A stretch of 64,000 nt of DNA from Desulfovibrio sp. JC010 (GTDB taxonomy: Bacteria > Desulfobacterota > Desulfovibrionia > Desulfovibrionales > Desulfovibrionaceae), in the NCBI RefSeq assembly GCF_010470675.1, contig NZ_VOIQ01000009.1:62001-126000 (forward strand). The letters run 5' to 3'. Under the pieces are notes generated by a model that was given only the letters and a program-made list of their open reading frames with translations, made no database searches and was not told the origin of the DNA. Below, piece after piece: positions 1 through 64,000 of this stretch; position 1 is the first letter of the stretch, and the number at the start of each line of letters is the position of its first letter. Position numbers and translations under genes: made by a program.

Positions 1-1
1 C

Positions 2-1426
2 ATCATGTGCATGGAGCAACACATTGCGACTTTCTTTCTGGGACAATTCTTCTACGAAGACGAGGAACCGGACCGAGGGTTCTTCATCAAACAGGCTGAG
101 CAATACGGATTTGACCGGAAAGAATACCTTGATGCCCTTGATGAGGCTCCCCGCTTCAAACGCCAACGCGTAGATGAAATCCTGAAATACAACATCGCCC
201 TGGCGGCCTTCCTTTCAGATTCGGCCTCAAAAGCCATGCGCAATTTTTATGAAATAGAACAACGCAGGGAAGCGGAAAATGAAATCAAAAACCTGCGTAA
301 CTATCTTGTCAACATTATTGACTCCATGCCCTCAATCCTGATCGGCGTGGACCCCAACGGTCAAATAACCCAATGGAACAAAGAAGCGGAAAACATCTCA
401 GGTATCAAACAACATGAAGCCATCGGTACAAACATTGAGCAGGCCATGCCGGACCTCTCTACCCAGATGTACCGCATTCGCACAGCCATTAACACCCGCC
501 GCAAGCAAAGCTACGTCAACCGCCCTACACCTGACGGAAGCACAACAGCATGTGAGGATGTAACCATCTACCCTCTGATAGCTAACGGGGTAAATGGTGC
601 GGTAATCCGTATTGACGATGTGACCAACCGGGTCAACCTCGAACGTATGATGCTGCAATCGGAAAAAATGATGTCTATAGGCGGACTGGCCGCAGGCATG
701 GCCCATGAGATCAATAACCCACTGTCGGGTATAATGGGGCACGCCAGTAATATCAGAAAAAGACTTTACGAAGACCTCAAGCCCAATCTTGCCACGGCAG
801 AAGACTGCGGCATATCCATAGAACACATGCGAAACTACCTGAATGAACGCGGCATAGGACGCATGTTGGACGGTATAAGTGAAGCAGGAGAGCGAGCCGC
901 CACAATAGTGCGTAACATGCTCGCCTTCAGCCGAAAAAGCGAACAAAATTTTACTCCGCAAAATCTGGCGGACTTACTGGATAGAACAATTGAACTGGCT
1001 TCCAGCGACTACGACCTGAAAAAAGAATTCGATTTCCGCAAAATAAGAATTAAGCGGGAGTACACCGGAGGCATGCCTGCTGTTTTATGTGAAGGCAATG
1101 AAATTCAGCAGGTATTCCTTAATATTGTGCGCAACGGAGCTGAGGCCATGGGAGAAAATGCGGCGGATTCATGCTTCACCTGCAAAGTATACAAAGAAAA
1201 CAACATGGCCGTAGTGGAAATCGCAGATAACGGCCCCGGCATCCCCGAAGAAGTCCGCCAACGGATCTTCGAACCCTTCTTCACCACCAAAGAAGTGGGC
1301 AAAGGAACAGGGCTGGGATTGTCCGTTTCATATTTCATCGTCAACGACCAGCATAACGGCTTTATGGACGTTGAATCCATGCCCGGAGAATGGACCAGAT
1401 TCATAATCAAACTGCCCTTTAAATAA
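2..1426 (+). CDS. PocR/PAS sensor histidine kinase, 5' end cut by window
   Basis: Orthodox sensor kinase. The reading frame is open to the left edge, and the first residues (EQHIATFFLGQFF, then the FFIKQAEQYGFD segment) look like the C-terminal half of a PocR ligand-binding domain, so the true start lies outside. A PAS domain follows at about residues 96-210, then HisKA with phospho-acceptor His at about 234 (AHEINNPLSGI) and a HATPase_c domain with N box (NIVRNGAEAMGEN), DNGPGIPEE and GKGTGLGLS. The AHEINNPL-type H box is of the NtrB-like class. There is no transmembrane segment in the visible part, so it is probably cytoplasmic. The signal is unknown and no response regulator is adjacent downstream. 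Confidence 0.9.
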   Translation: MMCMEQHIATFFLGQFFYEDEEPDRGFFIKQAEQYGFDRKEYLDALDEAPRFKRQRVDEILKYNIALAAFLSDSASKAMRNFYEIEQRREAENEIKNLRNYLVNIIDSMPSILIGVDPNGQITQWNKEAENISGIKQHEAIGTNIEQAMPDLSTQMYRIRTAINTRRKQSYVNRPTPDGSTTACEDVTIYPLIANGVNGAVIRIDDVTNRVNLERMMLQSEKMMSIGGLAAGMAHEINNPLSGIMGHASNIRKRLYEDLKPNLATAEDCGISIEHMRNYLNERGIGRMLDGISEAGERAATIVRNMLAFSRKSEQNFTPQNLADLLDRTIELASSDYDLKKEFDFRKIRIKREYTGGMPAVLCEGNEIQQVFLNIVRNGAEAMGENAADSCFTCKVYKENNMAVVEIADNGPGIPEEVRQRIFEPFFTTKEVGKGTGLGLSVSYFIVNDQHNGFMDVESMPGEWTRFIIKLPFK

Positions 1427-1500
1427 GCAACCTGCAAACGTTCAAAAACTACCTGTAGTCTGTCCTTGCCAGCAGCATGGTTCAACTATATGTATGCCCC

Positions 1501-3453
1501 ATGACAAAAAGCATCATCGCTAAAAAACAACCGCAGCCGAAATTCCTGCCCATGACCAGAAAGGAAATGGACAAGCTGGGCTGGGACAGGCCGGACATCA
1601 TTCTTGTTTCCGGAGACAGCTACATAGACCACCCCAGTTTCGGTATTCCCCTGCTTGGCCGGGTCCTTTCCTCACATGGATTCAAGGTCGCCCTCATCTG
1701 CCAGCCGGACTGGAATGACCCCAAAGCTCTGGCAGAGCTGGGACGTCCCCGCCTTTATGCCGGAGTTTCCGCCGGGGCACTTGATTCCATGGTCGCCCAC
1801 TACACATCTTTCCGCAAAAAAAGAAGCGATGATGCCTACACCCCCGGAGGCAAAGCCGGAGCACGCCCCAACCGGGCCTGTATAATCTACACCAACCTGA
1901 TCAAAAAAGCGTTCAAGGGACTCCCGGTGATCATCGGGGGGATTGAGGCTTCCCTGCGCCGAATTTCCCATTACGACTTCTGGACCGATAAAGTCCGCAA
2001 GCCCATCCTCATGGACAGCAAGGCCGACCTGCTGGTCTACGGCATGGGAGAACGGGCCATGCTTGATGCCGCCTTACGACTTTCTGCTGCTGAAGAATAT
2101 GCTCCAGCTGTATTGAAAGGAATCCCCGGCACGGCCTTCATGGGAACCCCTGAAGATATCCCAAACGAGGCGGAAAGAATCGAACTCCCCTCCCATCAGG
2201 CGATTCTTGATGATCCGCAACAGCTCATGAATGCAACCCTCGCTCTTGAAGAGCAAGTCCATTTCGGGGACTCATGGGCAATCCAGCCTGTTGATAAACG
2301 ACATGTGGTGCTTGCCCAGCCCTCGGAATATCTCTCCACCGAAGAACTGGACTGGCTTTACAGCCTACCATATGCCCGGTTGCCCCACCCAATCTATAAA
2401 GATAAGGGAAGAATTCCTGCGGCGGACATGATTGAATTCAGCATCACCTCCCACCGGGGCTGCGGCGGCGGCTGTTCATTCTGTTCCATTGCCATGCATC
2501 AGGGACGGCATATCCGCTCCCGGAGCAGGAAATCAATCATGGACGAACTGAAACGCATGCAGGAACATCCTGATTTCCGGGGATCTGTTTCCGATATAGG
2601 CGGTCCCAGCGCAAACATGTGGAATGCGCACTGTTCACTGGAACGGGGCAAATGCAAACGCAAAAGCTGTCTCGTTCCCAAGGTCTGCCCCAACTTTAAA
2701 TATGACCAGCAGGCCAACCTCAAGCTTTACCGCGATGCCCGGAAGATGGACGGCATCAAACATGTGCGCGTTGCAAGCGGCGTGCGTTTTGATCTCGGGC
2801 AACAGAATAAAAAAAGCCTGAAGGAAATATTCAAGGAATTCGTAGGCGGGCAGCTTAAGGTGGCCCCGGAACACATCACACCTTCCGTGCTTAAACATAT
2901 GCGCAAACCTGACCTGCCCATATTTGAAAGTTTTCTGGAGATGTTTGCCTCTGAATCAAAAAAAGCAGGCAAGGAACAATACGTCATCCCCTATCTGATG
3001 AGCGCATTCCCCGGCTGTACGGACAGTGACATGCGCCAGCTAGGTTCATGGCTGGCCGCCCGTGGCTGGAAACCCCGTCAGGTGCAATGCTTTATCCCCA
3101 CACCGGGCACAGTGGCCACGGCCATGTTTTATTGTGAGACCGATCCGGCCGGCAACAAAATCTACGTAGCCAAGACTGACGCCCAACGGCTGAAACAGCA
3201 CCGTATCCTCATACCTGATCCGGGCCGTGATCCCAGAGCAGGAAGACAATCCGGGAAACAGGGCGGAAAGCACGGAAAGAAAAAGCCGTTCAAAGAGCAG
3301 CAGAACAATTCTGCCGCTAAAGAAAACAAAGGCCGCAAAAAGAGATCAAAACCCGACCGCGAACAAAGCGGTACCAAAAGACCCGGCACAGGTAAAAATT
3401 TTAACCGTAAAGATAAAGGAAAAAGCTTCACAAAGAAGAAAAAAATGAAGTAA
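1501..3453 (+). CDS. YgiQ family radical SAM protein
   Basis: Large radical SAM protein of the YgiQ (UPF0313) family, whose substrate is unknown. The N-terminal motif (ILVSGDSYIDHPSFG) and the cluster-binding C321-x3-C325-x2-C328 (RGCGGGCSFCS) are family hallmarks. The last 80 or so residues are a lysine-rich low-complexity tail, which could bind nucleic acid or simply be disordered. An upstream in-frame ATG at 1477 would add eight residues, but the family usually begins close to the KFLPMTRKEMDKLGW segment, so I prefer 1501; neither start has a strong Shine-Dalgarno sequence. It lies 50-75 bp behind the kinase and may be co-transcribed. Family call is firm, function is not. Confidence 0.93.
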   Translation: MTKSIIAKKQPQPKFLPMTRKEMDKLGWDRPDIILVSGDSYIDHPSFGIPLLGRVLSSHGFKVALICQPDWNDPKALAELGRPRLYAGVSAGALDSMVAHYTSFRKKRSDDAYTPGGKAGARPNRACIIYTNLIKKAFKGLPVIIGGIEASLRRISHYDFWTDKVRKPILMDSKADLLVYGMGERAMLDAALRLSAAEEYAPAVLKGIPGTAFMGTPEDIPNEAERIELPSHQAILDDPQQLMNATLALEEQVHFGDSWAIQPVDKRHVVLAQPSEYLSTEELDWLYSLPYARLPHPIYKDKGRIPAADMIEFSITSHRGCGGGCSFCSIAMHQGRHIRSRSRKSIMDELKRMQEHPDFRGSVSDIGGPSANMWNAHCSLERGKCKRKSCLVPKVCPNFKYDQQANLKLYRDARKMDGIKHVRVASGVRFDLGQQNKKSLKEIFKEFVGGQLKVAPEHITPSVLKHMRKPDLPIFESFLEMFASESKKAGKEQYVIPYLMSAFPGCTDSDMRQLGSWLAARGWKPRQVQCFIPTPGTVATAMFYCETDPAGNKIYVAKTDAQRLKQHRILIPDPGRDPRAGRQSGKQGGKHGKKKPFKEQQNNSAAKENKGRKKRSKPDREQSGTKRPGTGKNFNRKDKGKSFTKKKKMK

Positions 3454-3523
3454 TTCCTGTTGGAAACAGAGGGCAATTAATATAACATACGCCTTAACCT
3501 GAACCTCAACAGCGGATTACCAC

Positions 3524-4954
3524 ATGAGCTCAGAATCCTTTGCCAACCTGTGCATCTTCCACATCATGGACGGACTGCGTGACGGGCTTTCCCATTTTTC
3601 TTCCAACAGCCGCACAGCATTGATCTATGCGGTTAAACCGGGCGATCCGCTGCGCATTTACGATCCTCAGGACCTGCTACGCGAACATCAGCCTAAATTA
3701 AAAGAATATTTCCTTGATTCACAGGAGTGGCGAAAAGGCTCCAATCATGATGACAACACCCGGCTCATCGAGGTTGTCCGTTCCAAGGATCTTGCCCTTG
3801 CCGGACTGATCACCTGCAGTGCCCGCTCCAGCAGTATCTTCTATCAATGCTGGTTCACTGAACAACACCCGGATATGTGTTCCATCGGCCCGACTGAGAG
3901 CTGGATGGAATATGCGGCTCTGCTGCTCTCTCAGGATTTCGCCACCCAGAATATCCTGCGCATCGACAGCTCCGGCCACCTGCTGCGCGAATACTCCACC
4001 CACGCCGTGCGCGATTATATTGTGGACCAGCGTAACCGTATCATGGGCTGGGATACACAGCTGCGGGTCTATCCCATTCTGGATGCGGTACTGGGAATCT
4101 CAAAAACCCGCGAAGAAGGAGCATGGGCGCGCGGTGAGCTGATTTTTATCGAACCTTCGGAACTGGATTCCATCAAGTACATGGCCAAATTCCCGGAAAG
4201 CGAACGGCCCTCACTGAAAAACCACAAACATGTGCGCAAATTACTGCAATCTGTGGAAAGCTCCAGCCGCAAACTTGTTTCCGACGGCAGATACGTGGTC
4301 GGCATTGCAGCCATGCCCCCGACCAACAATTCCATTTCCGCCACTTTTAAAGGAGACTGGGGGCTGGTCTATCTGGGCAGTGAAGCGGTTTGCAGCTTTG
4401 CAGACGCCAAATTTTCCTCCACCAACTACAAACCGAACCTCGTACATCTGGAAGAATACCTGCTGGAACTGGACCTGAGCGCAGATACACGCCATTCCCT
4501 TTTTCAACTGGTCATCCAGATGATCTCCACCGCAAACCACCGCAGCCACGGCTGCACACTGGTACTCGACTTCAACGACGAACCGGTGGAAATAGCCGGG
4601 CAGCCACTTGAAAAACCGCTGGATCTGCGTGAACCGGAAATCCGCGGACTGGCCCGTTCCCTGACAAAACTGGACGGAGCGGTACACATCTGTAAGGATT
4701 TGAAACTGCACGGCTTTGCCTGCCTGCTGGACGGGAAAGCCGTTTCCGGCGAAAACCGGGCCAGAGGAGCACGCTTCAATTCCGCCCTGCGTTTCACAGC
4801 CAAACACGATAACCTGATAGTAATTGTAGTTTCCGCAGACAAACCCGTATCCATAATCCAGCGCGGCGTTGAACTGACCGCAGTCTGCGAGTGGAAACAG
4901 CTTTTTGCCTGCGTTACTACTCCACCTGCATTTGAAAAATGGATTGAGGATTAA
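3524..4954 (+). CDS. Probable diadenylate cyclase (DisA_N domain) with N-terminal sensor region
   Basis: 476 residues. The C-terminal 110 residues resemble a DisA_N (DAC) nucleotidyltransferase domain: a DGA motif at D384-G385-A386 and an R-G-A-R-F-N-S-A segment at 414-421 sit where diadenylate cyclases have DGA and the GTRHR motif, followed by the strand ending VIVVSADKPVSII. The arginine motif is divergent from the bacterial CdaA/DisA form. The first 370 residues match nothing I can name with certainty; they resemble the accessory sensor domains found fused to some DAC domains. No transmembrane segment is evident. The predicted reaction is two ATP to c-di-AMP. The next gene starts 3 bp after its stop, with its GAGGA ribosome site inside this gene. 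Confidence 0.68.
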   Translation: MSSESFANLCIFHIMDGLRDGLSHFSSNSRTALIYAVKPGDPLRIYDPQDLLREHQPKLKEYFLDSQEWRKGSNHDDNTRLIEVVRSKDLALAGLITCSARSSSIFYQCWFTEQHPDMCSIGPTESWMEYAALLLSQDFATQNILRIDSSGHLLREYSTHAVRDYIVDQRNRIMGWDTQLRVYPILDAVLGISKTREEGAWARGELIFIEPSELDSIKYMAKFPESERPSLKNHKHVRKLLQSVESSSRKLVSDGRYVVGIAAMPPTNNSISATFKGDWGLVYLGSEAVCSFADAKFSSTNYKPNLVHLEEYLLELDLSADTRHSLFQLVIQMISTANHRSHGCTLVLDFNDEPVEIAGQPLEKPLDLREPEIRGLARSLTKLDGAVHICKDLKLHGFACLLDGKAVSGENRARGARFNSALRFTAKHDNLIVIVVSADKPVSIIQRGVELTAVCEWKQLFACVTTPPAFEKWIED

Positions 4955-4957
4955 TTC

Positions 4958-5545
4958 ATGAAAAAAGTAATCTTTCTTTTGGCTATCTACACTTGCGCCC
5001 TTTTTTGTACAGCTCCTGCTTATGCACAATCAACAATATTAAAAGCCTACTCCTTTAATAAAAAGAAAGCCTCCAATGACTGGTCCCCCCGTAAAACGTT
5101 CATGGTCGGAGAAAACCGCCGACTAGGACTCTTTAACGACCGCAACAAACGTTATCCCTCCAAAACTGTGCTGACCCTGAGCGGATTACCCACTGATGCC
5201 GACCTCAAGCTTGAATTCGACATGGTTTTCGTGGGCAGCTGGGACAACGAAGGAAAACTTGCAGATAAATTCATTGTTTCGGCTGTAGACGGTCCCGAAC
5301 TTTTAAATATGACCGAATTTCCCTGCACACTCATTGATAACAATGACTCACGTCCAGTGGGTAACGACGGATGGGTCAGAGTCGGCCCCAAAGAGCGTGC
5401 ATACTGGATAAAACCCATGACAGTTAAAATTCCTGCAGCTGCAATCAAAGAAGGCTCCATTGAAATCCAATTCAAAGGTTTCCTGACCGGACGAAAAACT
5501 GAATTCTGGGCACTGGACAACGTGCAAATTCTTTTGGGGAATTGA
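4958..5545 (+). CDS. Secreted protein of unknown function, beta-sandwich-like
   Basis: 195 residues with a clear signal peptide (MKKVIFLLAIYTCALFCTAPAYAQ, cleavage after AYA), so exported to the periplasm or outside. The mature part alternates short strands and ends with WALDNVQILL, the kind of closing strand seen in carbohydrate-binding or laminin-G-like beta-sandwiches; this fold suggestion is by feel only. Its ATG follows the putative cyclase stop by 3 bp, with GAGGA in the upstream coding end, suggesting translational coupling. I do not recognise a family. Confidence 0.8.
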   Translation: MKKVIFLLAIYTCALFCTAPAYAQSTILKAYSFNKKKASNDWSPRKTFMVGENRRLGLFNDRNKRYPSKTVLTLSGLPTDADLKLEFDMVFVGSWDNEGKLADKFIVSAVDGPELLNMTEFPCTLIDNNDSRPVGNDGWVRVGPKERAYWIKPMTVKIPAAAIKEGSIEIQFKGFLTGRKTEFWALDNVQILLGN

Positions 5546-5764
5546 TAGCTCCTCTTGCATTATACCAAAAACGACATAATTAAAATTTGCTAAAAATTCT
5601 TTTATTTCAATATAAAAAAACATTCTTCGCTGTATTTTTACATTTACCACTTGCTTATCCGGCCATATTGGTGCAAAACCAAACTCAGTTAGGTTATTGC
5701 AACATTAAACGAATTTGATTTCCTTTCTCAAGCTTGTCAACCAAACGGCAACACTTCGAAATAA
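5546..5764 (+). other. AT-rich intergenic region, probable promoter
   Basis: This 219 bp gap has no open frame with a ribosome site, no terminator-like stem with a T-run and no tRNA. It is AT-rich and presumably carries the promoter of the downstream solute-binding-like gene; I cannot fix the hexamers. Confidence 0.4.
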
Positions 5765-6682
5765 ATGAATTTAAATATCTTAACCACATATATTGTGGCT
5801 ACTTTACTATTAACAGCATTTTGCTCTTTTCCTGTTTTCGCGGCAGAAAAAAAACTGGTTGCTGTGGTCACTACAAAAAACGCAATCACAAAATATGGCA
5901 ATCTCCCGGAATCGGCCAGAACAGTCCCGCTTTCAGACAAGCAACTGCCCCCGGAAATAAGAACCCGTTGTATAGCCAGCCTGATGATCCTGAAAAATGC
6001 GCTTATTCTCGGCGGGATAGACCCCCAGCTCAACTTTCTTGAAACTCCGAACGTCAGACGGGAAGAGGACGAACTCATTAAAGGCTATGCTGTTGTCAGC
6101 TCACATCTCTTTAACAAAAGTGCCATTGACCACCCTAAGTACAAGGATAAAATTTATATCAGCGACCCGGTTCTGGAAGACGGTCAATTTGAAAAAGGGA
6201 TCTTCTGCCTGCCAGGCAACCACAAAGTTCTAAATTCACGCAGCCTTGATGATCTGAAAAAAGCCGGCAAACCGCTGGTTGGAATACATTGGTCCAATGA
6301 AAGTGATACCTTGGCAGGTCTGGGCATCAAAGAAATGGAGAAAGGCCCGACCATGGACTGCATTTTCAGAATGATCAATGCCGGTCGCGCAGACTGGGTT
6401 CCACTGGGTTTTCACAATTCAAAAGACTTAAGTGTACAGAGAGACGGCATTACCCTTGTTCCGGTTAAAGGCATAAAAATCGCCCTCACGGAAAGCAGGC
6501 ATTTCATTGTCTCCAAAGGCCACCCAGACGGCAAAAGAATATTTGAAGCCCTGCAGAAGGGCATCAAAATCATGCGCGAAAACGGGTTAATCACCCAGCT
6601 GCTCACTCAAGGCGGATTTCATTGCCGTGCAACAAAAGACTGGAAAATAATTAACAGCGAAAACGTTATTGCTATCAAATAA
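5765..6682 (+). CDS. Periplasmic solute-binding-like protein
   Basis: 305 residues with a signal peptide ending at PVFAAEKK. The layout (two alpha/beta lobes, SLDDLKKAGKPLVGIHWSNESDTLA as a lobe-crossing segment, C-terminal FEALQKGIKIMRENGLI) resembles family 3 amino acid-binding proteins and the TIGR/SBP_bac_3-like proteins that are common as orphans in Desulfovibrio. No permease or ATPase is adjacent, so it is either an orphan receptor or a sensory accessory protein. No good Shine-Dalgarno precedes the ATG, but the signal peptide begins there. It ends just before a bidirectional terminator shared with ilvN. Confidence 0.75.
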   Translation: MNLNILTTYIVATLLLTAFCSFPVFAAEKKLVAVVTTKNAITKYGNLPESARTVPLSDKQLPPEIRTRCIASLMILKNALILGGIDPQLNFLETPNVRREEDELIKGYAVVSSHLFNKSAIDHPKYKDKIYISDPVLEDGQFEKGIFCLPGNHKVLNSRSLDDLKKAGKPLVGIHWSNESDTLAGLGIKEMEKGPTMDCIFRMINAGRADWVPLGFHNSKDLSVQRDGITLVPVKGIKIALTESRHFIVSKGHPDGKRIFEALQKGIKIMRENGLITQLLTQGGFHCRATKDWKIINSENVIAIK

Positions 6683-6716
6683 AAACGGGGCCGGATCTAA
6701 ATCCTGCCCCGTTTAT
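6682..6716. terminator. Bidirectional intrinsic terminator between convergent genes
   Basis: A stem with arms AAACGGGGC and GCCCCGTTT around a 14-nt loop, with A/T-rich flanks on both sides. It lies between the convergent solute-binding-like gene and ilvN, so it can serve both. Confidence 0.85.
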
Positions 6717-6722
6717 CTATCG

Positions 6723-6995
6723 CTAAAGCTGACTGAGAACTTCAGTCAACGGATGATTTTCCACCTGTTTCACATCCAGCACATCATATAATTTTTCAAG
6801 CTGCAATACAATCTGTTCAAGCTTGCTGTCATCAGCGACAGTGAGGATCATACGGCTTTCCCCGCCATCTCCAACAGGACCGCAAACAATCCCTTCAAGG
6901 TTGAAATTACGACGGGAAAAAAGTCCGGTAATCTGACTCATCACCCCGGCATGGTTACGCACCAGCAGATCAATAACAAAATTATGCTTACACAT
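6723..6995 (-). CDS. ilvN: Acetolactate synthase small (regulatory) subunit
   Basis: 90 residues forming one ACT domain (LLVRNHAGVMSQITGLFSRR), which in this family binds valine and gives feedback inhibition of the catalytic subunit. It is short compared with the roughly 160-residue IlvH type and matches the IlvN length. The start lies 2 bp after the ilvB stop, so the two subunits are certainly co-translated from one transcript. The terminator follows within 10 bp. Confidence 0.93.
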   Translation of the reverse strand: MCKHNFVIDLLVRNHAGVMSQITGLFSRRNFNLEGIVCGPVGDGGESRMILTVADDSKLEQIVLQLEKLYDVLDVKQVENHPLTEVLSQL

Positions 6996-6997
6996 GG

Positions 6998-8659
6998 CTA
7001 GCCCCCGATCATTTCCCGGTTAGCGCACTCCGGCGGAACCATGGGAAGAACCTTGTTTTCAAAATTAATGGGAATATTGATTACACACGGCCCGTCCTGC
7101 CCCAACACTTTGCGCAGGAAGAGTTCCGGATTTTCCTGCTCACCGAGATCAAAGGATGCAATGCCGAACCCTCTGGCAATGGAAGCAAAATCAGGGTTAC
7201 TTTCAAAGCTTGAAGCAAAATAACGCTCCTCAAAAAACAACTCCTGCTGCTGGCGGACCAATCCCAGACGGTTGTTGTTCATAATCAGGACTTTTACATT
7301 CAAACGCTGCTCAGCCAGAGTGGCAAGCTCCTGAATATTCATCAGAAAAGATCCGTCACCACTTACGCAGACAACCTTCTTTGAAGGCTTGGCCAGAGCC
7401 GCTCCAATGGCGTTAGGCAGACCGAAACCCATGGTACCCAGCCCGCCGGAAGTAAGCAGGGTCCGGGGTTTGCGGAAAGGATAGCCCTGCGCAACCCACA
7501 TCTGGTGCTGCCCTACATCGGTGGTGATGATGGCATCATCAGGCAAAGTCTCGCCCATAATCCTGATCAGGTTGAGGGGATGAAATGAATCCTGCTCATC
7601 GGGACGCAACTCAGGATACATCATGCGGATGGAAGCAAGGCGTGCACTCCAGCCGATCCTGATGGAAGTTTCAACATTCTCAACCAGCTCATGCAAAACA
7701 TGCCCTACATCGCCTACAATGGAGAGGTTGGAAGACTTGATCTTGCCTATCTCGGAACGGTCAATATCAATATGCAGAATGTCTGCGTGCTTGCAGAATT
7801 CGCAGGCCTTACCGACTGCCCGGTCATCAAAACGCACGCCCAGTGCGATGATCAGATCCGCCTCTTCCATAATCATGTTGGTTGAGCGGGAGCCGTGCAT
7901 ACCGAGCATGCCGAGATAATTGGGATCACCATGCGGGAATGCCCCAAGCCCCATGAGAGTGGTAACAACCGGAATAGAATTCTTACGCGCAAACCTGACC
8001 AGATCAGCAGATGCGTCCGCGGCAACAACACCGCCCCCGGCATAGATGATGGGCCGCTTGGATTTGTTGATCATGGAAATAGCTTTATCAAGCTGGCCCT
8101 GCTCACATTCCATGGCAACAGCTTCATTGATCGGGGTCGGCATCTCTGAGATTTCAATAATCTCCTTCTGTACATCCTTAGGGATGTCCACAACAACCGG
8201 ACCGGGCCTGCCGGACTCCGCCAGCCTGAATGCTTCAGGAATTATTTCCAAAAGATCAGCCGCAGACTGAACCAAAAAATTATGCTTGGTAATGGGAATG
8301 GTCAGTCCATAGGTATCAACCTCCTGAAAGGCATCAGTGCCGATAAGGGTGCTGGTGACCTGCCCGGTAATGGCGACCACGGGAATGGAATCGAGCCTTG
8401 CATCGGCAATGGCTGTAAGCAGGTTGGTTACGCCGGGACCGGAAGTACCCATGCACACCGCAGCCTTTCCGGTGGTCCGGGCCATGCCCTGAGCCATGAA
8501 CCCCGCGCCCTGCTCATGACGGGCAAGGATATGTTTGATGGGACTGTCCCGCAAAGCATCGTAGATAGGCAGATTGGAACCGCCGGGGATACCGCAGATG
8601 ATATCAATTCCCTGTTGTTCCAAGAGCTTAACAACCAATTTAGCACCGCTGATTTCCAT
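6998..8659 (-). CDS. ilvB: Acetolactate synthase large (catalytic) subunit
   Basis: 553 residues. It condenses two pyruvates to acetolactate, or pyruvate with 2-oxobutyrate, in valine, leucine and isoleucine synthesis; ThDP-, FAD- and Mg-dependent. Visible features are the N-terminal CGIPGGSNLPIYDAL segment with the catalytic Glu in ARHEQGAGFMAQG, the central FAD-binding domain, and the ThDP motif GDGSFLMN...MNNNRLG near the C terminus. It sits directly behind an attenuator (leader peptide and terminator at 8695-8874) and is followed by ilvN. Full length and intact. Confidence 0.97.
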   Translation of the reverse strand: MEISGAKLVVKLLEQQGIDIICGIPGGSNLPIYDALRDSPIKHILARHEQGAGFMAQGMARTTGKAAVCMGTSGPGVTNLLTAIADARLDSIPVVAITGQVTSTLIGTDAFQEVDTYGLTIPITKHNFLVQSAADLLEIIPEAFRLAESGRPGPVVVDIPKDVQKEIIEISEMPTPINEAVAMECEQGQLDKAISMINKSKRPIIYAGGGVVAADASADLVRFARKNSIPVVTTLMGLGAFPHGDPNYLGMLGMHGSRSTNMIMEEADLIIALGVRFDDRAVGKACEFCKHADILHIDIDRSEIGKIKSSNLSIVGDVGHVLHELVENVETSIRIGWSARLASIRMMYPELRPDEQDSFHPLNLIRIMGETLPDDAIITTDVGQHQMWVAQGYPFRKPRTLLTSGGLGTMGFGLPNAIGAALAKPSKKVVCVSGDGSFLMNIQELATLAEQRLNVKVLIMNNNRLGLVRQQQELFFEERYFASSFESNPDFASIARGFGIASFDLGEQENPELFLRKVLGQDGPCVINIPINFENKVLPMVPPECANREMIGG

Positions 8660-8694
8660 TTTCGCACCCTCATAATTTCCTGATAAAAATAAAA

Positions 8695-8723
8695 AACCCC
8701 CGCCGGCTGAGCCGGCGGGGGTT
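8695..8723 (-). terminator. ilvBN attenuator terminator
   Basis: On the minus strand this is a perfect 13-bp stem (AACCCCCGCCGGC with its complement) around a 3-nt TCA loop, immediately followed by TTTTTTATTTTTATC. It sits between the leader peptide and ilvB, in the sense of transcription, so it would stop ilvBN transcription prematurely. Its 5' arm and loop can instead pair with the end of the leader peptide coding region (8764-8776): eight consecutive base pairs, one mismatch, then three more. Confidence 0.92.
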
Positions 8724-8754
8724 ACAACTACACTTTGTGAATGTAAACTGTTGC

Positions 8755-8874
8755 TTACAACCTTCCCTCCGGCTCAATTAAGCCTCGCACGACCACGACA
8801 GAAATCACGACCATCACCACGTTGGTGACGGTTGCGACGATTACGTTCATATGGTCAAGGGTAGATAGTAGCAT
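8755..8874 (-). CDS. ilvBN leader peptide (attenuation control)
   Basis: A 39-residue open frame, complete from ATG to TAA. Eleven residues are Val, three Ile and five Leu, with a run of four Val at residues 26-29 and Val at 19, 20, 22 and 23. This is the signature of a branched-chain amino acid leader peptide such as E. coli IvbL. AGAGAAGAA lies just ahead of the ATG. The stop codon is about 31 nt before the terminator stem. Stalling at the Val codons would leave the antiterminator segment (codons 33-37) free; reading to the stop would cover it. A second in-frame ATG at 8850 lacks a ribosome site. Confidence 0.9.
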   Translation of the reverse strand: MLLSTLDHMNVIVATVTNVVMVVISVVVVRGLIEPEGRL

Positions 8875-8906
8875 TTCAGTTCTTCTCTAAAAAAAACCGT
8901 AAAATT

Positions 8907-8935
8907 TTTAAAACGTTCAAAAAGCAATAGTCCAA
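8907..8935 (-). promoter_or_regulatory. Probable sigma-70 promoter of the ilvBN leader
   Basis: On the minus strand, TTGGAC (8935-8930) and TTTAAA (8912-8907) are separated by 17 bp. Transcription would begin near 8900, about 26 nt before the leader peptide ATG, a sensible distance for an attenuator leader. The -10 match is moderate. Confidence 0.5.
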
Positions 8936-8960
8936 CTGCGAACCATGCGCAAGCACTTTT

Positions 8961-9677
8961 TTATATTTTCAATTCATAGAGTCCGATCCACGCAGTTTTG
9001 TATCCCAGCAGTCCAAAACTGCATTTAAACAATGCCGCACTTATCAAATTAAAGACGAGCATGGGCAGATCATTCTTTTTCAACAGAAGATTGCGGTCAT
9101 TCTTAATCCGGAAAGGGCTTCTGCGAAAACGGATATCTTTAAGTTTAAGACGGTACTTGGACGTAAAACCGACCTGCTCCCCCGCACCGCTGTAAAAGTT
9201 CTTTATGCCCTGCGGATAATACGGCTTCCGGTGATCCAGATCGAGCCAGAAATGAGGGTGAAGCATAGGCGTGGCAATAAGCAGCAGCCCCCCCGGTTTG
9301 AGATGGTTCAGATAGCCGTCGATAAAATCAACCAGCCCCTCGAAATCAAAATGCTCAATGATGTGGGAAAGCACGATGAAATCAAACTTATCCGCACTAT
9401 GGTTTTGCGCAAATTCATCAAGAGTAACCACATTCAAACCGCGCTTGCAGCATTCCCGGACCTGAAATTCGTTCTTCTCGACACTAAGTATGTTATTGAA
9501 CCCCTGCGCACGCAGAAAGTCCGTCTTTTCACCCCGTCCGCAGCCGACTTCGAGAATACTCATACTGCGGTCCAGTGGGGCCAGAATTTTCTCCCACTGC
9601 CCCATTTCATGACGGGAGAATTCCTTGGTCAAGCCACGCAACTTTGCTCTCAACTCAGGACTGGCGGTCAACATCAT
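8961..9677 (-). CDS. Class I SAM-dependent methyltransferase
   Basis: 238 residues. Motif I is ILEVGCGRGEK (residues about 40-50); the post-II region has FDFIVLSHIIEHF and the segment LKPGGLLLIATP is typical of Methyltransf_11/23 enzymes. The ribosome site GGCAGGAG precedes ATG 9677. It overlaps the glycosyltransferase upstream by about 23 bp on the same strand, so the two are coupled. By context it probably methylates a sugar or a glycan end group, but the substrate cannot be read from the sequence. A hydrophobic stretch near the C terminus could associate with the membrane. Confidence 0.88.
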   Translation of the reverse strand: MMLTASPELRAKLRGLTKEFSRHEMGQWEKILAPLDRSMSILEVGCGRGEKTDFLRAQGFNNILSVEKNEFQVRECCKRGLNVVTLDEFAQNHSADKFDFIVLSHIIEHFDFEGLVDFIDGYLNHLKPGGLLLIATPMLHPHFWLDLDHRKPYYPQGIKNFYSGAGEQVGFTSKYRLKLKDIRFRRSPFRIKNDRNLLLKKNDLPMLVFNLISAALFKCSFGLLGYKTAWIGLYELKI

Positions 9678-10830
9678 CTACTCCTGCCAATGCCGCCAGA
9701 TAGCAGGCCGCATTTTCCGCACCATTTAAATTTATGGAACATCCATCCACTTCCGCAGCCAAACACTTCGTCAGTGATTCCCGCAATTCTTCCACGCTAA
9801 CTTCCTGATCGGAAAACACATCCTGAACAGCGCAGGATTTACGGGCCAGCAGAGCCGCATGCTCTTCCTGCTCACCATCCTTCATGCCCCGCAAAAGCAC
9901 AACCGAAGGCACTCCGCAGACCATTACATCAGTCAAACTGTTGTAACCTCCGTAAATAACCGCGCTACGCGAATTACGCAGATCATCCAGAAATTGCGGA
10001 CCGACCTGCTCAAAGCGGACATTCACCAACCCACTGAATCCATTTACAGCCGCAGCAGCACCTGATTCGCGCAGGTTCATATAAATTTTCCACTCACCGT
10101 AACCCTTATCAATCCTGCCGAGAGCCTGTGCCAGCTTATCCAGAAGCACAGCTGTCCCTTCTCCGGACCACGGAATTGATATGACCCCGGCCAGCTTATT
10201 CCTCTTAACATCCCCATTTCCCAGACAATGTAATTCGGACAACCGCGAAACATAACCTGCTTCATGAGGTGCTACTCCGTAATGGGACTCCAGTCGTTCC
10301 AATTCTGATTTCCCGGCTACGGTTGAATCTCCATACCAGACAATATTGGAATAGCTGCCGGAAAAAACATCCACAGAAAGCTCAGACCAAACCTTGCCCA
10401 CCTCGCCCACAACAGCACGGATACCCAGAACACGGACGGTTTCCGGAGAGACAGTGTGCGAAGGCAGCAATTCTTTATGCTTGCCCTGCGGGGTATGGTC
10501 GGCAAGAAAAACCTTCGGCCTGTATGCATCTACAATATCCCGGATATTGCGTGCCCGGAGTTCACCAAGCAGCTTGTCATCAATATTGGAATCACCTTTC
10601 ACACCCGACGACTTACCTGAAGTCACATTTGTCTTATATGACGGCAACTTGATCCAATCCAACAGACCATCCCCGATAAGTTCGGCAGTTGCGGCACACC
10701 CGGTAACCAGCAGCACTGACAAACCGGGATACAGACGGCGCAAGGCAAGTCCAATTCCCACACTTCGGCTGACATGCCCCAGCCCCCTGCCATCGTGGGC
10801 ATAAATCAAAACATCTAAATTTGAATCCAT
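9655..10830 (-). CDS. GT-B glycosyltransferase-like protein (COG4671/MurG-like), paralogue 1
   Basis: 391 residues. The N terminus (YAHDGRGLGHVSRSVGIG) and the C-terminal IYGGYNSLTDVMVCGVPSVV match the predicted glycosyltransferases related to MurG (GT28-like GT-B fold): first Rossmann domain with glycine-rich GLGH loop for the acceptor side, second domain for the nucleotide sugar. The start at ATG 10830 has AAGG seven bases upstream; an in-frame TTG at 10833 is ignored. Two further homologues lie at 11079 and 15375 on the opposite strand. Donor and acceptor are unknown. Confidence 0.8.
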   Translation of the reverse strand: MDSNLDVLIYAHDGRGLGHVSRSVGIGLALRRLYPGLSVLLVTGCAATAELIGDGLLDWIKLPSYKTNVTSGKSSGVKGDSNIDDKLLGELRARNIRDIVDAYRPKVFLADHTPQGKHKELLPSHTVSPETVRVLGIRAVVGEVGKVWSELSVDVFSGSYSNIVWYGDSTVAGKSELERLESHYGVAPHEAGYVSRLSELHCLGNGDVKRNKLAGVISIPWSGEGTAVLLDKLAQALGRIDKGYGEWKIYMNLRESGAAAAVNGFSGLVNVRFEQVGPQFLDDLRNSRSAVIYGGYNSLTDVMVCGVPSVVLLRGMKDGEQEEHAALLARKSCAVQDVFSDQEVSVEELRESLTKCLAAEVDGCSINLNGAENAACYLAALAGVDDVDRQS

Positions 10831-11078
10831 CAAACAACCTTAAAAGTAATAAAAGACAAATATTTCAAAAGAATAAAAACTATTTCCCATATCAATAAAA
10901 ATTAAGAAAAGGGATTGCTTCCAGTCAAAAAAAATAATAGAAATCAGTACGCATGTAATCGCCGGGAATAAGGATTTACATCTATTATCCTTTCCGCTAG
11001 ATATGCCAACGGCTACAGCGATGCAAGAATATTCCGTAAATGGCGGATGAGTTTAACCCCTGAGAATCGGTACGATAA
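10831..11078. other. Divergent promoter region between glycan gene blocks
   Basis: About 245 bp between divergently transcribed glycosyltransferase genes. It is strongly AT-rich in its left half, with no open frame and no stem with a T-run. It must hold promoters for both blocks; I could not assign hexamers with confidence and found no sigma-54 pattern. Confidence 0.5.
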
Positions 11079-12245
11079 ATGGACAAGACTTACAACATCT
11101 TAATGTACTCCCACGACACATACGGTCTTGGGCACATCCGTCGTACGATGGCTATTGCATCGCAACTGAAATGCAGAGGGGTTAACATCCTCATCCTTAC
11201 CGGCTCCCCTATTGTGGGCCGCTTTGAATTTCCCGAACAAATCGATTTCGTACGTGTACCCGGCATGATAAAGCGGTCCAACGACCTCTATGTGCCCCAC
11301 TCCATCAAAATCGAACCTGTTCATGCCATGTCCATCCGCCAGTCCATAATTGATGCCACGGCAAAAAGCTTCCGCCCGGACCTGTTCATTGTTGATAAGG
11401 CCCCCAAAGGAATGAAGCATGAGATCATGCCCACCCTTGAGTGGATGAAACAGATCGGCCAGACCCGGACCATCCTCGGCCTGCGCGACATCATGGACGA
11501 TTCAGAAAGCACCATTCAGGACTGGACCGACAAAGGCATCTACGATGTGCTGGAAAACCTCTATTCGGAAATATGGGTCTACGGACATCAGGAATATTAC
11601 GATCCCATCAAGGAATACCAAATCCCCGAATCCATCAGCAAAAAAATGGTTTTTACCGGATACATTCCCCGTAAAATCCACAGCCGCTCCTGCCCGGAAA
11701 AAAGGAAAAACGGCAAAAAGCTGGTAGTCATAACAGCCGGAGGCGGCGGTGACGGATACCCTATGATGGACGCCTACCTGAAAGCACTTGAAAAATACAA
11801 TCCGCAGCATTTCAGGACTGTAATGGTTACCGGCCCGTTCATGTCCAAGGAACAACGCCTTGATCTTTCCAAAAGGGCAAAGAATCTTTCGGTAACTTTT
11901 TACCATTTTTACAGAAGGATGGAAAAACTGTTCAGCAATGCCGACCTTGTGGTCAGCATGGGCGGTTACAACACCATCTGCGAAATTCTTTCACACAAGC
12001 AGGTCAGCCTGATCGTTCCCCGCGAAACCCCGCGCCTTGAGCAGACCATCCGGGCCGACGTACTGAAAAAACAGAATCTGGCCGATTTTCTGCCCTGGCA
12101 CCAGCTCGGACCTGACACAATCATGGAAAAGGTCAATCATCTGCTGGACAACTCCCACTCCATTCGGGAAGCCGTTAAAAACTTCAACTTCACCGGCCTT
12201 GAGGTCATGCATGACCGCGTAGGCTACTTTAAAGACAACTGCTGA
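11079..12245 (+). CDS. GT-B glycosyltransferase-like protein (COG4671/MurG-like), paralogue 2
   Basis: 388 residues. It shares with paralogues 1 and 3 the N-terminal pattern (MYSHDTYGLGHIRRTMAIA) and the C-terminal SMGGYNTICEILSHKQ, the latter aligned with the donor-binding GGYNT loop. The central ITAGGGGDGYPMMDAYL is a typical second-domain opening. Predicted cytosolic or membrane-peripheral glycosyltransferase. The stop overlaps the next start (TGATG), so it is translationally coupled to the GT4 gene at 12245. Confidence 0.83.
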   Translation: MDKTYNILMYSHDTYGLGHIRRTMAIASQLKCRGVNILILTGSPIVGRFEFPEQIDFVRVPGMIKRSNDLYVPHSIKIEPVHAMSIRQSIIDATAKSFRPDLFIVDKAPKGMKHEIMPTLEWMKQIGQTRTILGLRDIMDDSESTIQDWTDKGIYDVLENLYSEIWVYGHQEYYDPIKEYQIPESISKKMVFTGYIPRKIHSRSCPEKRKNGKKLVVITAGGGGDGYPMMDAYLKALEKYNPQHFRTVMVTGPFMSKEQRLDLSKRAKNLSVTFYHFYRRMEKLFSNADLVVSMGGYNTICEILSHKQVSLIVPRETPRLEQTIRADVLKKQNLADFLPWHQLGPDTIMEKVNHLLDNSHSIREAVKNFNFTGLEVMHDRVGYFKDNC

Positions 12246-13507
12246 TGACTGATATTAAAAAGCCCGTCCTTGCGATGATTCTCAAGGGCTACCCGCGTAT
12301 TTCCGAGACATTTATTTCCAATGAAATCAGACTCCTCGAACAGAGAGGCGTCAAGATTCACATCATCTCCATGCGTAAGCCGCGGGAGAGCTTCACCCAC
12401 AAATCCATCTCTGAAATCAAGGCCGAGGTATCTTACCTGCCTTCCACAATAGAAGGCTGCCTTGAAGAACTTTTCGGTTCCACTGATATGGATGCCGGAC
12501 TCAAAGACCCGCGTTACGGCGAGGATAAAGAATTCACTGACCGGATCGACAAAATCTGGAATGTCTACCGCGAAACCGGAAGCGAAGCATCATTCAAGCA
12601 CATGCTGCAGGGTGAATACATTGTGGAAAAAATTCTGCCCGGCTCGGATATTTTCCACTTCCACGCCCATTTCGCCCACTCCCCATGCTCAGTGGCAAGA
12701 AACGCCAGCCGTTTGTCCGGGTTGCCCTTCAGTTTTACTGCCCACGCCAAGGACATCTACACCCAGAAGCCGGAAAAGATCACCGCCAAGATTTCCGAAG
12801 CAAAATTCGCAGTAACCTGTACCGGATACAACTGCGACTACCTGCAGTCCATCGCCCCGGAAGGCAAACCAATCCACAAGGTCTACCACGGCATTGACCT
12901 GAACCTGTTCAGTTCCGACAAGGAATTTACCTGTTCCGGTCCGTATGAAATTTTCACCGTGGCCCGCTTCACCACCAAGAAAGGTCTGCCCACAGTCTTC
13001 AATGCCCTCAAAAGACTTGAAGAAAAAGGCGTAGACTTCAATTACAATATAATTGGAGAGGGTGATGAACGTGAAGAGACCTTAAAACTGCTGGATAAAC
13101 TGGAGCTGAACGGCCGCTGCAACTGGCTGGGAGCCAAACCCCACGAAGAAGTGCTGGAGCATTACCGCAAGGCCGACCTATTCGTCCTCGGCTGCGAAAT
13201 CGCGCCCAACGGTGACCGTGACGGCATCCCCAACGTGCTGGCCGAATCCATGGCCATGTCCGTACCTGTTGTTGCCACCACTGTTTCCGGCATCCCGGAA
13301 CTCATCGAGAACGACAAGACCGGGCTACTGGTTGAACCCGGAAATTCCGATTCCATGGCCGATGCCATGGAGCGCATGCTCACCGACCAGGAACTGCGCA
13401 AAAACCTGATCCCGGCTGCAAAAGAACGGGTGCATGAAATTTTCGACAACCGCTACTGGATTAACAAGCTGGCGGATGTTTATGAGCAATACGGAATAAA
13501 GGCATAA
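12245..13507 (+). CDS. GT4 family glycosyltransferase
   Basis: 420 residues. Retaining GT-B enzyme: N-terminal domain with KGYPRISETFISNEIRLLE, linker, then FTVARFTTKKGLPTVFNAL and the GT4 signature NGDRDGIPNVLAESMAMSVP with the EX7E-type donor site. The N terminus resembles WcaL/AmsK colanic acid-type transferases. It overlaps the preceding gene by one base. A dispersed repeat element begins 5 bp after its stop and separates it from the next gene block. Confidence 0.92.
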   Translation: MTDIKKPVLAMILKGYPRISETFISNEIRLLEQRGVKIHIISMRKPRESFTHKSISEIKAEVSYLPSTIEGCLEELFGSTDMDAGLKDPRYGEDKEFTDRIDKIWNVYRETGSEASFKHMLQGEYIVEKILPGSDIFHFHAHFAHSPCSVARNASRLSGLPFSFTAHAKDIYTQKPEKITAKISEAKFAVTCTGYNCDYLQSIAPEGKPIHKVYHGIDLNLFSSDKEFTCSGPYEIFTVARFTTKKGLPTVFNALKRLEEKGVDFNYNIIGEGDEREETLKLLDKLELNGRCNWLGAKPHEEVLEHYRKADLFVLGCEIAPNGDRDGIPNVLAESMAMSVPVVATTVSGIPELIENDKTGLLVEPGNSDSMADAMERMLTDQELRKNLIPAAKERVHEIFDNRYWINKLADVYEQYGIKA

Positions 13508-13511
13508 GACT

Positions 13512-13594
13512 GCCTCCGGCGGCCCTTCGGGGACCAAAGAACCCTTTTGAAAAAGGGTTCTCTGGACTCTCCTAAAACTTTTATTAAGCTTCGC
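13512..13594 (+). repeat. Dispersed intergenic repeat, copy A
   Basis: Begins with GCCTCCGGCGGCCCTTCGGG and ends with TTAAGCTTCGC. Its centre is a perfect 11-bp hairpin (AGAACCCTTTT with its complement) followed by TCTGGACTCTCC. The same element, inverted, occurs at 63443-63530 with a hairpin whose arms differ but still pair. It lies between two glycosyltransferase genes and may act as a terminator or as a mobile-type repeat. Confidence 0.85.
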
Positions 13595-13642
13595 TGGTTA
13601 AAATCTTAGCTCGTTGCTGTATAAAAACAGGGAGTCACGCAG

Positions 13643-14761
13643 ATGCGAATAGCCTTTTTCGCACCCCATAAGCCTATTGATCACCCTCTTCCTTCAGGGG
13701 ATTTGATCATAGGAAAAACGCTGCATGATTTTCTGAAAGCTCAGGGCCACGAACTGCTGATTGCCAGCAAATTCAGACTGCGCCATATCACAAATAAGCC
13801 ATATAAATGGCCTGCATTATATTTTGAATTCAAACGTACCCTGAAGCGGGTACAGCAATTCAAACCAGACCTCTGGCTAACCTACCACAGCTACTACAAA
13901 TCCCCGGACCTGCTGGGACCGTATATCTCCGAAAAGCTGGGCATCCCCTACGTCATCTATCAAGGTGTATTCGCCACAAAATACCGCCGCAACTACAAGA
14001 CATGGCCGGGCTACATGGCAAATAAACATGGACTGCTCCATGCGGACCATGTCTTTGCCAATAAGCAAAAAGACTTCCACAACCTTGCACGAATCGTTTT
14101 GTCCGAAAAACTATCACGCACTTATGCGGGCATCGAACCGGACAAATTCAGTTATTGCCCGCAGGGTGCTGAAGAGATACGTATAAAAAACAAGCTGAAC
14201 GGCAGGAAAGTCATTTTAAGTGCTGCCATGCTCCGTGAGGACGTTAAGGCGAAGAGCATTACTGACCTGATCAATGCATTCGCGCCGCTGGCAGCTGAAT
14301 CTCCGGATGCCGCGCTGCTTATTGCCGGGGACGGCGAGGCCCGTTTGCGTCTGGAGAAGCTGGCTGCTGAAAAAGCCGGAGACAGCATAATTTTCCTTGG
14401 TCAGGTCAGACGGGAAGACCTTTACAAGTATTACAGCGCGGCTGATATTTTCGCCTATCCGGGCATCAACGAAGCTCTGGGCATGGTCTATCTGGAAGCA
14501 CAATGCGCAGGACTGCCCATTGTGGCCTATTCGACTCAGGGGCCTAATGAAGCTGTCCTCCCCGGAAAAACCGGACTTCTTTCTCAGGAAGGAGATATCG
14601 CAGCCCTGACCGAGAACCTGAACAGGCTTCTTGATAACGACAAACTGCGTGGACAAATGTCAAAGGCCGGGCCAAAGCACGTTAAGGACACTTTCGACCT
14701 GAACAAAAACCTTCAGGAAGTTGAACAAAAGCTGATCAGCATCAGCAGCCGGAGATATTGA
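13643..14761 (+). CDS. GT4 family glycosyltransferase
   Basis: 372 residues. N-terminal domain begins RIAFFAPHKPIDHPLPSGD; the C-terminal domain has LLIAGDGEARLRLEKLA and the donor motif YPGINEALGMVYLEAQCAGLPIV, with E-x7-E geometry. A TTTATCA-free start: ATG is preceded by GGGAG. It is the first gene of a tight operon with the phosphatase, paralogue 3 and the deacetylase: its TGA overlaps the region of the phosphatase start. Predicted to extend a lipid-linked or surface oligosaccharide. Confidence 0.9.
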   Translation: MRIAFFAPHKPIDHPLPSGDLIIGKTLHDFLKAQGHELLIASKFRLRHITNKPYKWPALYFEFKRTLKRVQQFKPDLWLTYHSYYKSPDLLGPYISEKLGIPYVIYQGVFATKYRRNYKTWPGYMANKHGLLHADHVFANKQKDFHNLARIVLSEKLSRTYAGIEPDKFSYCPQGAEEIRIKNKLNGRKVILSAAMLREDVKAKSITDLINAFAPLAAESPDAALLIAGDGEARLRLEKLAAEKAGDSIIFLGQVRREDLYKYYSAADIFAYPGINEALGMVYLEAQCAGLPIVAYSTQGPNEAVLPGKTGLLSQEGDIAALTENLNRLLDNDKLRGQMSKAGPKHVKDTFDLNKNLQEVEQKLISISSRRY

Positions 14762-15378
14762 TGAAATCCGTTAAAATTGCATTTATCCGCCACTCAGTGA
14801 CAGAATGGAATGAAGCGGGACGCATTCAGGGGCACTTTGACTCTCCGCTGACCGAGTATGGACGCGAACTTGCAGCCGGATGGCGCAATGTGCTTGAGCC
14901 TGAAACCTTTGATGCTGTACTGACCAGCGACCTTGGCCGCACAATCGAAACCGCAAATATCATCACCGAAGGTCTTAAACTGCCCATGCTGCACCTGCCC
15001 GGATTACGGGAACAGGACTGGGGAGAATGGTCCGGGCTGACCACGGCAGAGCTGCATGAAAAATTTCCCGGTAAACTTGATAAAGAGGTCGCCAGGGGCT
15101 GGAATTTCACTCCCAACGCAGGCGAAAACCGCATTGATTGTGCAGCAAGAAGCATCAAAGCCCTTGAAGACGGCATTGCCGAAATCATCCGTAATGTAGA
15201 TAAGGATGAAATCAAAATTCTGGCCGTGGCCCACGAAGGCACCATGAAAACCGTCATCTACAAACTTCTCGACCACGATTTCATGCCTGAAAAGAAAAAA
15301 CGGATAAAAAAACGCAGGCTGCACTGGCTGAACTGGAACGGCGAACTTTCCATTGAAAGGTTGAATGAGAAACTATGA
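14761..15378 (+). CDS. Histidine phosphatase family protein (phosphoglycerate mutase-like)
   Basis: 205 residues. The catalytic RHSVTEWN at the N terminus (RH with the covalent His; the usual RHG is RHS here) and the second His in VAHEGTMKT define the branch. The DLGRTIETANI and LREQDWGEWSGLT segments supply the acid and phosphate pocket. Such enzymes dephosphorylate small phosphates (sugar phosphates, ribazole phosphate, phosphoglycerates). Being inside a glycosyltransferase operon, with 1-4 bp overlaps on both sides, it probably acts on a sugar-phosphate or glycosyl-phosphate intermediate; this is an inference. Confidence 0.9.
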   Translation: MKSVKIAFIRHSVTEWNEAGRIQGHFDSPLTEYGRELAAGWRNVLEPETFDAVLTSDLGRTIETANIITEGLKLPMLHLPGLREQDWGEWSGLTTAELHEKFPGKLDKEVARGWNFTPNAGENRIDCAARSIKALEDGIAEIIRNVDKDEIKILAVAHEGTMKTVIYKLLDHDFMPEKKKRIKKRRLHWLNWNGELSIERLNEKL

Positions 15379-16526
15379 AAATAATTCACTACTGCCAGCA
15401 TGTTCTGGGCATGGGCCATTTTTTCCGTTCCCTTGAGATTGCCAGGGGGCTGGACCGGGAAGAAATCATTTTCGTGGCCGGGGGAGAACGACCGGATCAA
15501 CCGCTGCCGGACAATGTAGAATACCGCCAGCTGCCCGGTCTGTGCATGAATGAACAGTTCGGCGGACTGATGCCCACTGATCCGGGCCGTGAACTTGAAG
15601 AGGTAAAAAAAGAACGTAGCGCAACCCTGCTCAAAATCTTTGCCGAAGAAAAACCGGATGTATTCCTGATCGAACTTTTTCCTTTCGGACGCAAGGCTTT
15701 CCGCTTTGAACTGCTGCCCGTACTTGATGCAATCCGTGAAGGCAGATTCGGTGATGTAAAGGTTGTATGCTCCCTGCGGGACATTCTTGTGGAACGCGAT
15801 GACGGCGGCAAACATGAAGCCCGGGTTGTAAAATACCTGAACAAATATTTCGATTTGCTGCTCATTCACTCAGACCCGAAGATCGCTGCGCTGAATGAAA
15901 CATTCCAAGCTTTCGATAAAATTGAAATTCCCTGCGAATACACAGGCTTCGCTGCCCGCAAGCCAGCTAAAAATGTGCGCGATGCAATCCGTACCGACCA
16001 GCGGGTGAGCAAAGACGAAAAGCTGCTCATTGCCAGTGCAGGAGGCGGCAAAGTGGGCGGCCCACTTATGGAATCGGTACTTGAATCCTTCATCAGCCTG
16101 AACGCACCGGAAAGCAAATTACTCATGCTGACCGGGCCGTTTCTGAATGCCGAGAAATTTGATGCTTTATGCGCCACTGCGAAAACACATGAGAACATCA
16201 CCATTCAACGTTTTGCAGCAGATTTCACCGACCTGCTCACTGCCGGTGATGCAATGATTTCCATGGCCGGATACAACACCTGCATGGATATCCTGACCTC
16301 AAACATCCCGGCAGCGGTACTACCCTTCGCATTCAACCACGAGCAGCGCACCCGTGCGGAAAAACTGGCAAAATATATCCCGCTGGAAATTCTGGATTCA
16401 AATTCGGACATGTCTGCGATAATCCAATCCCTGCTGAAACGCGAGCGCACAACAGCCGATCACACCATTAATCTGCAAGGTGCGCAGAATTCTGCTGCAT
16501 CAATCAGGAAATTAAGGAAAATATAA
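15375..16526 (+). CDS. GT-B glycosyltransferase-like protein (COG4671/MurG-like), paralogue 3
   Basis: 383 residues. N terminus HYCQHVLGMGHFFRSLEIA and C-terminal SMAGYNTCMDILTSNIPAAVLP align with paralogues 1 and 2; the second domain opens with LIASAGGGKVGGPLMESVL. It starts inside an ATGA overlap with the phosphatase and its stop overlaps the deacetylase start by one base. Three divergent copies of the same enzyme type in one cluster suggest consecutive transfers onto one acceptor. Confidence 0.83.
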   Translation: MKIIHYCQHVLGMGHFFRSLEIARGLDREEIIFVAGGERPDQPLPDNVEYRQLPGLCMNEQFGGLMPTDPGRELEEVKKERSATLLKIFAEEKPDVFLIELFPFGRKAFRFELLPVLDAIREGRFGDVKVVCSLRDILVERDDGGKHEARVVKYLNKYFDLLLIHSDPKIAALNETFQAFDKIEIPCEYTGFAARKPAKNVRDAIRTDQRVSKDEKLLIASAGGGKVGGPLMESVLESFISLNAPESKLLMLTGPFLNAEKFDALCATAKTHENITIQRFAADFTDLLTAGDAMISMAGYNTCMDILTSNIPAAVLPFAFNHEQRTRAEKLAKYIPLEILDSNSDMSAIIQSLLKRERTTADHTINLQGAQNSAASIRKLRKI

Positions 16527-17314
16527 TGGGTCACAGACCTGTCTCAGCAATCTGGAAAAATAACATATCATCCCTCACCGAATCCTTCGATATCTGGTGG
16601 GATGAATTTGTTACCCACATCCCGCAGCAGGGTTGTGATGTATTTTTCCGTGCTGATGATATCGGTTATCCGGGCTGGCAGTTCTCGGCAATGATCGAAG
16701 CTTTCAAGAAGCACAACACCCCGCTGGCCCTCGCAGTTGTTCCCGCATGGTTCAACGAACAACGCCGGGATGCTTTATTTTCTGAGCTGGATCCCGACCT
16801 CAATTTATGGTGTCTGCATCAGCATGGCTATCGGCATATGGATCATAAGACAGAGCGCAAAAAATTCGAGTTCGGTCCTTCGCGCGAAAAAAGCGTTATC
16901 TCAAGCGAACTGGCCCGGGGCAAAGAGAAGCTGTCCCACCTGCTGGGCGATCATTTCAGCCCGCTCTTTACTCCCCCGTGGAACCGCTGTTCCGCCGAAA
17001 CAATGCAATCCCTTGTTGAACTGGGCTTTGCTGCCATTTCCCGCAGCACCAATGTCAAACCGCAGCCTCCGCAAGAACTGCCGGACATCCCGGTCAATAT
17101 CGATCTGCATACTGTTAAAACCACTTCTCCTGTTGAAGGCTTAAAAACACTGCAAGATTTAATGATTGAGGGAGTCAAATCAGGCCGTGCCGGATTCATG
17201 CTCCATCATCAGCGCATGAACAAAACCTCTCAGCTTTTCCTTCATTACCTGCTCGGTAAAATAAATGAAACACCCGGCCTTCACGTCAAAGATATCCGGG
17301 AATTACTTTCATGA
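16526..17314 (+). CDS. Polysaccharide deacetylase family protein (NodB-like)
   Basis: 262 residues without a signal peptide, so predicted cytoplasmic. FRADDIG carries the metal/catalytic Asp pair, HQHGYRHMDH the two metal-binding His, and FTPPWNR the usual motif 3. Enzymes of this fold remove N-acetyl groups from amino sugars. Being the last gene of the glycan operon, it may deacetylate a lipid-linked amino sugar before export. The nearest relatives cannot be named without a search. Confidence 0.85.
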   Translation: MGHRPVSAIWKNNISSLTESFDIWWDEFVTHIPQQGCDVFFRADDIGYPGWQFSAMIEAFKKHNTPLALAVVPAWFNEQRRDALFSELDPDLNLWCLHQHGYRHMDHKTERKKFEFGPSREKSVISSELARGKEKLSHLLGDHFSPLFTPPWNRCSAETMQSLVELGFAAISRSTNVKPQPPQELPDIPVNIDLHTVKTTSPVEGLKTLQDLMIEGVKSGRAGFMLHHQRMNKTSQLFLHYLLGKINETPGLHVKDIRELLS

Positions 17315-17541
17315 CCGTTTTGTAATCAAATTCACCTCATTGTAATGCAATAAGCCTGCATTTCACTATATATCCTTCGAAAAAGAAATTTATAAAAGCG
17401 AAGTAGCGGCAGAGTTTGCATTTTCCCTTTGCATTTCAGCCCGTTTCAGTTATTTATAAATAGCTGTTCGCTAATTATTCTTCCATGATTCACGGGGTCG
17501 AATCATGGCTTGCAGATACGTTCATATCTACCGAGCAAAAC
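17315..17541 (+). other. Intergenic region before the transport island
   Basis: AT-rich with no convincing open frame. A possible extended start for the next gene at ATG 17485 lies here, but the extra residues do not look like protein and have no ribosome site. Probably carries the promoter of the transport island. Confidence 0.4.
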
Positions 17542-18219
17542 ATGTCAAAAAAGAAAATTCCATTTCAAAATCAGGATGACCAACCCGATATTGCAGCTTT
17601 GGTGGTCCTGCCCTTTAAAAAATCCTTTGAAATCAGCCTGAAAAGCCTGAAATCTAGATTCCTGCGCAACATGGTCACTGTAACCAGCCTTATTCTGGCG
17701 GTATCCTTTCTGGCCTATGTTCTTGTGGGGGCTGATATTTCAAGTGGTCTGTATCATTCCGGCGATCCGGAACTGGTCAAAACACTCGATAAATCCGGCT
17801 ATGTTCCCGGTGGCAGTGCCAAAGACCGCTGGATTGTCATCCTTTCCCTGCTGGTCTGCACCGTGGGGATCGTCAATGCCCAGCTCATGGCGGTAACCGA
17901 ACGTTTCCGGGAAATCGGCACCATGAAATGCCTCGGCGCGCTGGACAGCTTTGTGCTGCGTCTTTTTCTGCTTGAGGCATCCATGCAGGGCACTACCGGA
18001 GCACTGCTCGGCGCCATCTTCGGAGCGGCCATCGCCGTACTTGTGGGCATGCTCCGTTTCGGGCTTGATGCCGTGACCATGCTGCCTCCTGCTGAGGTAG
18101 GTCTTTCATTGCTCTATTCTGTAGGAGTTGGATTCGGGCTGACCCTGCTGGGCGTACTTTACCCCGCATTCATTGCCGCCCGCATGCGGCCCATTGAAGC
18201 CATGCGCACGGAAGAATAA
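17542..18219 (+). CDS. Short FtsX-like ABC transporter permease
   Basis: 225 residues. One transmembrane segment near residue 45 (NMVTVTSLILAVSFLAYVLVG), then a short loop instead of the large periplasmic MacB domain, and three C-terminal segments ending GVLYPAFIAARMRPIEAMRTEE, the classic FtsX/LolC terminus. The motif LMAVTERFREIGTMKCLGAL is the cytoplasmic coupling helix. It is half the usual size and lacks the periplasmic domain. It is followed by an ABC ATPase and a giant permease of the same superfamily, so it probably forms a heterodimer with the latter. The start at 17542 is chosen over 17485 by content; ribosome sites are weak at both. Confidence 0.82.
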   Translation: MSKKKIPFQNQDDQPDIAALVVLPFKKSFEISLKSLKSRFLRNMVTVTSLILAVSFLAYVLVGADISSGLYHSGDPELVKTLDKSGYVPGGSAKDRWIVILSLLVCTVGIVNAQLMAVTERFREIGTMKCLGALDSFVLRLFLLEASMQGTTGALLGAIFGAAIAVLVGMLRFGLDAVTMLPPAEVGLSLLYSVGVGFGLTLLGVLYPAFIAARMRPIEAMRTEE

Positions 18220-18280
18220 TTTTAGAGACGAATAATTTTCAAAAGAACAACAACTTAAATTAAGATAAAAGGCGAAAGTT

Positions 18281-19015
18281 ATGGCCGACCAGCACACCAT
18301 CGTCCGGGTATCCGGAGTCAAACGAAATTTCAAACTCGGCAGCACTGACGTTCAGGCCCTGAAAGGCGTGGACCTTGAAATTTATGCCGGGGAATACCTT
18401 TCCATCATGGGCCCCTCCGGGTCCGGTAAATCCACCCTCTTCAACATGATCGGCGGACTGGATAAGCCTTCCGAAGGCAAGGTCTATATTGATGAAGTGG
18501 ACATCGCCCAGCTGGACGCCTTTGAACTTGCCTGGCTGCGTAACCGCAAAATCGGTTACATTTTCCAGACCTTCAACCTCATCCAGGTCATGACCGCGCT
18601 GGAAAACATCACCCTGCCCATGATTTTCGCCGGAGTACATAATGACGCCGCAGTAGCCAAGGGCATTGAACTGCTCGATCTGGTGGGGCTGGACAAACGC
18701 TACAACCACAAGCCGCAGGAACTTTCCGGCGGACAGCAGCAGCGTGTGGCCATTGCCCGTTCGCTGGCCAATGACCCGGCAATCATCCTCGCGGACGAAC
18801 CCACCGGTAACCTCGACCTCTCCACCGGGGAAGAAATCATCAAGCTCATGAACGAGCTGAGCAAGGAACGCGGGGTGACCATCATCACCGCAACACACGA
18901 CTATAAAATGCTCAACGCCTCGGACCGGGTTGTCTGGATCGAAGACGGGCTGATCAAGAAAATCGAAGACCGTGACCAGCTCAATATTGACGTGGGCTGC
19001 ATCCGCATGGCCTGA
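18281..19015 (+). CDS. ABC transporter ATP-binding protein (LolD/MacB type)
   Basis: 244 residues. Walker [11 protein letters not shown]-loop in [20 protein letters not shown], signature LSGGQQQR, Walker [12 protein letters not shown] and the switch His in TATHDYK are all intact. The sequence belongs to the LolD/MacB/FtsE branch that pairs with FtsX-like permeases rather than with importers. AAGG precedes the ATG. Lies between the short and the giant permease and almost certainly powers both. Confidence 0.96.
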
Positions 19016-19034
19016 TCCCCGGAGGCACCCGTAA

Positions 19035-22000
19035 ATGTCCACATATCAAGCTGACAAACGTAAGTATCAATGGGGCAGGATTGCATTCTTTCTGCTGAGC
19101 GCGTTGCTGTTCCTAAGTTCAGGAATGGTCGAACGGGCATACAGTTCCACTGATTCCATACGACAGACCATCACTGAACTTTCCGCTTTCGGAGACCGTT
19201 CCTTCGGCTCCAAAGGCGCAAAACGAGCTGCCGACTACATTGAAATGAAGTTTGAGGAACTCGGTGATTTCAAGACCGGGAAACACCTCTTCCTCGCTCC
19301 GGCCATGAACACATCGGATACTGTATTCAGTATCGATAACGGAAAACAACTCCACATCAAACCTGCTAAATTTAATGCCGTATCCCCGCCAAGCACTCCG
19401 GTTGAGGGTTTGGACGGTCCGGTTATTTATGTCGGCAAGGGAGACCTTGATAATTTCAACGGTCTTCCGGTCAAAGATTCCATTGTGCTCATGGATATGG
19501 ATTCCGGCAAAAACTGGCTCAATGCGGCCAGTCTAGGAGCATCGGCTCTTATCTATATTGATAACGGCCCGACCCTGAAAGGTTTTTTCGAAGAAAAGCT
19601 GGAACTCTCACCGCTGGATTTTCCCCGTTACTATATGAGTGCAGCAGATGCACGCACCGAACTGGGGTTTGACTCCGGGATCGGAAGCAAGCTTGTTGCC
19701 GAATCAGGACATATTAAATCCCAAAGCAAATGGGAAAGGATTGAAGCGGAAAACGTATACTGCCTTATCGAGGGCAGTGATCCGAAAATGGCTGAAGAGC
19801 TGGTTGTAATTGAATCTTTTTACGACAGCTCAGTCTACGTCATGGGCGATTCTCCCGGTGCGGATGAAGCTCTTTCCATTGCCTCTCTTCTTGAGGTCGG
19901 AAAAAAAATGGCCGCCAATCCGCCCAAACGCTCGGTACTGCTGCTGGCAACCACCGGACACGGACAGTCCCTGCGCGGCATGCGTGAATACGCCACTGCT
20001 GTTTCCGGTAAAAGCAAAACGCTCAAAAAAATCAAGGTGGAGTTGCGTAAGAAAAAAAATGACGCTTCCAAAATTCTTGACGGTCTTGAGCTGGACAACC
20101 CGCTGGCAACCGAGCTTGCAACGGAAAATCCGCAACTGTTCTCCCTGCTTTACGAAACCCTGAAAAACCAGATCAAGGACGAGGTGGATATAATCAGCAA
20201 AAAACTCATGCAGTTGCGGCTGCAGGAAAATGCTGATCAAAACGCCATCACTGAACTTGACAACAGACGCAAGCTGCTGCGCCGCATTTCATGGAAATCC
20301 GATTACTCCACCCTGCCTGCTGAAGAGATGGCGGCGGTGCAAGATCTTTTTCCACATGTTAAAGAGAAAGTCCTTAAAACCAAACGGGACATCAAACAAC
20401 AGCTGACCGCCATCAAGAGTGCCCGTGAACTGCGCAAGATTGTACGCTCCAAGGAAATGGTCTGCGGCATCTCCCTGCACCTTTCCAGCCATGGCGAAGG
20501 GGTCGGGGCTTTCGGGCAGGGCTGGTTCTATGAACTCAGACCGCGCGTCAACCTCTCACGCACCTTTTCGCGCATCAACGACATCCTTGAAGACGCGGTA
20601 CCGGAAGTTGAAAAACTGACCGGGACCGAAGGCATGTACAAAGACACCCTGCGCCCGGACCGCACCCGCCCGTGGCAGACATGGCTGCTCGATAAACCGC
20701 AGTTCAGCAGTGAAATCGGCATCATGTCCGGCAAGCTCTGCTTCACCTTCGCCACTGTGAACGACGGTCGCGAGTACTGGGGCACACCTTTTGATACTGT
20801 TGGAAACGTCAATTGGGATAAAATCGGCAAACAGGCCGAACTCGCTGAAGGTCTGATCAGGAAAATTTCCGACACATCCGGCCCGCTGACCTCCAAGCTG
20901 CCCCGCAAAGGATTCGCCATGGTCAACGGCAAGGCCCGCTTCATTCGTCAGGGTGAACTTTTCGCGGACCAGCCGGCTCCCGGAGTCATCTTCATGGCTT
21001 TTCAGGGTAAAACCAGATTCTACGCCCTTTCCGACTCCGAAGGAGATTTCAAATACAAGGGCGTGGCCTCCAAAAAACTGGTCCAGTCCAAACTGATCAT
21101 TGAAGGCTATAAATATAATGATGACGGCAGAATTGTCTGGGCCATCGACAAACAGCAGACCGGGAAAAGCTCATACAGGGTAAAAATGCGCCGACTGGAC
21201 ATGGAAACCAAGCTGGTTATGTTCGGTTGCCGCCAGACCACCCTTTTCGACCTGCTGACCCCGCGCACCTTCCGCTACATGACCAAAGTGGAAGTACTGG
21301 ACGGCACCCGCGACGCCACCCCCATGCACTACTGGTACAGCCGCATCGATACCCGTTCATCCACCATTGCCAGTGTATTCCTCGAACCGGATGTACCGCT
21401 GAAAATGACTCTCTCGGATACGGTGCTGAACCGAAAAATGATTCTCATTGATTCCAAAACAGATGATCCGGCCGGCAAGGGATACAACCTCAAACAATGG
21501 CCCATTATCCCGGCCACCGACTACCGTGCGGCGCGGGATATGTGGACCTTGCTTGATCCGCGTATTCAAAACCTTGAAGCCCACGGCATCGTCAACCAGC
21601 AGATCAGGAATCTGGAACAGAAAGGGAGCAAAGCCCTCGCCGATGCTGAAACAGCATGGAAGGAACGCCGCTACGACGATTTCATGACCGATGCCCGCAA
21701 CGCATGGGCACTGGCCTCCAAGGTCTACCTTGATGTGGACCAGACCCAGAAGGATGTGCTGGTGGGCGTTCTCTTTTACATCGCCCTGTTCATCCCCTTT
21801 GCCTACTGCATGGAGAGGCTGCTCTTCTCCTTCGCTGATATCCACAAAAGAATTCTCGGCTTTCTGGCCGTGCTTTCGGCGGTTATCGCGGTCATTTATT
21901 CCGTGCACCCCGCTTTTGAGCTCACCTACAGCCCCATGGTTGTAATTCTGGCCTTCTTCATTCTCGGCCTTTCGGTCATGGTTTCGCTGATCATTTTCTT

Positions 22001-23900
22001 CCGCTTTGAAAAAGAAATGATTCTGCTCCAGCAACGGGCACACAAGACCCAGACCTCGGAAATCAGCAAGTGGAAGGCTTTCACCTCCGCATTTGTTATC
22101 GGGGTCAGCAACCTGCGCCGCCGCAAACTCAGGACCTTCCTGACCTGTTTGACCCTGACTATCCTGACTTTCACCATCATGAGCTTCACCGCAGTTAAAT
22201 CACTGCGTGAACATACTTACGTTAAATTCAATGATGCCAAGCCCTACCACGGCTTATTCATGAAAAATCTCGGCTGGCACGATCTGCCCCGTGAAACTCT
22301 GTCCATTGTCAGCAATGACTTTGATGAAAACGGTATTGTCGCCCCGCGCGGCTGGATGGAGTTGAAGGACAAAACAACTTCCGCTGTCACCCCGGTCAGC
22401 TTCGGCAATAAGCAGGAAGAGGTAAAAGGACTGGTGGGGCTCGGCTCCATGGAACCGCATGTCAGCGGAATTGATAAAATTCTGGTCAGCGGCAAATGGC
22501 TGATACCCGGCAAGAACAACCAGATTCTGCTCTCACAGGAAATGGCAACGCGCCTCGGTGCTTCCGCCGGGGATGTCGTTGACGTCTGGGGCAGTTCCTT
22601 CCTGCTGACGGGTATTTTCAACGGCAAAAAATTCACCGAACACACCGACCTTGACGGCGAACCCATGACTCCGGTCATCTTCCCTTCCGCCGCTGCGCAG
22701 GAGCTCAGTGAAGTTGAAGCCGAAGCCATTGAATCCGGCGAAGATATCGACACCTTTCAGGGTCGTTACACCCACATTCCCGGCGATGTAACTGCCATCA
22801 TCCCCTACGAAACCCTCATGGCCATGGGCGGACACCTCAAGGCTCTGGCTATCGCTCCGATATCCGGTGAGTTCTCCAAGGAAACTGTAAACGGCATGAT
22901 CGACCGTTACGGACTGCCTATCTTCAGTTGCGATAGCAGCGGCACATACATCTGCCAGTCCTCGGACACCATGAATTATTCGGGCATGGGTAACATCCTC
23001 ATCCCGCTGATCATTTCCGCGCTCATCGTTTTGAACACCATGATTACCAGTGTTTATGAGCGTAAAAAGGAAATCGCGGTTTATACTTCCATCGGTATGG
23101 CCCCGACCCACGTATCTTTCCTGTTCATTGCCGAGGCCATCGCCTTTGCAGTTATCAGCGTGGTGGTGGGTTACCTGATCGCCCAGACAGCATCCGGCCT
23201 CTTGGCCGGGACCCCGCTCTGGGCGGGCATGACCGCAAACTACTCGTCCATGGCGGGCGTAGCGGCCATGCTGCTGGTCATTGCCGTAACTCTGATCTCG
23301 GTCATCTATCCTTCCAAGGTAGCGGCGAACATCGCCATCCCGGACGTCAACCGCTCATGGAAAATGCCTGACACCGACACCAACACCATCGAAGCCACCC
23401 TGCCCTTCCTGCTCAAACATAAAGAGCAGCAGGACGCGGGCGGATTCATGCTTGAATATCTTGAATCACACACCGAAGTTTCCCACGGACTGTTCTCCAC
23501 TTCGGAGATCGAAGTAAACTTCAGTCAGGAGCACCTGCCTGAATCGGTCTGCGACCTGCTGGAAGGCTGCCCGGACCATATAACCTGCTTCCGCTTCAAC
23601 GTGCGGGTCTGGCTGGCTCCCTTTGACTTCGGGGTCAAGCAGATGGTGGAACTGCGCTTCCGTCCCTCTGAAGCACATCCGCAATTCCTTGAGGCTGTGC
23701 TTTTCATCACCCGTGAATCCGGTGAAATAGGAGCATGGAAGCGGCTGAACAAAGACTTTATCAACGCCATCAGAAAGCAATTCCTCGTCTGGCGTTCACT
23801 TGATCCGGAAAAACAGAAGAGCTTCCGCGAGAAGGTTCCGGAAATGATGGCCTTCGGTTTCACCGGACTGAATACAAGCAACAAACTTGCTGACCTTTAA
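19035..23900 (+). CDS. Giant FtsX-like permease with degenerate M28-like peptidase domain
   Basis: 1621 residues. An N-terminal membrane segment or signal anchor (about 14-33) is followed by a periplasmic M28-like peptidase fold: PA-like insert at about 120-220, then the core near 256 (VVIESFYDSSVYVMGDSPGADEALS). Compared with active M28 enzymes the HYD is FYD and the GEE is GHG, so zinc ligands appear lost. A transthyretin-like beta domain follows at about 640-720. Three transmembrane segments lie at about 903-995, then a complete FtsX/MacB core: one segment at about 1035, a periplasmic domain, three segments at about 1315-1437. The last 180 residues are soluble and unrecognised. GGAGG precedes the ATG. 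Confidence 0.85.
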   Translation: MSTYQADKRKYQWGRIAFFLLSALLFLSSGMVERAYSSTDSIRQTITELSAFGDRSFGSKGAKRAADYIEMKFEELGDFKTGKHLFLAPAMNTSDTVFSIDNGKQLHIKPAKFNAVSPPSTPVEGLDGPVIYVGKGDLDNFNGLPVKDSIVLMDMDSGKNWLNAASLGASALIYIDNGPTLKGFFEEKLELSPLDFPRYYMSAADARTELGFDSGIGSKLVAESGHIKSQSKWERIEAENVYCLIEGSDPKMAEELVVIESFYDSSVYVMGDSPGADEALSIASLLEVGKKMAANPPKRSVLLLATTGHGQSLRGMREYATAVSGKSKTLKKIKVELRKKKNDASKILDGLELDNPLATELATENPQLFSLLYETLKNQIKDEVDIISKKLMQLRLQENADQNAITELDNRRKLLRRISWKSDYSTLPAEEMAAVQDLFPHVKEKVLKTKRDIKQQLTAIKSARELRKIVRSKEMVCGISLHLSSHGEGVGAFGQGWFYELRPRVNLSRTFSRINDILEDAVPEVEKLTGTEGMYKDTLRPDRTRPWQTWLLDKPQFSSEIGIMSGKLCFTFATVNDGREYWGTPFDTVGNVNWDKIGKQAELAEGLIRKISDTSGPLTSKLPRKGFAMVNGKARFIRQGELFADQPAPGVIFMAFQGKTRFYALSDSEGDFKYKGVASKKLVQSKLIIEGYKYNDDGRIVWAIDKQQTGKSSYRVKMRRLDMETKLVMFGCRQTTLFDLLTPRTFRYMTKVEVLDGTRDATPMHYWYSRIDTRSSTIASVFLEPDVPLKMTLSDTVLNRKMILIDSKTDDPAGKGYNLKQWPIIPATDYRAARDMWTLLDPRIQNLEAHGIVNQQIRNLEQKGSKALADAETAWKERRYDDFMTDARNAWALASKVYLDVDQTQKDVLVGVLFYIALFIPFAYCMERLLFSFADIHKRILGFLAVLSAVIAVIYSVHPAFELTYSPMVVILAFFILGLSVMVSLIIFFRFEKEMILLQQRAHKTQTSEISKWKAFTSAFVIGVSNLRRRKLRTFLTCLTLTILTFTIMSFTAVKSLREHTYVKFNDAKPYHGLFMKNLGWHDLPRETLSIVSNDFDENGIVAPRGWMELKDKTTSAVTPVSFGNKQEEVKGLVGLGSMEPHVSGIDKILVSGKWLIPGKNNQILLSQEMATRLGASAGDVVDVWGSSFLLTGIFNGKKFTEHTDLDGEPMTPVIFPSAAAQELSEVEAEAIESGEDIDTFQGRYTHIPGDVTAIIPYETLMAMGGHLKALAIAPISGEFSKETVNGMIDRYGLPIFSCDSSGTYICQSSDTMNYSGMGNILIPLIISALIVLNTMITSVYERKKEIAVYTSIGMAPTHVSFLFIAEAIAFAVISVVVGYLIAQTASGLLAGTPLWAGMTANYSSMAGVAAMLLVIAVTLISVIYPSKVAANIAIPDVNRSWKMPDTDTNTIEATLPFLLKHKEQQDAGGFMLEYLESHTEVSHGLFSTSEIEVNFSQEHLPESVCDLLEGCPDHITCFRFNVRVWLAPFDFGVKQMVELRFRPSEAHPQFLEAVLFITRESGEIGAWKRLNKDFINAIRKQFLVWRSLDPEKQKSFREKVPEMMAFGFTGLNTSNKLADL

Positions 23901-23917
23901 ATATAAGGATTCCACAG

Positions 23918-25891
23918 ATGCATGGTAAAATAAGGAAAAGAGCGATTCTGCTGGGTACCCTTTTCGGGCTGCTCATCTGCGCCTTCACCCCTTTCAATAA
24001 TGCCTACTTGAACGCTACGCCGCTGGCAGGAGGACATTTTCCGCTGGCTCCGTTCTTCATTCTGGCCTGGCTGACCGCAATCTGCGCGCTGCACCGCAAG
24101 CTGCTGCGCTCGCATCCGCTGCTGACCGGGCTGGACCTGATGACCATGTGGATCCTGATGGTCATTGTTTCCGGTATTGCCTACACCGGACTGGCAAGAA
24201 CTTTTTTTATCAATCTTACCGCGCCCTTCCATTTCGCCACCATCGGCAACAGGTGGAAGGAAGTGCTCCAACCGCTGCTGCCCGAAGCCCTGCACCCCAC
24301 TGACCCCAAGGCCGTGGAGCAGCTCTACAACGGCATCAAGGGCGGTCCGTTCATGGACAACCTTGAAGTATTCCAGTCCATCCCGTGGGCGTCGTGGCTC
24401 ACACCGCTCATGTGGTGGGGCATCTTCATTCTGCTCTGCTACTTCATGATGCTTTGTCTGACCAACATCTTCAGCAGGCAGTGGGTGGAGAACGAACGCA
24501 TCAACTTTCCGCTGCTGCAGCTGCCCCGCTTCATGGAAGAAGCCATGGATCAGGGCTTGTACGGCTCGTTCCTCGGCAACAAATTCTTCCTCATCGGGCT
24601 GATCTTCTGTATCTGCCTGCACACCATCAACGGCCTGCATTTCTACATCCCCTCGGTGCCGGAAATGCCGACCCTGATTCTAGCCGGGAAATACTTTTCC
24701 AAAACCGGGCTTTTCTCCGGCTTCTACAAGCTGAAAATCTACTTCTACCCCGCTTTTGTGGGTTTCGCCTTTCTGGCTTCACGCCAGATTTCTTTCAGCT
24801 TCTGGTTCTTTTTCCTGCTCGGCGGACTCTTTTACGGAATCCTCAGTATTGCCGGGCTGAACATCCCTGCTTCCGCATTGGGAGTAACCTTCGGCCCGAC
24901 CCTGACCCGGCCTGAAGAAACCCAGATGATCGGGGCCTATCTGGTATTTTTCATCTTTATCATCTGGCTGGCCCGCCAGCATCTCAAGCAGGTCATCAAA
25001 GAAGCATTCGGAGCCCAGTCCACCCGCGGTGAAGCGGAATGGATGTCCCTGCGCTTCTCCTTCTGGGGACTGGCTGTATCCGGCCTGCTGCTCACCGGAT
25101 GGTGCGTATACTTCGGCATCCCGCTGCTGGTGGCGGTAGTGGTCCTGCTGGCCTTTTTCGTCTTCACGCTGGTGGCCTCCAAGGCAATTTGTCAGGGCGG
25201 TATCGCCTATTTTACCCTGACCGCCGCCCCACTTGACTGCGTGACCACAATTTTCGGGTCCAAATTTTTCGGATCGGTTGGAATTGCGGTCACCGCCATG
25301 TGCCAGAAAATACTTTTCGTGGACCTGCGTGAATCGCTGATGCCTTCACTGGTGCACGGCTCCAAAGTCAATGAATGGCTGGATAACAAACGGCTCTTCC
25401 TGATCGGCATAACCGTAATCCTGCTGCTGGGTGTAATCGTATCCTTCGGGGCCATGCTTATGGTCTGCTACAAATACGGTATCCGCGAACTGCAGCTGGA
25501 CTGGGCCACCCGCACTTCCATGAACGTCTACGACAACGTGGTACGCATCATTCAGGAACCTGCCGCAGCCTCGCACTGGGTAACCACCTTCGCCACCATG
25601 GGCGCGGTGATCATGTTCGCGCTGGTGCTGGCATACAACAGACTGCCGTGGTGGCCGCTGCATCCCATCGGATACCTGACCGCCTACAGCTCAGCCATGA
25701 AGATTCTCTGGTTCAGCTTTTTCCTCGGCTGGATATGCAACCAGCTGACCCTGCGCTACGGCGGAGTCGGGCTGTTCAAACGGGTTCGCTACCTGTTCTT
25801 CGGCCTGATCATGGGAGATTTTTTAATGGGCGGCATATGGGCCTTGTATGGACTGTACGCAGGGCAGAGTTATCAGGTCCTGCCGGGCTAA
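23918..25891 (+). CDS. Polytopic membrane protein, OPT-like (DUF6785 type)
   Basis: 657 residues, about 14 hydrophobic segments. It resembles the DUF6785 group, distantly related to oligopeptide transporters (OPT). The N terminus reads as a first helix followed by FTPFNNAYLNATPLAGGHFP, a segment characteristic of these proteins. A conserved cytoplasmic NERINFPLLQLP lies near residue 195. AAGGA precedes the ATG, 17 bp after the giant permease stop. The following gene is a second OPT-like protein of similar size, so the pair may form one heteromeric carrier. Substrate unknown. Confidence 0.7.
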   Translation: MHGKIRKRAILLGTLFGLLICAFTPFNNAYLNATPLAGGHFPLAPFFILAWLTAICALHRKLLRSHPLLTGLDLMTMWILMVIVSGIAYTGLARTFFINLTAPFHFATIGNRWKEVLQPLLPEALHPTDPKAVEQLYNGIKGGPFMDNLEVFQSIPWASWLTPLMWWGIFILLCYFMMLCLTNIFSRQWVENERINFPLLQLPRFMEEAMDQGLYGSFLGNKFFLIGLIFCICLHTINGLHFYIPSVPEMPTLILAGKYFSKTGLFSGFYKLKIYFYPAFVGFAFLASRQISFSFWFFFLLGGLFYGILSIAGLNIPASALGVTFGPTLTRPEETQMIGAYLVFFIFIIWLARQHLKQVIKEAFGAQSTRGEAEWMSLRFSFWGLAVSGLLLTGWCVYFGIPLLVAVVVLLAFFVFTLVASKAICQGGIAYFTLTAAPLDCVTTIFGSKFFGSVGIAVTAMCQKILFVDLRESLMPSLVHGSKVNEWLDNKRLFLIGITVILLLGVIVSFGAMLMVCYKYGIRELQLDWATRTSMNVYDNVVRIIQEPAAASHWVTTFATMGAVIMFALVLAYNRLPWWPLHPIGYLTAYSSAMKILWFSFFLGWICNQLTLRYGGVGLFKRVRYLFFGLIMGDFLMGGIWALYGLYAGQSYQVLPG

Positions 25892-25926
25892 TAAAAGCAA
25901 GTTAACTACATACTGAGATATACAAT

Positions 25927-27888
25927 ATGCACAACGATAAAGAGCTACAAGAATATCGGGACCTGCTGAAAACCCCGACCCATTTTGAAGAGGGCTTCGA
26001 CTGGAAAACAGTAGTCGGTGCCATCTTCATCGGCTTCTTGATGATGCCGGGCAGTATGTACCTGCAGCTGGTCATCGGTCAGGGCATCGGCCCGGCCGCG
26101 CGCTGGGTAACAATTATTCTCTTCGCCGAAATCGCCAAAAGGTCGTACACCGAGCTGAAACAGCAGGAAATTTTCCTGCTCTACTACATGGCCGGGGCGG
26201 CTCTGGCCTCGCCATTCTCAGGCTTGCTATGGCAACAATATTTAGTGCAGTCGGACGCAGCGCGCATGCTGGGACTGACCGAATTCATCCCCGCATGGGT
26301 GGCCCCGCAGCCGGGATCGGATTCGCTCATTGAACGAACTTTCTTCCACCGCGACTGGCTCATACCGATACTGCTGCTGGTGGGTGCCCAGATTGTCCAG
26401 CGAATAGACCATTTCGGACTGGGCTATGCCCTGTACCGCATCACATCAGACGTGGAAAAACTGCCCTTCCCCATGGCTCCGGTCGGCGCGCTGGGTACCA
26501 TGGCACTGGCAGAATCCACCGAAGAAAAACAAGCCAGCTGGAAATGGCGGGTCTTCTCGGTAGGGGGTGTCATCGGACTGGCTTTCGGGGCAGTCTACGT
26601 GCTCCTGCCTGCGGTTTCGGGGTTACTCTTTACGGAACCGATCAGGATAATCCCCATACCGTGGGTGGAGCTTACGCCGTATACGGAAAAAATTCTGCCC
26701 GCCGTGGCAACAGGTATCCAGTTTGACCTCGGACTGTTCTTCATCGGTATGGTTCTGCCTTTCTGGGCTGTTATCGGCGGACTGATCGGGATTGTCATCA
26801 CCATTGTTGCCAACCCGGTACTTTATGAGCACGGCATCCTGCACCGCTGGCATCCGGGTATGGAAACCGTTGAAACGGTCTTTGCCAACAACTTTGACTT
26901 TTATATGAGTTTTTCCATCGGGCTGGGTCTGGCCATCGGTATTATCGGTATCTGGTACGTGGCCAAATCATTCCGTGGCGAACACGCCAAAAGCCGTGAA
27001 TCATGGAGTAAACTTTTCGAGCCGCCGGAAGGCCGCGGGGATATCAACTTCTGGGTCTCCATTGCCATTTATGTCTTCTCTACCCTTGCTTACGTAGGTA
27101 TGAGTCTGCTGCTGGTACCCAATTTCCCGTGGATATTCTTCCTGCTCTACGGCTTTATCTACACCCCGGTGATCTCGTACATCACCGCGCGAATGGAAGG
27201 TATTGCCGGACAATTTGTAAGTTTGCCGCTGGTACGTGAGGCCAGCTTCATCGCCGGGGCAAAATTCTTCGGCTATCAGGGTATTGAAATCTGGTACGCA
27301 CCGATCCCCATCCACAACTACGGGGAAGCCACAGTCCATTTCCGCGAAATTGAACTGACCGGAACTTCCATCCGGGGTATCATCAAGGCGGAACTTGTTG
27401 TTTTCCCGGTGGTCATGATCGCCAGCCTGCTCTTTTCGCAATTCATCTGGCAGCTTGCGCCCATTCCGTCATCCAACTACCCGTACGCACAGGAACTCTG
27501 GCACTTGCAGGCCCTGAACACCCTGCTCATGCAGACCTCCACCCTTGAAGGTAACTCCCTGTTCTTTCAAGCCTTGAGCGGCCCGGTGGTCATGGGCGGT
27601 ATCAGTCTGGGACTTGTGCTCTATGCCATACTGAATGCATTAGGTCTGCCTGTTCTGCTGGTCTACGGTGTGGTCAGGGGACTTGGCCAAAGCACGCCCC
27701 ACGGATTTATTCTGGAGGTTGCCGGAGCATTGATCGGCCGTTATTTTTTTCAGAAAAAATACGGTGCCATGTGGAGGCAGTATGCCCCGGTCCTGCTGGC
27801 AGGCTTCTCCTGCGGCATGGGCTTGACCGGAATGTTTGCCATGGGCTGCACATTAATCCTGAAATCACTGGGGAAAATGGCCTATTAA
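25927..27888 (+). CDS. OPT-family-like membrane protein
   Basis: 653 residues with about 14 transmembrane segments. The early segment FDWKTVVGAIFIGFLMMPGSMYL and the later VEKLPFPMAPVGALGTMALAE resemble oligopeptide/metal-chelate transporters of the OPT superfamily. The C terminus (LLAGFSCGMGLTGMFAMGCTLILKSL) is a typical terminal OPT helix. It is 35 bp behind the DUF6785-type gene in the same orientation. Known OPT members take up peptides or metal-siderophore complexes by proton symport; whether this holds here is unknown. Confidence 0.72.
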   Translation: MHNDKELQEYRDLLKTPTHFEEGFDWKTVVGAIFIGFLMMPGSMYLQLVIGQGIGPAARWVTIILFAEIAKRSYTELKQQEIFLLYYMAGAALASPFSGLLWQQYLVQSDAARMLGLTEFIPAWVAPQPGSDSLIERTFFHRDWLIPILLLVGAQIVQRIDHFGLGYALYRITSDVEKLPFPMAPVGALGTMALAESTEEKQASWKWRVFSVGGVIGLAFGAVYVLLPAVSGLLFTEPIRIIPIPWVELTPYTEKILPAVATGIQFDLGLFFIGMVLPFWAVIGGLIGIVITIVANPVLYEHGILHRWHPGMETVETVFANNFDFYMSFSIGLGLAIGIIGIWYVAKSFRGEHAKSRESWSKLFEPPEGRGDINFWVSIAIYVFSTLAYVGMSLLLVPNFPWIFFLLYGFIYTPVISYITARMEGIAGQFVSLPLVREASFIAGAKFFGYQGIEIWYAPIPIHNYGEATVHFREIELTGTSIRGIIKAELVVFPVVMIASLLFSQFIWQLAPIPSSNYPYAQELWHLQALNTLLMQTSTLEGNSLFFQALSGPVVMGGISLGLVLYAILNALGLPVLLVYGVVRGLGQSTPHGFILEVAGALIGRYFFQKKYGAMWRQYAPVLLAGFSCGMGLTGMFAMGCTLILKSLGKMAY

Positions 27889-28058
27889 TACATCAGAACT
27901 AGCTCGTTTACCCCAGACCGGGTTAACAATTAATGCTTTGCGGATGAGTTAAAAATGGTTTAGGTACTTTGCTCCGGAGTAATTATCCGTTTAGCAGTGC
28001 TAGCGTGATTTTATGCCTTTGCCCATGAATAGGGCAGGCTTTCAGATAAGGATTAATA
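27889..28058 (+). other. Intergenic region inside the transport island
   Basis: 170 bp without a credible open frame or T-run stem. I looked here for a short RiPP-like precursor because a PqqD-like gene follows, and found none. Confidence 0.4.
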
Positions 28059-28955
28059 ATGGATCGTAAGAATATAGCATGGGACGGCATCAGCTTTGAC
28101 GTGCCGCCTGAGTTCGAAGTCAGCGGGATAGACAAAAGATTTCTTCAGCTTGATAACGGGGAACACCCCTGTATTGAGCTGCGCTGGTATGACGCAGGCA
28201 GAACCTATAAAGAAAAGACCTATTTCAGGCAGTTGGCCAAAAAAATTGAATCCGCTTCCGGTCTGAAGATAGAATCTACAGTACTGCCCGCTTCATGGAA
28301 GAATCCACTTAAAAAGTACAATACCACTGCTTTTTACTGGCAGTCCGACCTCGCCACCGGGCGCGGAGTCATGTTTTATTGTAAAAAAGCCGGCAAAGTC
28401 ATGCTGGTTCAATTCATCGGCAAAAACGATGAACAGATCGACAGTGCGGCGGTCATGCTCTTTGAGAGCCTGAAATTCAGCAATCCCGATGGGGATCAGT
28501 GCTGGCGAATTTATGATATGAAAGCAACCATGCCCGGCAGCATGGAAATTGAATCATTTGAATTCAAGCCGGGAAGGTTCAGTATCACCCTGAGCGACCA
28601 AACAGATACTGTTTCCCTGTACAGATTCAGCCCGGCGGATGTGATCCTCAAAGACTGTACGCTGGGGGAATTCTCCAAAAAACTGTTTGACGAAGATATT
28701 AAAAAAATGGGCCTCTCAATTGCCGAACTGGAATACGGTGAAGGCTCCACCTGCATGTTCGGGCAGGAAAAAGGTCCCTCCACTGCGGCTCTGGCTTTAT
28801 CCAAACTGAGTCCCAAACGCCGCCCCTACGGTCAGGTCGAAATCCGCTACACTCAGGAGAGCAACCGCATTCTGGCCGTCATGGTCAAGTCCCGTCAGCA
28901 CATTCCTGAAGACCGGGCCAAAAACATATTTAAACAATATGAAATTGTTCAGTAA
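28059..28955 (+). CDS. Conserved-looking soluble protein of unknown function
   Basis: 298 residues, no signal peptide, no membrane segment. The two halves look alike in layout: each begins with a short strand pair, has a long helix and ends with a strand followed by a SLKFS or YEIVQ-like helix end (the first half SAAVMLFESLKFSN, the second DRAKNIFKQYEIVQ). It may be a tandem of PsbP/DUF1795-like domains; this is a guess. AAGGA precedes the ATG. It overlaps the PqqD-like gene by 17 bp, so the two products are probably made together and may interact. Confidence 0.78.
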   Translation: MDRKNIAWDGISFDVPPEFEVSGIDKRFLQLDNGEHPCIELRWYDAGRTYKEKTYFRQLAKKIESASGLKIESTVLPASWKNPLKKYNTTAFYWQSDLATGRGVMFYCKKAGKVMLVQFIGKNDEQIDSAAVMLFESLKFSNPDGDQCWRIYDMKATMPGSMEIESFEFKPGRFSITLSDQTDTVSLYRFSPADVILKDCTLGEFSKKLFDEDIKKMGLSIAELEYGEGSTCMFGQEKGPSTAALALSKLSPKRRPYGQVEIRYTQESNRILAVMVKSRQHIPEDRAKNIFKQYEIVQ

Positions 28956-29349
28956 AAAAAAGCAGATTATCCCGGAAATGACCCGTGGCGAAGCCATGGC
29001 CTGTAAACCTGTTAAGAACCGGGACATAACTGAAACCCGCATGGATAACGGGCTGATAATGCTTTCTTACCCGTTGCGACTCAAGCCCCTTTTTGCAGAC
29101 GTAGCTAAAAGATTCGGAATGTGGAAAGACGGCTCCCCGCCCATTAAAAGACTGGAACTGGATGAAATGGGAACGCTGGTCTGGGATATGATTGACGGTA
29201 AAAACAGTGTCCGCAAGATAGCGGCAAAATTTGCTGAAAAATATCAGGTTCTGCCCCGTGAAGCAGAGGTCGCAGCCGCTTCTTTTCTACGGGACTTGGG
29301 GAAAAGAGGCTTAATAGCCTTCAACGCAGCTAACCACGGGTCAAAATAA
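28939..29349 (+). CDS. PqqD-like peptide-binding protein
   Basis: 136 residues. The C-terminal 85 residues match the PqqD/RRE winged-helix fold: IKRLELDEMGTLVWDMIDGK, then the helix VRKIAAKFAEKYQV and the terminal FLRDLGKRGLI. In pyrroloquinoline quinone and other RiPP pathways this fold holds the precursor peptide for a radical SAM enzyme. Here no radical SAM partner or precursor is nearby. The first 50 residues are an extra N-terminal extension (METRMDNGLIMLSYP-like strands). It overlaps the previous gene and ends the island. Fold call good, role unknown. Confidence 0.82.
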   Translation: MKLFSKKKQIIPEMTRGEAMACKPVKNRDITETRMDNGLIMLSYPLRLKPLFADVAKRFGMWKDGSPPIKRLELDEMGTLVWDMIDGKNSVRKIAAKFAEKYQVLPREAEVAAASFLRDLGKRGLIAFNAANHGSK

Positions 29350-29382
29350 TCTTTGCCCGCAAAAAAAGAATAAAATAAGCCC

Positions 29383-29811
29383 TTACCCGCAAGTCAGCTT
29401 GATATACTCTTCAAAGCTAACCCCGTTCCAGACCTTGCTCACCCAATAGGCAGCAGCCCAGATCATAAGTGACGAAGACTGGACATCAGAAAGCCGTTTC
29501 AACTTCGCTTCCAAATTAGGCCAACTCACACCATGATTGTTGTGAATGTTGTCATTTTCGCACGCTTCTTCAACCTGCAAAAACAGATAGGCCCCTTTGC
29601 ACTGATTCGGCAGGATTTTTACACCCTGATACGATTCCAGCACGGTCTTAAGCTCTGCTACGTTTAATTCCTGCGCAACAGAACGCATGGATTTAAAAAA
29701 CATATCCACAGCCCAAGGCAGAATAAACTCTGCTCCGGCACTTTTGGTCTTGAAATAATTTTTTAGCCACTGCTCGTGATCGTGCGTAATTCTGGCTGCA
29801 ACCTGCGGCAT
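29383..29811 (-). CDS. Hypothetical protein
   Basis: 142 residues, soluble. The first 40 residues (VAARITHDHEQWLKNYFKTK then GAEFILPWAVDMFF) are reminiscent of the short ribbon-helix-helix or antitoxin-like N termini of prophage proteins, but I cannot assign a family. The rest is helical, with several Trp near the C terminus (MIWAAAYWVSKVWNG). It sits between the transport island and the MerR-type regulator, in the same orientation as the regulator and about 100 bp downstream of it. Confidence 0.65.
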   Translation of the reverse strand: MPQVAARITHDHEQWLKNYFKTKSAGAEFILPWAVDMFFKSMRSVAQELNVAELKTVLESYQGVKILPNQCKGAYLFLQVEEACENDNIHNNHGVSWPNLEAKLKRLSDVQSSSLMIWAAAYWVSKVWNGVSFEEYIKLTCG

Positions 29812-29909
29812 ATCTTCCTCCTAAGGCTACTCCTCTACTGATAACACCAACTTAATAACCACATTTTCTAAATATATCAAGACTTTTTCTAGAAAATCAA
29901 CAGAACTAT

Positions 29910-30845
29910 TTAACGATCAAAACTTTCACGTATCTGCTTAAAAAGACTGAATAAAAGTGCTCCAGGAACAGCTTTGCCATTAATTTCCATACTATCAATG
30001 CGTACAACAGTATTATTATTGGGAGTTACGTTCTCTTCAGTAACCAGCACAATTTTCTTCTGTGTCGCAGCACCGCTTTCACTGGCATCAATTACCAAAA
30101 CCCACTGCCCGCCGCTTTCCTTCCACTCAAGGTCAACGCTTCTATGAGAAGTTATACTATTTTCCAGAAGTTTTACAAAGTCTTCCAAAGAAAAATGCTT
30201 GCGCCCTTTTCCTGCTACGCCAAGATACTCTCCCTCTGAGTTACGAATAACCAAAGGATTCGCAAGGTAACCGGAAGAAGGAAAAGAAGACTCATCCGGT
30301 CCGGTGTCACCGGCACGCAGAAGTCTGAACAACTCCGCCCGATCACGCTTCAATCGACCGATTTCCATGGCCATATCCATGATACGCTCATTGGTTTCGG
30401 CAGAGAGCTTGCGTTTCTCAGTACGCAAGGTTGAAAGCTCTTCCCGCAAGTCACGCAACTCAGTCTGGAATAGAGCCTGATTGGACAAAAGATCCGAAAC
30501 CTTCCCAAGGACAGATGAAAGCCCTTTGATCACGGTCTGCATATCAGAACTGGATTCAAGACCGGCTTCATTGATCAATTGTTGATCATTATTTATCGTA
30601 TCTACCAATGCGCCGAATTTTAAGCTTAATTCATTTTCAATTTGTTCAGTTGACCAATTCATTCCATACATTTCGCGTATCCTCCTGAAAATTTCCACAG
30701 CTTCTACAGAGTACTTCTGCCTGCGCCCATCATCTCCCGATGAAGGCAAAAATTTCGAGTACTTATCCTTATAATACACCACTGTTGAAGGAGGGATACC
30801 CAACCTTCTTCCAACCTCTCTCAAACTTAAAAACTGACTCGACAT
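29910..30845 (-). CDS. MerR-type transcriptional regulator with coiled coil
   Basis: 311 residues. Residues about 5-70 form a MerR-like winged helix (LREVGRRLGIPPSTVVYYKD, RRQKYSVEAVEIFRRIREM). A long coiled coil spans about 105-170 (LSNQALFQTELRDLREELS). The C-terminal 120 residues form an alpha/beta domain that I do not recognise and that is not the usual MerR effector site; no cysteines for metal sensing are visible. Upstream there is a strong promoter with palindromic sites on both sides, consistent with autoregulation. Possible target: itself and the small gene at 29383. Confidence 0.82.
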   Translation of the reverse strand: MSSQFLSLREVGRRLGIPPSTVVYYKDKYSKFLPSSGDDGRRQKYSVEAVEIFRRIREMYGMNWSTEQIENELSLKFGALVDTINNDQQLINEAGLESSSDMQTVIKGLSSVLGKVSDLLSNQALFQTELRDLREELSTLRTEKRKLSAETNERIMDMAMEIGRLKRDRAELFRLLRAGDTGPDESSFPSSGYLANPLVIRNSEGEYLGVAGKGRKHFSLEDFVKLLENSITSHRSVDLEWKESGGQWVLVIDASESGAATQKKIVLVTEENVTPNNNTVVRIDSMEINGKAVPGALLFSLFKQIRESFDR

Positions 30846-30861
30846 ACCCCTTGCTCACTTG

Positions 30862-30913
30862 TTGTTCAAATTAACTTTAAACAATATATAACTCACCAAA
30901 AACAACGCGTCAA
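30862..30913 (-). promoter_or_regulatory. Strong promoter and operator of the MerR-type gene
   Basis: On the minus strand, TTGACG (30913-30908) and TATATA (30890-30885) are 17 bp apart. Just downstream, at 30884-30862, lies a 23-bp dyad TTGTTTAAA-N5-TTTGAACAA that overlaps the expected start of transcription. This arrangement suits repression by a dimeric regulator, most simply the product of the gene itself. Confidence 0.72.
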
Positions 30914-30919
30914 TACTTT

Positions 30920-30959
30920 TTGAACAATTAATTGATCAAGACAACAAACAATTGATCAA
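30920..30959. promoter_or_regulatory. Palindromic operator-like sites upstream of the promoter
   Basis: TTGAACAATTAATTGATCAA (30920-30939) is a 20-bp near-perfect palindrome, and TTGATCAA occurs again at 30952-30959. Both lie just upstream of the -35 hexamer of the MerR-type gene and share the CAATT/TTGATCAA core with a further copy inside the coding region at 30571-30588. Confidence 0.65.
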
Positions 30960-31124
30960 CACAAAATATATAACTGACAGCAAATACTATCCTTCAGTGA
31001 TAGACAGTTGAAAAATCGTGATTATATTTAAATAAGATGGGAAGAACTTCGACGGAGGGTATGTGGAAATAGGATCAAAACCATATAAATTATGCGAATT
31101 GAGTCGCCCTGAAGAAACATTTGA

Positions 31125-31177
31125 GTGCGTATTGTGACGGGATAACACCCCACAGCCGCGTAGCGCGGCATACGCAC
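31125..31177 (+). other. Nested stem structure (three-way junction) upstream of HD-GYP-like gene
   Basis: GTGCGTAT (31125-31132) pairs with ATACGCAC (31170-31177). Inside, TGTG-AC-GGG pairs with CCC-CACA (31133-31154, AC bulged) and GCCGCG pairs with CGCGGC around a TAG loop (31155-31169). The three helices are contiguous with no unpaired junction bases. It ends 35 bp before the probable start of the next gene. It may be a structured 5' leader or a palindromic repeat unit. Confidence 0.55.
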
Positions 31178-31211
31178 TTTTCGCTTGCCCTGCGTGCCAC
31201 ATAAGGTGTAA

Positions 31212-32411
31212 TTGAAACTGAAGAAAGTTGGGTCAACGCCAAACCCCGAAAACTACAACGCGCCAAATATGCTAGAAAAAATAAAGACTACCAATCTTCA
31301 GGAAGGAATGTTTGTTGTCTGTTCCGCCAACGGCTTCACCAGCCTTCCCGCTGAGCTTTCCAACAAAGCAATCGCATCAAAAGCAGACATCTCCGCCATA
31401 CTTCAGCTTAACATCAGCGAAGTCCTGATTGATTCGGAGAAAAGTGCCGCCCCAAACAGCTTCCCCCAGAGCACTTATTCTGAAGAAATCCTCTTCGCAC
31501 GCGAAGCCTACAGCAACGCCCTGAACTGTGTACAAAAAATATTTCAAACAATTGCAGATCAGGGTCAGCTTGAAATAGCCGAATACAAAAAAGACATCAC
31601 CCCGCTTATCGATTCCATCGACAGGAATAACAGTGCTGCAGCCAGCCTTACCGTTCTCGCCCGCACGGACAGATATCTACTCACCCACAGTCTGAATACC
31701 ACAATCTTAAGTGCTATCCTTGGACGCTACATGGGGCTTTCCCGCGACCTGATAGAAGAACTTTCAATGACCGCCATGCTGATGAACGTGGGGCAACTCT
31801 GGATTCCTCAAAAAATACTTCAAAAAAAGGGTAAACTTTCCAGAGAAGAATTTCAGCAGATCAAGGAACACTCCCTGAAAGGCAGCCGGTACCTTGAAAA
31901 GCAGAACACCCCTGCGACAATAATCAAATCTGTTCAAGCACATCACGAAAAATATGATGGAACAGGCTACCCGGATGGTCTTGCGGGCAATGACATTCCG
32001 CAATTTTCACGCATCATATCAATCTGTGATGCATATGATGCCATGACCTCGGACCGCCCTTACCGTGAGGCCATGACTCCGAACGCAGCCATCAAGCACC
32101 TGTATTCCATGGCAAATTCGGCCTTCCATCCCAGATACCTGGAAAGTTTCATTAAATGTGTGGGGATTTATCCGGTAGGCTGCTTTGTAAAGTTATCCGA
32201 CGGTCGTTACGGGGTTGTTGTCACCAACACCCCCAAAGCTCCGCTGCTGCCGCAGGTAAAAATCGTGTTCAACAGCAGATTCCGGGCTATTCACCCAGAA
32301 TTCGTGGACCTTTCCAAGCGGTCAGAAGAAACACAGGGAAATAATCTGGAAATTGTGGAATGCATCCACCCCAAGACGTTCAAATTGGAACTGGACAGAT
32401 TCCTCTGGTAA
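31212..32411 (+). CDS. HD-GYP domain protein with degenerate HD motif
   Basis: 399 residues. An N-terminal DUF3391-like segment (LQEGMFVV, ISEVLIDSE) precedes an HD-GYP domain. The GYP part is intact (HHEKYDGTGYP, G252-Y253-P254), but the HD pair is M191-N192 (AMLMNVGQLWIP instead of LLHDIGK), so metal-dependent c-di-GMP hydrolysis is unlikely. The C-terminal part (VGIYPVGCFVKLSDGRYGVV) is the usual extension of the family. The start is a TTG with AAGG five bases upstream; an ATG at 31269 has no ribosome site. More likely a c-di-GMP-related binding or partner protein than an active phosphodiesterase. Confidence 0.85.
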   Translation: MKLKKVGSTPNPENYNAPNMLEKIKTTNLQEGMFVVCSANGFTSLPAELSNKAIASKADISAILQLNISEVLIDSEKSAAPNSFPQSTYSEEILFAREAYSNALNCVQKIFQTIADQGQLEIAEYKKDITPLIDSIDRNNSAAASLTVLARTDRYLLTHSLNTTILSAILGRYMGLSRDLIEELSMTAMLMNVGQLWIPQKILQKKGKLSREEFQQIKEHSLKGSRYLEKQNTPATIIKSVQAHHEKYDGTGYPDGLAGNDIPQFSRIISICDAYDAMTSDRPYREAMTPNAAIKHLYSMANSAFHPRYLESFIKCVGIYPVGCFVKLSDGRYGVVVTNTPKAPLLPQVKIVFNSRFRAIHPEFVDLSKRSEETQGNNLEIVECIHPKTFKLELDRFLW

Positions 32412-32420
32412 ATCAGAAAA

Positions 32421-32723
32421 TTAGACGAACTCAACTTCTACGCGCTCAACATAATCCTTGAGCGCGTTAAATTCTGCACGTACTTGAATCAGATCGTTTT
32501 GAGCTGCGCATGACTCTATCCTACGCCCGATGCCACCCAGCTGCAAAAAGCCGTAATTCAATGCCGAGCCTTTGATATTATGGCCGAGACGGGCTGCAGT
32601 GGTCATATCTCCTGACTCAAGAGCAATACTCAACTCCTTGATTTCTCTCCGGGTAATTTCCATAAAGCCGAGAATCAAGCCTTCCAGATCTGCTTCAATT
32701 TTCTCAACAATTCTGACAACCAT
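32421..32723 (-). CDS. Stand-alone Hpt phosphotransfer protein
   Basis: 100 residues, one Hpt four-helix bundle. The phosphorylatable His is H48 in RLGHNIKGSALNYG. GGGGGA precedes the ATG at 32723; an earlier in-frame ATG at 32738 lacks such a site. Such proteins shuttle phosphate between hybrid kinases and response regulators; a CheY-like protein is encoded 1.2 kb away. It is convergent with the HD-GYP-like gene. Confidence 0.88.
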   Translation of the reverse strand: MVVRIVEKIEADLEGLILGFMEITRREIKELSIALESGDMTTAARLGHNIKGSALNYGFLQLGGIGRRIESCAAQNDLIQVRAEFNALKDYVERVEVEFV

Positions 32724-32772
32724 ACATCCCCCGACCAATATTTTTTCAAATTACCCAGCTGAATTAACGTAA

Positions 32773-32805
32773 AAAAGGGTACCGCCCTTCAAAGCGATAC
32801 CCTTA
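32773..32805 (-). terminator. Intrinsic terminator after the Tim44-like gene
   Basis: On the minus strand a GGGTA-rich stem (AAGGGTATCGC with GGGCGGTACCCTT, one imperfect position) is followed by TTTTTT. It lies directly downstream of the Tim44-like gene. Confidence 0.7.
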
Positions 32806-32868
32806 TATATTATCAATTTGTACAGCCGCAGGCAAAGAAATTCGCCACCGAACGACTATTATTTAAAA

Positions 32869-33804
32869 TTATTCTTCAAGCTGCTGAATGCCGTCCAGCT
32901 TCCACATTCCATCGGAACCAACGGGCTTAACAAAGTGCCAGACCTCGCGCACCTGAGAAGGCTGAGACTGGGAAGGATCCTCACGAAGCAGTACATCGTA
33001 GTAGACAGTTGCATTGGACATGCCGCCTTCTTCTTTTACTTCCAGCAGCCTTGCATTGACCATCAGCACGTCAGTCTGGGACGGACCGGGATCTTCCTTG
33101 GCCTGCTGTTTAATTTCTTCCACAACTCCGGCGGTTGCGAACTGCTCAATATCCGACATGTCACGGCTGTCCCATGATTTCTGCAGACGGGTATAAACAG
33201 CCTTGGCACCGTCAAGAAACTCTTCTTCATCAAACCCGGCGGGAGTGTTCACAACCGGGCCGCCCTGCTGAGCAGCAGAATCTGCTGCAGGCTGAGAAGA
33301 AGGTTTGGAAGAAAGGTGATCCCACGCATTCTGGGCATTCTGTTCCCTGCGGGCATAAGGATCATTATTCATATTCTGATTGGGCTGGGAGCGGTCCGGA
33401 CCGCGCTGGTAATTGCCCTGCTGGTACATATTATCAGCCCCACGACTGCGGGACTTGAAAAACTTGAATCCAAGATAAACAAGCAGACCGATGATCAGGA
33501 TGTTGAAGAATCCGCCGCCCATACCGCCGAATCCACCCAGCATGGAGCCGAGAAAAGTTCCGGCCAGCAGACCACCGAGAAGCCCCATACCGGGACGGGC
33601 TATACCGCCCTGCTGCTTATTCGCACCGCTTGCCTGCTTCTGGGAAGTGGCAGAGGATGTCGGCTTGTTGTAATTTTTAGAAAAAGATGGCTTGCTGCCG
33701 AATGATCTTCCGCCGCCCATTCTTTTCGCATCCGCATCTCCGACTGAAAGAGCCAGCAGGCAGACAACAGTGAGGGGAAGAACCAAATACCCGAGTAGTT
33801 TCAT
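32869..33804 (-). CDS. Tim44-like domain protein, exported or membrane-anchored
   Basis: 311 residues. Signal peptide (LLALSVGDADA), a glycine- and serine-rich low-complexity region, then a hydrophobic glycine-rich stretch (about 72-110) that looks like one or two membrane passes, and a C-terminal Tim44/TIM44-like domain (about 170-311) with the typical FLDGAKAVYTRLQKSWDSRD. Bacterial proteins of this type are common; their job is not established. Monocistronic, followed by its own terminator. Confidence 0.85.
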   Translation of the reverse strand: MKLLGYLVLPLTVVCLLALSVGDADAKRMGGGRSFGSKPSFSKNYNKPTSSATSQKQASGANKQQGGIARPGMGLLGGLLAGTFLGSMLGGFGGMGGGFFNILIIGLLVYLGFKFFKSRSRGADNMYQQGNYQRGPDRSQPNQNMNNDPYARREQNAQNAWDHLSSKPSSQPAADSAAQQGGPVVNTPAGFDEEEFLDGAKAVYTRLQKSWDSRDMSDIEQFATAGVVEEIKQQAKEDPGPSQTDVLMVNARLLEVKEEGGMSNATVYYDVLLREDPSQSQPSQVREVWHFVKPVGSDGMWKLDGIQQLEE

Positions 33805-33901
33805 CTAATACCTCATTTACTTAGGTTATAAAAAAAATGCGACTTAAAGCCGCAGTCCTTTAGATAATTACGCTACTCGAACCTGTCCAGTAATATCGGA
33901 G

Positions 33902-34312
33902 CTATTCATTCTTTTTTTTCAAAAAACCAAGCTCGACCATTGCCTCACCGATCTTTTCGCCATCAAGCGGCTTGGTCAGGTAAATGGAGGCTCCGCCTTT
34001 ATAATACGCCTCCACCACATTGGAGGGATCCTTCAAAGCGGTGGTCATAAGGACTTTTGTTTCCAGATGGGGAGCAATGCCATTATCGGTTTCAATACCG
34101 CGAATCCTTTTCAAGGCTTCCTGACCATCCATTTCCGGCATCATTATATCCATACATATCAGATCATAACGCTCACCGGATTCCAGCGCACGGGTAAATT
34201 CATCAACCGCTTCAATACCGTTCACAGCAGAAGTGCATTCACCATAGCCGGCCATGACGTAGGTAAGAAATTTCCTGCTCGCCAGTTCATCTTCAACTAT
34301 AAGAATTTTCAT
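33902..34312 (-). CDS. CheY-like single-domain response regulator
   Basis: 136 residues, one REC domain without an output domain. Phospho-acceptor D55 (LICMDIMMPEMDG), acidic pair at ED in LIVEDE, Thr/Lys switch positions in LMTTALKDPSN and YLTKPLDG. Lone receivers act by protein contact or in phosphorelays; the nearby Hpt protein is a possible partner. Confidence 0.93.
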   Translation of the reverse strand: MKILIVEDELASRKFLTYVMAGYGECTSAVNGIEAVDEFTRALESGERYDLICMDIMMPEMDGQEALKRIRGIETDNGIAPHLETKVLMTTALKDPSNVVEAYYKGGASIYLTKPLDGEKIGEAMVELGFLKKKNE

Positions 34313-34470
34313 ACTAGCTCCTCAAATAAAGCACCTGATTTATGACCTGACATTAGAACACACTGACATATTTCATGCAATTATTTACATAAAATTCCAA
34401 CTTCCGGTTTATCTTGCGGAGAGTTGAAATGAGGGTTAATTATTCACAAAAAACAAAACAGGAAGTATTC

Positions 34471-34797
34471 ATGATAGAAACAATTTCATCCGTATTTTCA
34501 TTTATATCCGGTAAATATGAAGCCAACCCCCACTGGGACCACTGGCCTTTCGGCCCCGGTTACGGCGACTTCTGGGCCTCAATGGCAAAAATGGCCTTCG
34601 TAGCCGCAATCCTCGGCGTAATCGTTATTTTCCTGCGTGTACTGTTCGGTCCCAATGGAAAATTCCGTGACCATGATCTCGACCGTGAGGCTGCGGAAAT
34701 GCGTGAAAAAGCCCTTGCTCAGCTTGAAGAAGATTTGAAATCCGGCAAAATTTCCGAAATTGATTACAAATTCAAGAAAAAAAGAATCCTGTTCTAA
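34471..34797 (+). CDS. Small single-pass membrane protein with SHOCT-like tail
   Basis: 108 residues. One transmembrane helix (MAFVAAILGVIVIFLRVLFG), then a SHOCT-like C-terminal helix pair (ALAQLEEDLKSGKISEIDYKFKKKRIL). The start at ATG 34471 has AGGAAG upstream; the longer frame from 34414 lacks one. It ends 3 bp before the HD-domain gene, suggesting co-translation. SHOCT proteins are often small membrane-associated factors of unknown function. Confidence 0.8.
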   Translation: MIETISSVFSFISGKYEANPHWDHWPFGPGYGDFWASMAKMAFVAAILGVIVIFLRVLFGPNGKFRDHDLDREAAEMREKALAQLEEDLKSGKISEIDYKFKKKRILF

Positions 34798-34800
34798 TCC

Positions 34801-35562
34801 ATGGAACAGTTCAAAAATATATTCACCGATTTTGCCACACCCTACTTGCAAAATGCGGGTAAAAACGAAAAACCGGACCTGCAGTTGAAGTTCGATCACT
34901 CTTTTGACGTCTTTGAAAACAGCTGCAGGATCTGTGATTCATTGCCGCTTTCCGAAGAACTGGATGAAACTGCACGTATCGCAGCCCTGTTCCACGATAC
35001 CGGAAGGTTTCCCCAGTACCGGAAGTACAGAACATTCAGGGATATCGATTCCTGTAACCACGGTACACTTGGAGCCAGAACGGTTTTGAAGCACAGACTG
35101 CTTAACTGCCTGCCCCGGAAACAACGCAACACCGTCCTCGGAGCAATTGCACTGCATAACCGCAGTTCACTGCCCGGCTTCATCTCCGACGATCTCAGAT
35201 TATGCACTGAAGTAGTCCGCGACTCCGACAAAATAGACATCATCCAAGTGCTCATCCCACATATGACAGACGTCAAGCCCGAAAACGAAGCCACACTCAT
35301 GGGACTGACCGAAAAGCCCGGAGAAATAACCGAGTCCATCCTGCAGGAAATCCGGCAGGGAAAACAGGTTTCCTATGTGAAAATGCGCTGCCTGAATGAT
35401 TTTCGCCTGCTCCTTTTAAGCTGGGCATACGACCTGAATTTTGAGTGGTCACGAAAAGAAATGATCAAACGGGGATACGTTGACACCATCATGGAACAGC
35501 TTCCTGACACAGGTCAAATACACGCCCTTTACAAGCCGGTAATGGAACAGCTTAACTCTTGA
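34801..35562 (+). CDS. HD-domain phosphohydrolase-like protein
   Basis: 253 residues. HD motif in AALFHDTGRFPQY with an upstream His in FDHSFDV; a further HN pair (AIALHNRSS) and RDSDKID complete the metal site, so it looks active. Predicted metal-dependent phosphohydrolase on a nucleotide or phosphate monoester; the family has no fixed substrate. Directly follows the SHOCT-like gene. Confidence 0.88.
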   Translation: MEQFKNIFTDFATPYLQNAGKNEKPDLQLKFDHSFDVFENSCRICDSLPLSEELDETARIAALFHDTGRFPQYRKYRTFRDIDSCNHGTLGARTVLKHRLLNCLPRKQRNTVLGAIALHNRSSLPGFISDDLRLCTEVVRDSDKIDIIQVLIPHMTDVKPENEATLMGLTEKPGEITESILQEIRQGKQVSYVKMRCLNDFRLLLLSWAYDLNFEWSRKEMIKRGYVDTIMEQLPDTGQIHALYKPVMEQLNS

Positions 35563-35670
35563 TAGATTTTGTGGAATAATAGGTTTCACGCACTCTTGTC
35601 TTTTGTAAATTGCAACTTACCTTTCGAAGTAGACTTTTAAACATAACAATTCACTAACGGACAGCTGCCA

Positions 35671-36582
35671 ATGACCGAAACCAATTATGATATTACCATT
35701 CTAGGAGCCGGACCTGCAGGCTTGCAGGCCGCCATTCACTCAGCAAGAAAAGGGCTCAAAGTTCTTATCCTCGGTAAAAACGACAAGAGCAGCCTCTGGT
35801 GGGCACATATTGAAAATTTCTGCTGTACGCTGGAAATTTCCGGTGAACAGATCCTGAGAACCGGGCAACAGCAGGCTGAAAGCTTCGGCGCAGTATTCTT
35901 CAATGAAGATGTGCTGAAAATCCAGACCCCGGACCTCATGGACCTCGGCGGGGGCGGATTTACCGTTACCTCCGAAACCAAGGAATTCAAGACCAAAGCG
36001 ATCATCATCTGCACCGGAACCACCCGCAACAAACTCGGGGTCCCCGGCGAAAAAGACCTTTTCGGCAAGGGCGTAAGCTATTGTGTGGAATGTGACGGCA
36101 ACTTTTTCAGGGGCGAGGAAGTCGCAATTGTGGGCGGTGAAAGTGCTGCAGCAGGGGGAGCACTGCATCTCTCGCACCTCGCATCCAAAGTCCACCTTGT
36201 GTCCAATGAATTCAACTTCGCGCCGGAACTCATGGAAAAGCTAAAAGCCGAAAACATCATCATCCACGAAGGAGTGGAAGTCGACCAGATCACCGGCGGA
36301 AGCGGTGTAGACGGTCTCGTTTTCAAGAACGGTGACAAGCTTGATGTAACCGGGGTTTTCATTGAACTGGGCGCAAAAGGGGTCATGTCCCTTGCTGCCG
36401 AACTGGGTATCCAGCTGGATGAATCCATGAAATTCATTGAAACTGACAAGCAGCAGCGCACCAACGTTCCCGGTATCTTCGCCGCCGGAGATATCTGCGG
36501 ACCGCCGCTCCAGATGGCTAAAGCTGTCGGAGAAGGCTGCGTGGCAGGTTTAAGCGCAGCTAAATACGTTCGTAAGACTTGA
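35671..36582 (+). CDS. Thioredoxin reductase-like FAD/NAD(P) oxidoreductase
   Basis: 303 residues. FAD-binding ILGAGPAGLQAA, second nucleotide-binding VAIVGGESAAAGG, and the redox-active C138-V-E-C141 (SYCVECDGNFF) follow the low-molecular-weight thioredoxin reductase plan; GIFAAGDICGPP binds the FAD ribityl. The middle dinucleotide motif lacks the usual HRR-type NADPH-binding arginines as far as I can see, so the electron donor may be different. No thioredoxin gene is adjacent. Confidence 0.85.
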   Translation: MTETNYDITILGAGPAGLQAAIHSARKGLKVLILGKNDKSSLWWAHIENFCCTLEISGEQILRTGQQQAESFGAVFFNEDVLKIQTPDLMDLGGGGFTVTSETKEFKTKAIIICTGTTRNKLGVPGEKDLFGKGVSYCVECDGNFFRGEEVAIVGGESAAAGGALHLSHLASKVHLVSNEFNFAPELMEKLKAENIIIHEGVEVDQITGGSGVDGLVFKNGDKLDVTGVFIELGAKGVMSLAAELGIQLDESMKFIETDKQQRTNVPGIFAAGDICGPPLQMAKAVGEGCVAGLSAAKYVRKT

Positions 36583-36584
36583 TT

Positions 36585-36668
36585 AAAGAAGATTTGATGC
36601 GCTACGCGCTTTTAATTTAAAGATTTCGCCTCCGGCGGCCAAAGGAGCTAAGCCCCTTTGGAATCCCT
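36585..36668 (+). repeat. Intergenic repeat with GCCTCCGGCGGC module
   Basis: Contains a short GCGCTACGCGC palindrome, AT-rich spacer, then GCCTCCGGCGGC and a stem CCAAAGG...CCTTTGG before GAATCCC. It shares the GC module with the repeats at 13512 and 63443 but has its own 3' part. It is followed directly by a strong terminator stem. Confidence 0.65.
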
Positions 36669-36674
36669 ATTAGT

Positions 36675-36713
36675 AAAAAACCGGGCTGTTCTTTTTATGG
36701 GCAGCCCGGTTTT
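36675..36713. terminator. Strong bidirectional terminator between convergent genes
   Basis: Arms AAACCGGGCTG and CAGCCCGGTTT (11 bp) with A-tract and T-tract on the two sides. It lies between the thioredoxin reductase-like gene and the HAD-like lipoprotein gene, which converge here. Confidence 0.87.
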
Positions 36714-36716
36714 CAT

Positions 36717-37394
36717 TTAACGCTTGGAATAAATATAGTTGGGATATAGTACCGCTTTCCCGGCAAACTCGCCTGAAATATCTTCCGGTAATACTCCGAT
36801 GGTGGCGATGATGTTGTAGCCTGTGCGCTGCAAGCCTCTACGAACTTCTTCGCTGAAATTCGAATTATCAGGATAATTAAGCGGTTTCATAAATATTTTT
36901 TTCCAACCGGAAAAGCCGACCTTGGAAAGATTTTCCATCACCGGAACCCGGAACCCTTCCGGACGATAGGAAACCAGAAAAACAGGAATATTACGCTCCT
37001 GCAAAAAATCAAACAACACAATTGACGATTTTACAGCGGGAAGGGAACTTAATATCACATGTGATTCTAAATCTGTAACCGCAGCGGGATTATCAGCAAA
37101 ACCCTGCTTGCTACGCGCTTCATAAGTGGAAAGCAGCACATCCTCCACCACCATGACCACCGCAGGATATTTGACCTTATTTTTGATAGCCTTAATCGCG
37201 GCGTCTGATACGGATTCGGCAACGTGTGCCGTATCTTCATCATACTTACCGCTTTCATGATAAGCGACAATCCGTTTCCGGGCTTCCGGCAGGGAAAGCA
37301 TGGTTTCGGGTGCTTTTACTTTACGCGCCTTGGACGCAACACAGCCACTCACGCAAAACAGAATCAGACAAATACAGATCAAACGTAACTTCAA
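36717..37394 (-). CDS. Lipoprotein with degenerate HAD/class B acid phosphatase fold
   Basis: 225 residues. The N terminus has a lipobox, VSGC with Cys18, so it is a lipoprotein of the cell envelope. The body follows the HAD acid phosphatase plan (YPAVVMVVEDVLLS, then FLQERNIPVFLVSYRPEG and SKVGFSGWKKIFMKP). The nucleophile motif should be DxDxT but reads V82-V83-E84-D85-V86, so the nucleophilic Asp is missing. The start is TTG at 37394 with GGAGGG at a good distance. Probably a non-catalytic binding protein. Confidence 0.72.
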   Translation of the reverse strand: MKLRLICICLILFCVSGCVASKARKVKAPETMLSLPEARKRIVAYHESGKYDEDTAHVAESVSDAAIKAIKNKVKYPAVVMVVEDVLLSTYEARSKQGFADNPAAVTDLESHVILSSLPAVKSSIVLFDFLQERNIPVFLVSYRPEGFRVPVMENLSKVGFSGWKKIFMKPLNYPDNSNFSEEVRRGLQRTGYNIIATIGVLPEDISGEFAGKAVLYPNYIYSKR

Positions 37395-37476
37395 AAAAAT
37401 TTCCCTCCACCTAAAATATCAGAGTAAAGGGAAATTAGCATAACAAAACCGTATCCGACAAGTATGTGCAATTGAA

Positions 37477-38604
37477 CTATTTGTTTTTCCTGATAAAAAC
37501 AAAAGCCCCGGCCAGAGCGGTAAACGGGGCCACGGTAACCAGACCGAAACTGCCCACCAGAGTCTTTAGAATCTCAGCGGAAACATAGACAAAGTTAAAA
37601 GTATTGATCAGTGGAATCCCCTGCGCCATAAAGGCCATGAGCAGGGTGATAAACCCGCCGGAATAAGCCAGCAGCAACGTGGTGGTCATGGTCCCCACAA
37701 CCGCCCTGCCCACCCGGATGCCGGATGCAAGGGCCTGCATATGGGTAATTTCCGGGTTGGCCCGAACAACTTCATCCATGCTGGCCGCAACATCCATGGC
37801 AAGGTCCATGACCGCACCGGAGCAGGCCAGAAAAACTGCGGCAATGTAAATGCGGGTCAGATCCAGATGCCCGAACCCTGAATAAAGCAGAGTCTCGGCA
37901 AAAGGCATCACCGCCCCGTGCAGATGCAGTTTCCCGGTAAAATAAATAGCCAGCAGACAGCTGGTGAATACGCCCAGAAATGATCCCAGAAAAGCCACCA
38001 CACCCTTACGGTTCAACCCGGCAACCATGAAAATAATAACCGCACAAAGCCCGGCGACTACAGCAAGAGTAATCCAGACCGGATCACGACCTTCCAGCAA
38101 AGCCGGAACCAGCAGTTTCCAAAGCACCAGTGCGGTAAACATGAAAGAAAATAGAGCCTTGGCCCCGGTCCAGCCCCCGAAAACAAGCAGCAGAAAAGAA
38201 AAAAGCAGCAGCATGGTCAGTTCAAGATCAATACGGTAATGATCCTGCGGCACGGCAAACATGGGCTTACCTTCCGCATCATAGGTGACCACCGCCAGAG
38301 CCTCATCTCCGGGCACAAAGAATTTATCCTTGTCCATCTGTCCGAGAAGTTCGTTGGTGCCTTGCAGGATCTGACCTTTAAATCGACCATCAAGAATTTT
38401 CATGGTCACGGACTGCGGTCCGGTTTTGACTATGCCGAACTGATCAATATCAGCGTTATCCACCGAAACCACCTCCGCCCGGCACCGCTCGGCATTTTCA
38501 GCAACCCGCTGGTCAAATTCTGTAGGGATAAAATAAAGAATGCTGCTAAGCACTGCGAAGACCGCGACAAGTATGAACTCTCTGTTTTTCAATAATCCGG
38601 GCAT
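37477..38604 (-). CDS. YibE/F family membrane protein
   Basis: 375 residues. N-terminal membrane segment, a roughly 100-residue extracytoplasmic OB-like part, then about seven hydrophobic segments in a YibE/F domain (VVGTMTTTLLLAYSGG, NPEITHMQALASGIRVGR). The family has an unknown function, with suggestions of transport. It follows phoA (at 38709) on the same strand, behind a terminator, so it is probably its own unit. Confidence 0.9.
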   Translation of the reverse strand: MPGLLKNREFILVAVFAVLSSILYFIPTEFDQRVAENAERCRAEVVSVDNADIDQFGIVKTGPQSVTMKILDGRFKGQILQGTNELLGQMDKDKFFVPGDEALAVVTYDAEGKPMFAVPQDHYRIDLELTMLLLFSFLLLVFGGWTGAKALFSFMFTALVLWKLLVPALLEGRDPVWITLAVVAGLCAVIIFMVAGLNRKGVVAFLGSFLGVFTSCLLAIYFTGKLHLHGAVMPFAETLLYSGFGHLDLTRIYIAAVFLACSGAVMDLAMDVAASMDEVVRANPEITHMQALASGIRVGRAVVGTMTTTLLLAYSGGFITLLMAFMAQGIPLINTFNFVYVSAEILKTLVGSFGLVTVAPFTALAGAFVFIRKNK

Positions 38605-38654
38605 GATCTCTGGTGGTTGAAATTTTGATTCCGATATTTGCTGGATAAGCTAAA

Positions 38655-38681
38655 GGCGGAGCATCGTTACGATGCTCCGCC
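38655..38681 (-). terminator. Intrinsic terminator after phoA
   Basis: Perfect 12-bp stem GGCGGAGCATCG with its complement around a 3-nt loop. It sits downstream of phoA on the minus strand; the T-tract is modest (TTTAGCTT). Confidence 0.75.
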
Positions 38682-38708
38682 CCGAACAGTTAAAGTACGA
38701 TGAGTCAG

Positions 38709-40223
38709 CTATTTGGCAGCAAGCTCAGCGTTATTGATGCCGGCATGCACTTTGGGAGTCATGCCCATAATGGCCATGATTTTGTAAGCGATGTCAGTGT
38801 TGTGGTAGTAACCGTTGAAAGAAGAGGAACCGACGCCCATGGCGGAGGTGGCAACGGGAACAGCAGTGTGCTTGTAAGAAGTCCAGCCAAGACCGGCATT
38901 GTTGTTCAGCACGTGGGTGATGGTCACGGTCAGAGGATCGTATCCGCCGTAAAGATTGTAGAGTTCAGGATCCTTGAACTTCTTCTCGCCTTTCATGGTG
39001 CGCTCGTAAGCGTCCTTGAGCATGGCAAGCTGGTAATCCTTTACAACGAGAGGGTTCTTCTTGGCATCACCTTCGAATTCAAGACCGAAGTAGTGAGTGA
39101 TGGTGGGCTGAAAATCTTCAAAGCTTGCTTTGCCTTTGTGTTCTTCTTTCCAGAGTTTCACGATCTGGTCGGAGAACTGCTGGAAGGAAATGGTCTGGGG
39201 CTGAAGAGCGTCGAAGTAGGAGCCGTATTTGGTACCTGCGAAACCGAGAGTCAGCCCACCGCACTCGTGGTCACCGGTTACAACGATAAGGGTTTCTTTG
39301 GGGTGCTTTTTAGCAAACTCAACAGCTTCCTTGATGGAGTTGTCAAAAGCAACGGTGTTGTAAATGAAAGCAGCAGCGTCGTTAGCGTGACAGGCCCAGT
39401 CAATTTTACCGCCTTCAACCATGAGGAAGAAACCTTCAGGATTGTCGAGCATTTCGATTGCCTTGGCGGTGAATTCAGGAAGGGTGATGTCTTTTTCAGT
39501 CATGTCCATGGCGTAAGGCATTGCTTTGGAATCCTGCAGCCATGCGTTCCATGCGATAACTTTGCCGTCACCGGGCTTGATTGCGTTGAAAGCTTCTTTG
39601 TCGGTTACAACTTTGTAGCCGGCATTTTTGATCAGATCGAGAACATTACCTTTAAAGTTCTTGGAGTTTTTCTTCTTGTTGCTGATGTCTTTGAGACCGC
39701 CGCCACCGAAGAAATCAAAGTTACTTTCGGCAAGTGCAACGTCGATGTCGTAGTACTGGCCGCGGGTGGGAACGTGTGCGTAGAAAGCAGCGGGGGTAGC
39801 GTGGTCGATGGATACGCTGGAAACAATACCTACTTTCATACCGTCAGCTTTAGCCATTTCAGCAATGGACTTGACGTGCTTCTGGCTGGGAGCCATGCCG
39901 AGCATGCCGATATTGGTCTGCTGACCACTGGCAATTGCGGTTGCAGCAGCAGCGGAACCGATGATGAATCTGTTAGCAGCAGATGTGGTAGTCATTCCCT
40001 GTGCGGGGAAGGTGTTCATGATCAGCTGTTCGCCGGTGAATGCTTCGGTGGCACTTTTCTGGGGCAGCCCCATACCGTCACCAATGAAGAGGAATACGTA
40101 CTTGGCAGGTTTACCTTTGTAGACGCGGACTTTTTTACCCTTAGCGAATGCAGGTGCTGCAGCCATAACCATGGCACAGACCATAAGGGCCACCAATACT
40201 CTGAGTTTGTTGGAAAATCTCAT
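38709..40223 (-). CDS. phoA: Alkaline phosphatase, periplasmic
   Basis: 504 residues with a signal peptide (ALMVCAMVMAAAPAFA), so periplasmic. The Ser nucleophile is in GSAAAATAIASG; metal ligands are visible as D in LFIGDGMG, D/H in SIDHATPAA, E/D/H in LMVEGGKIDWACHAND, DH in VTGDHECGG and H in YKHTAVPV. The residue before the Ser is Gly rather than the Asp of E. coli PhoA. It releases phosphate from organic phosphate esters. AGGAG precedes ATG 40223; a GTG three bases upstream is ignored. No clear Pho box was found. Confidence 0.93.
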   Translation of the reverse strand: MRFSNKLRVLVALMVCAMVMAAAPAFAKGKKVRVYKGKPAKYVFLFIGDGMGLPQKSATEAFTGEQLIMNTFPAQGMTTTSAANRFIIGSAAAATAIASGQQTNIGMLGMAPSQKHVKSIAEMAKADGMKVGIVSSVSIDHATPAAFYAHVPTRGQYYDIDVALAESNFDFFGGGGLKDISNKKKNSKNFKGNVLDLIKNAGYKVVTDKEAFNAIKPGDGKVIAWNAWLQDSKAMPYAMDMTEKDITLPEFTAKAIEMLDNPEGFFLMVEGGKIDWACHANDAAAFIYNTVAFDNSIKEAVEFAKKHPKETLIVVTGDHECGGLTLGFAGTKYGSYFDALQPQTISFQQFSDQIVKLWKEEHKGKASFEDFQPTITHYFGLEFEGDAKKNPLVVKDYQLAMLKDAYERTMKGEKKFKDPELYNLYGGYDPLTVTITHVLNNNAGLGWTSYKHTAVPVATSAMGVGSSSFNGYYHNTDIAYKIMAIMGMTPKVHAGINNAELAAK

Positions 40224-40253
40224 CACTTTCTCCTGATAATTTATTTTTCATCA

Positions 40254-40276
40254 AAACGGGAATAACGAACCCGTTT
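40254..40276 (-). promoter_or_regulatory. Hairpin in the phoA 5' leader
   Basis: AAACGGG and CCCGTTT (7 bp) around a 9-nt loop, just upstream of the phoA ribosome site. It could be an mRNA-stabilising or regulatory stem; no more can be said. Confidence 0.3.
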
Positions 40277-40438
40277 CAAGGGCGATACTTATCAGGCACA
40301 TGTGTCTATTATGTCACAGATTTAAGGAGTTTATGAAAACCCATGTTTAAACCAGTCCTTTTTTAGGACTGGACAATTCCACCCTTGTTCAGTATATAAT
40401 ATACAGTTAAATTATTTAACAAAACAAGGACTACCCCG

Positions 40439-41185
40439 GTGAGCAAAAAATTTCTTCCCATCATTATAGTACTTGTCATTCTTTTCGGGCTGGCTGTTGC
40501 CGGATATTTTTCTCCCGAAAAAAAAGAAAAAATACCGGTCCGTATTTTATTCAAAAACAGCGGCGGTAAAGTAATATTCACCCACATCCGTCACCACCGG
40601 GACTACGAAATCCCCTGCGATAAATGCCACCATGAGCGCGAAAACAGCGATCAGGAACCCCTGCCCTGCGGTTCCTGCCACCCTGAAGCGTTTGACAAGG
40701 ATTACGTGCGCGATCACATCCGGTCCTTCCCGGACACCAGCTATTGCGCACAATGCCACCATGCCGAGCTGGGAAAACTCAACTTCGACCACGCTGCCCA
40801 TGAAGAATATGCAGATGAAGATTGCCAGACCTGCCATCATGACAGTGACATTGAAAAAGAACCGCAAAAATGCGGCAACTGCCATACCAACGCGGGAACA
40901 GCAGATGTACCCAGCGTGCGCGATGCAGCCCATGACCGCTGTATCAGCTGTCACGATGAAATGTTCGAGGAAGGGTTGAAAGGATGTACTCCCTGCCATA
41001 AAATGCAGAACATGAAAGATTATTCCGGTGATTTCACCGCCTGCGGCCAGTGCCATCAGGAAAATGACAAAGATTTGGTGCTCAACCGCAGCAGTGCTTT
41101 CCATGACCAGTGCATGGACTGCCACAAAGAACTGAAACGCGGCCCATACAAGGAAAGCGAATGCAGCAGATGTCATTTAAAATAA
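40439..41185 (+). CDS. Decaheme c-type cytochrome, Rnf-associated
   Basis: 248 residues, membrane-anchored by one N-terminal helix (FLPIIIVLVILFGLAVAG). I count ten CxxCH heme motifs. In Desulfovibrio, an analogous multiheme cytochrome gene precedes rnfCDGEAB and is thought to link the periplasmic cytochrome c pool to Rnf. The start is GTG at 40439 with AAGGA 10 bases upstream. RnfC follows 2-17 bp later, so it is in the same operon. Confidence 0.93.
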   Translation: MSKKFLPIIIVLVILFGLAVAGYFSPEKKEKIPVRILFKNSGGKVIFTHIRHHRDYEIPCDKCHHERENSDQEPLPCGSCHPEAFDKDYVRDHIRSFPDTSYCAQCHHAELGKLNFDHAAHEEYADEDCQTCHHDSDIEKEPQKCGNCHTNAGTADVPSVRDAAHDRCISCHDEMFEEGLKGCTPCHKMQNMKDYSGDFTACGQCHQENDKDLVLNRSSAFHDQCMDCHKELKRGPYKESECSRCHLK

Positions 41186-41201
41186 AATGGGAAGCCCGAT
41201 T

Positions 41202-42362
41202 ATGAATCCTCTTTTTTCACTTATCCCTTCAGAACGCGGCCCCATAGTAAACACATGGGAGCAGGAGCTGGGCAGCGCGCTGGAGATTTCCCTTGAAATC
41301 ACCGGCCTCGTTCCTCTGGTGCAGATCAATTATCAGGTAAGCAAGGCCCAGCCTGTAGCGTCTGATCCTGCGGGCAGAAAACCGGACCTGCACAGTTCTG
41401 TTTCCGGTACAGTCATTGACTTGAAAAAAGATTTCATCACCATCAGGGAGGAAGGAACCCGGGTGGCCCTGCCCGCTGATTTTTCCGCAACAAATCCCGT
41501 TGCCATGTTGGATAATTTACGCCTGAACGGCATAGACATCCGCGGCTACAAGCCGGGCTGCACCCTGATAATTAACGCCGTGCCCCACGAAGCGGGAATG
41601 GACGGACACCGCTTCCTGATTGAAGAATTTACCGATATCATGGTGACCGGGCTTAATTACCTGAAAAAAGCCCTCTCACCCAAAGCCTGCGCCCTTACAG
41701 TTCCGGCAGGGATGGACTGGACCATCCCCGGATGCACCGGGCATGAGATTGATCCGGTCTACCCCAACAGTCTGCCTGAACTGGTCACCAAAGCGGTAAC
41801 AGGCAAGGAATTACCACCCGAAGTAACGATCATTGATGCAACCACCCTCTACCGCATCGGCAGGACTGTGCATGGACGCCAGCCGGTTACCCTTGTTATT
41901 GTAAAAGTGGGCAACACCCCCTTTCTCACCCCGGTGGGAACTCCGGCAGGAGTACTTTTGAAACTGGCCGGTTTCCGCCCTGCAGAGCATGACCGGGTAA
42001 TTCTCGGCGGTCCGCTGACCGGAGAAGCCGTCTACAACCTGAAACACGGAGTACGCCCGGACACGCAGGCCGTTACGGTTATTAATTCAAGCAGCAATCC
42101 GACTTTTACAGACAATCCCTGCGTGGGCTGCGGTGAATGCGTTATCCGCTGCCCTGCCCGGCTGATGCCGAACATGATCTCACGTCATGCGGAGTTCGGA
42201 CTCTATGAAAACTGTCTGGCATACAACATTGCCTCCTGTTTTGAATGCGGACTTTGCGGCTATTGGTGTAAAGCCCGGCGGCCCCTGCTGCAATACATCC
42301 GGCTGGCGAAAAAGGAGCTGGCCGCCCAACCGATAATTGAAGATCTTCGGGAGCAGAAATGA
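41202..42362 (+). CDS. rnfC: Electron transport complex subunit RnfC
   Basis: 386 residues. Two [4Fe-4S] binding motifs near the C terminus (CVGCGECVIRCP and CFECGLCGYWC) and the NADH/FMN-type binding region before them. It is the NADH-side subunit of the Na+/H+-translocating ferredoxin:NAD+ oxidoreductase in other organisms. Start at 41202 with GGGAAG at 8 bases is preferred to the ATG at 41187. It overlaps rnfD by 4 bp. Confidence 0.92.
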   Translation: MNPLFSLIPSERGPIVNTWEQELGSALEISLEITGLVPLVQINYQVSKAQPVASDPAGRKPDLHSSVSGTVIDLKKDFITIREEGTRVALPADFSATNPVAMLDNLRLNGIDIRGYKPGCTLIINAVPHEAGMDGHRFLIEEFTDIMVTGLNYLKKALSPKACALTVPAGMDWTIPGCTGHEIDPVYPNSLPELVTKAVTGKELPPEVTIIDATTLYRIGRTVHGRQPVTLVIVKVGNTPFLTPVGTPAGVLLKLAGFRPAEHDRVILGGPLTGEAVYNLKHGVRPDTQAVTVINSSSNPTFTDNPCVGCGECVIRCPARLMPNMISRHAEFGLYENCLAYNIASCFECGLCGYWCKARRPLLQYIRLAKKELAAQPIIEDLREQK

Positions 42363-43339
42363 AGCCATTAAACGGATCACCAATCCTGACCGTCTCCATT
42401 CCGCCCCATGCCCATTGCGGACGTACCTTCAAACAGGACGCACTGGAAACAATCATTGCCCTGCTTCCGGCTGCGGCTTTTGCGGTCTATCATTACCAGA
42501 TGCTGGCGGTGCGGGTGCTGGCCCTTTCCTGCTTTACTGCCGTGATCACCGAAACCATCTGCCTGTATTTAATGAAACGGGAGATCGAAGCGGACAACTA
42601 CACTGCCCTGCTTTACGGGCTGCTTTTCGGCCTCCTGATTCCTCCGGCCTCCCCATGGTGGCTGGTGGCGGCAGGCAGCGCAATTTCAATTTTCATGGGC
42701 CGCATAATTTTTGGAGGACTGGGCGCAAACCAGCTCTGCGTGCCGCTGGTGGGCTGGGCCATCCTCGCTGTTTCGTGGCCGGACCTCATGAATTTTGATA
42801 TGACCATGCTCGCTTCGGAACTGACCTATCCCTTAAGTCAGCTTAAAAATTTCGGCCCGGAAACTCTGGATGAATATTCGCTCAAATCCCTGCTGCTCGG
42901 TTTCCAGCTCGGCGGATGCGGCGCAGCACAGACCGGAGCAGTCCTGCTGGGCGGAATCTACCTGCTTGCCCGTAGAGTCATCAGGCCGGACATTCCGCTG
43001 GCTTTCATTGCCGGGGCGGCAGCAACAGCAGCAGTCTACTATTTCATCGATCCCCTTGAATACGCAGCACCGCAGTATCATCTGCTCTGCGGTTCCACTC
43101 TTTTCGGGGCTTTCTTTCTGGCAACGGACGGCCCTTCATCCCCTGCGGGACACATCCCCATGCTCATTTACGGCTTAACAGCCGGAGTAATGGTCATCAT
43201 CATCCGGACCTACGGAATCTATCCGGACGGAGTTCCCTTTGCCATTCTGCTGGCCAACCTGATGACCCCGCTCATCGATAAAATCCGCCCTGCACCTTTC
43301 GGAGGCACAACCAGCATTCACCTAAGGACCCGGTCATGA
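42359..43339 (+). CDS. rnfD: Electron transport complex subunit RnfD
   Basis: 326 residues, about nine membrane segments. RnfD carries a covalent FMN in characterised complexes; the motif region ELTYPLSQLK is divergent here, so covalent flavin binding is not certain. It overlaps rnfC and rnfG by 4 bp each. Confidence 0.88.
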   Translation: MKPLNGSPILTVSIPPHAHCGRTFKQDALETIIALLPAAAFAVYHYQMLAVRVLALSCFTAVITETICLYLMKREIEADNYTALLYGLLFGLLIPPASPWWLVAAGSAISIFMGRIIFGGLGANQLCVPLVGWAILAVSWPDLMNFDMTMLASELTYPLSQLKNFGPETLDEYSLKSLLLGFQLGGCGAAQTGAVLLGGIYLLARRVIRPDIPLAFIAGAAATAAVYYFIDPLEYAAPQYHLLCGSTLFGAFFLATDGPSSPAGHIPMLIYGLTAGVMVIIIRTYGIYPDGVPFAILLANLMTPLIDKIRPAPFGGTTSIHLRTRS

Positions 43340-43938
43340 AAGAATCCATAAAAATGATCATCGTGCTGACCCTGATCTGCGGAATGTTCAGCGTGACCCT
43401 CGCCAGCCTGAAGGAAGCGACTGAATCGCGCATTGAAGAACAGGTGCTGACCTACGTGCAGGGTCCGGCAATTAATCAGGTACTCAAAGGATTTGATAAT
43501 TCCCCGGTAAAGGACCGCAAAAAATTAACCCTCCCCGGCACTGAAACGCAGGTAACAATCTTCCCGGCCATGAAGGACGGAAAAGTTTTCGGAGTAGCCC
43601 TTGAAACTTTTGCTAAAGGTTACGGCGGAGACGTGGGAGTTATGGTAGGATTCAATATAAATGGAAAAAAACTTTCCGGTATCGGCATCACCACCATGAA
43701 GGAAACCCCCGGCGTGGGTTCGAAGGTAGCCGGACACGGATTCACCAGTCAGTTTGAAAATCATCTCGCCGCCGCAGTGGAGCTGAATTCCAAGGGCGGC
43801 GATATCGACGGCATTGCCGGGGCGACCGTTTCATCCACAGCTTCAGTTGAAGCGGTAAAACAGGCTGTTTCCATTTTCCAAAAGCTGAAACCGCAGATCG
43901 CAGAAGCATGGCCGGGCAGTTCAAAAGACGGCTCATAA
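43336..43938 (+). CDS. rnfG: Electron transport complex subunit RnfG (FMN-binding)
   Basis: 200 residues. One N-terminal membrane segment and a periplasmic FMN-binding domain with the attachment motif in GIAGATVSSTA (Thr of GAT). GIGITTMKETPGVGSKV is typical of the family. Overlaps rnfD by 4 bp; rnfE starts 24 bp later. Confidence 0.93.
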   Translation: MKESIKMIIVLTLICGMFSVTLASLKEATESRIEEQVLTYVQGPAINQVLKGFDNSPVKDRKKLTLPGTETQVTIFPAMKDGKVFGVALETFAKGYGGDVGVMVGFNINGKKLSGIGITTMKETPGVGSKVAGHGFTSQFENHLAAAVELNSKGGDIDGIAGATVSSTASVEAVKQAVSIFQKLKPQIAEAWPGSSKDGS

Positions 43939-43962
43939 AACGATTCATAACAGGGGCATAAG

Positions 43963-44628
43963 ATGAGCAGATTATGGAATGAATTTTCTAAAGGACTCTG
44001 GAAGGACCTGCCGCCTTTCAAGGTGGTGCTCGGCCTCTGCCCGGTGCTGGCGGTAACCAAAACCGCTGACAACGGACTGGGCATGGGCATGGCGGTCATT
44101 TTTGTGCTGACCATGTCCAACATCCTTGTTTCCATCTTCCGCAAGATCATCCCGCCCAAGGTGCGTATCGCCTGTTTCATTGTCATCGCCGCCTCGCTGG
44201 TTGTCTCTGTGGAACTGCTCATGCAAGCCTTTGCCTACCCCCTTTACCAGCAGCTCGGCATCTTCGTGCCGCTCATTGTTGTAAACTGCATCATTCTCGG
44301 TCGGGCTGAAGCTTTCGCCTCAAAAAATCCTGTCCTGCTTGCAGCTGCGGACGGTCTGGGCATGGGTATCGGCTTCACCGTTTCACTGACCCTGCTCGGC
44401 GGACTGCGCGAACTGCTCGGTTACGGCACTCTCTTCGGCAGCCAGATCATGCCCGCAAACTACAAGCCCTTCACCTTTATGATCGAAGCCCCCGGAGCCT
44501 TTGTCTGTCTCGGACTCATGCTCTCGGCCATGAATATTTTCACCAGCTGGCAGGCACGACGAAAAGGACAGGCCGTACTTGACAACCCCAGCCACGAATG
44601 CAGGTCCTGCGGCATTTGCAGCCGCTAG
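43963..44628 (+). CDS. rnfE: Electron transport complex subunit RnfE
   Basis: 221 residues, six membrane segments (VLAVTKTADNGLGMGMAVIF; the PLIVVNCIILGRAEAFA motif is typical of RnfE/NqrD). AGGGG precedes the ATG. The C-terminal Cys-rich tail (CRSCGICSR) is a small addition with a CxxCxxC pattern. rnfA follows 9 bp later. Confidence 0.93.
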   Translation: MSRLWNEFSKGLWKDLPPFKVVLGLCPVLAVTKTADNGLGMGMAVIFVLTMSNILVSIFRKIIPPKVRIACFIVIAASLVVSVELLMQAFAYPLYQQLGIFVPLIVVNCIILGRAEAFASKNPVLLAAADGLGMGIGFTVSLTLLGGLRELLGYGTLFGSQIMPANYKPFTFMIEAPGAFVCLGLMLSAMNIFTSWQARRKGQAVLDNPSHECRSCGICSR

Positions 44629-44637
44629 GGGTAAGTC

Positions 44638-45213
44638 ATGAAAGAATACTTCCTGCTCTTCATCTCGGCCATATTCGTCAACAACATTGTGCTGGCCCAA
44701 TATCTCGGCAACTGTCCGTTCATCGGCACTTCCAAAAAAATTTCCGTGGCCATCGGCATGGGCAGCGCGGTGGTTTTCGTTGCCACCATGGCCGCCTCAA
44801 TCACATGGGCTGTGCAGGAATACCTGCTTGATCCGCTGGGCTTGCAATATCTGCAGACCCTCACATTCATCCTCGTCATTGCCTCGCTGGTCCAGTTTGT
44901 GGAGATGTTCCTCAAAAAGGCCGTGCCGCCGCTCTATAAAAGTCTGGGCATCTTCCTGCCGCTGATTACCACCAACTGCGCGGTCATGGGTATCGCCATC
45001 ATCTGCCAGCGGGAGGAATTCACCTTCATCAAAACCGTGGCCTTTTCCTTCGCTTCCGGCATGGGATTCATGCTGGCCCTGATCGTTCTCTCAGCCATAC
45101 GTGAACGCATCGAAGTGTCGCGGACGCCTAATTCAATGAAAGGAACACCCATCGCGCTGGTCATGGCGGGTTTAATGTCACTGGCATTTTTTGCATTTAA
45201 GGGGATGATTTAA
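44638..45213 (+). CDS. rnfA: Electron transport complex subunit RnfA
   Basis: 191 residues, six membrane segments; VNNIVLAQYLGNCPF and FLPLITTNCAVMGIAI are signatures of RnfA/NqrE, including the Cys that in homologues holds an intramembrane Fe-S cluster. AGGGG precedes the ATG. Confidence 0.94.
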   Translation: MKEYFLLFISAIFVNNIVLAQYLGNCPFIGTSKKISVAIGMGSAVVFVATMAASITWAVQEYLLDPLGLQYLQTLTFILVIASLVQFVEMFLKKAVPPLYKSLGIFLPLITTNCAVMGIAIICQREEFTFIKTVAFSFASGMGFMLALIVLSAIRERIEVSRTPNSMKGTPIALVMAGLMSLAFFAFKGMI

Positions 45214-45215
45214 TT

Positions 45216-47324
45216 ATGATCCTAAATTCGCTTCTCGTATTAATGGGATTAGGATTCACGGCTGCGACCATACTCGCTGTGGCATCCAGAATCCTGCACG
45301 TAAAGGAAGACCCGCGTATTGCGCAGGTTGAAGACGTGCTGCCCGGCGTAAACTGCGGCGGCTGCGGCTATGCCGGATGTAACGGCGCGGCCAATGCGGT
45401 GGTAGATGGCAAATCAGGGGCCAATGTCTGTGTTATCGGCGGCATTGAAACCGCCAAGGCTGTAGGTGCGGTCATGGGGCTGGAAGTACTGGACATGGAA
45501 CCGGAACTGGCCTTCCGGGACTGTACCGGAGGCGAACGGGCCGAAGAACTTTTCAATTATGAAGGAGCCAACAACTGCCGCGCTCAGGCCCTGCTCTACA
45601 ACGGAGCCAAAACCTGCCCTGAAGGCTGCCTCGGCCTTGGAACCTGTGTTGCTGTCTGTCCCTTTGATGCTATCCACATGGGACCGGAAGGTTTGCCCGT
45701 GGTGGACCCGCTGGCCTGCCGGGCCTGCCGTAAATGTGTGGAAGCCTGCCCGCGCGGGGTGCTTTCCATTGTTTCCATGACTGCCAAATTGCTGCACATG
45801 GAAGAAACCAACGACTGCCTTGCTCCCTGTCAGCAGAAATGCCCGGCCAATATTAACATTCCCCGCTACATCGAAGCCGCCAACAACGGCGATTACGCCG
45901 GGGCGGTAAACATCATCCGTGAACGCAACCCGCTTTTGCTGGTCTGCGGCCGGGTCTGCCCGCGTCCCTGCGAAACAATCTGCCGCCGCACCCATGTGGA
46001 TGAACCGGTGGGCATCAACATGATCAAACGTTTTGTGGCCGACTGGGAAATGAAAAACAACCTGCGACTGCCCATCCCCTGCGCCAAAGACACAGGACGC
46101 AAAGTGGCAGTCATCGGCGGAGGTCCGTCCGGTCTTTCCTGCGCCTGCTACCTGCGCCGTCTCGGCCACAGCCCGACTATCATTGAAGCCATGCCCGAAC
46201 TTGGCGGACAACTGCGTTACGGAATTCCTGAATACAGACTTCCCAAAAAAGATCTTGCCTGGGAAATACAAAGCATACTTGATCTTGGCGTGGAAGTTCG
46301 CACCGAACAGAAGCTCGGACCGGATTTCACCATAAATGACCTTGAAGAAGAAGGTTTCGAAGCATTTTTTATGGGTATCGGGGCTTGGGCCAGCGGCACT
46401 TTGCACATTGACGGAGAAGACGCACAGGAAGTTATTGCGGGTACGGAATTCCTCACAGCAGTCGGACTGGGGCAAATTCCGCAAATCGGACAGAAAGTCA
46501 TTGTTGTCGGCGGAGGCAACACTGCCATCGATGCCTCCCGTACCTGCGTTCGACTCGGCTGTGACGTTACTTTGCTCTATCGCCGAACCCGCACTGAAAT
46601 GCCTGCCAACACCGAAGAAATTGAAGCTGCAGCTGATGAAGGCATCAAATTTGTATTTCTGGCTGCCCCCACCAAAGTCATTCTTGATGATCAGGGCTGT
46701 GCCACCCATCTGGAATGCATAAAAATGGAGCTCGGCGATCCGGATGAATCAGGTCGCCGCCGCCCTGAACCGATAGAAGGTTCAGAAATCCGCTACCCTG
46801 TGGATACAGTCATTTCCGCCATCGGACAGAAGCCCCAGCTTTCCTGCTTCTATACCGATGGCGAAGAGCAATGCAGCATCGGTTTCACCCGCTGGCGTAC
46901 AATTGAGGCCAGCCCGAACACATTGCAGACCTCCATCCCCAAAGTATTTGCCGGGGGCGATGCAGTATCCGGTCCTGATCTTGTCATCTCTGCTGTGGGA
47001 GCAGGACGACGCGCAGCGCGCTCAATCCATTACCTGCTGACCACAGGCGATATCCCGCTGGCAGACAATCTACTGCGTGAACCTATCCCTTACACCCTGT
47101 TCAAAGATGTGGACGGCTGTAAAAAGAAAGGGCGCACTGAAATGCCCCATAACTGCACCGGAAAAGACCGCACAACCACCTTCAAAGAAGTGGAAGGTTG
47201 CCTCAGTGAAGAAGAGCTTCGTTATGAAACTTCACGCTGCCTGCGTTGCGGACTGACCTGCTATGACCGGGATGTTCCGCTGGAAAACGTGTTCACTACA
47301 CGGGTAGGGGAAAAAGTGAAATAG
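45216..47324 (+). CDS. rnfB: RnfB fused to glutamate synthase-type FAD/NAD(P) oxidoreductase
   Basis: 702 residues. The N-terminal part is RnfB: one membrane helix, the CGGCGYAGC cluster motif and two ferredoxin-type motifs (CLGLGTCVAVCP, CRACRKCVEACP). From about residue 205 a second enzyme follows: Cys-rich linker of the glutamate synthase small subunit type (CLAPCQQKCPANINIPRY), FAD-binding VAVIGGGPSGLSCA, NAD(P)-binding VIVVGGGNTAIDA and FAGGDAVSGPD. Ordinary RnfB is about 200-300 residues, so the flavoprotein is an addition. It may let ferredoxin, NAD(P)H and cytochrome meet at one site. Confidence 0.93.
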   Translation: MILNSLLVLMGLGFTAATILAVASRILHVKEDPRIAQVEDVLPGVNCGGCGYAGCNGAANAVVDGKSGANVCVIGGIETAKAVGAVMGLEVLDMEPELAFRDCTGGERAEELFNYEGANNCRAQALLYNGAKTCPEGCLGLGTCVAVCPFDAIHMGPEGLPVVDPLACRACRKCVEACPRGVLSIVSMTAKLLHMEETNDCLAPCQQKCPANINIPRYIEAANNGDYAGAVNIIRERNPLLLVCGRVCPRPCETICRRTHVDEPVGINMIKRFVADWEMKNNLRLPIPCAKDTGRKVAVIGGGPSGLSCACYLRRLGHSPTIIEAMPELGGQLRYGIPEYRLPKKDLAWEIQSILDLGVEVRTEQKLGPDFTINDLEEEGFEAFFMGIGAWASGTLHIDGEDAQEVIAGTEFLTAVGLGQIPQIGQKVIVVGGGNTAIDASRTCVRLGCDVTLLYRRTRTEMPANTEEIEAAADEGIKFVFLAAPTKVILDDQGCATHLECIKMELGDPDESGRRRPEPIEGSEIRYPVDTVISAIGQKPQLSCFYTDGEEQCSIGFTRWRTIEASPNTLQTSIPKVFAGGDAVSGPDLVISAVGAGRRAARSIHYLLTTGDIPLADNLLREPIPYTLFKDVDGCKKKGRTEMPHNCTGKDRTTTFKEVEGCLSEEELRYETSRCLRCGLTCYDRDVPLENVFTTRVGEKVK

Positions 47325-47360
47325 TGGACATCAGCTCCGCTTAGGGATAATCAGCTGACT

Positions 47361-48539
47361 ATGTTCAAGATTCCATTCATCAAAGGAAGCATGCCGCGCA
47401 TATTGCTGATCAGTCAGGATTATTTCATCATTCCGGAACTGCTGCGGGCCATGCAGAAATGCAGGGTTGATTTCTGCACCGTAGAGTTCGCACAGAATAC
47501 CGAATTCCTGAAAAATTTATTTGATCAAATTGCAGCATTCAGACCCCATTTCATCCTCAGCATCAACCACAGCGGCCTTGACGGGGACGGACAGGTGCTG
47601 GCCCTGCTGGGGCGTTGCGGAGTCCCTTTCGCCAGCTGGTTTGTGGACCGTCCAGAAATGTTCATGCAAAATGATGTTGCCCCGGATGCACTGCTTTCCG
47701 TCTTCTGCTGGGATCCACAATCAATTCCTTTTTTCAAGGCCAAAGGAATTCGTGAAGCGCATTACCTGCCTCTCGCTACCGACCCTACAATCTTTCGCCC
47801 CCAGCCCCCGGCCGCAACTCCAAAACATGCGGTTTCCTTTGTTGGCTCATCATGGGCAAATAAAATAGCGGACCTGCTCCGGGCAGCGCGATTCCCGGCC
47901 CCCCTGCTGCGGGAATACCGTAAACTTGGGAAAATATACGCAACAACACCGGACGTAGCTAGAAAGCATCTCTGCGAAGAAATGAATGCTGAAACACGTC
48001 AAATCCATGCCGAACTCCCCGTCCACAGCCAAAATATGTTCTACCGTTTGATTCAGCTGGAAGGAACAAGACAACAAAGAATCCAATCGGTTTCAGAGCT
48101 TCTGGATTTCAGCCCGGTCATTGTCGGCGATTCATATTGGAAGCAGGTATTAACAGGTAAAAACAAAAAATTTTCATGGTGGAGTCGATTGGACTATGAG
48201 CAGGAACTACCGGCTTTCTACCGCGACTCAGCCGTTAATTTCAATTCCCCCAGCCTGCAATCCTCTGCAGCCATGAACCAGCGAGTTTTCGATGTCCCCG
48301 CCTGCGGTTCTTTTCTCCTGACCCGATACTGCCCGGAACTGGAAGAACTTTTCGAGCCGGAGAAAGAAGTCGCCTGTTATCAGGGACTCGGAGAAATAAA
48401 AGAAAGAGTTTCTGAATGGCTGGAGAATAGTGAAGGACGAAAAGAAACAGCCCGCGCGGGATTAAAGAGAGTTCTGGCGGAGCATACCTATGAGCACAGA
48501 CTGGCTGCGATAATCCGGAAAATGAAAATCTACTTTTAA
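47361..48539 (+). CDS. CgeB/DUF3880-like glycosyltransferase
   Basis: 392 residues. N-terminal DUF3880-like domain (PFASWFVDRPEMFMQND) and a C-terminal glycosyltransferase domain with VNFNSPSLQSSAAMNQRVFDVPACGSFLLT, as in spore-maturation-like CgeB proteins of Desulfovibrio. Start at 47361; ATG 47391 preceded by AAGG is an alternative. Probably protein- or lipid-linked surface glycosylation. Behind rnfB by 37 bp but likely not functionally part of Rnf. Confidence 0.85.
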   Translation: MFKIPFIKGSMPRILLISQDYFIIPELLRAMQKCRVDFCTVEFAQNTEFLKNLFDQIAAFRPHFILSINHSGLDGDGQVLALLGRCGVPFASWFVDRPEMFMQNDVAPDALLSVFCWDPQSIPFFKAKGIREAHYLPLATDPTIFRPQPPAATPKHAVSFVGSSWANKIADLLRAARFPAPLLREYRKLGKIYATTPDVARKHLCEEMNAETRQIHAELPVHSQNMFYRLIQLEGTRQQRIQSVSELLDFSPVIVGDSYWKQVLTGKNKKFSWWSRLDYEQELPAFYRDSAVNFNSPSLQSSAAMNQRVFDVPACGSFLLTRYCPELEELFEPEKEVACYQGLGEIKERVSEWLENSEGRKETARAGLKRVLAEHTYEHRLAAIIRKMKIYF

Positions 48540-48563
48540 AAAATCAGACAGTTAAAACAGAAA

Positions 48564-48590
48564 GGCGCAGCAGGTAATACCCGCTGCGCC
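48564..48590. terminator. Terminator between convergent genes
   Basis: Stem GGCGCAGC with GCTGCGCC around an 11-nt loop; on the minus strand it is followed by TTTCTGTTTT. It lies between the CgeB-like gene and the coiled-coil membrane protein gene. Confidence 0.75.
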
Positions 48591-48615
48591 CGAAAACTTT
48601 GATCGCTCAAAGCTA

Positions 48616-49071
48616 TTATTTCTGGAGGCCGGACTGTACGTCCTTGAGGAGCTCCTGAACCTTGGCAAGTTTTGCCTGCTCTTCTTCGCTGAGCTGTGCG
48701 CCAACGTAAGCTGCTTTCTGGTTCATTTCTTCAATAATGCCGTCCATAATAATATGTCTGGTTTTAGTGGGGAGCTTTTCGAGTTCTACCAGTCTGCCGT
48801 CTACAACGGTCATCTGAGTATTCAGGGCTTCCACTTCACCGCGTACGGTCTGCAGATCTTTAACTTCAGCGGTAAGGCTGGTCAGATTCTGATTCAGGCC
48901 GTAGAAAAATACAACAAGAAGAACTACTGCCATGAAAGAGATGATAATTGCTACTTTACCCATGTCTTTCTGTGCAGTTTCGGTGACGCCTGCTGTGACG
49001 TCCTCAGCCAGCACATCTTCGTTCTGCTGGTAATCTTCCATCTGATGCACTTTTTCAGTTGCTGCGCTCAT
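48616..49071 (-). CDS. Single-pass membrane protein with coiled coil
   Basis: 151 residues. Acidic N-terminal tail, one membrane helix at about 39-58 (VAIIISFMAVVLLVVFFYGL), then a coiled coil (LTAEVKDLQTVRGEVEALN) and a helical C terminus. No family recognised; the layout fits a small structural or scaffold protein of the inner membrane. Followed by the convergent terminator. Confidence 0.78.
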   Translation of the reverse strand: MSAATEKVHQMEDYQQNEDVLAEDVTAGVTETAQKDMGKVAIIISFMAVVLLVVFFYGLNQNLTSLTAEVKDLQTVRGEVEALNTQMTVVDGRLVELEKLPTKTRHIIMDGIIEEMNQKAAYVGAQLSEEEQAKLAKVQELLKDVQSGLQK

Positions 49072-49153
49072 TTTTTTCCTCCTAAATGATCGTGTTTATA
49101 ACGAAAAAGGACTATACTTCAAGGACGATTTCAAATCAAGAATTTAAACATTT

Positions 49154-49327
49154 TTAAAAATTTTTTTGATCCATCCTCCCTGTAAACACTCCGTGATTCT
49201 CACAAATATCCAGCTTGTGCAACCGTGTTGAATCAAAAACATGAACTTTAATTTCAGCAGAGCAAAAAAACGTCTTTACCCAGCCACTTACTGACTCGCT
49301 CTGATCCGTAAAATCATATTCAGGCAT
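49154..49327 (-). CDS. Possible small hypothetical protein
   Basis: 57 residues from an ATG preceded by AAGAGAAG. No domain is recognised. It lies in a 327-bp gap between divergent genes; composition looks protein-like, but without a conservation test it could be chance. Confidence 0.4.
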   Translation of the reverse strand: MPEYDFTDQSESVSGWVKTFFCSAEIKVHVFDSTRLHKLDICENHGVFTGRMDQKNF

Positions 49328-49398
49328 AATATTTGCTTCTCTTAAGAAAACTAAATCTAAAGGAAAACTTTTCCTAATAATATTCTCAGGAGCCTGAC

Positions 49399-50391
49399 AT
49401 GTACACCAGCTCAGTTTTAAGCGGATCAAGCACAGCCGGGAGCTATTTCTCCAACATCGCAAACAACACCCAGAGCGCGAAAACTCCTAATATTTCCAGC
49501 AGTCTAAGCCCAAACCAGATTCGCAGACAGCTGCAGATGCAGTTTGCCACCATGAGCTTCGGACTCTCCTCCGATGAGCAGCAGCAGGTCAACGGATACT
49601 ACTCCCAGCTTAACAATATTTATGGTGTCAATGATTCGTCAGTCCTTGAAGATCAGGAAAAGAGATTCAAAGAACTGAAGGCGGAACTGGACAAACTCTA
49701 CGGACTTGACGGTGAAGCCAAAAAGCTCACTGCAGAAGAAAAGAAACAGGTAGACGAACTCCAGACCAAACTGGATGAGCTGTACGAAATCGTGCCCACC
49801 AAAGAACCTGAAGGCGCAGACCTGCAGAGGGCCGAAAGCCTGAAGTGGGAACTGAAGAAAATGTACTATCCAGAAGGCAGGGTCCTGAGTGCTGCGGAGA
49901 AGAAAAAAGAAGCATCCATTCAGAAAGAGCTTAAGGAACTTTTCGGCATAACCGGCCCCAAAACTTTGAGCAAAGAAGAGCAGGCCAAAGCCGATGAACT
50001 GAACAAGCAGATAGATGAAATCATGGGCACCACCAAAAAGGAACTCACTGAAGAAGAGACCAAACGTGCTGACGCACTTATCACCGAAATGGAAAAGATT
50101 GCAGGCAGCATCGTTACCCACGGCTTAAGCAGTGCCGAAAAAAATCTTTATTACAAACTTGATGAACAGGCCGATGCCCTAAAAGACAAAGCCAAGACAA
50201 CTACTCTGACTGATAGTGAACAGGATGATCTGGCTAAAATAACCAAGAACATCAACGCCCTGCTGGATAAAGCAGCCGCAATTCAAGAACAGCAGGACAA
50301 GCAGGCCGGTCAGGTACACGGTCAGCTGGGCGGCTTTTTCTCACAGCTGGGCATGATGGGCGGCGGAACCCTGCTCTCACGGAGCATTTAG
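49399..50391 (+). CDS. Repeat-containing helical coiled-coil protein
   Basis: 330 residues. After a Ser-rich N-terminal region comes a series of roughly 35-40-residue helical units, each of the form LS/LT-x-EE-K-x5-DELxxKLDELYG, repeated about five to six times (for example at LTAEEKKQVDELQTKLDELYE, LSKEEQAKADELNKQIDEIMG). The C terminus is glycine-rich (GGFFSQLGMMGGGTLL). No signal peptide. Not recognised as a known family; AGGAG precedes the ATG. Confidence 0.8.
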   Translation: MYTSSVLSGSSTAGSYFSNIANNTQSAKTPNISSSLSPNQIRRQLQMQFATMSFGLSSDEQQQVNGYYSQLNNIYGVNDSSVLEDQEKRFKELKAELDKLYGLDGEAKKLTAEEKKQVDELQTKLDELYEIVPTKEPEGADLQRAESLKWELKKMYYPEGRVLSAAEKKKEASIQKELKELFGITGPKTLSKEEQAKADELNKQIDEIMGTTKKELTEEETKRADALITEMEKIAGSIVTHGLSSAEKNLYYKLDEQADALKDKAKTTTLTDSEQDDLAKITKNINALLDKAAAIQEQQDKQAGQVHGQLGGFFSQLGMMGGGTLLSRSI

Positions 50392-50489
50392 ATTTCACTT
50401 GAAAAATACGACTTTTTCTCTTACCCCTGACTTCAGGAACAACTCTGAACGGAGCCATGCTCCCCGTACATATATAAGGAGTCAGCAAA

Positions 50490-50699
50490 ATGCCCATTTA
50501 CGAATTTAAATGCCCCAAATGCAATAAAGAATTTGATGAACTGGTTATGCCCGGAAAAGACGCTAAAGCGGATTGCCCAGAATGCGGCCAGAAAGATTGC
50601 GAAAAACTGCTATCCATGGGCAATGTACGCCCCAACGGCATCCCCAAAGGAATGGGCGGTTACAAAGAGCCGTGCAAAGGCTGCAACGGCTGCGGTTAA
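50490..50699 (+). CDS. FmdB-family zinc ribbon protein
   Basis: 69 residues. FmdB zinc ribbon: MPIYEFKCPKCNKEFDELV then CPECGQKDCEKLL; the C-terminal tail adds CKGCNGCG. The family is a putative regulatory protein of unknown mechanism. AGGAG precedes the ATG, and a strong terminator follows. Confidence 0.93.
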   Translation: MPIYEFKCPKCNKEFDELVMPGKDAKADCPECGQKDCEKLLSMGNVRPNGIPKGMGGYKEPCKGCNGCG

Positions 50700-50723
50700 A
50701 GCAACCGTAAATATTTCTCTACT

Positions 50724-50756
50724 AAAAAACCCGGAGGCTTATACTTCCGGGTTTCT
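50724..50756. terminator. Intrinsic terminator after the FmdB-like gene
   Basis: Stem AAACCCGGA with TCCGGGTTT around a 10-nt loop, followed on the plus strand by CTTTTATG; A-rich on the other side, so it can serve the convergent MBL gene too. Confidence 0.8.
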
Positions 50757-50770
50757 TTTATGTCTGCCGT

Positions 50771-51499
50771 TTAGATCAAAATATCATAATTCTCTGAATC
50801 ACCAGTGCGGCGGTAGGTAAAACAATTTTCCTCGACAATCCCCAGTGTTTCGTGAATTACTTTCAGCCATTGGGCGCGCCCGAAAACATGGGTCGGAACG
50901 AATACCTGCGGGTTGACGGCCTGCGCCAGTTGCGGCCCCCCAGCCAGACTTTCCAGCCTCCTGTCCACATTTGAAAATACGACATGCGGACCGTAACCCT
51001 TCACCCTTGCCACAGCTTCCCGGAAAAATGAACGGGTAAAATCCAATTCCGGTTGTGAAGCCGTTTCCCAGTCCCAGCAGGCCAGATCACCGCCGTTATA
51101 GACTTTCAAGCCTTCTACTGTACGGAAAAGAAAAGCGACACCAAGATCATTGGACATCAGGGTTTCGATTGAAAGGCCGTTAAGTTCGTACTTCTCATCC
51201 GGCTCCACAATAAGCGCATTCCCGAAATCAAGATCGGGATGCATTTCCTCAATATCATCCGAAATTACTGCCTGCAAAGAATTCGCAGCGGAACAGACCT
51301 CCCGGTAATCAGGTGCGAAATGATCTGTATGGCTGTGCGAAAAGAAGACAACAACATTGCGACCTGCGACAGCTTCCTGTAAGGCGGCCAGCACCTTTTT
51401 GCTCCTGAACCGTTCTGCCGGGATATCAAAAACATAGCTGGTATCTCCGGCTTCAAGCACAAAGCAATTGTGAAAAATATGGACTAAACGGACCTGCAT
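50771..51499 (-). CDS. MBL-fold metal-dependent hydrolase-like protein
   Basis: 242 residues. Metallo-beta-lactamase fold with the core motif FFSHSHTDHFAP (HxHxDH); a further His in VPTHVFG and the YNGGDLACWDWE segment correspond to later motifs. The ATG at 51499 follows the mltA stop by one base. A longer upstream extension in the frame lies inside mltA and is rejected. Substrate unknown; relatives are UlaG-like lactonases and nucleases. Confidence 0.88.
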   Translation of the reverse strand: MQVRLVHIFHNCFVLEAGDTSYVFDIPAERFRSKKVLAALQEAVAGRNVVVFFSHSHTDHFAPDYREVCSAANSLQAVISDDIEEMHPDLDFGNALIVEPDEKYELNGLSIETLMSNDLGVAFLFRTVEGLKVYNGGDLACWDWETASQPELDFTRSFFREAVARVKGYGPHVVFSNVDRRLESLAGGPQLAQAVNPQVFVPTHVFGRAQWLKVIHETLGIVEENCFTYRRTGDSENYDILI

Positions 51500-51500
51500 A

Positions 51501-52748
51501 CTATTGTTCAGTTTTCGCGTCTTCCATTTCTTCCAGCAAAGCACGGCTGATGGGGAGATAAATGTGGGACCATGAGGTAAGATGCCCGGCCAGATACTCA
51601 GCATCAGGCCCGGAACCGCAAAACAGGTCCACTCTGGTGCCCTTGATAGCTCCGCCGCGGTCCTGTGCCATAACCATTCTGGCAAAAGGAGCCTTTTGCT
51701 TCTTACCCTGCTGCGGAAGGCGGGTGGTCAAAAGAGCAAGAGAACCGAGGGGCAGAACCTTGCTGTCTACCGCAACACTGGCCATGGGAGTCAGCGGTGC
51801 CCCCATGGAACCGAACGGCCCTTCATCATCCAGCCTGAAAAAAACATAGCTGGGGTTGGTGGTCAGCAACTCTTCCACCAGCTGCGGATTGGCGGCCAGA
51901 AAAGCCTTGATCTTCTGCATGCTCATGCCCTCTTTGGGCAGCAGACCGCGCTGAATGAGCACTTTACCAAGAGAAACATACTTCAGCCCGTTTTTCCCGG
52001 CATAAAGGACGTGTTTGACATTACCATCAGGCAGGACAAGACGTCCGGACCCCTGAATCTGCAGGATGAACACATCCACCAGATCCTTAACCCATGCAAT
52101 CTCAAATCCCCTGCCCTGCAACGCCCCTTCAAAATCAATATCTTCACGGTCATGATAGGGAAGGACGTCTTCTCCATCCTGACGGTAAATCAACTGCTGC
52201 CCTTTCCAGCGATGATGGAATTTACCGAGATCAAGGGTCTTGAGATCGGACGGAATACTGTACAGCGGATAAGGGTAATCCGGATGCGGGGTAAGCGATG
52301 CTTCAAGGTACGGCTCATAGTACCCGGTCAGCAAGGTACGCGGAACCATGGAATGCCAGACGAATTTTTCATTCAGCAGTTCCGGTGAAGACGCAAGCCG
52401 GGGCAGCAGTTCAAGCATTTCCTCATTGGTTCGCTTGAGCATTCCCCATGTTATCTGCATACGTCCGTACTTGGCAGCCACGCTGTTCTCAGGTCTGCGG
52501 GAAAGATATTTAATGTTGCGTTCAATTCCCTTTTGCAGATCAAGCCATGAAAAATCAGCACCGGATTGATTCTGTAAACGATTGATAAGCCCTGCAACCT
52601 GAACACTGTCGACTTTATAATAACCCTTGGTCTGGACCTTGACCGGAGCCTCGGGTGTCCCGCTCAGCAAGGAGCAACCGCTAAATGCAAAAATTGAAAT
52701 CAATAGAAAAATGAACAAAGTAAACTTGCGTAAACTTAAGAAAAGCAC
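51501..52748 (-). CDS. mltA: Membrane-bound lytic murein transglycosylase A
   Basis: 415 residues. A lipobox (AFSGC, Cys25) makes it a lipoprotein. The body has the MltA and 3D domains: FVWHSMVPRTLLTGYYEPYLEAS, then VFILQIQGSGRLVLPDG and the C-terminal AQDRGGAIKGTRVDLFCGSG with the catalytic Asp in RVDLF. It cleaves peptidoglycan to anhydromuropeptides. The GTG at 52748, with GGCAGG upstream, is preferred over a longer frame. The MBL gene starts one base after its stop. Confidence 0.92.
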   Translation of the reverse strand: MLFLSLRKFTLFIFLLISIFAFSGCSLLSGTPEAPVKVQTKGYYKVDSVQVAGLINRLQNQSGADFSWLDLQKGIERNIKYLSRRPENSVAAKYGRMQITWGMLKRTNEEMLELLPRLASSPELLNEKFVWHSMVPRTLLTGYYEPYLEASLTPHPDYPYPLYSIPSDLKTLDLGKFHHRWKGQQLIYRQDGEDVLPYHDREDIDFEGALQGRGFEIAWVKDLVDVFILQIQGSGRLVLPDGNVKHVLYAGKNGLKYVSLGKVLIQRGLLPKEGMSMQKIKAFLAANPQLVEELLTTNPSYVFFRLDDEGPFGSMGAPLTPMASVAVDSKVLPLGSLALLTTRLPQQGKKQKAPFARMVMAQDRGGAIKGTRVDLFCGSGPDAEYLAGHLTSWSHIYLPISRALLEEMEDAKTEQ

Positions 52749-52888
52749 CGAAACCTGCCTTATTGATGATATATTTAATACGGTTATACTGGATAAAAAC
52801 AAGAAACTGGCTTACATTACACTATAAACGTAATACACGTTATCACTCACAATTCAGCATACAGTTTAATAAAAATCATGGATTTGTT

Positions 52889-54517
52889 ATGCGTTCAGCT
52901 ACTCTCATAGCATCTGTTATTGCCATTCTTATGACAGCTTCCCCCGGTTTTGCCGACCGCTGGGACCTGATACTTCTGACAACATCCGGCCTGAACGGAC
53001 AACTGCTCCCTGCCGAAGAGAAGAATGATCAACAGAGTACCGGCATGGTACGTACTTTCGGAGGATTTGCAAGAATTCAGTCGATATTTGAATCATATAG
53101 GGCAAAACACCCCGGTTCAACAATAACCGTCGCCACCGGCGATGATCTCATGGGTGAATCGCTGACAAACCCAAAAGGGCAGACAGTTTTCAAAGCCATG
53201 AACAAGATGGGTTTCGATATTTCCACCCTTGGCAATCACGAGTTTAACCGCGGCGCAAAACTGCTGGTAAGATGCCTGAAGCACAAAGAATTCCCCACGG
53301 TAGTCAGTAACCTGAAAATATCTGCGGGCAATCCATTGAATAAATATATCCGCAGGACTGATCTCATAGAAAGAAACTTTGTAAAGGTCGGTTTCATGGG
53401 AATGATCCTGCCGGAGCTGCAACTCATATCCAATCCGGGATCAGGAATTTCAGTCTCACAGGACATCATTGAATCCGCCCGGAAGACCGCCCTCAAACTC
53501 AAGCAGGACAAAAAAGCGGACCTGATCATACTTTTAAGCCACCTTACCCTCGAAGACCAAAGAAAAATCCTGCAGCAGGTTCCGGAAATAGACGTTATCT
53601 GCGGCGGCCAGAGCTATAAAGACATTCTGCCCGGTCAGGAAATCATTGCCCGCGACGGACCGACACCCGGCCTGATGGTGCAATGCGGAAGCCAGGGCCG
53701 CTATGTAGGCGTATTGAAAATAAGCATGAATGACCGAGCCATCCGCAAGCATGAATGGACCATTATCCCGGTCACCGACAACATTGGGGAAGCCCCACTG
53801 ATTAAAAGTTTTATTTCCTCAAGCACAAAAAAAACAGACAACACACCTGTTCCTTTAGCTGTCACTCCCGCCGCCCTCGATACCCGTGCGGCTTCCATCA
53901 GGACCGGGGACAACCTTGCCGGGAATTTAGTCAGTTCCATAATGCGCGATAAATTCAAAACCGACATCGGATTCCAGAACGGAGGCGGCATCAGGGGGGA
54001 TAAGATTATTCCCGCAGGCCCCATAACAGACAAAGACATCAACACCATGTTCCCCTTCGGCAACAAGGTGACCATAATGAAAGTGGACAGTAAGACCCTG
54101 AAACAGATTCTTGAACGCTCGGTCCACAATCTTCCCGCCCCGTCCGGGGCTTTTCTCCAAATTTCAGGACTGAAGTTCACCCTTAACCTCAAGGGCAAAG
54201 CGCAGGAGCTGGAACTTAAAAACGGCAAACCGGTAAAAATAAAAACTGCGGGCACACGCATATCCGACATTAAAATTCTCGACAAATCCGGGAATTACAA
54301 AGGCATCTCCGATAAACGCAAATACTCGCTGGCAACCAACTCCTACCTTGCCAGAGGCGGCGACGGCTACATAATGCTGGAAAAAATACCGGGAAAAGTC
54401 GAAACCTTTGTCAAAGTCAGGGATGTGATCAAATCGGGGTTGCTCAAAAAAGAAAAACTGACCACGAACTTCCGCCCGGTAATATTCAATCCCAACGGAA
54501 CTCCATACAAGAACTAG
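52889..54517 (+). CDS. 5'-nucleotidase-like protein with degenerate metal site
   Basis: 542 residues. Signal peptide (LIASVIAILMTASPGFA), N-terminal calcineurin-like domain and C-terminal 5_nucleotid_C domain (FGNKVTIMKVDSKTLKQILERS, YSLATNSYLARGGDGY). Of the usual metal ligands, D85, N116/H117 and H218 remain; the first D and H are replaced in ILLTTSGLNGQL, and the GHTH motif reads GGQSYKD (Q241, Y243). It is thus probably unable to hold two metals. The start at 52889 is placed by the signal peptide. Divergent from mltA. Confidence 0.82.
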   Translation: MRSATLIASVIAILMTASPGFADRWDLILLTTSGLNGQLLPAEEKNDQQSTGMVRTFGGFARIQSIFESYRAKHPGSTITVATGDDLMGESLTNPKGQTVFKAMNKMGFDISTLGNHEFNRGAKLLVRCLKHKEFPTVVSNLKISAGNPLNKYIRRTDLIERNFVKVGFMGMILPELQLISNPGSGISVSQDIIESARKTALKLKQDKKADLIILLSHLTLEDQRKILQQVPEIDVICGGQSYKDILPGQEIIARDGPTPGLMVQCGSQGRYVGVLKISMNDRAIRKHEWTIIPVTDNIGEAPLIKSFISSSTKKTDNTPVPLAVTPAALDTRAASIRTGDNLAGNLVSSIMRDKFKTDIGFQNGGGIRGDKIIPAGPITDKDINTMFPFGNKVTIMKVDSKTLKQILERSVHNLPAPSGAFLQISGLKFTLNLKGKAQELELKNGKPVKIKTAGTRISDIKILDKSGNYKGISDKRKYSLATNSYLARGGDGYIMLEKIPGKVETFVKVRDVIKSGLLKKEKLTTNFRPVIFNPNGTPYKN

Positions 54518-55612
54518 CTACTTTTTATGGTTGAGCACGTCCTGAAATTCCACACCGTAAATGTGGAGCATGACCATCAAAAATGACAGGATAAGGGGAC
54601 CGTAGAGAATCCCCAAAGGACCGAACGCGTTGATTCCACCGAGGATGGCGAGGAAAACATAAATAGTTGAAACCCGGGACGCTTCACGCACAATCATGGG
54701 CCGGAGCACTGTATCGATCCCGGTAACCAGCACGCCGCACCAGAGCAGCAGAAAGACAGCCGTCTTAAGTTTGCCCACAATAAGAAGATAAATGGTCGCA
54801 GGAAGCCAGATAAGCCCTGTTCCCAGCACCGGAATCAGGGACGCAAAACTCATCATAGTACCCCAGAAAAGAGCCGGAATACCGGCAATTGCCAGCCCGA
54901 TACCGCCCACAATTCCCTGCAGAAAAGCAATAAACAGACTACCGAAAAGCACCGATTTGGAAACTTTCCTGAGGCTTTCAATGATGAAATCTTCCTGCTC
55001 CGCACGCAATGGCGAAAGATATCTGACCCGGTCAATAAAACGATCGCCATCCTTAAGAAAGGAAAACACGAGGAAAAGCATGATCAGAAAATGAGCAACA
55101 AGGCTTGCCATGTTTGCAGCCAGCCAGGTCCCGGAGGTGAGCATTGCCTGCCCGAAACTTCTTGAGACTTCAAGAATCCGGGCCTGAATATCGCTCGAAT
55201 TGATTTCAATAAAGGGAAATTTCTGCTCCATCCAATGCAGATATGTGTTGTAATGCTCTGAATTAAAAAATTTAGAAAAATCCGTAGTGCGCAACCATTC
55301 GTTAATGGCTGTGACTGAATCCACCCCCTGTCCGATCAAACCGAAAAAGAAAACAACTGCCGGAATAATAATAGCGAAAACAATTATAAGCACGGTCAGA
55401 AATGCCCCGACTGCGGGCCGCCCGCCGACGCGGCAGCATATTTTCCTGTTCAGAGGATAAAAAATACCACTGAGGACTACTGAAATAATAATCGTGTTTA
55501 AAAACGGCTGAATAACGGAATACCCCAGCGCGATTGCCGAAATAAGCAGCAGGATAAGAAAAAAAGTGTAGATCGCAGGAGATTTTATTATTTTTTCATC
55601 AGGGGGAGTCAT
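54518..55612 (-). CDS. AI-2E family transporter (permease-like)
   Basis: 364 residues with about seven to eight membrane segments. Characteristic: ILLLISAIALGYSVIQPFLNTII, the long central periplasmic loop, then LVAHFLIMLFLVFSFLKDGDRF and FALASLIPVLGTGLIWLPA-like segment. ATG 55612 has AAGGA at seven bases; the TTG further upstream is rejected. Substrate unknown. Confidence 0.9.
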   Translation of the reverse strand: MTPPDEKIIKSPAIYTFFLILLLISAIALGYSVIQPFLNTIIISVVLSGIFYPLNRKICCRVGGRPAVGAFLTVLIIVFAIIIPAVVFFFGLIGQGVDSVTAINEWLRTTDFSKFFNSEHYNTYLHWMEQKFPFIEINSSDIQARILEVSRSFGQAMLTSGTWLAANMASLVAHFLIMLFLVFSFLKDGDRFIDRVRYLSPLRAEQEDFIIESLRKVSKSVLFGSLFIAFLQGIVGGIGLAIAGIPALFWGTMMSFASLIPVLGTGLIWLPATIYLLIVGKLKTAVFLLLWCGVLVTGIDTVLRPMIVREASRVSTIYVFLAILGGINAFGPLGILYGPLILSFLMVMLHIYGVEFQDVLNHKK

Positions 55613-55690
55613 GCTCAAATCCTTGAATTATGATTAGCTACGCAGAGAGACGCCCATACTTCCAGATAAAAAAAACAAGCACAATTAAAA

Positions 55691-57643
55691 TCAGGAGCTT
55701 TTGAAAAGATAATCGGACATTACCGTCAAAGCATTGTCCGCTTCGCTCTTCATGCTTGAAATCAAATTTTCCACCGAAGAAAGGTTTTCATATTGCAGAT
55801 GTTTATCAATTTCCTGTGTCAAAGCTGAAAGCTTATGGGCTCCCACATCAAGGGACAAGCCACGCAGAAGAGCGAGCTCGCTCCTGACTTTATCCATATC
55901 ATCGTTAGTAACAGCTTCATCTACTCTGGTCAGGTGCATGGGCACCAATCGCATGAAATGACTGTATATTTCCTGAACAAGCTTATCATTCCCGTCAAGA
56001 CGGACGATGGTCCCCTTCAAATCAAGACTGGAAGAACTATCAAAATTATCCTGCGGCTGAACCTCAACAGGGCTACTTCCCTTTTCACCCTTCACAACAG
56101 AAAGCATCGCCTCCATCAGCCCGGCAGAATTGAAAGGCTTGGAGATATAACCGTTCATGCCGACCTCAAGGCAACGCTCCCGGTCCCCTTTCATTGCGTG
56201 AGCTGTGAGTGCCAGAATAGGAATCTGTGAATCTACATTCTCAATATATCCTGCACGGATAAGCCGGGTTGCCTCCAGACCGTCCATAATCGGCATCTGA
56301 ATATCCATAATAACCAGATCAAAAGGTTTGCTGGCCAGAAGGCTAATTGCCTCCCTTCCGTTTTCCACCATTTCCAGTTCACAGTTAGCGTCTTCCAGAA
56401 AAGCAGAAACAACCCTGCGGGTTATAATATTATCATCAGCAAGCATAACTCTTTTAAACTGAGAAAAATCAAAAACTTCAGGAACCTCGGACTGCTTTTC
56501 TTCAACACGCTCATCTACACGCTTGAAAACAGCAGTGAAATAAAAACAACTGCCCTGCGACGGCTGTGTATCCACCCAGATCGCACCTTGCAGCATATTG
56601 ACCAGATGATGAGTAATAGCCAGCCCCAGCCCGATCCCGCCGTGTTTGCGGGTCATATAATCTTCCAACTGGGTGAAGCTTTCAAAAATGGTATCAGCTT
56701 TATTTCTGGAAATTCCGAGCCCGGTATCTGAAACAGCAAAAAGAAGTCTCGTACATCCGGCAGGATACGGGTCGGTAGCACAATCATCGGGCAGAACTTC
56801 AATGGTGAGTCCGCCTTTATCGGTATATTTGATTGCGTTACTGACGAGGTTGTTCAAAATCTGGGTAAGCCTGCCGGAATCCCCCTGCAGCTCCCCGGAA
56901 ATATCGGGATGAACGCAGCATTCCATTTCCAGCCCCTTGTTCTCGGCATTGGGCTGGTGGGAATTCATGACGAGGGCAAGTGTCTGGCGGACATCAAATG
57001 TCCCTTCCCTGAGTTCAAGAATACGCCGTTCGATCTTTGAGTAATCGAGCATATCATTGAGAACCCGTAACAGGGACGAAGCCGAGCCTTTAATCAATTC
57101 CACATATTCCTTCTGGTCCGACTCAAGTCCGCTTCCAAGCAGAATTTCACTTAATCCCAGAATCCCGTTCATGGGCGTACGCAACTCATGACTGATGGTG
57201 GCAAGAAAAGAACTCTTCGCTTCATTAGCGGCCTCGGCATCAGCCACAGCCTGCCGGTATTCCTGCTCCATGCCGTGCTTATAAAGGGCGATTTCAATGG
57301 AGGAACGAAGCTCCCGCTCCTCAAAAGGCTTGAGCAGGTAACCGAAAGGCCCGGAAAGTTTGGCCCGGCTCAGAGTGTTTTCATCGGAAAATGCGGTAAG
57401 AAAAACAATAGGAATGTCGTAGGTCTTGATAATAATGTTGGCGGCTTCAATGCCGTCCATTTCACCTTGCAGCTTAATGTCCATGAGAACCAGATCCGGT
57501 CGGCCGGCTGCAGCTTTATCAATAGCTTCCCTGCCGGTTACTGCGTCTCCGGCAATGATGTATCCCAAGCGTTTTAATGTAGCTTGAATATCGAGATTGA
57601 CTATTTTTTCATCATCAACAACCAGAATCCGCTTGCCAGACAT
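55691..57643 (-). CDS. Hybrid sensor kinase REC-HisKA-HATPase-REC-Hpt
   Basis: 650 residues, no membrane segment. N-terminal REC (D55, LVLMDIKLQG), HisKA with H152 (ATISHELRTPMNG), HATPase_c (NLVSNAIKYTDKGG, DTGLGIS, HGGIGLGLAI), second REC (D447, LVIMDIQMPIMDG) and a C-terminal Hpt-like bundle whose expected His is A591 (LALLRGLSLDVGA). The final phosphotransfer would need another Hpt protein. GGGGTAGAG precedes the ATG. Confidence 0.92.
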   Translation of the reverse strand: MSGKRILVVDDEKIVNLDIQATLKRLGYIIAGDAVTGREAIDKAAAGRPDLVLMDIKLQGEMDGIEAANIIIKTYDIPIVFLTAFSDENTLSRAKLSGPFGYLLKPFEERELRSSIEIALYKHGMEQEYRQAVADAEAANEAKSSFLATISHELRTPMNGILGLSEILLGSGLESDQKEYVELIKGSASSLLRVLNDMLDYSKIERRILELREGTFDVRQTLALVMNSHQPNAENKGLEMECCVHPDISGELQGDSGRLTQILNNLVSNAIKYTDKGGLTIEVLPDDCATDPYPAGCTRLLFAVSDTGLGISRNKADTIFESFTQLEDYMTRKHGGIGLGLAITHHLVNMLQGAIWVDTQPSQGSCFYFTAVFKRVDERVEEKQSEVPEVFDFSQFKRVMLADDNIITRRVVSAFLEDANCELEMVENGREAISLLASKPFDLVIMDIQMPIMDGLEATRLIRAGYIENVDSQIPILALTAHAMKGDRERCLEVGMNGYISKPFNSAGLMEAMLSVVKGEKGSSPVEVQPQDNFDSSSSLDLKGTIVRLDGNDKLVQEIYSHFMRLVPMHLTRVDEAVTNDDMDKVRSELALLRGLSLDVGAHKLSALTQEIDKHLQYENLSSVENLISSMKSEADNALTVMSDYLFKSS

Positions 57644-57758
57644 CAACTCTACCCCATCGACATGTATTTAAAAAATCAACTTCAACCTTCATATAATAAA
57701 TAATTACAGAATTGAAAACATTTTCCGTTTTATTTTTTATTCATTTATACCGACATAC

Positions 57759-57793
57759 AAAAAAACGGCTCTGGAATCTCCAGAACCGTTTTC
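57759..57793 (-). terminator. Intrinsic terminator after the minus-strand amino acid transporter operon
   Basis: On the minus strand AAAACGGTTCTGG pairs with CCAGAGCCGTTTT (one G-U), followed by a run of T. It follows the ATPase gene of the operon. Confidence 0.82.
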
Positions 57794-57818
57794 ACAAATT
57801 TGAAACAAAATCAGAAAA

Positions 57819-58556
57819 TCACAAAATCTGATCCAGAAATTGCTTCAAGCGGGGATGATCTGCGCTGTTAAAGAACTCTTCCGGCGGTGCGCAGGCGATA
57901 ATCCTGCCGTCTTCCATAAAGACAATCCTGTCCGCAACTTCACGGGCAAAACCCATCTCATGTGTCACCACGACCATGGTCATGCCTTCGCTGGCAAGAT
58001 TTTTCATAACATCAAGCACCTCACCGATCATTTCCGGGTCAAGGGCGGATGTGGGTTCATCAAAAAGCATGATTTTTGGGTTCATGGCCAGTGCGCGGGC
58101 AATGGCCACCCTCTGCTGCTGCCCACCGGAAAGCTTGGAAGGATAAACATTGGCTTTCTCGCGGATGCCTACTTTTTTAAGCAGGTCCACGGCAATGGCC
58201 CTTGCTTCCTCTTTGTCCATGCCCTTCAGACGGATGGGAGCCATAGTCAGGTTTTCCAGAACCGTCTTGTGCGGGAAAAGATTGAACGACTGAAAAACCA
58301 TACCCAATTCCTGACGGATGGTATTGATGTCGTTTTCCTTATCATGCACATCCAGCCCGTCTACAATAATGGACCCTTTGTTGATCTCTTCAAGACGGTT
58401 GATGGAACGCAGCAACGTACTTTTACCGGACCCGGAAGGCCCGATGATCACGACCTTTTCCCCAGCCTTGATATCAAGAGAGACATCACTGAGCGCGGCA
58501 AGGTCGCCGAAAAACTTGTATACGTCCTTAATTTCAATAATAGGCTTAGCGGTCAT
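57819..58556 (-). CDS. Polar amino acid ABC transporter ATP-binding protein
   Basis: 245 residues. Walker [10 protein letters not shown], signature LSGGQQQR, Walker [15 protein letters not shown], switch His in VVTHEMGF, all intact; of the GlnQ/HisP type. It overlaps the permease gene by about 11 bp. Last gene of the operon. Confidence 0.95.
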
Positions 58557-59331
58557 AATGGCTCAACCTCTCTTCCATATGGCTTACCGCTCTTGAGAGA
58601 ATCAGAGTAATCACCAGATAAACAAGTGCGATCATTGTGTAAGTTTCAAAATACTGAAAACTTTCCGCTGCGAATTCACGTCCACGCCTGAGAATATCCG
58701 CAACAGCGATAATGGACACCAGCGAAGAATCCTTAAGCAAGGCAATGAATTCGTTACCCACAGGAGGAAGTATTGTACGCCATGCCTGCGGCAGGATAAC
58801 CAGAAACATTGTTTCGTTCTTATTGAAACCGAGCGAACGCGCAGCTTCAATCTGACCGTCATCAATGGATTCGATTCCGGCACGGAAAACTTCCCCCATA
58901 TACGCGCCGTAACAGACACTCATGGCAATGATAGCCGAAAGCATATCCGGCACCTGAAGCACACGGCCCATGGCATAATAAATGTAGAAAAGCTGTACCA
59001 GCAGCGGAATCCCCCTGACCACTTCCACATAGGTAGAAGCAACCAGATTGATAAATCTGTTGCTGGAAATCCTGCCCAGCCCGGTGAAGAGACCGATAAT
59101 CAGCGCCCCGAAAATTGAACAGATGGTAACCTCAAAAGTAACCACAATTCCGTCAGGAATAAAAAGCAGAATATCCCTGTACGGATCAGGCTTGGTAATA
59201 ACCAGATAGGCGATAATACCAGCCGCACCGATAAAGGAAACCCACCACGCATTCAGCAGCCCCTTGTCGCTGCTGTCGGGAATGCTGGCCCCGTCCGTAA
59301 CCTCAATCTTAACTTGTTTTTCTTGCTTCAT
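58546..59331 (-). CDS. Polar amino acid ABC transporter permease
   Basis: 261 residues, about five membrane segments; the EAA loop is in [26 protein letters not shown]. HisM/GlnP-type. Located between the binding protein and the ATPase. Only one permease is present, so it would act as a homodimer. Confidence 0.93.
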
Positions 59332-59425
59332 AATAATTTACCCGGGCTGCATGAAAATGCCGGGACCGGGCTGTTTGCGTCCGATCCCGGCCATTTGTTA
59401 TCAACTCAAGCCTGATGTTCCGGTA

Positions 59426-60166
59426 TTATTTACCGAACCACTTGGCTCTGATTTTATCGTAAGTACCGTCAGCCCTTACAGTGGAGAGACCTTTATTGAT
59501 CAGGTCGAGAACTTCTTTATTACCTTTCTTGATGGCTACGCCGTAAAATTCGGACTCACCGCCTTCAATGATAAAAGCGATTTTAAGTTTTTTGGAATAT
59601 TCAGCCTGCTGCAGGGCGAAGTCAGCTGCAATGGGATCATCGCAGACAACTGCTTTCAGGCGGCCGTTGAAGAGGTCTTCCATGGCCAGACCGATTTCAT
59701 CGTAAGATTTAGCGATTACACCGTCAGCCTTCTTGATTGCAAAGAAGCCGGTAGTACCGATCTGGGCACCTACGGGCTGACCTTTGAATGCGTCAAGATT
59801 CTTGGCATCAACATCTTTAGCGGTAACAACAGCCTGCTTCACCTGAAAATAGGGAGCGGTGAAGTCCATTGCCTTTTTACGTTTTTCGTTAATGGATACG
59901 GAAGAGCAGATAGCGTCATATTTTCCGGCAGCGAGACCTGCAAAAATACCGTCCCAGGCAACGTTTTTAATATTCACGTCGTATCCGGCAGCCTTGGCAC
60001 AGGCTTTCATCAGATCAACGGAAAAACCGACAATCTGTTTATCTTTATTAACGAACTCCATGGGCGGCCATGTGCAGTCGGATGCAATGTTGATCACCTT
60101 TTTTCCGGCAAAAGCAGGTGTCGCAGCAAGAATAGTCAGCAGCAGGGCAACTATAATCCTTTTCAT
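59426..60166 (-). CDS. Polar amino acid-binding periplasmic protein
   Basis: 246 residues. Signal peptide (LLLTILAATPAFA), SBP_bac_3 fold with INIASDCTWPPMEFVNKDKQIV-like N terminus and AGLAAGKYDAICSSVSI. Probably binds a basic or polar amino acid. GGAGG precedes the ATG. First gene of the minus-strand operon. Confidence 0.94.
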   Translation of the reverse strand: MKRIIVALLLTILAATPAFAGKKVINIASDCTWPPMEFVNKDKQIVGFSVDLMKACAKAAGYDVNIKNVAWDGIFAGLAAGKYDAICSSVSINEKRKKAMDFTAPYFQVKQAVVTAKDVDAKNLDAFKGQPVGAQIGTTGFFAIKKADGVIAKSYDEIGLAMEDLFNGRLKAVVCDDPIAADFALQQAEYSKKLKIAFIIEGGESEFYGVAIKKGNKEVLDLINKGLSTVRADGTYDKIRAKWFGK

Positions 60167-60364
60167 AAATATTCCTCCAAATAAGTTAAAATACCCTTAA
60201 AATCACAAACATGAAAATTATACAAAAAAGTAACCGTGTCAACAAAGGTTTCCATGGACAATATTGTTTTCATTGAATTATAAACGCATTAAAAAATTGT
60301 TTTCTTGAACTTTATTCAAAAAAAAGTTAATTTTCCAGATTCTTTTTTCAAAGGGGCATTACTA
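60167..60364. other. Divergent promoter region of two amino acid importers
   Basis: AT-rich, 198 bp, between the minus-strand and plus-strand importers. No stem of note; must hold promoters for both directions. Hexamers not assigned. Confidence 0.4.
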
Positions 60365-60532
60365 ATGAAAAACAAAGTCAAACAAGAGCGGCAGGAAGCT
60401 GTAGAGGTTATCTGCCCCAAATGCCGGGACACCCGTATTGTCTACTTTCCCAAAGAATCAATGCCGACCTGCCCTGTTTGCAAGGTTGAAATGATTGTTA
60501 AGGAAGTACTTACTGAGGGCAAATACGGTTGA
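60365..60532 (+). CDS. Small zinc-ribbon-like protein
   Basis: 55 residues. Two Cys pairs: CPKC and CPVC spaced by about 20 residues, a zinc ribbon. AAGGGG precedes ATG 60365; the longer frame from 60305 lacks a site. It lies just before the binding protein gene of the plus-strand importer, but a functional link is uncertain. Confidence 0.75.
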   Translation: MKNKVKQERQEAVEVICPKCRDTRIVYFPKESMPTCPVCKVEMIVKEVLTEGKYG

Positions 60533-60592
60533 TCGGCATTTGCCACAGGTATTTTGACTTAATTGCAGACAAGGAATTTAAAGGAGAAAGCT

Positions 60593-61411
60593 ATGAAAAG
60601 AATTTGCATGATGCTGATTATGGTGCTGGCTCTGTGCTTTGCAGCCACCGCCAACGCAGCCGACATCGATCTGGCCAAGAAATCCACCCTCAACTCCATC
60701 CTGAAATCCGGTGAACTCCGTTGCGGTATCGCTTCCGGATACATTCCGTTTCAGATGACCGATAACAAAGGCCGCATTGTCGGTTTCGAAATCGACCTCG
60801 CCCGTGAAATGGCAAAAGCCATGGGCGTTAAGTTCGTACCCGTCAACATGGAATTCGACGGCATCATTCCCGCTCTCCTTACCAATAAGATTGACATCAT
60901 CACCGCCGGTATGACTGTCAACCAGGAGCGCAACCTGCAGATCAACTTTGCAGAACCTTTCATGGTTGTCGGCCAGACTGCTCTGGTAAACAAAAAGCTT
61001 GAAGGCAAAATCAAGTCCTACAAAGACCTGAACAAGCCTGAATACACCATTGTTTCCAAACTCGGCACCACCGGTGAGCAGGCTGCAAAACGCCTCCTGC
61101 CCAAAGCAAAGTACAAAAGCTTTGATCTCGAAACCGATGCTGCTCTTGAAGTTCTCAACGGTAAAGCCGATGCTATGATCTACGACCTGCCCTTCAACGC
61201 CATCTTCATGGCTGAACAGGGTAAAGACAAGCTCATCTTCCTTGAAACTCCCTTTACTTTTGAGCCTCTGGGCTGGGGTATCCGCAAAGGTGATCCCGAC
61301 TTCCTGAACTTCCTGACCAACTTCCTGCACCAGATCAAAAATGACGGTCGCTACGACAAACTCTACCACAAATGGTTTGAAAGCACTGCATGGCGTAAGA
61401 ACATCCAGTAG
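60593..61411 (+). CDS. Amino acid-binding periplasmic protein
   Basis: 272 residues. Signal peptide (LIMVLALCFAATANA) and SBP_bac_3 fold (GELRCGIASGYIPF, GFEIDLAREMAKAMG, GKADAMIYDLPFN). AAGGAG precedes the ATG. A terminator follows within 20 bp, so more binding protein than permease would be made from the transcript, as is usual for such operons. Confidence 0.95.
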   Translation: MKRICMMLIMVLALCFAATANAADIDLAKKSTLNSILKSGELRCGIASGYIPFQMTDNKGRIVGFEIDLAREMAKAMGVKFVPVNMEFDGIIPALLTNKIDIITAGMTVNQERNLQINFAEPFMVVGQTALVNKKLEGKIKSYKDLNKPEYTIVSKLGTTGEQAAKRLLPKAKYKSFDLETDAALEVLNGKADAMIYDLPFNAIFMAEQGKDKLIFLETPFTFEPLGWGIRKGDPDFLNFLTNFLHQIKNDGRYDKLYHKWFESTAWRKNIQ

Positions 61412-61426
61412 CAACCAAGATTATAC

Positions 61427-61451
61427 AGGGGCGGTTTATCCGCCCCTTTAT
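61427..61451 (+). terminator. Intrinsic terminator after the binding protein gene
   Basis: AGGGGCGG with CCGCCCCT around a 5-nt loop, then TTATT. Probably a partial terminator setting the ratio of binding protein to permease. Confidence 0.75.
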
Positions 61452-61560
61452 TCAGATTGTTGACAACGGGTCGATTGCGCCATATTCATCGACCCCTTCC
61501 CGGCAATCTGAATTTTTTGCTTTTTAGTAAGAATATAAATTTTAAAAATCGGCTTATATT

Positions 61561-62574
61561 ATGAGTGGAACATCAATGAGAGCTCCCGGCAAAGGCCGGA
61601 ACTACGAAATTTTCTGGAAGACTGTTTTTTTTATCGGCCTGTTCACAACCTTGTTCGGTCTCTACTGGGCTACACAGCAGGTTGATTACGTCTGGCGATG
61701 GGAGCGTATTCCTAGCTACTTCTATTATGAAGACGAAGTACACATTACCTCAAACATTGAAGGCAGTGTCACTTCCATAAAACAGCAAGGTGATGACGCA
61801 ATTGTCATTGTAAGAGGGGAAGACAATGAGTCAGAGAGATTTGAAGTCCCCGCCTCCGACCTGCAGGTCTATGAGGATGATTCTGTTTTTGTAGGCGACA
61901 CCATCGGGATTGAAAAAGAATGGAAGATGGGAGTCATCCTTGAAGGCCTGTTCGTTACCCTCAAGGTCAGTGCCATTGCTATTGTTTTCGGTATCCTGCT
62001 CGGCCTCTTTACCGGACTGGCAAGGATATCCCAGAACCCGGCCCTGCGGCTCTCAGCCATAACCTATATTGAGCTTATTCGCGGCACGCCGTTACTGGTC
62101 CAGATTTTCATCTGGTACTTTGTACTGGGAACCCTGATCAACAACATGCTCGCGCAATATGATATCTCACAGATTCCTCCACTCTGGTTCGGTATCGCAT
62201 CCCTTGCGATTTTTGCCGGGGCCTATGTGGCTGAAATTGTCCGGGCGGGTATCCAGTCCGTACACCGAGGACAGATGGAAGCTGCCCGCTCACTGGGTAT
62301 GTCTAAATACTATGCCATGAAACATATCATCCTGCCGCAGGCGTTCCGGAGAATCCTCCCCCCGCTGGCAGGACAGTTCATCAGCATGATCAAGGACTCC
62401 TCCCTTCTCGGCGTAATCGCCATCAGGGAATTAACCAAAGGCACAAGAGAAGCTGTTTCCACCAGCCTGCAGCCTTTTGAGCTGTGGTTCCTCTGTGCCC
62501 TGCTCTACCTGCTGCTGACTTTTGCCTTCTCCATGTTTGTGCAGTACCTTGAAAAGAGAATGGTGCAGAGATAA
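61561..62574 (+). CDS. Amino acid ABC transporter permease with periplasmic insertion
   Basis: 337 residues. First membrane helix at about 20-40, then an unusual insertion of about 80 residues (42-122) predicted outside the membrane, then the usual HisM/GlnP core from about 126 with EAA loop [20 protein letters not shown]. The insertion is strand-rich ([27 protein letters not shown]). Ordinary permeases of this type are 220-260 residues. The ATPase gene overlaps its stop by one base. Confidence 0.9.
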
Positions 62575-63305
62575 TGATTGAAGTACAGAATATATACAAA
62601 ACTTTTTATGTCCCCCATGAAGTTCAAGCCCTTTCCAATGTTTCACACACAGTGGATAAAGGTCAGGTTGTCGTTGTCATCGGTCCTTCCGGTTCCGGTA
62701 AATCAACCTTCCTGCGCTGCCTGAACAGGCTTGAATATGCCGATTCCGGCCACATCTTCATCGACGGGGTGGACATCCTCTCCCCCAAGACGAATATCAA
62801 CAGAATCCGTGAAGAAGTGGGCATGGTGTTCCAGTCTTTCAACCTTTTCCCGCACAAGACCGTGCTGGAAAACCTTACCATCGCCCAGACCGTGGTCCGC
62901 AAAAGATCAAAGAAGGAAGCCGGGGAAGTCGCCATGGAACTGCTCAAAAAAGTAGGAATCCATGACAAGGCCGGAGTCTATCCCACCCAGCTTTCCGGCG
63001 GACAGCAGCAGCGTGTGGCCATCGCCCGCTCTCTGGCCATGGAACCCAAGGTGCTGCTCTTTGACGAACCCACCTCAGCCCTTGACCCGGAAATGGTCGG
63101 CGAGGTTCTGGATGTTATGAAAACCGTTGCTAAAGAAGGCATGACCATGGTCGTGGTTACCCACGAAATGGGATTTGCCCGTGAAGTCGCTGATGAGGTA
63201 GTCTTCATGGATCAGGGCATGCTCATTGAAAAAGGCAGCCCGGAACACTTCTTCAGCAACCCCGAATCCGACCGCACCAAATCATTTTTGAGTCAGATTT
63301 TGTAA
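62574..63305 (+). CDS. Amino acid ABC transporter ATP-binding protein
   Basis: 243 residues, all motifs intact ([38 protein letters not shown]). Very close to the ATPase at 57819, so the two importers probably arose by duplication. Overlaps the permease stop by one base. A repeat and a terminator follow. Confidence 0.95.
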
Positions 63306-63311
63306 AAGAAT

Positions 63312-63356
63312 GCCTCCGGCGGCTTAAAACCTTTTGTTAAGGCTTCGCCGCTTCGC
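63312..63356 (+). repeat. Short degenerate copy of the intergenic repeat
   Basis: Starts with GCCTCCGGCGGC, then TTAAAACCTTTT, and ends with GCTTCGCCGCTTCGC. It lacks the central long hairpin of the full element at 63443. Confidence 0.6.
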
Positions 63357-63377
63357 AAGAAAGCCCATACCAAAATC

Positions 63378-63413
63378 AAGCCCCGCAATATCTTAAAAGA
63401 TATTGCGGGGCTT
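63378..63413 (+). terminator. Terminator of the plus-strand amino acid importer
   Basis: Perfect 15-bp stem AAGCCCCGCAATATC with its complement, 6-nt loop, then ATTCTAT. GC-rich base near the stem end. Confidence 0.85.
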
Positions 63414-63442
63414 ATTCTATGGAATAATTTTTAAATTTTTAT

Positions 63443-63530
63443 GCGAAGCTTATTAAAAAGTTTTTTGGAGAGTCCAGAGAACCTTTTTTCCCAAAAAAGG
63501 TTCTTTGGTCCCCGAAGGGCCGCCGGAGGC
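63443..63530 (-). repeat. Dispersed intergenic repeat, copy B (inverted)
   Basis: On the minus strand it begins GCCTCCGGCGGCCCTTCGGG and ends AATAAGCTTCGC, with the central perfect hairpin AGAACCTTTTTT and complement. It matches copy A at 13512 along its whole length with small differences. Confidence 0.87.
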
Positions 63531-63537
63531 AATAAAA

Positions 63538-63738
63538 CTACTCCGCATCCCGCTTATCTTTAACATTCTTCATAGTCAGCCCGGCAACGCAACCGACCAG
63601 CATGCCAAGCAGCAGGGCCCGCTGAATATCCATAAAAAACCATCCGGCAATTGCTCCAACGGAACCGCCCACCAGAATACCGCGCGCCATGCATTCCAGC
63701 AGCCGCTCAAAATTCTTATCTTCCTTCAACTCACCCAC
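63538..63738 (-). CDS. Small membrane protein
   Basis: 66 residues with two glycine-rich hydrophobic segments (GILVGGSVGAIAGWFF, ALLLGMLVGCVAGL), like a glycine-zipper hairpin. No family known. Sits directly downstream of the PilZ gene in the same direction and may be in its operon. Confidence 0.65.
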   Translation of the reverse strand: MGELKEDKNFERLLECMARGILVGGSVGAIAGWFFMDIQRALLLGMLVGCVAGLTMKNVKDKRDAE

Positions 63739-63740
63739 AA

Positions 63741-64000
63741 TTACACCTTCTTATTCTGAATTATCGCATCAATCTGATCAGCCTGTTCTTCAGACAGGGA
63801 CAAAAAATTAACCCCTAGCCCCGGCATCTGGGATTTTATTCCCCACGGCACTACCCACTGCACTTCAGCTTTGATCGGAGCCTTGTCGTCCAGTTCCATA
63901 ATAGCGATCCAGAGCGTATCGCCCTTTTTCCACTTTGAAACCGAATATAAAAAACATCCTTCAGCGGAAAAGTTCAAAGCCACGCTCTTTTCCATATGGC
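63741..64000 (-). CDS. PilZ domain protein, 5' end cut by window
   Basis: The open frame runs to the right edge, so the start is missing. The visible part has the second PilZ motif, NFSAEGCFLYS (NxSxxG type), and the following strands (LDDKAPIKAEVQWVVPWG, GLGVNFLSLSEEQ). The RxxxR part that completes the c-di-GMP site is outside. Predicted c-di-GMP effector. Confidence 0.82.
   Translation of the reverse strand, partial: HMEKSVALNFSAEGCFLYSVSKWKKGDTLWIAIMELDDKAPIKAEVQWVVPWGIKSQMPGLGVNFLSLSEEQADQIDAIIQNKKV

Follow-up and report, generated by a model that had tools for sequence, protein, structure and literature searches.

Glycosyltransferase, FtsX/MacB-type ABC and OPT-like membrane protein genes co-occur in Desulfobacterota as a candidate envelope-glycan pathway

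What might a single run of genes be doing that places an ABC transporter, two further membrane proteins and two soluble proteins side by side in Desulfovibrio sp. JC010? The question arises from a 64,000-nucleotide stretch of this genome (hereafter the window), in which the original prediction had picked out six to seven genes running in one direction with short gaps (17542..29349), and had read them as one coherent transport system. A check of the open reading frames bears out this layout: seven of them, A to G, all lie on the + strand over 17485-29349 with little space between them, the start of A being either 17485 or the alternative 17542 chosen by the earlier reader. The proposed boundaries proved too narrow, as obligate partners extend upstream to 11079; the full locus covers 11079-29349, and the seven genes are its transport half.

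The upstream half (11079-17314), again on the + strand throughout, looks glycan-making to judge from its family matches. It opens with GT28a, a GT28-type glycosyltransferase of 388 aa (11079..12245; Pfam Glyco_tran_28_C, 2e-13), followed by two GT4 glycosyltransferases, GT4a (420 aa, 12245..13507; Glycos_transf_1, 1e-37) and GT4b (372 aa, 13643..14761; Glycos_transf_1, 3e-36), then by a branch 1 histidine phosphatase (206 aa, 14758..15378; His_Phos_1, 1e-42), by GT28b, a MurG/MJ1255-like glycosyltransferase (383 aa, 15375..16526; Glyco_tran_28_C, 1e-8), and by a deacetylase-like DUF2334 protein (262 aa, 16526..17314; DUF2334, 1e-9). No gene for a lipid carrier or an initiating glycosyltransferase was identified, nor was one for an HlyD-type adaptor or an outer-membrane channel seen in the locus. 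Between 10500 and 30000 no Rfam family reached its gathering score, and both promoter-like sites (20 vs 16.0) and terminator-like sites (25 vs 23.2) occur at about the level found after shuffling.

The transport half begins with what had been described as an export-type ABC module of ATPase, short permease and giant permease, the last with a periplasmic M28-like domain, and Pfam names the three genes in keeping with that description. A (17485 or 17542 to 18219, +) is an FtsX-type protein above the Pfam cut-off (5e-16); it has next to no periplasmic core and is, on its sequence, a minimal permease. B (18281..19015, +; 244 aa, ABC_tran, 2e-35) carries Walker A, signature, Walker B and H-loop in the window copy, and three of these motifs are present in 48 of 50 aligned rows, all of those examined. 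C (19035..23900, +) is a giant FtsX/MacB-type permease of 1621 aa that passes the Pfam cut-offs for FtsX (3e-12) and Peptidase_M28 (3e-8), with PA and MacB_PCD (20.5 of 27 bits) falling below theirs. A hydrophobic N-terminal segment is followed in C by ~870 residues without any, then by a hydrophobic group at 905-993 and by further segments (1034-1054 and 1315-1433) compatible with an FtsX core; after these comes a soluble tail with no PDB sequence match up to E 10. Considering that an FtsX permease domain and an intact cognate ATPase are found together, A-B-C would belong to the type VII (FtsX/MacB) ABC class. The nearest NCBIfam models of B are LolD (229.1 bits; cut-off 307.75), MacB and DevA (212.5 bits; cut-off 295.8), its score lying under the cut-off for each; its YbbA score is 194 bits. 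Neither A nor B reaches the Lol cut-offs, the lolCE score being 45.8 bits against 362.45. Elsewhere in the window's own genome, the best three other FtsX-type loci are, by eye, MacB-like permeases.

Bacterial leucyl aminopeptidase can be aligned with the M28-like part of C (best E 0.0019). At positions 262, 278 and 310, which we take to be the aligned M28 metal-ligand positions, His, Asp and Glu are absent from all 50 aligned rows, whilst position 309, presumably that of the catalytic Glu, is His in 35 of the 50; with its metal ligands lost, C appears to lack an active M28 peptidase. The residues neighbouring the lost ligand positions are well conserved, and the domain has therefore probably been kept for binding.

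Two OPT-like proteins had been proposed next in the run; the likeness holds for D by predicted fold, and for E weakly, by profile. D (23918..25891, +) is a DUF6785/DUF6784 membrane protein (Pfam, 6e-168) whose structure model is of moderate quality (pLDDT 69.7, pTM 0.75). Among the 264 Foldseek matches to the PDB that were listed (to E 10), one lay at E<=0.001, namely barley Yellow stripe 1 (YS1; 7wsr_A, 9.8e-5, TM 0.50/0.54), which belongs to the OPT family according to an excerpt of PMC9691689. We accordingly describe the fold of D as predicted to be OPT-like. Sequence profiles miss this likeness (P 0.098 for D against the OPT profile); D has no PDB sequence match up to E 10, and neither D nor E matches the OPT sequence family PF03169. 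E (25927..27888, +), a polytopic membrane protein of 653 aa, has no Pfam, NCBIfam or PHROG family match, and nine aligned E sequences gave no Pfam family better than E 0.14. Its profile aligns weakly with one built from five OPT proteins (hhalign P 9e-4, probability 23%), compared with P 0.46 and 0.62 for reversed controls and about 0.03 for the unrelated A and C against OPT; with OPT sequences taken singly, P reached 0.0097 at best. The OPT likeness of E is a lead, then, from a weak profile link. Modelling from nine close sequences gave no usable structure for E (pLDDT 31.9); similarity between the D and E profiles was undetectable (P 0.42), and neither protein matched anything in plasmid records. 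E is nevertheless the most conserved member of the set, with 69-84% identity outside the genus against 40-61% for D and 34-48% for C, and this may reflect an invariant bound ligand, such as a carrier lipid. A PDB sequence search with E (to E 10) gave nothing beyond a pair of cysteine desulfurase entries (E 0.46), which we regard as chance matches.

The case for treating both halves of the locus as one unit rests on their distribution. E, the D family PF20581 and GT28b (E<=1e-30) occur in exactly the same 28 of 395 Desulfobacterota genomes, spread over 12 families and over 20 of the 246 genera sampled; PF20581 was found in none of 14 control genomes. The naive chance of two identical sets is ~1e-43 for 28/395 genomes and ~1e-29 for 20/246 genera, figures uncorrected for shared descent. 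C is present in all 27 carriers searched besides the window's genome. In a draw of 58 relatives it is full-length in 25, and E accompanies it in 24 of these; in the exception (G020) the contig stops just past D. Tests of the upstream genes across 56 chosen genomes, 34 carriers and 22 non-carriers, give the same picture: GT28a is present in 34/34 carriers at <=7.2e-91 and strong in 0/22 non-carriers (one weak match, 9e-19), and GT4a in 34/34 carriers at <=6e-91, with distant matches in five of the 22 non-carriers (best 1.1e-53). DUF2334 follows in 30/34 carriers vs 1/22 non-carriers, being missing from the g33 genomes and G053, and GT28b, at a threshold of 1e-10, was found in eight of eight carriers and none of ten non-carriers. 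Two genera are mixed: g22 has carriers G037 and G046 beside non-carriers G042, G050 and G054, and g29 has carrier G053 beside non-carriers G045, G049 and G057. Within both, C, E, GT28a, GT28b and GT4a track carrier status.

Gene order was followed by tblastn mapping of the window proteins onto 58 neighbourhoods from relatives and onto the window; several of these end early at contig ends, and three contigs enter twice, under separate handles (L033/G006, L038/G290 and L040/G409). A scan of contigs for relatives, covering close ones only, gave nine loci. A-B-C-D-E are collinear in most neighbourhoods, from Desulfovibrio-named records to those of Desulfobacterales, Desulfobacterium and Desulfamplus, and the recurrence of this order across the phylum is more than chance would give. 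The departures are a Syntrophobacteraceae contig with D-E only, D-E lying ~12 kb away from C (G163), E apart from A-B-C-D (G130), B-C and D-E on separate contigs (G311, G352), and a C-D gap of 2.8 kb (G218). The glycosyltransferase genes are more loosely placed. GT28b and C are no more than 25 kb apart in 24 of 34 carriers, farther apart on one contig in three and on different contigs in seven; for GT28a the figures are 15, five and 14, some of the 14 only through fragmented assemblies, and in the single contig of G334 the distance reaches 1.2 Mb. GT28a itself adjoins GT4a in 33/34 carriers, 13 of the 16 further loci examined around GT28a carry a GT4b label, and the histidine phosphatase recurs between GT4b and GT28b in relatives. 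As GT28a and GT4a are often unlinked to C and yet co-occur with it, linkage alone is an insufficient explanation; shared descent, too, is unlikely to be the whole cause, because in g22 and g29 the genes follow carrier status within a mixed genus, and because linkage is so often lost. The unity of the gene set is well supported: C, D and E are kept or lost together, as one coherent system should be, and the independent scattering in relatives that the original prediction had named as fatal to it was not seen for these three.

What, then, would such a system do? Our preferred explanation, to which we would give almost an even chance, is an obligate system in which a glycolipid or glycan, the product of dedicated glycosyltransferases, is exported by the OPT-like pair together with the type VII ABC. 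GT28a, GT4a, GT28b and usually GT4b, together with the phosphatase and the deacetylase-like enzyme, would assemble a short glycan at the cytoplasmic face, most likely built on lipid. D and E would pass this product, or its carrier, through the inner membrane; permeases A and C, seated on a B dimer, would then work on the periplasmic side by ATP-driven mechanotransmission, the dead-peptidase domain of C serving as a binding platform, and would extract the product from the inner membrane and pass it on towards the outside. We infer the lipid-linked glycan substrate, the outward direction, the formation of a complex and this division of labour. GT28 enzymes such as MurG use lipid acceptors. To our knowledge, the characterised OPT proteins are importers, which counts against an export role for D and E. 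YS1 itself is an uptake carrier in the excerpted text of PMC9691689. The relevant portion of PMC8277102 has MacB-class ABCs taking their substrates in the periplasm rather than carrying them across the inner membrane, so a product made in the cytoplasm would have to cross the inner membrane by other means, and D and E are candidates for that task.

Precedent for such a role comes from systems of the same ABC class, and it is these, DevBCA and YbbAP-TesA, together with the lipid acceptors of GT28 enzymes, that make an exported glycolipid or lipid-linked glycan the best reading. Excerpts of PMC8277102 and PMC5985334 describe DevBCA-type type VII ABCs as glycolipid exporters, and the heterocyst glycolipid exporter DevBCA-HgdD resembles our locus in its FtsX/MacB-class ABC, separate ATPase and glycolipid context; it differs in that the DevA cut-off is missed here, and that our locus has no adaptor or TolC gene, two permeases of which one is giant, and OPT-like partners. 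In YbbAP-TesA, as an excerpt of PMC12646458 presents it, an ABC of this kind and a hydrolase draw hydrophobic compounds from the inner membrane, so that a hydrolase-type partner can receive what is extracted. This pairing of a type VII ABC with a periplasmic hydrolase-fold partner is shared, but in our locus the hydrolase-like domain forms part of the permease itself, has an M28 fold without metal ligands, and comes with obligate glycosyltransferases and carriers. LolCDE likewise has one ATPase gene and two different FtsX-type permeases, whereas here A is minimal, C is giant, the distribution is narrow and the cut-offs are missed. The OPT/YSL transporters, represented by barley YS1 (7wsr), share the predicted fold of D and a weak profile match with E; D and E differ from them in falling outside PF03169 and in sitting beside ABC and glycosyltransferase genes. 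The open-licence literature gave nothing on DUF6785, DUF6784, PF20581 or PF20580 and, among the matches listed, no description of an OPT/FtsX/PqqD/MacB/Desulfovibrio set, in line with the earlier statement that no described pathway has this composition. We file the gene set as a variant of type VII ABC systems for which no prior description was found.

It is conceivable, if doubtful, that the set amounts to a fundamentally new route for Gram-negative glycoconjugate export, tied obligately to dedicated glycosyltransferases, in which two OPT-fold proteins would be the inner-membrane flippase and the type VII ABC, with its pseudo-peptidase platform, the periplasmic extractor. Such a route would be neither Wzx/Wzy nor ABC-2 nor synthase-type, and OPT-fold proteins would acquire a part in moving lipid or glycan. 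Were they truly to move glycolipid, views of the OPT substrate range would have to be revised, as would the catalogue of glycan export routes. Short of that, DUF6785 gains a likely fold class (OPT), the 653-residue family of E, which has no Pfam entry, gains obligate partners, ~7% of the sampled Desulfobacterota genomes (28/395) gain a candidate envelope-glycan pathway, and an unlabelled gene run becomes a testable machine.

The last two genes of the run bear on a different idea, that of the original prediction, in which the carriers move a peptide or modified peptide, possibly a glycosylated RiPP, a PqqD-like protein recognises it inside and the ABC expels it. F (28059..28955, +; 298 aa) is soluble, without a hydrophobic segment, without a Pfam, NCBIfam or PHROG match and without a PDB sequence match up to E 10. 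G (28939..29349, +) overlaps F and does match Pfam PqqD above its cut-off (5e-11), as had been claimed for one protein of the run; the tail of C, F and G are mutually unlike by profile. Orthologues of F number at least 25 and of G at least 22 in the 59 neighbourhoods, window included, these being lower bounds from cut contigs; outside the window's genus, the neighbourhoods fetched, some of them cut by contig ends, held eight alignable orthologues of F and nine of G. Both look accessory, and PqqD therefore cannot carry the interpretation. The M28 fold of C does suggest a peptide-binding ancestor, and one relative (G083) has a radical SAM/SPASM gene within its glycosyltransferase cluster and PqqD immediately upstream of A. 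Even so, the window's locus contains no maturase gene, and the glycosyltransferases, present in every carrier tested, would be superfluous to peptide handling, which we consider improbable.

The fold match of D to YS1, an iron-phytosiderophore carrier, invites a metal-chelate loop instead, in which a glycosylated chelator, completed by the glycosyltransferases, is exported by the ABC and its metal complex re-imported by the OPT-like pair in the manner of YS1. There is a precedent in the MacB homologue PvdT, listed for pyoverdine export in the part of PMC5985334 that concerns it. Against this stand a locus in which chelator-making genes were not recognised, and in which neither a metal regulator nor a receptor was seen; we judge such a loop unlikely to a similar degree.

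Alternatively, the ABC might move nothing at all, reporting the state of the envelope as FtsEX and BceAB do and thereby controlling glycan synthesis. These share its ABC class, and the soluble C-terminal tail of C and the small binding domain of G would suit a sensor, but two obligate carrier-like proteins are hard to fit with signalling alone, and the conserved run includes no dedicated kinase or regulator, leaving this a rather remote prospect. Least probable of all, and rejected because the NCBIfam LolD and lolCE cut-offs are missed by B and A, is a Lol paralogue sorting lipoproteins, possibly glycosylated ones, the outcome that the earlier account had held would overturn it: LolD is the best NCBIfam model of B (229 bits), but the set occurs in only 28/395 genomes, and full-length Lol-type permeases lie elsewhere in two relatives from the genus (115 and 119 bits, below cut-off).

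Between E, the 653-aa polytopic membrane protein, and F, the soluble 298-aa protein, a protein of ~205 residues was repeatedly found in relatives (L034:14159-14776, L041, G162, G352, G025, G046 and G053); it returned no family match and carries a hydrophobic stretch in its N-terminal part. Near F and the overlapping PqqD-domain gene, G, several relatives hold genes that by eye resemble a STAS antagonist, a HATPase anti-sigma factor and a PP2C phosphatase (L034:16623-17436, and the downstream contexts of G046, L041 and G053), alongside others that we read, again by eye, as encoding an ABC exporter and a protein that binds cyclic nucleotides.

In genome G083, a radical SAM/SPASM gene (L181:8563-9531) is flanked by the glycosyltransferase genes GT4b and GT28b, and PqqD immediately precedes the FtsX permease gene A. 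The window's own genome encodes a second PqqD-domain protein besides G (C3:201378-201548).

Upstream of GT28b, two relatives (L179:10935-12990 and L180:10151-12251) carry a spermidine-synthase-like gene together with genes for two small proteins, by eye one cysteine-rich and the other methyltransferase-like; similar small genes likewise precede GT28b in L038. Ahead of the glycosyltransferase gene GT28a, the window holds a divergent methyltransferase gene together with a third GT28-like one (8964-10833, minus strand), both also found in relatives within the genus. At 3524-4954 the window encodes a diadenylate cyclase whose sensor domains are DACND and DACNH.
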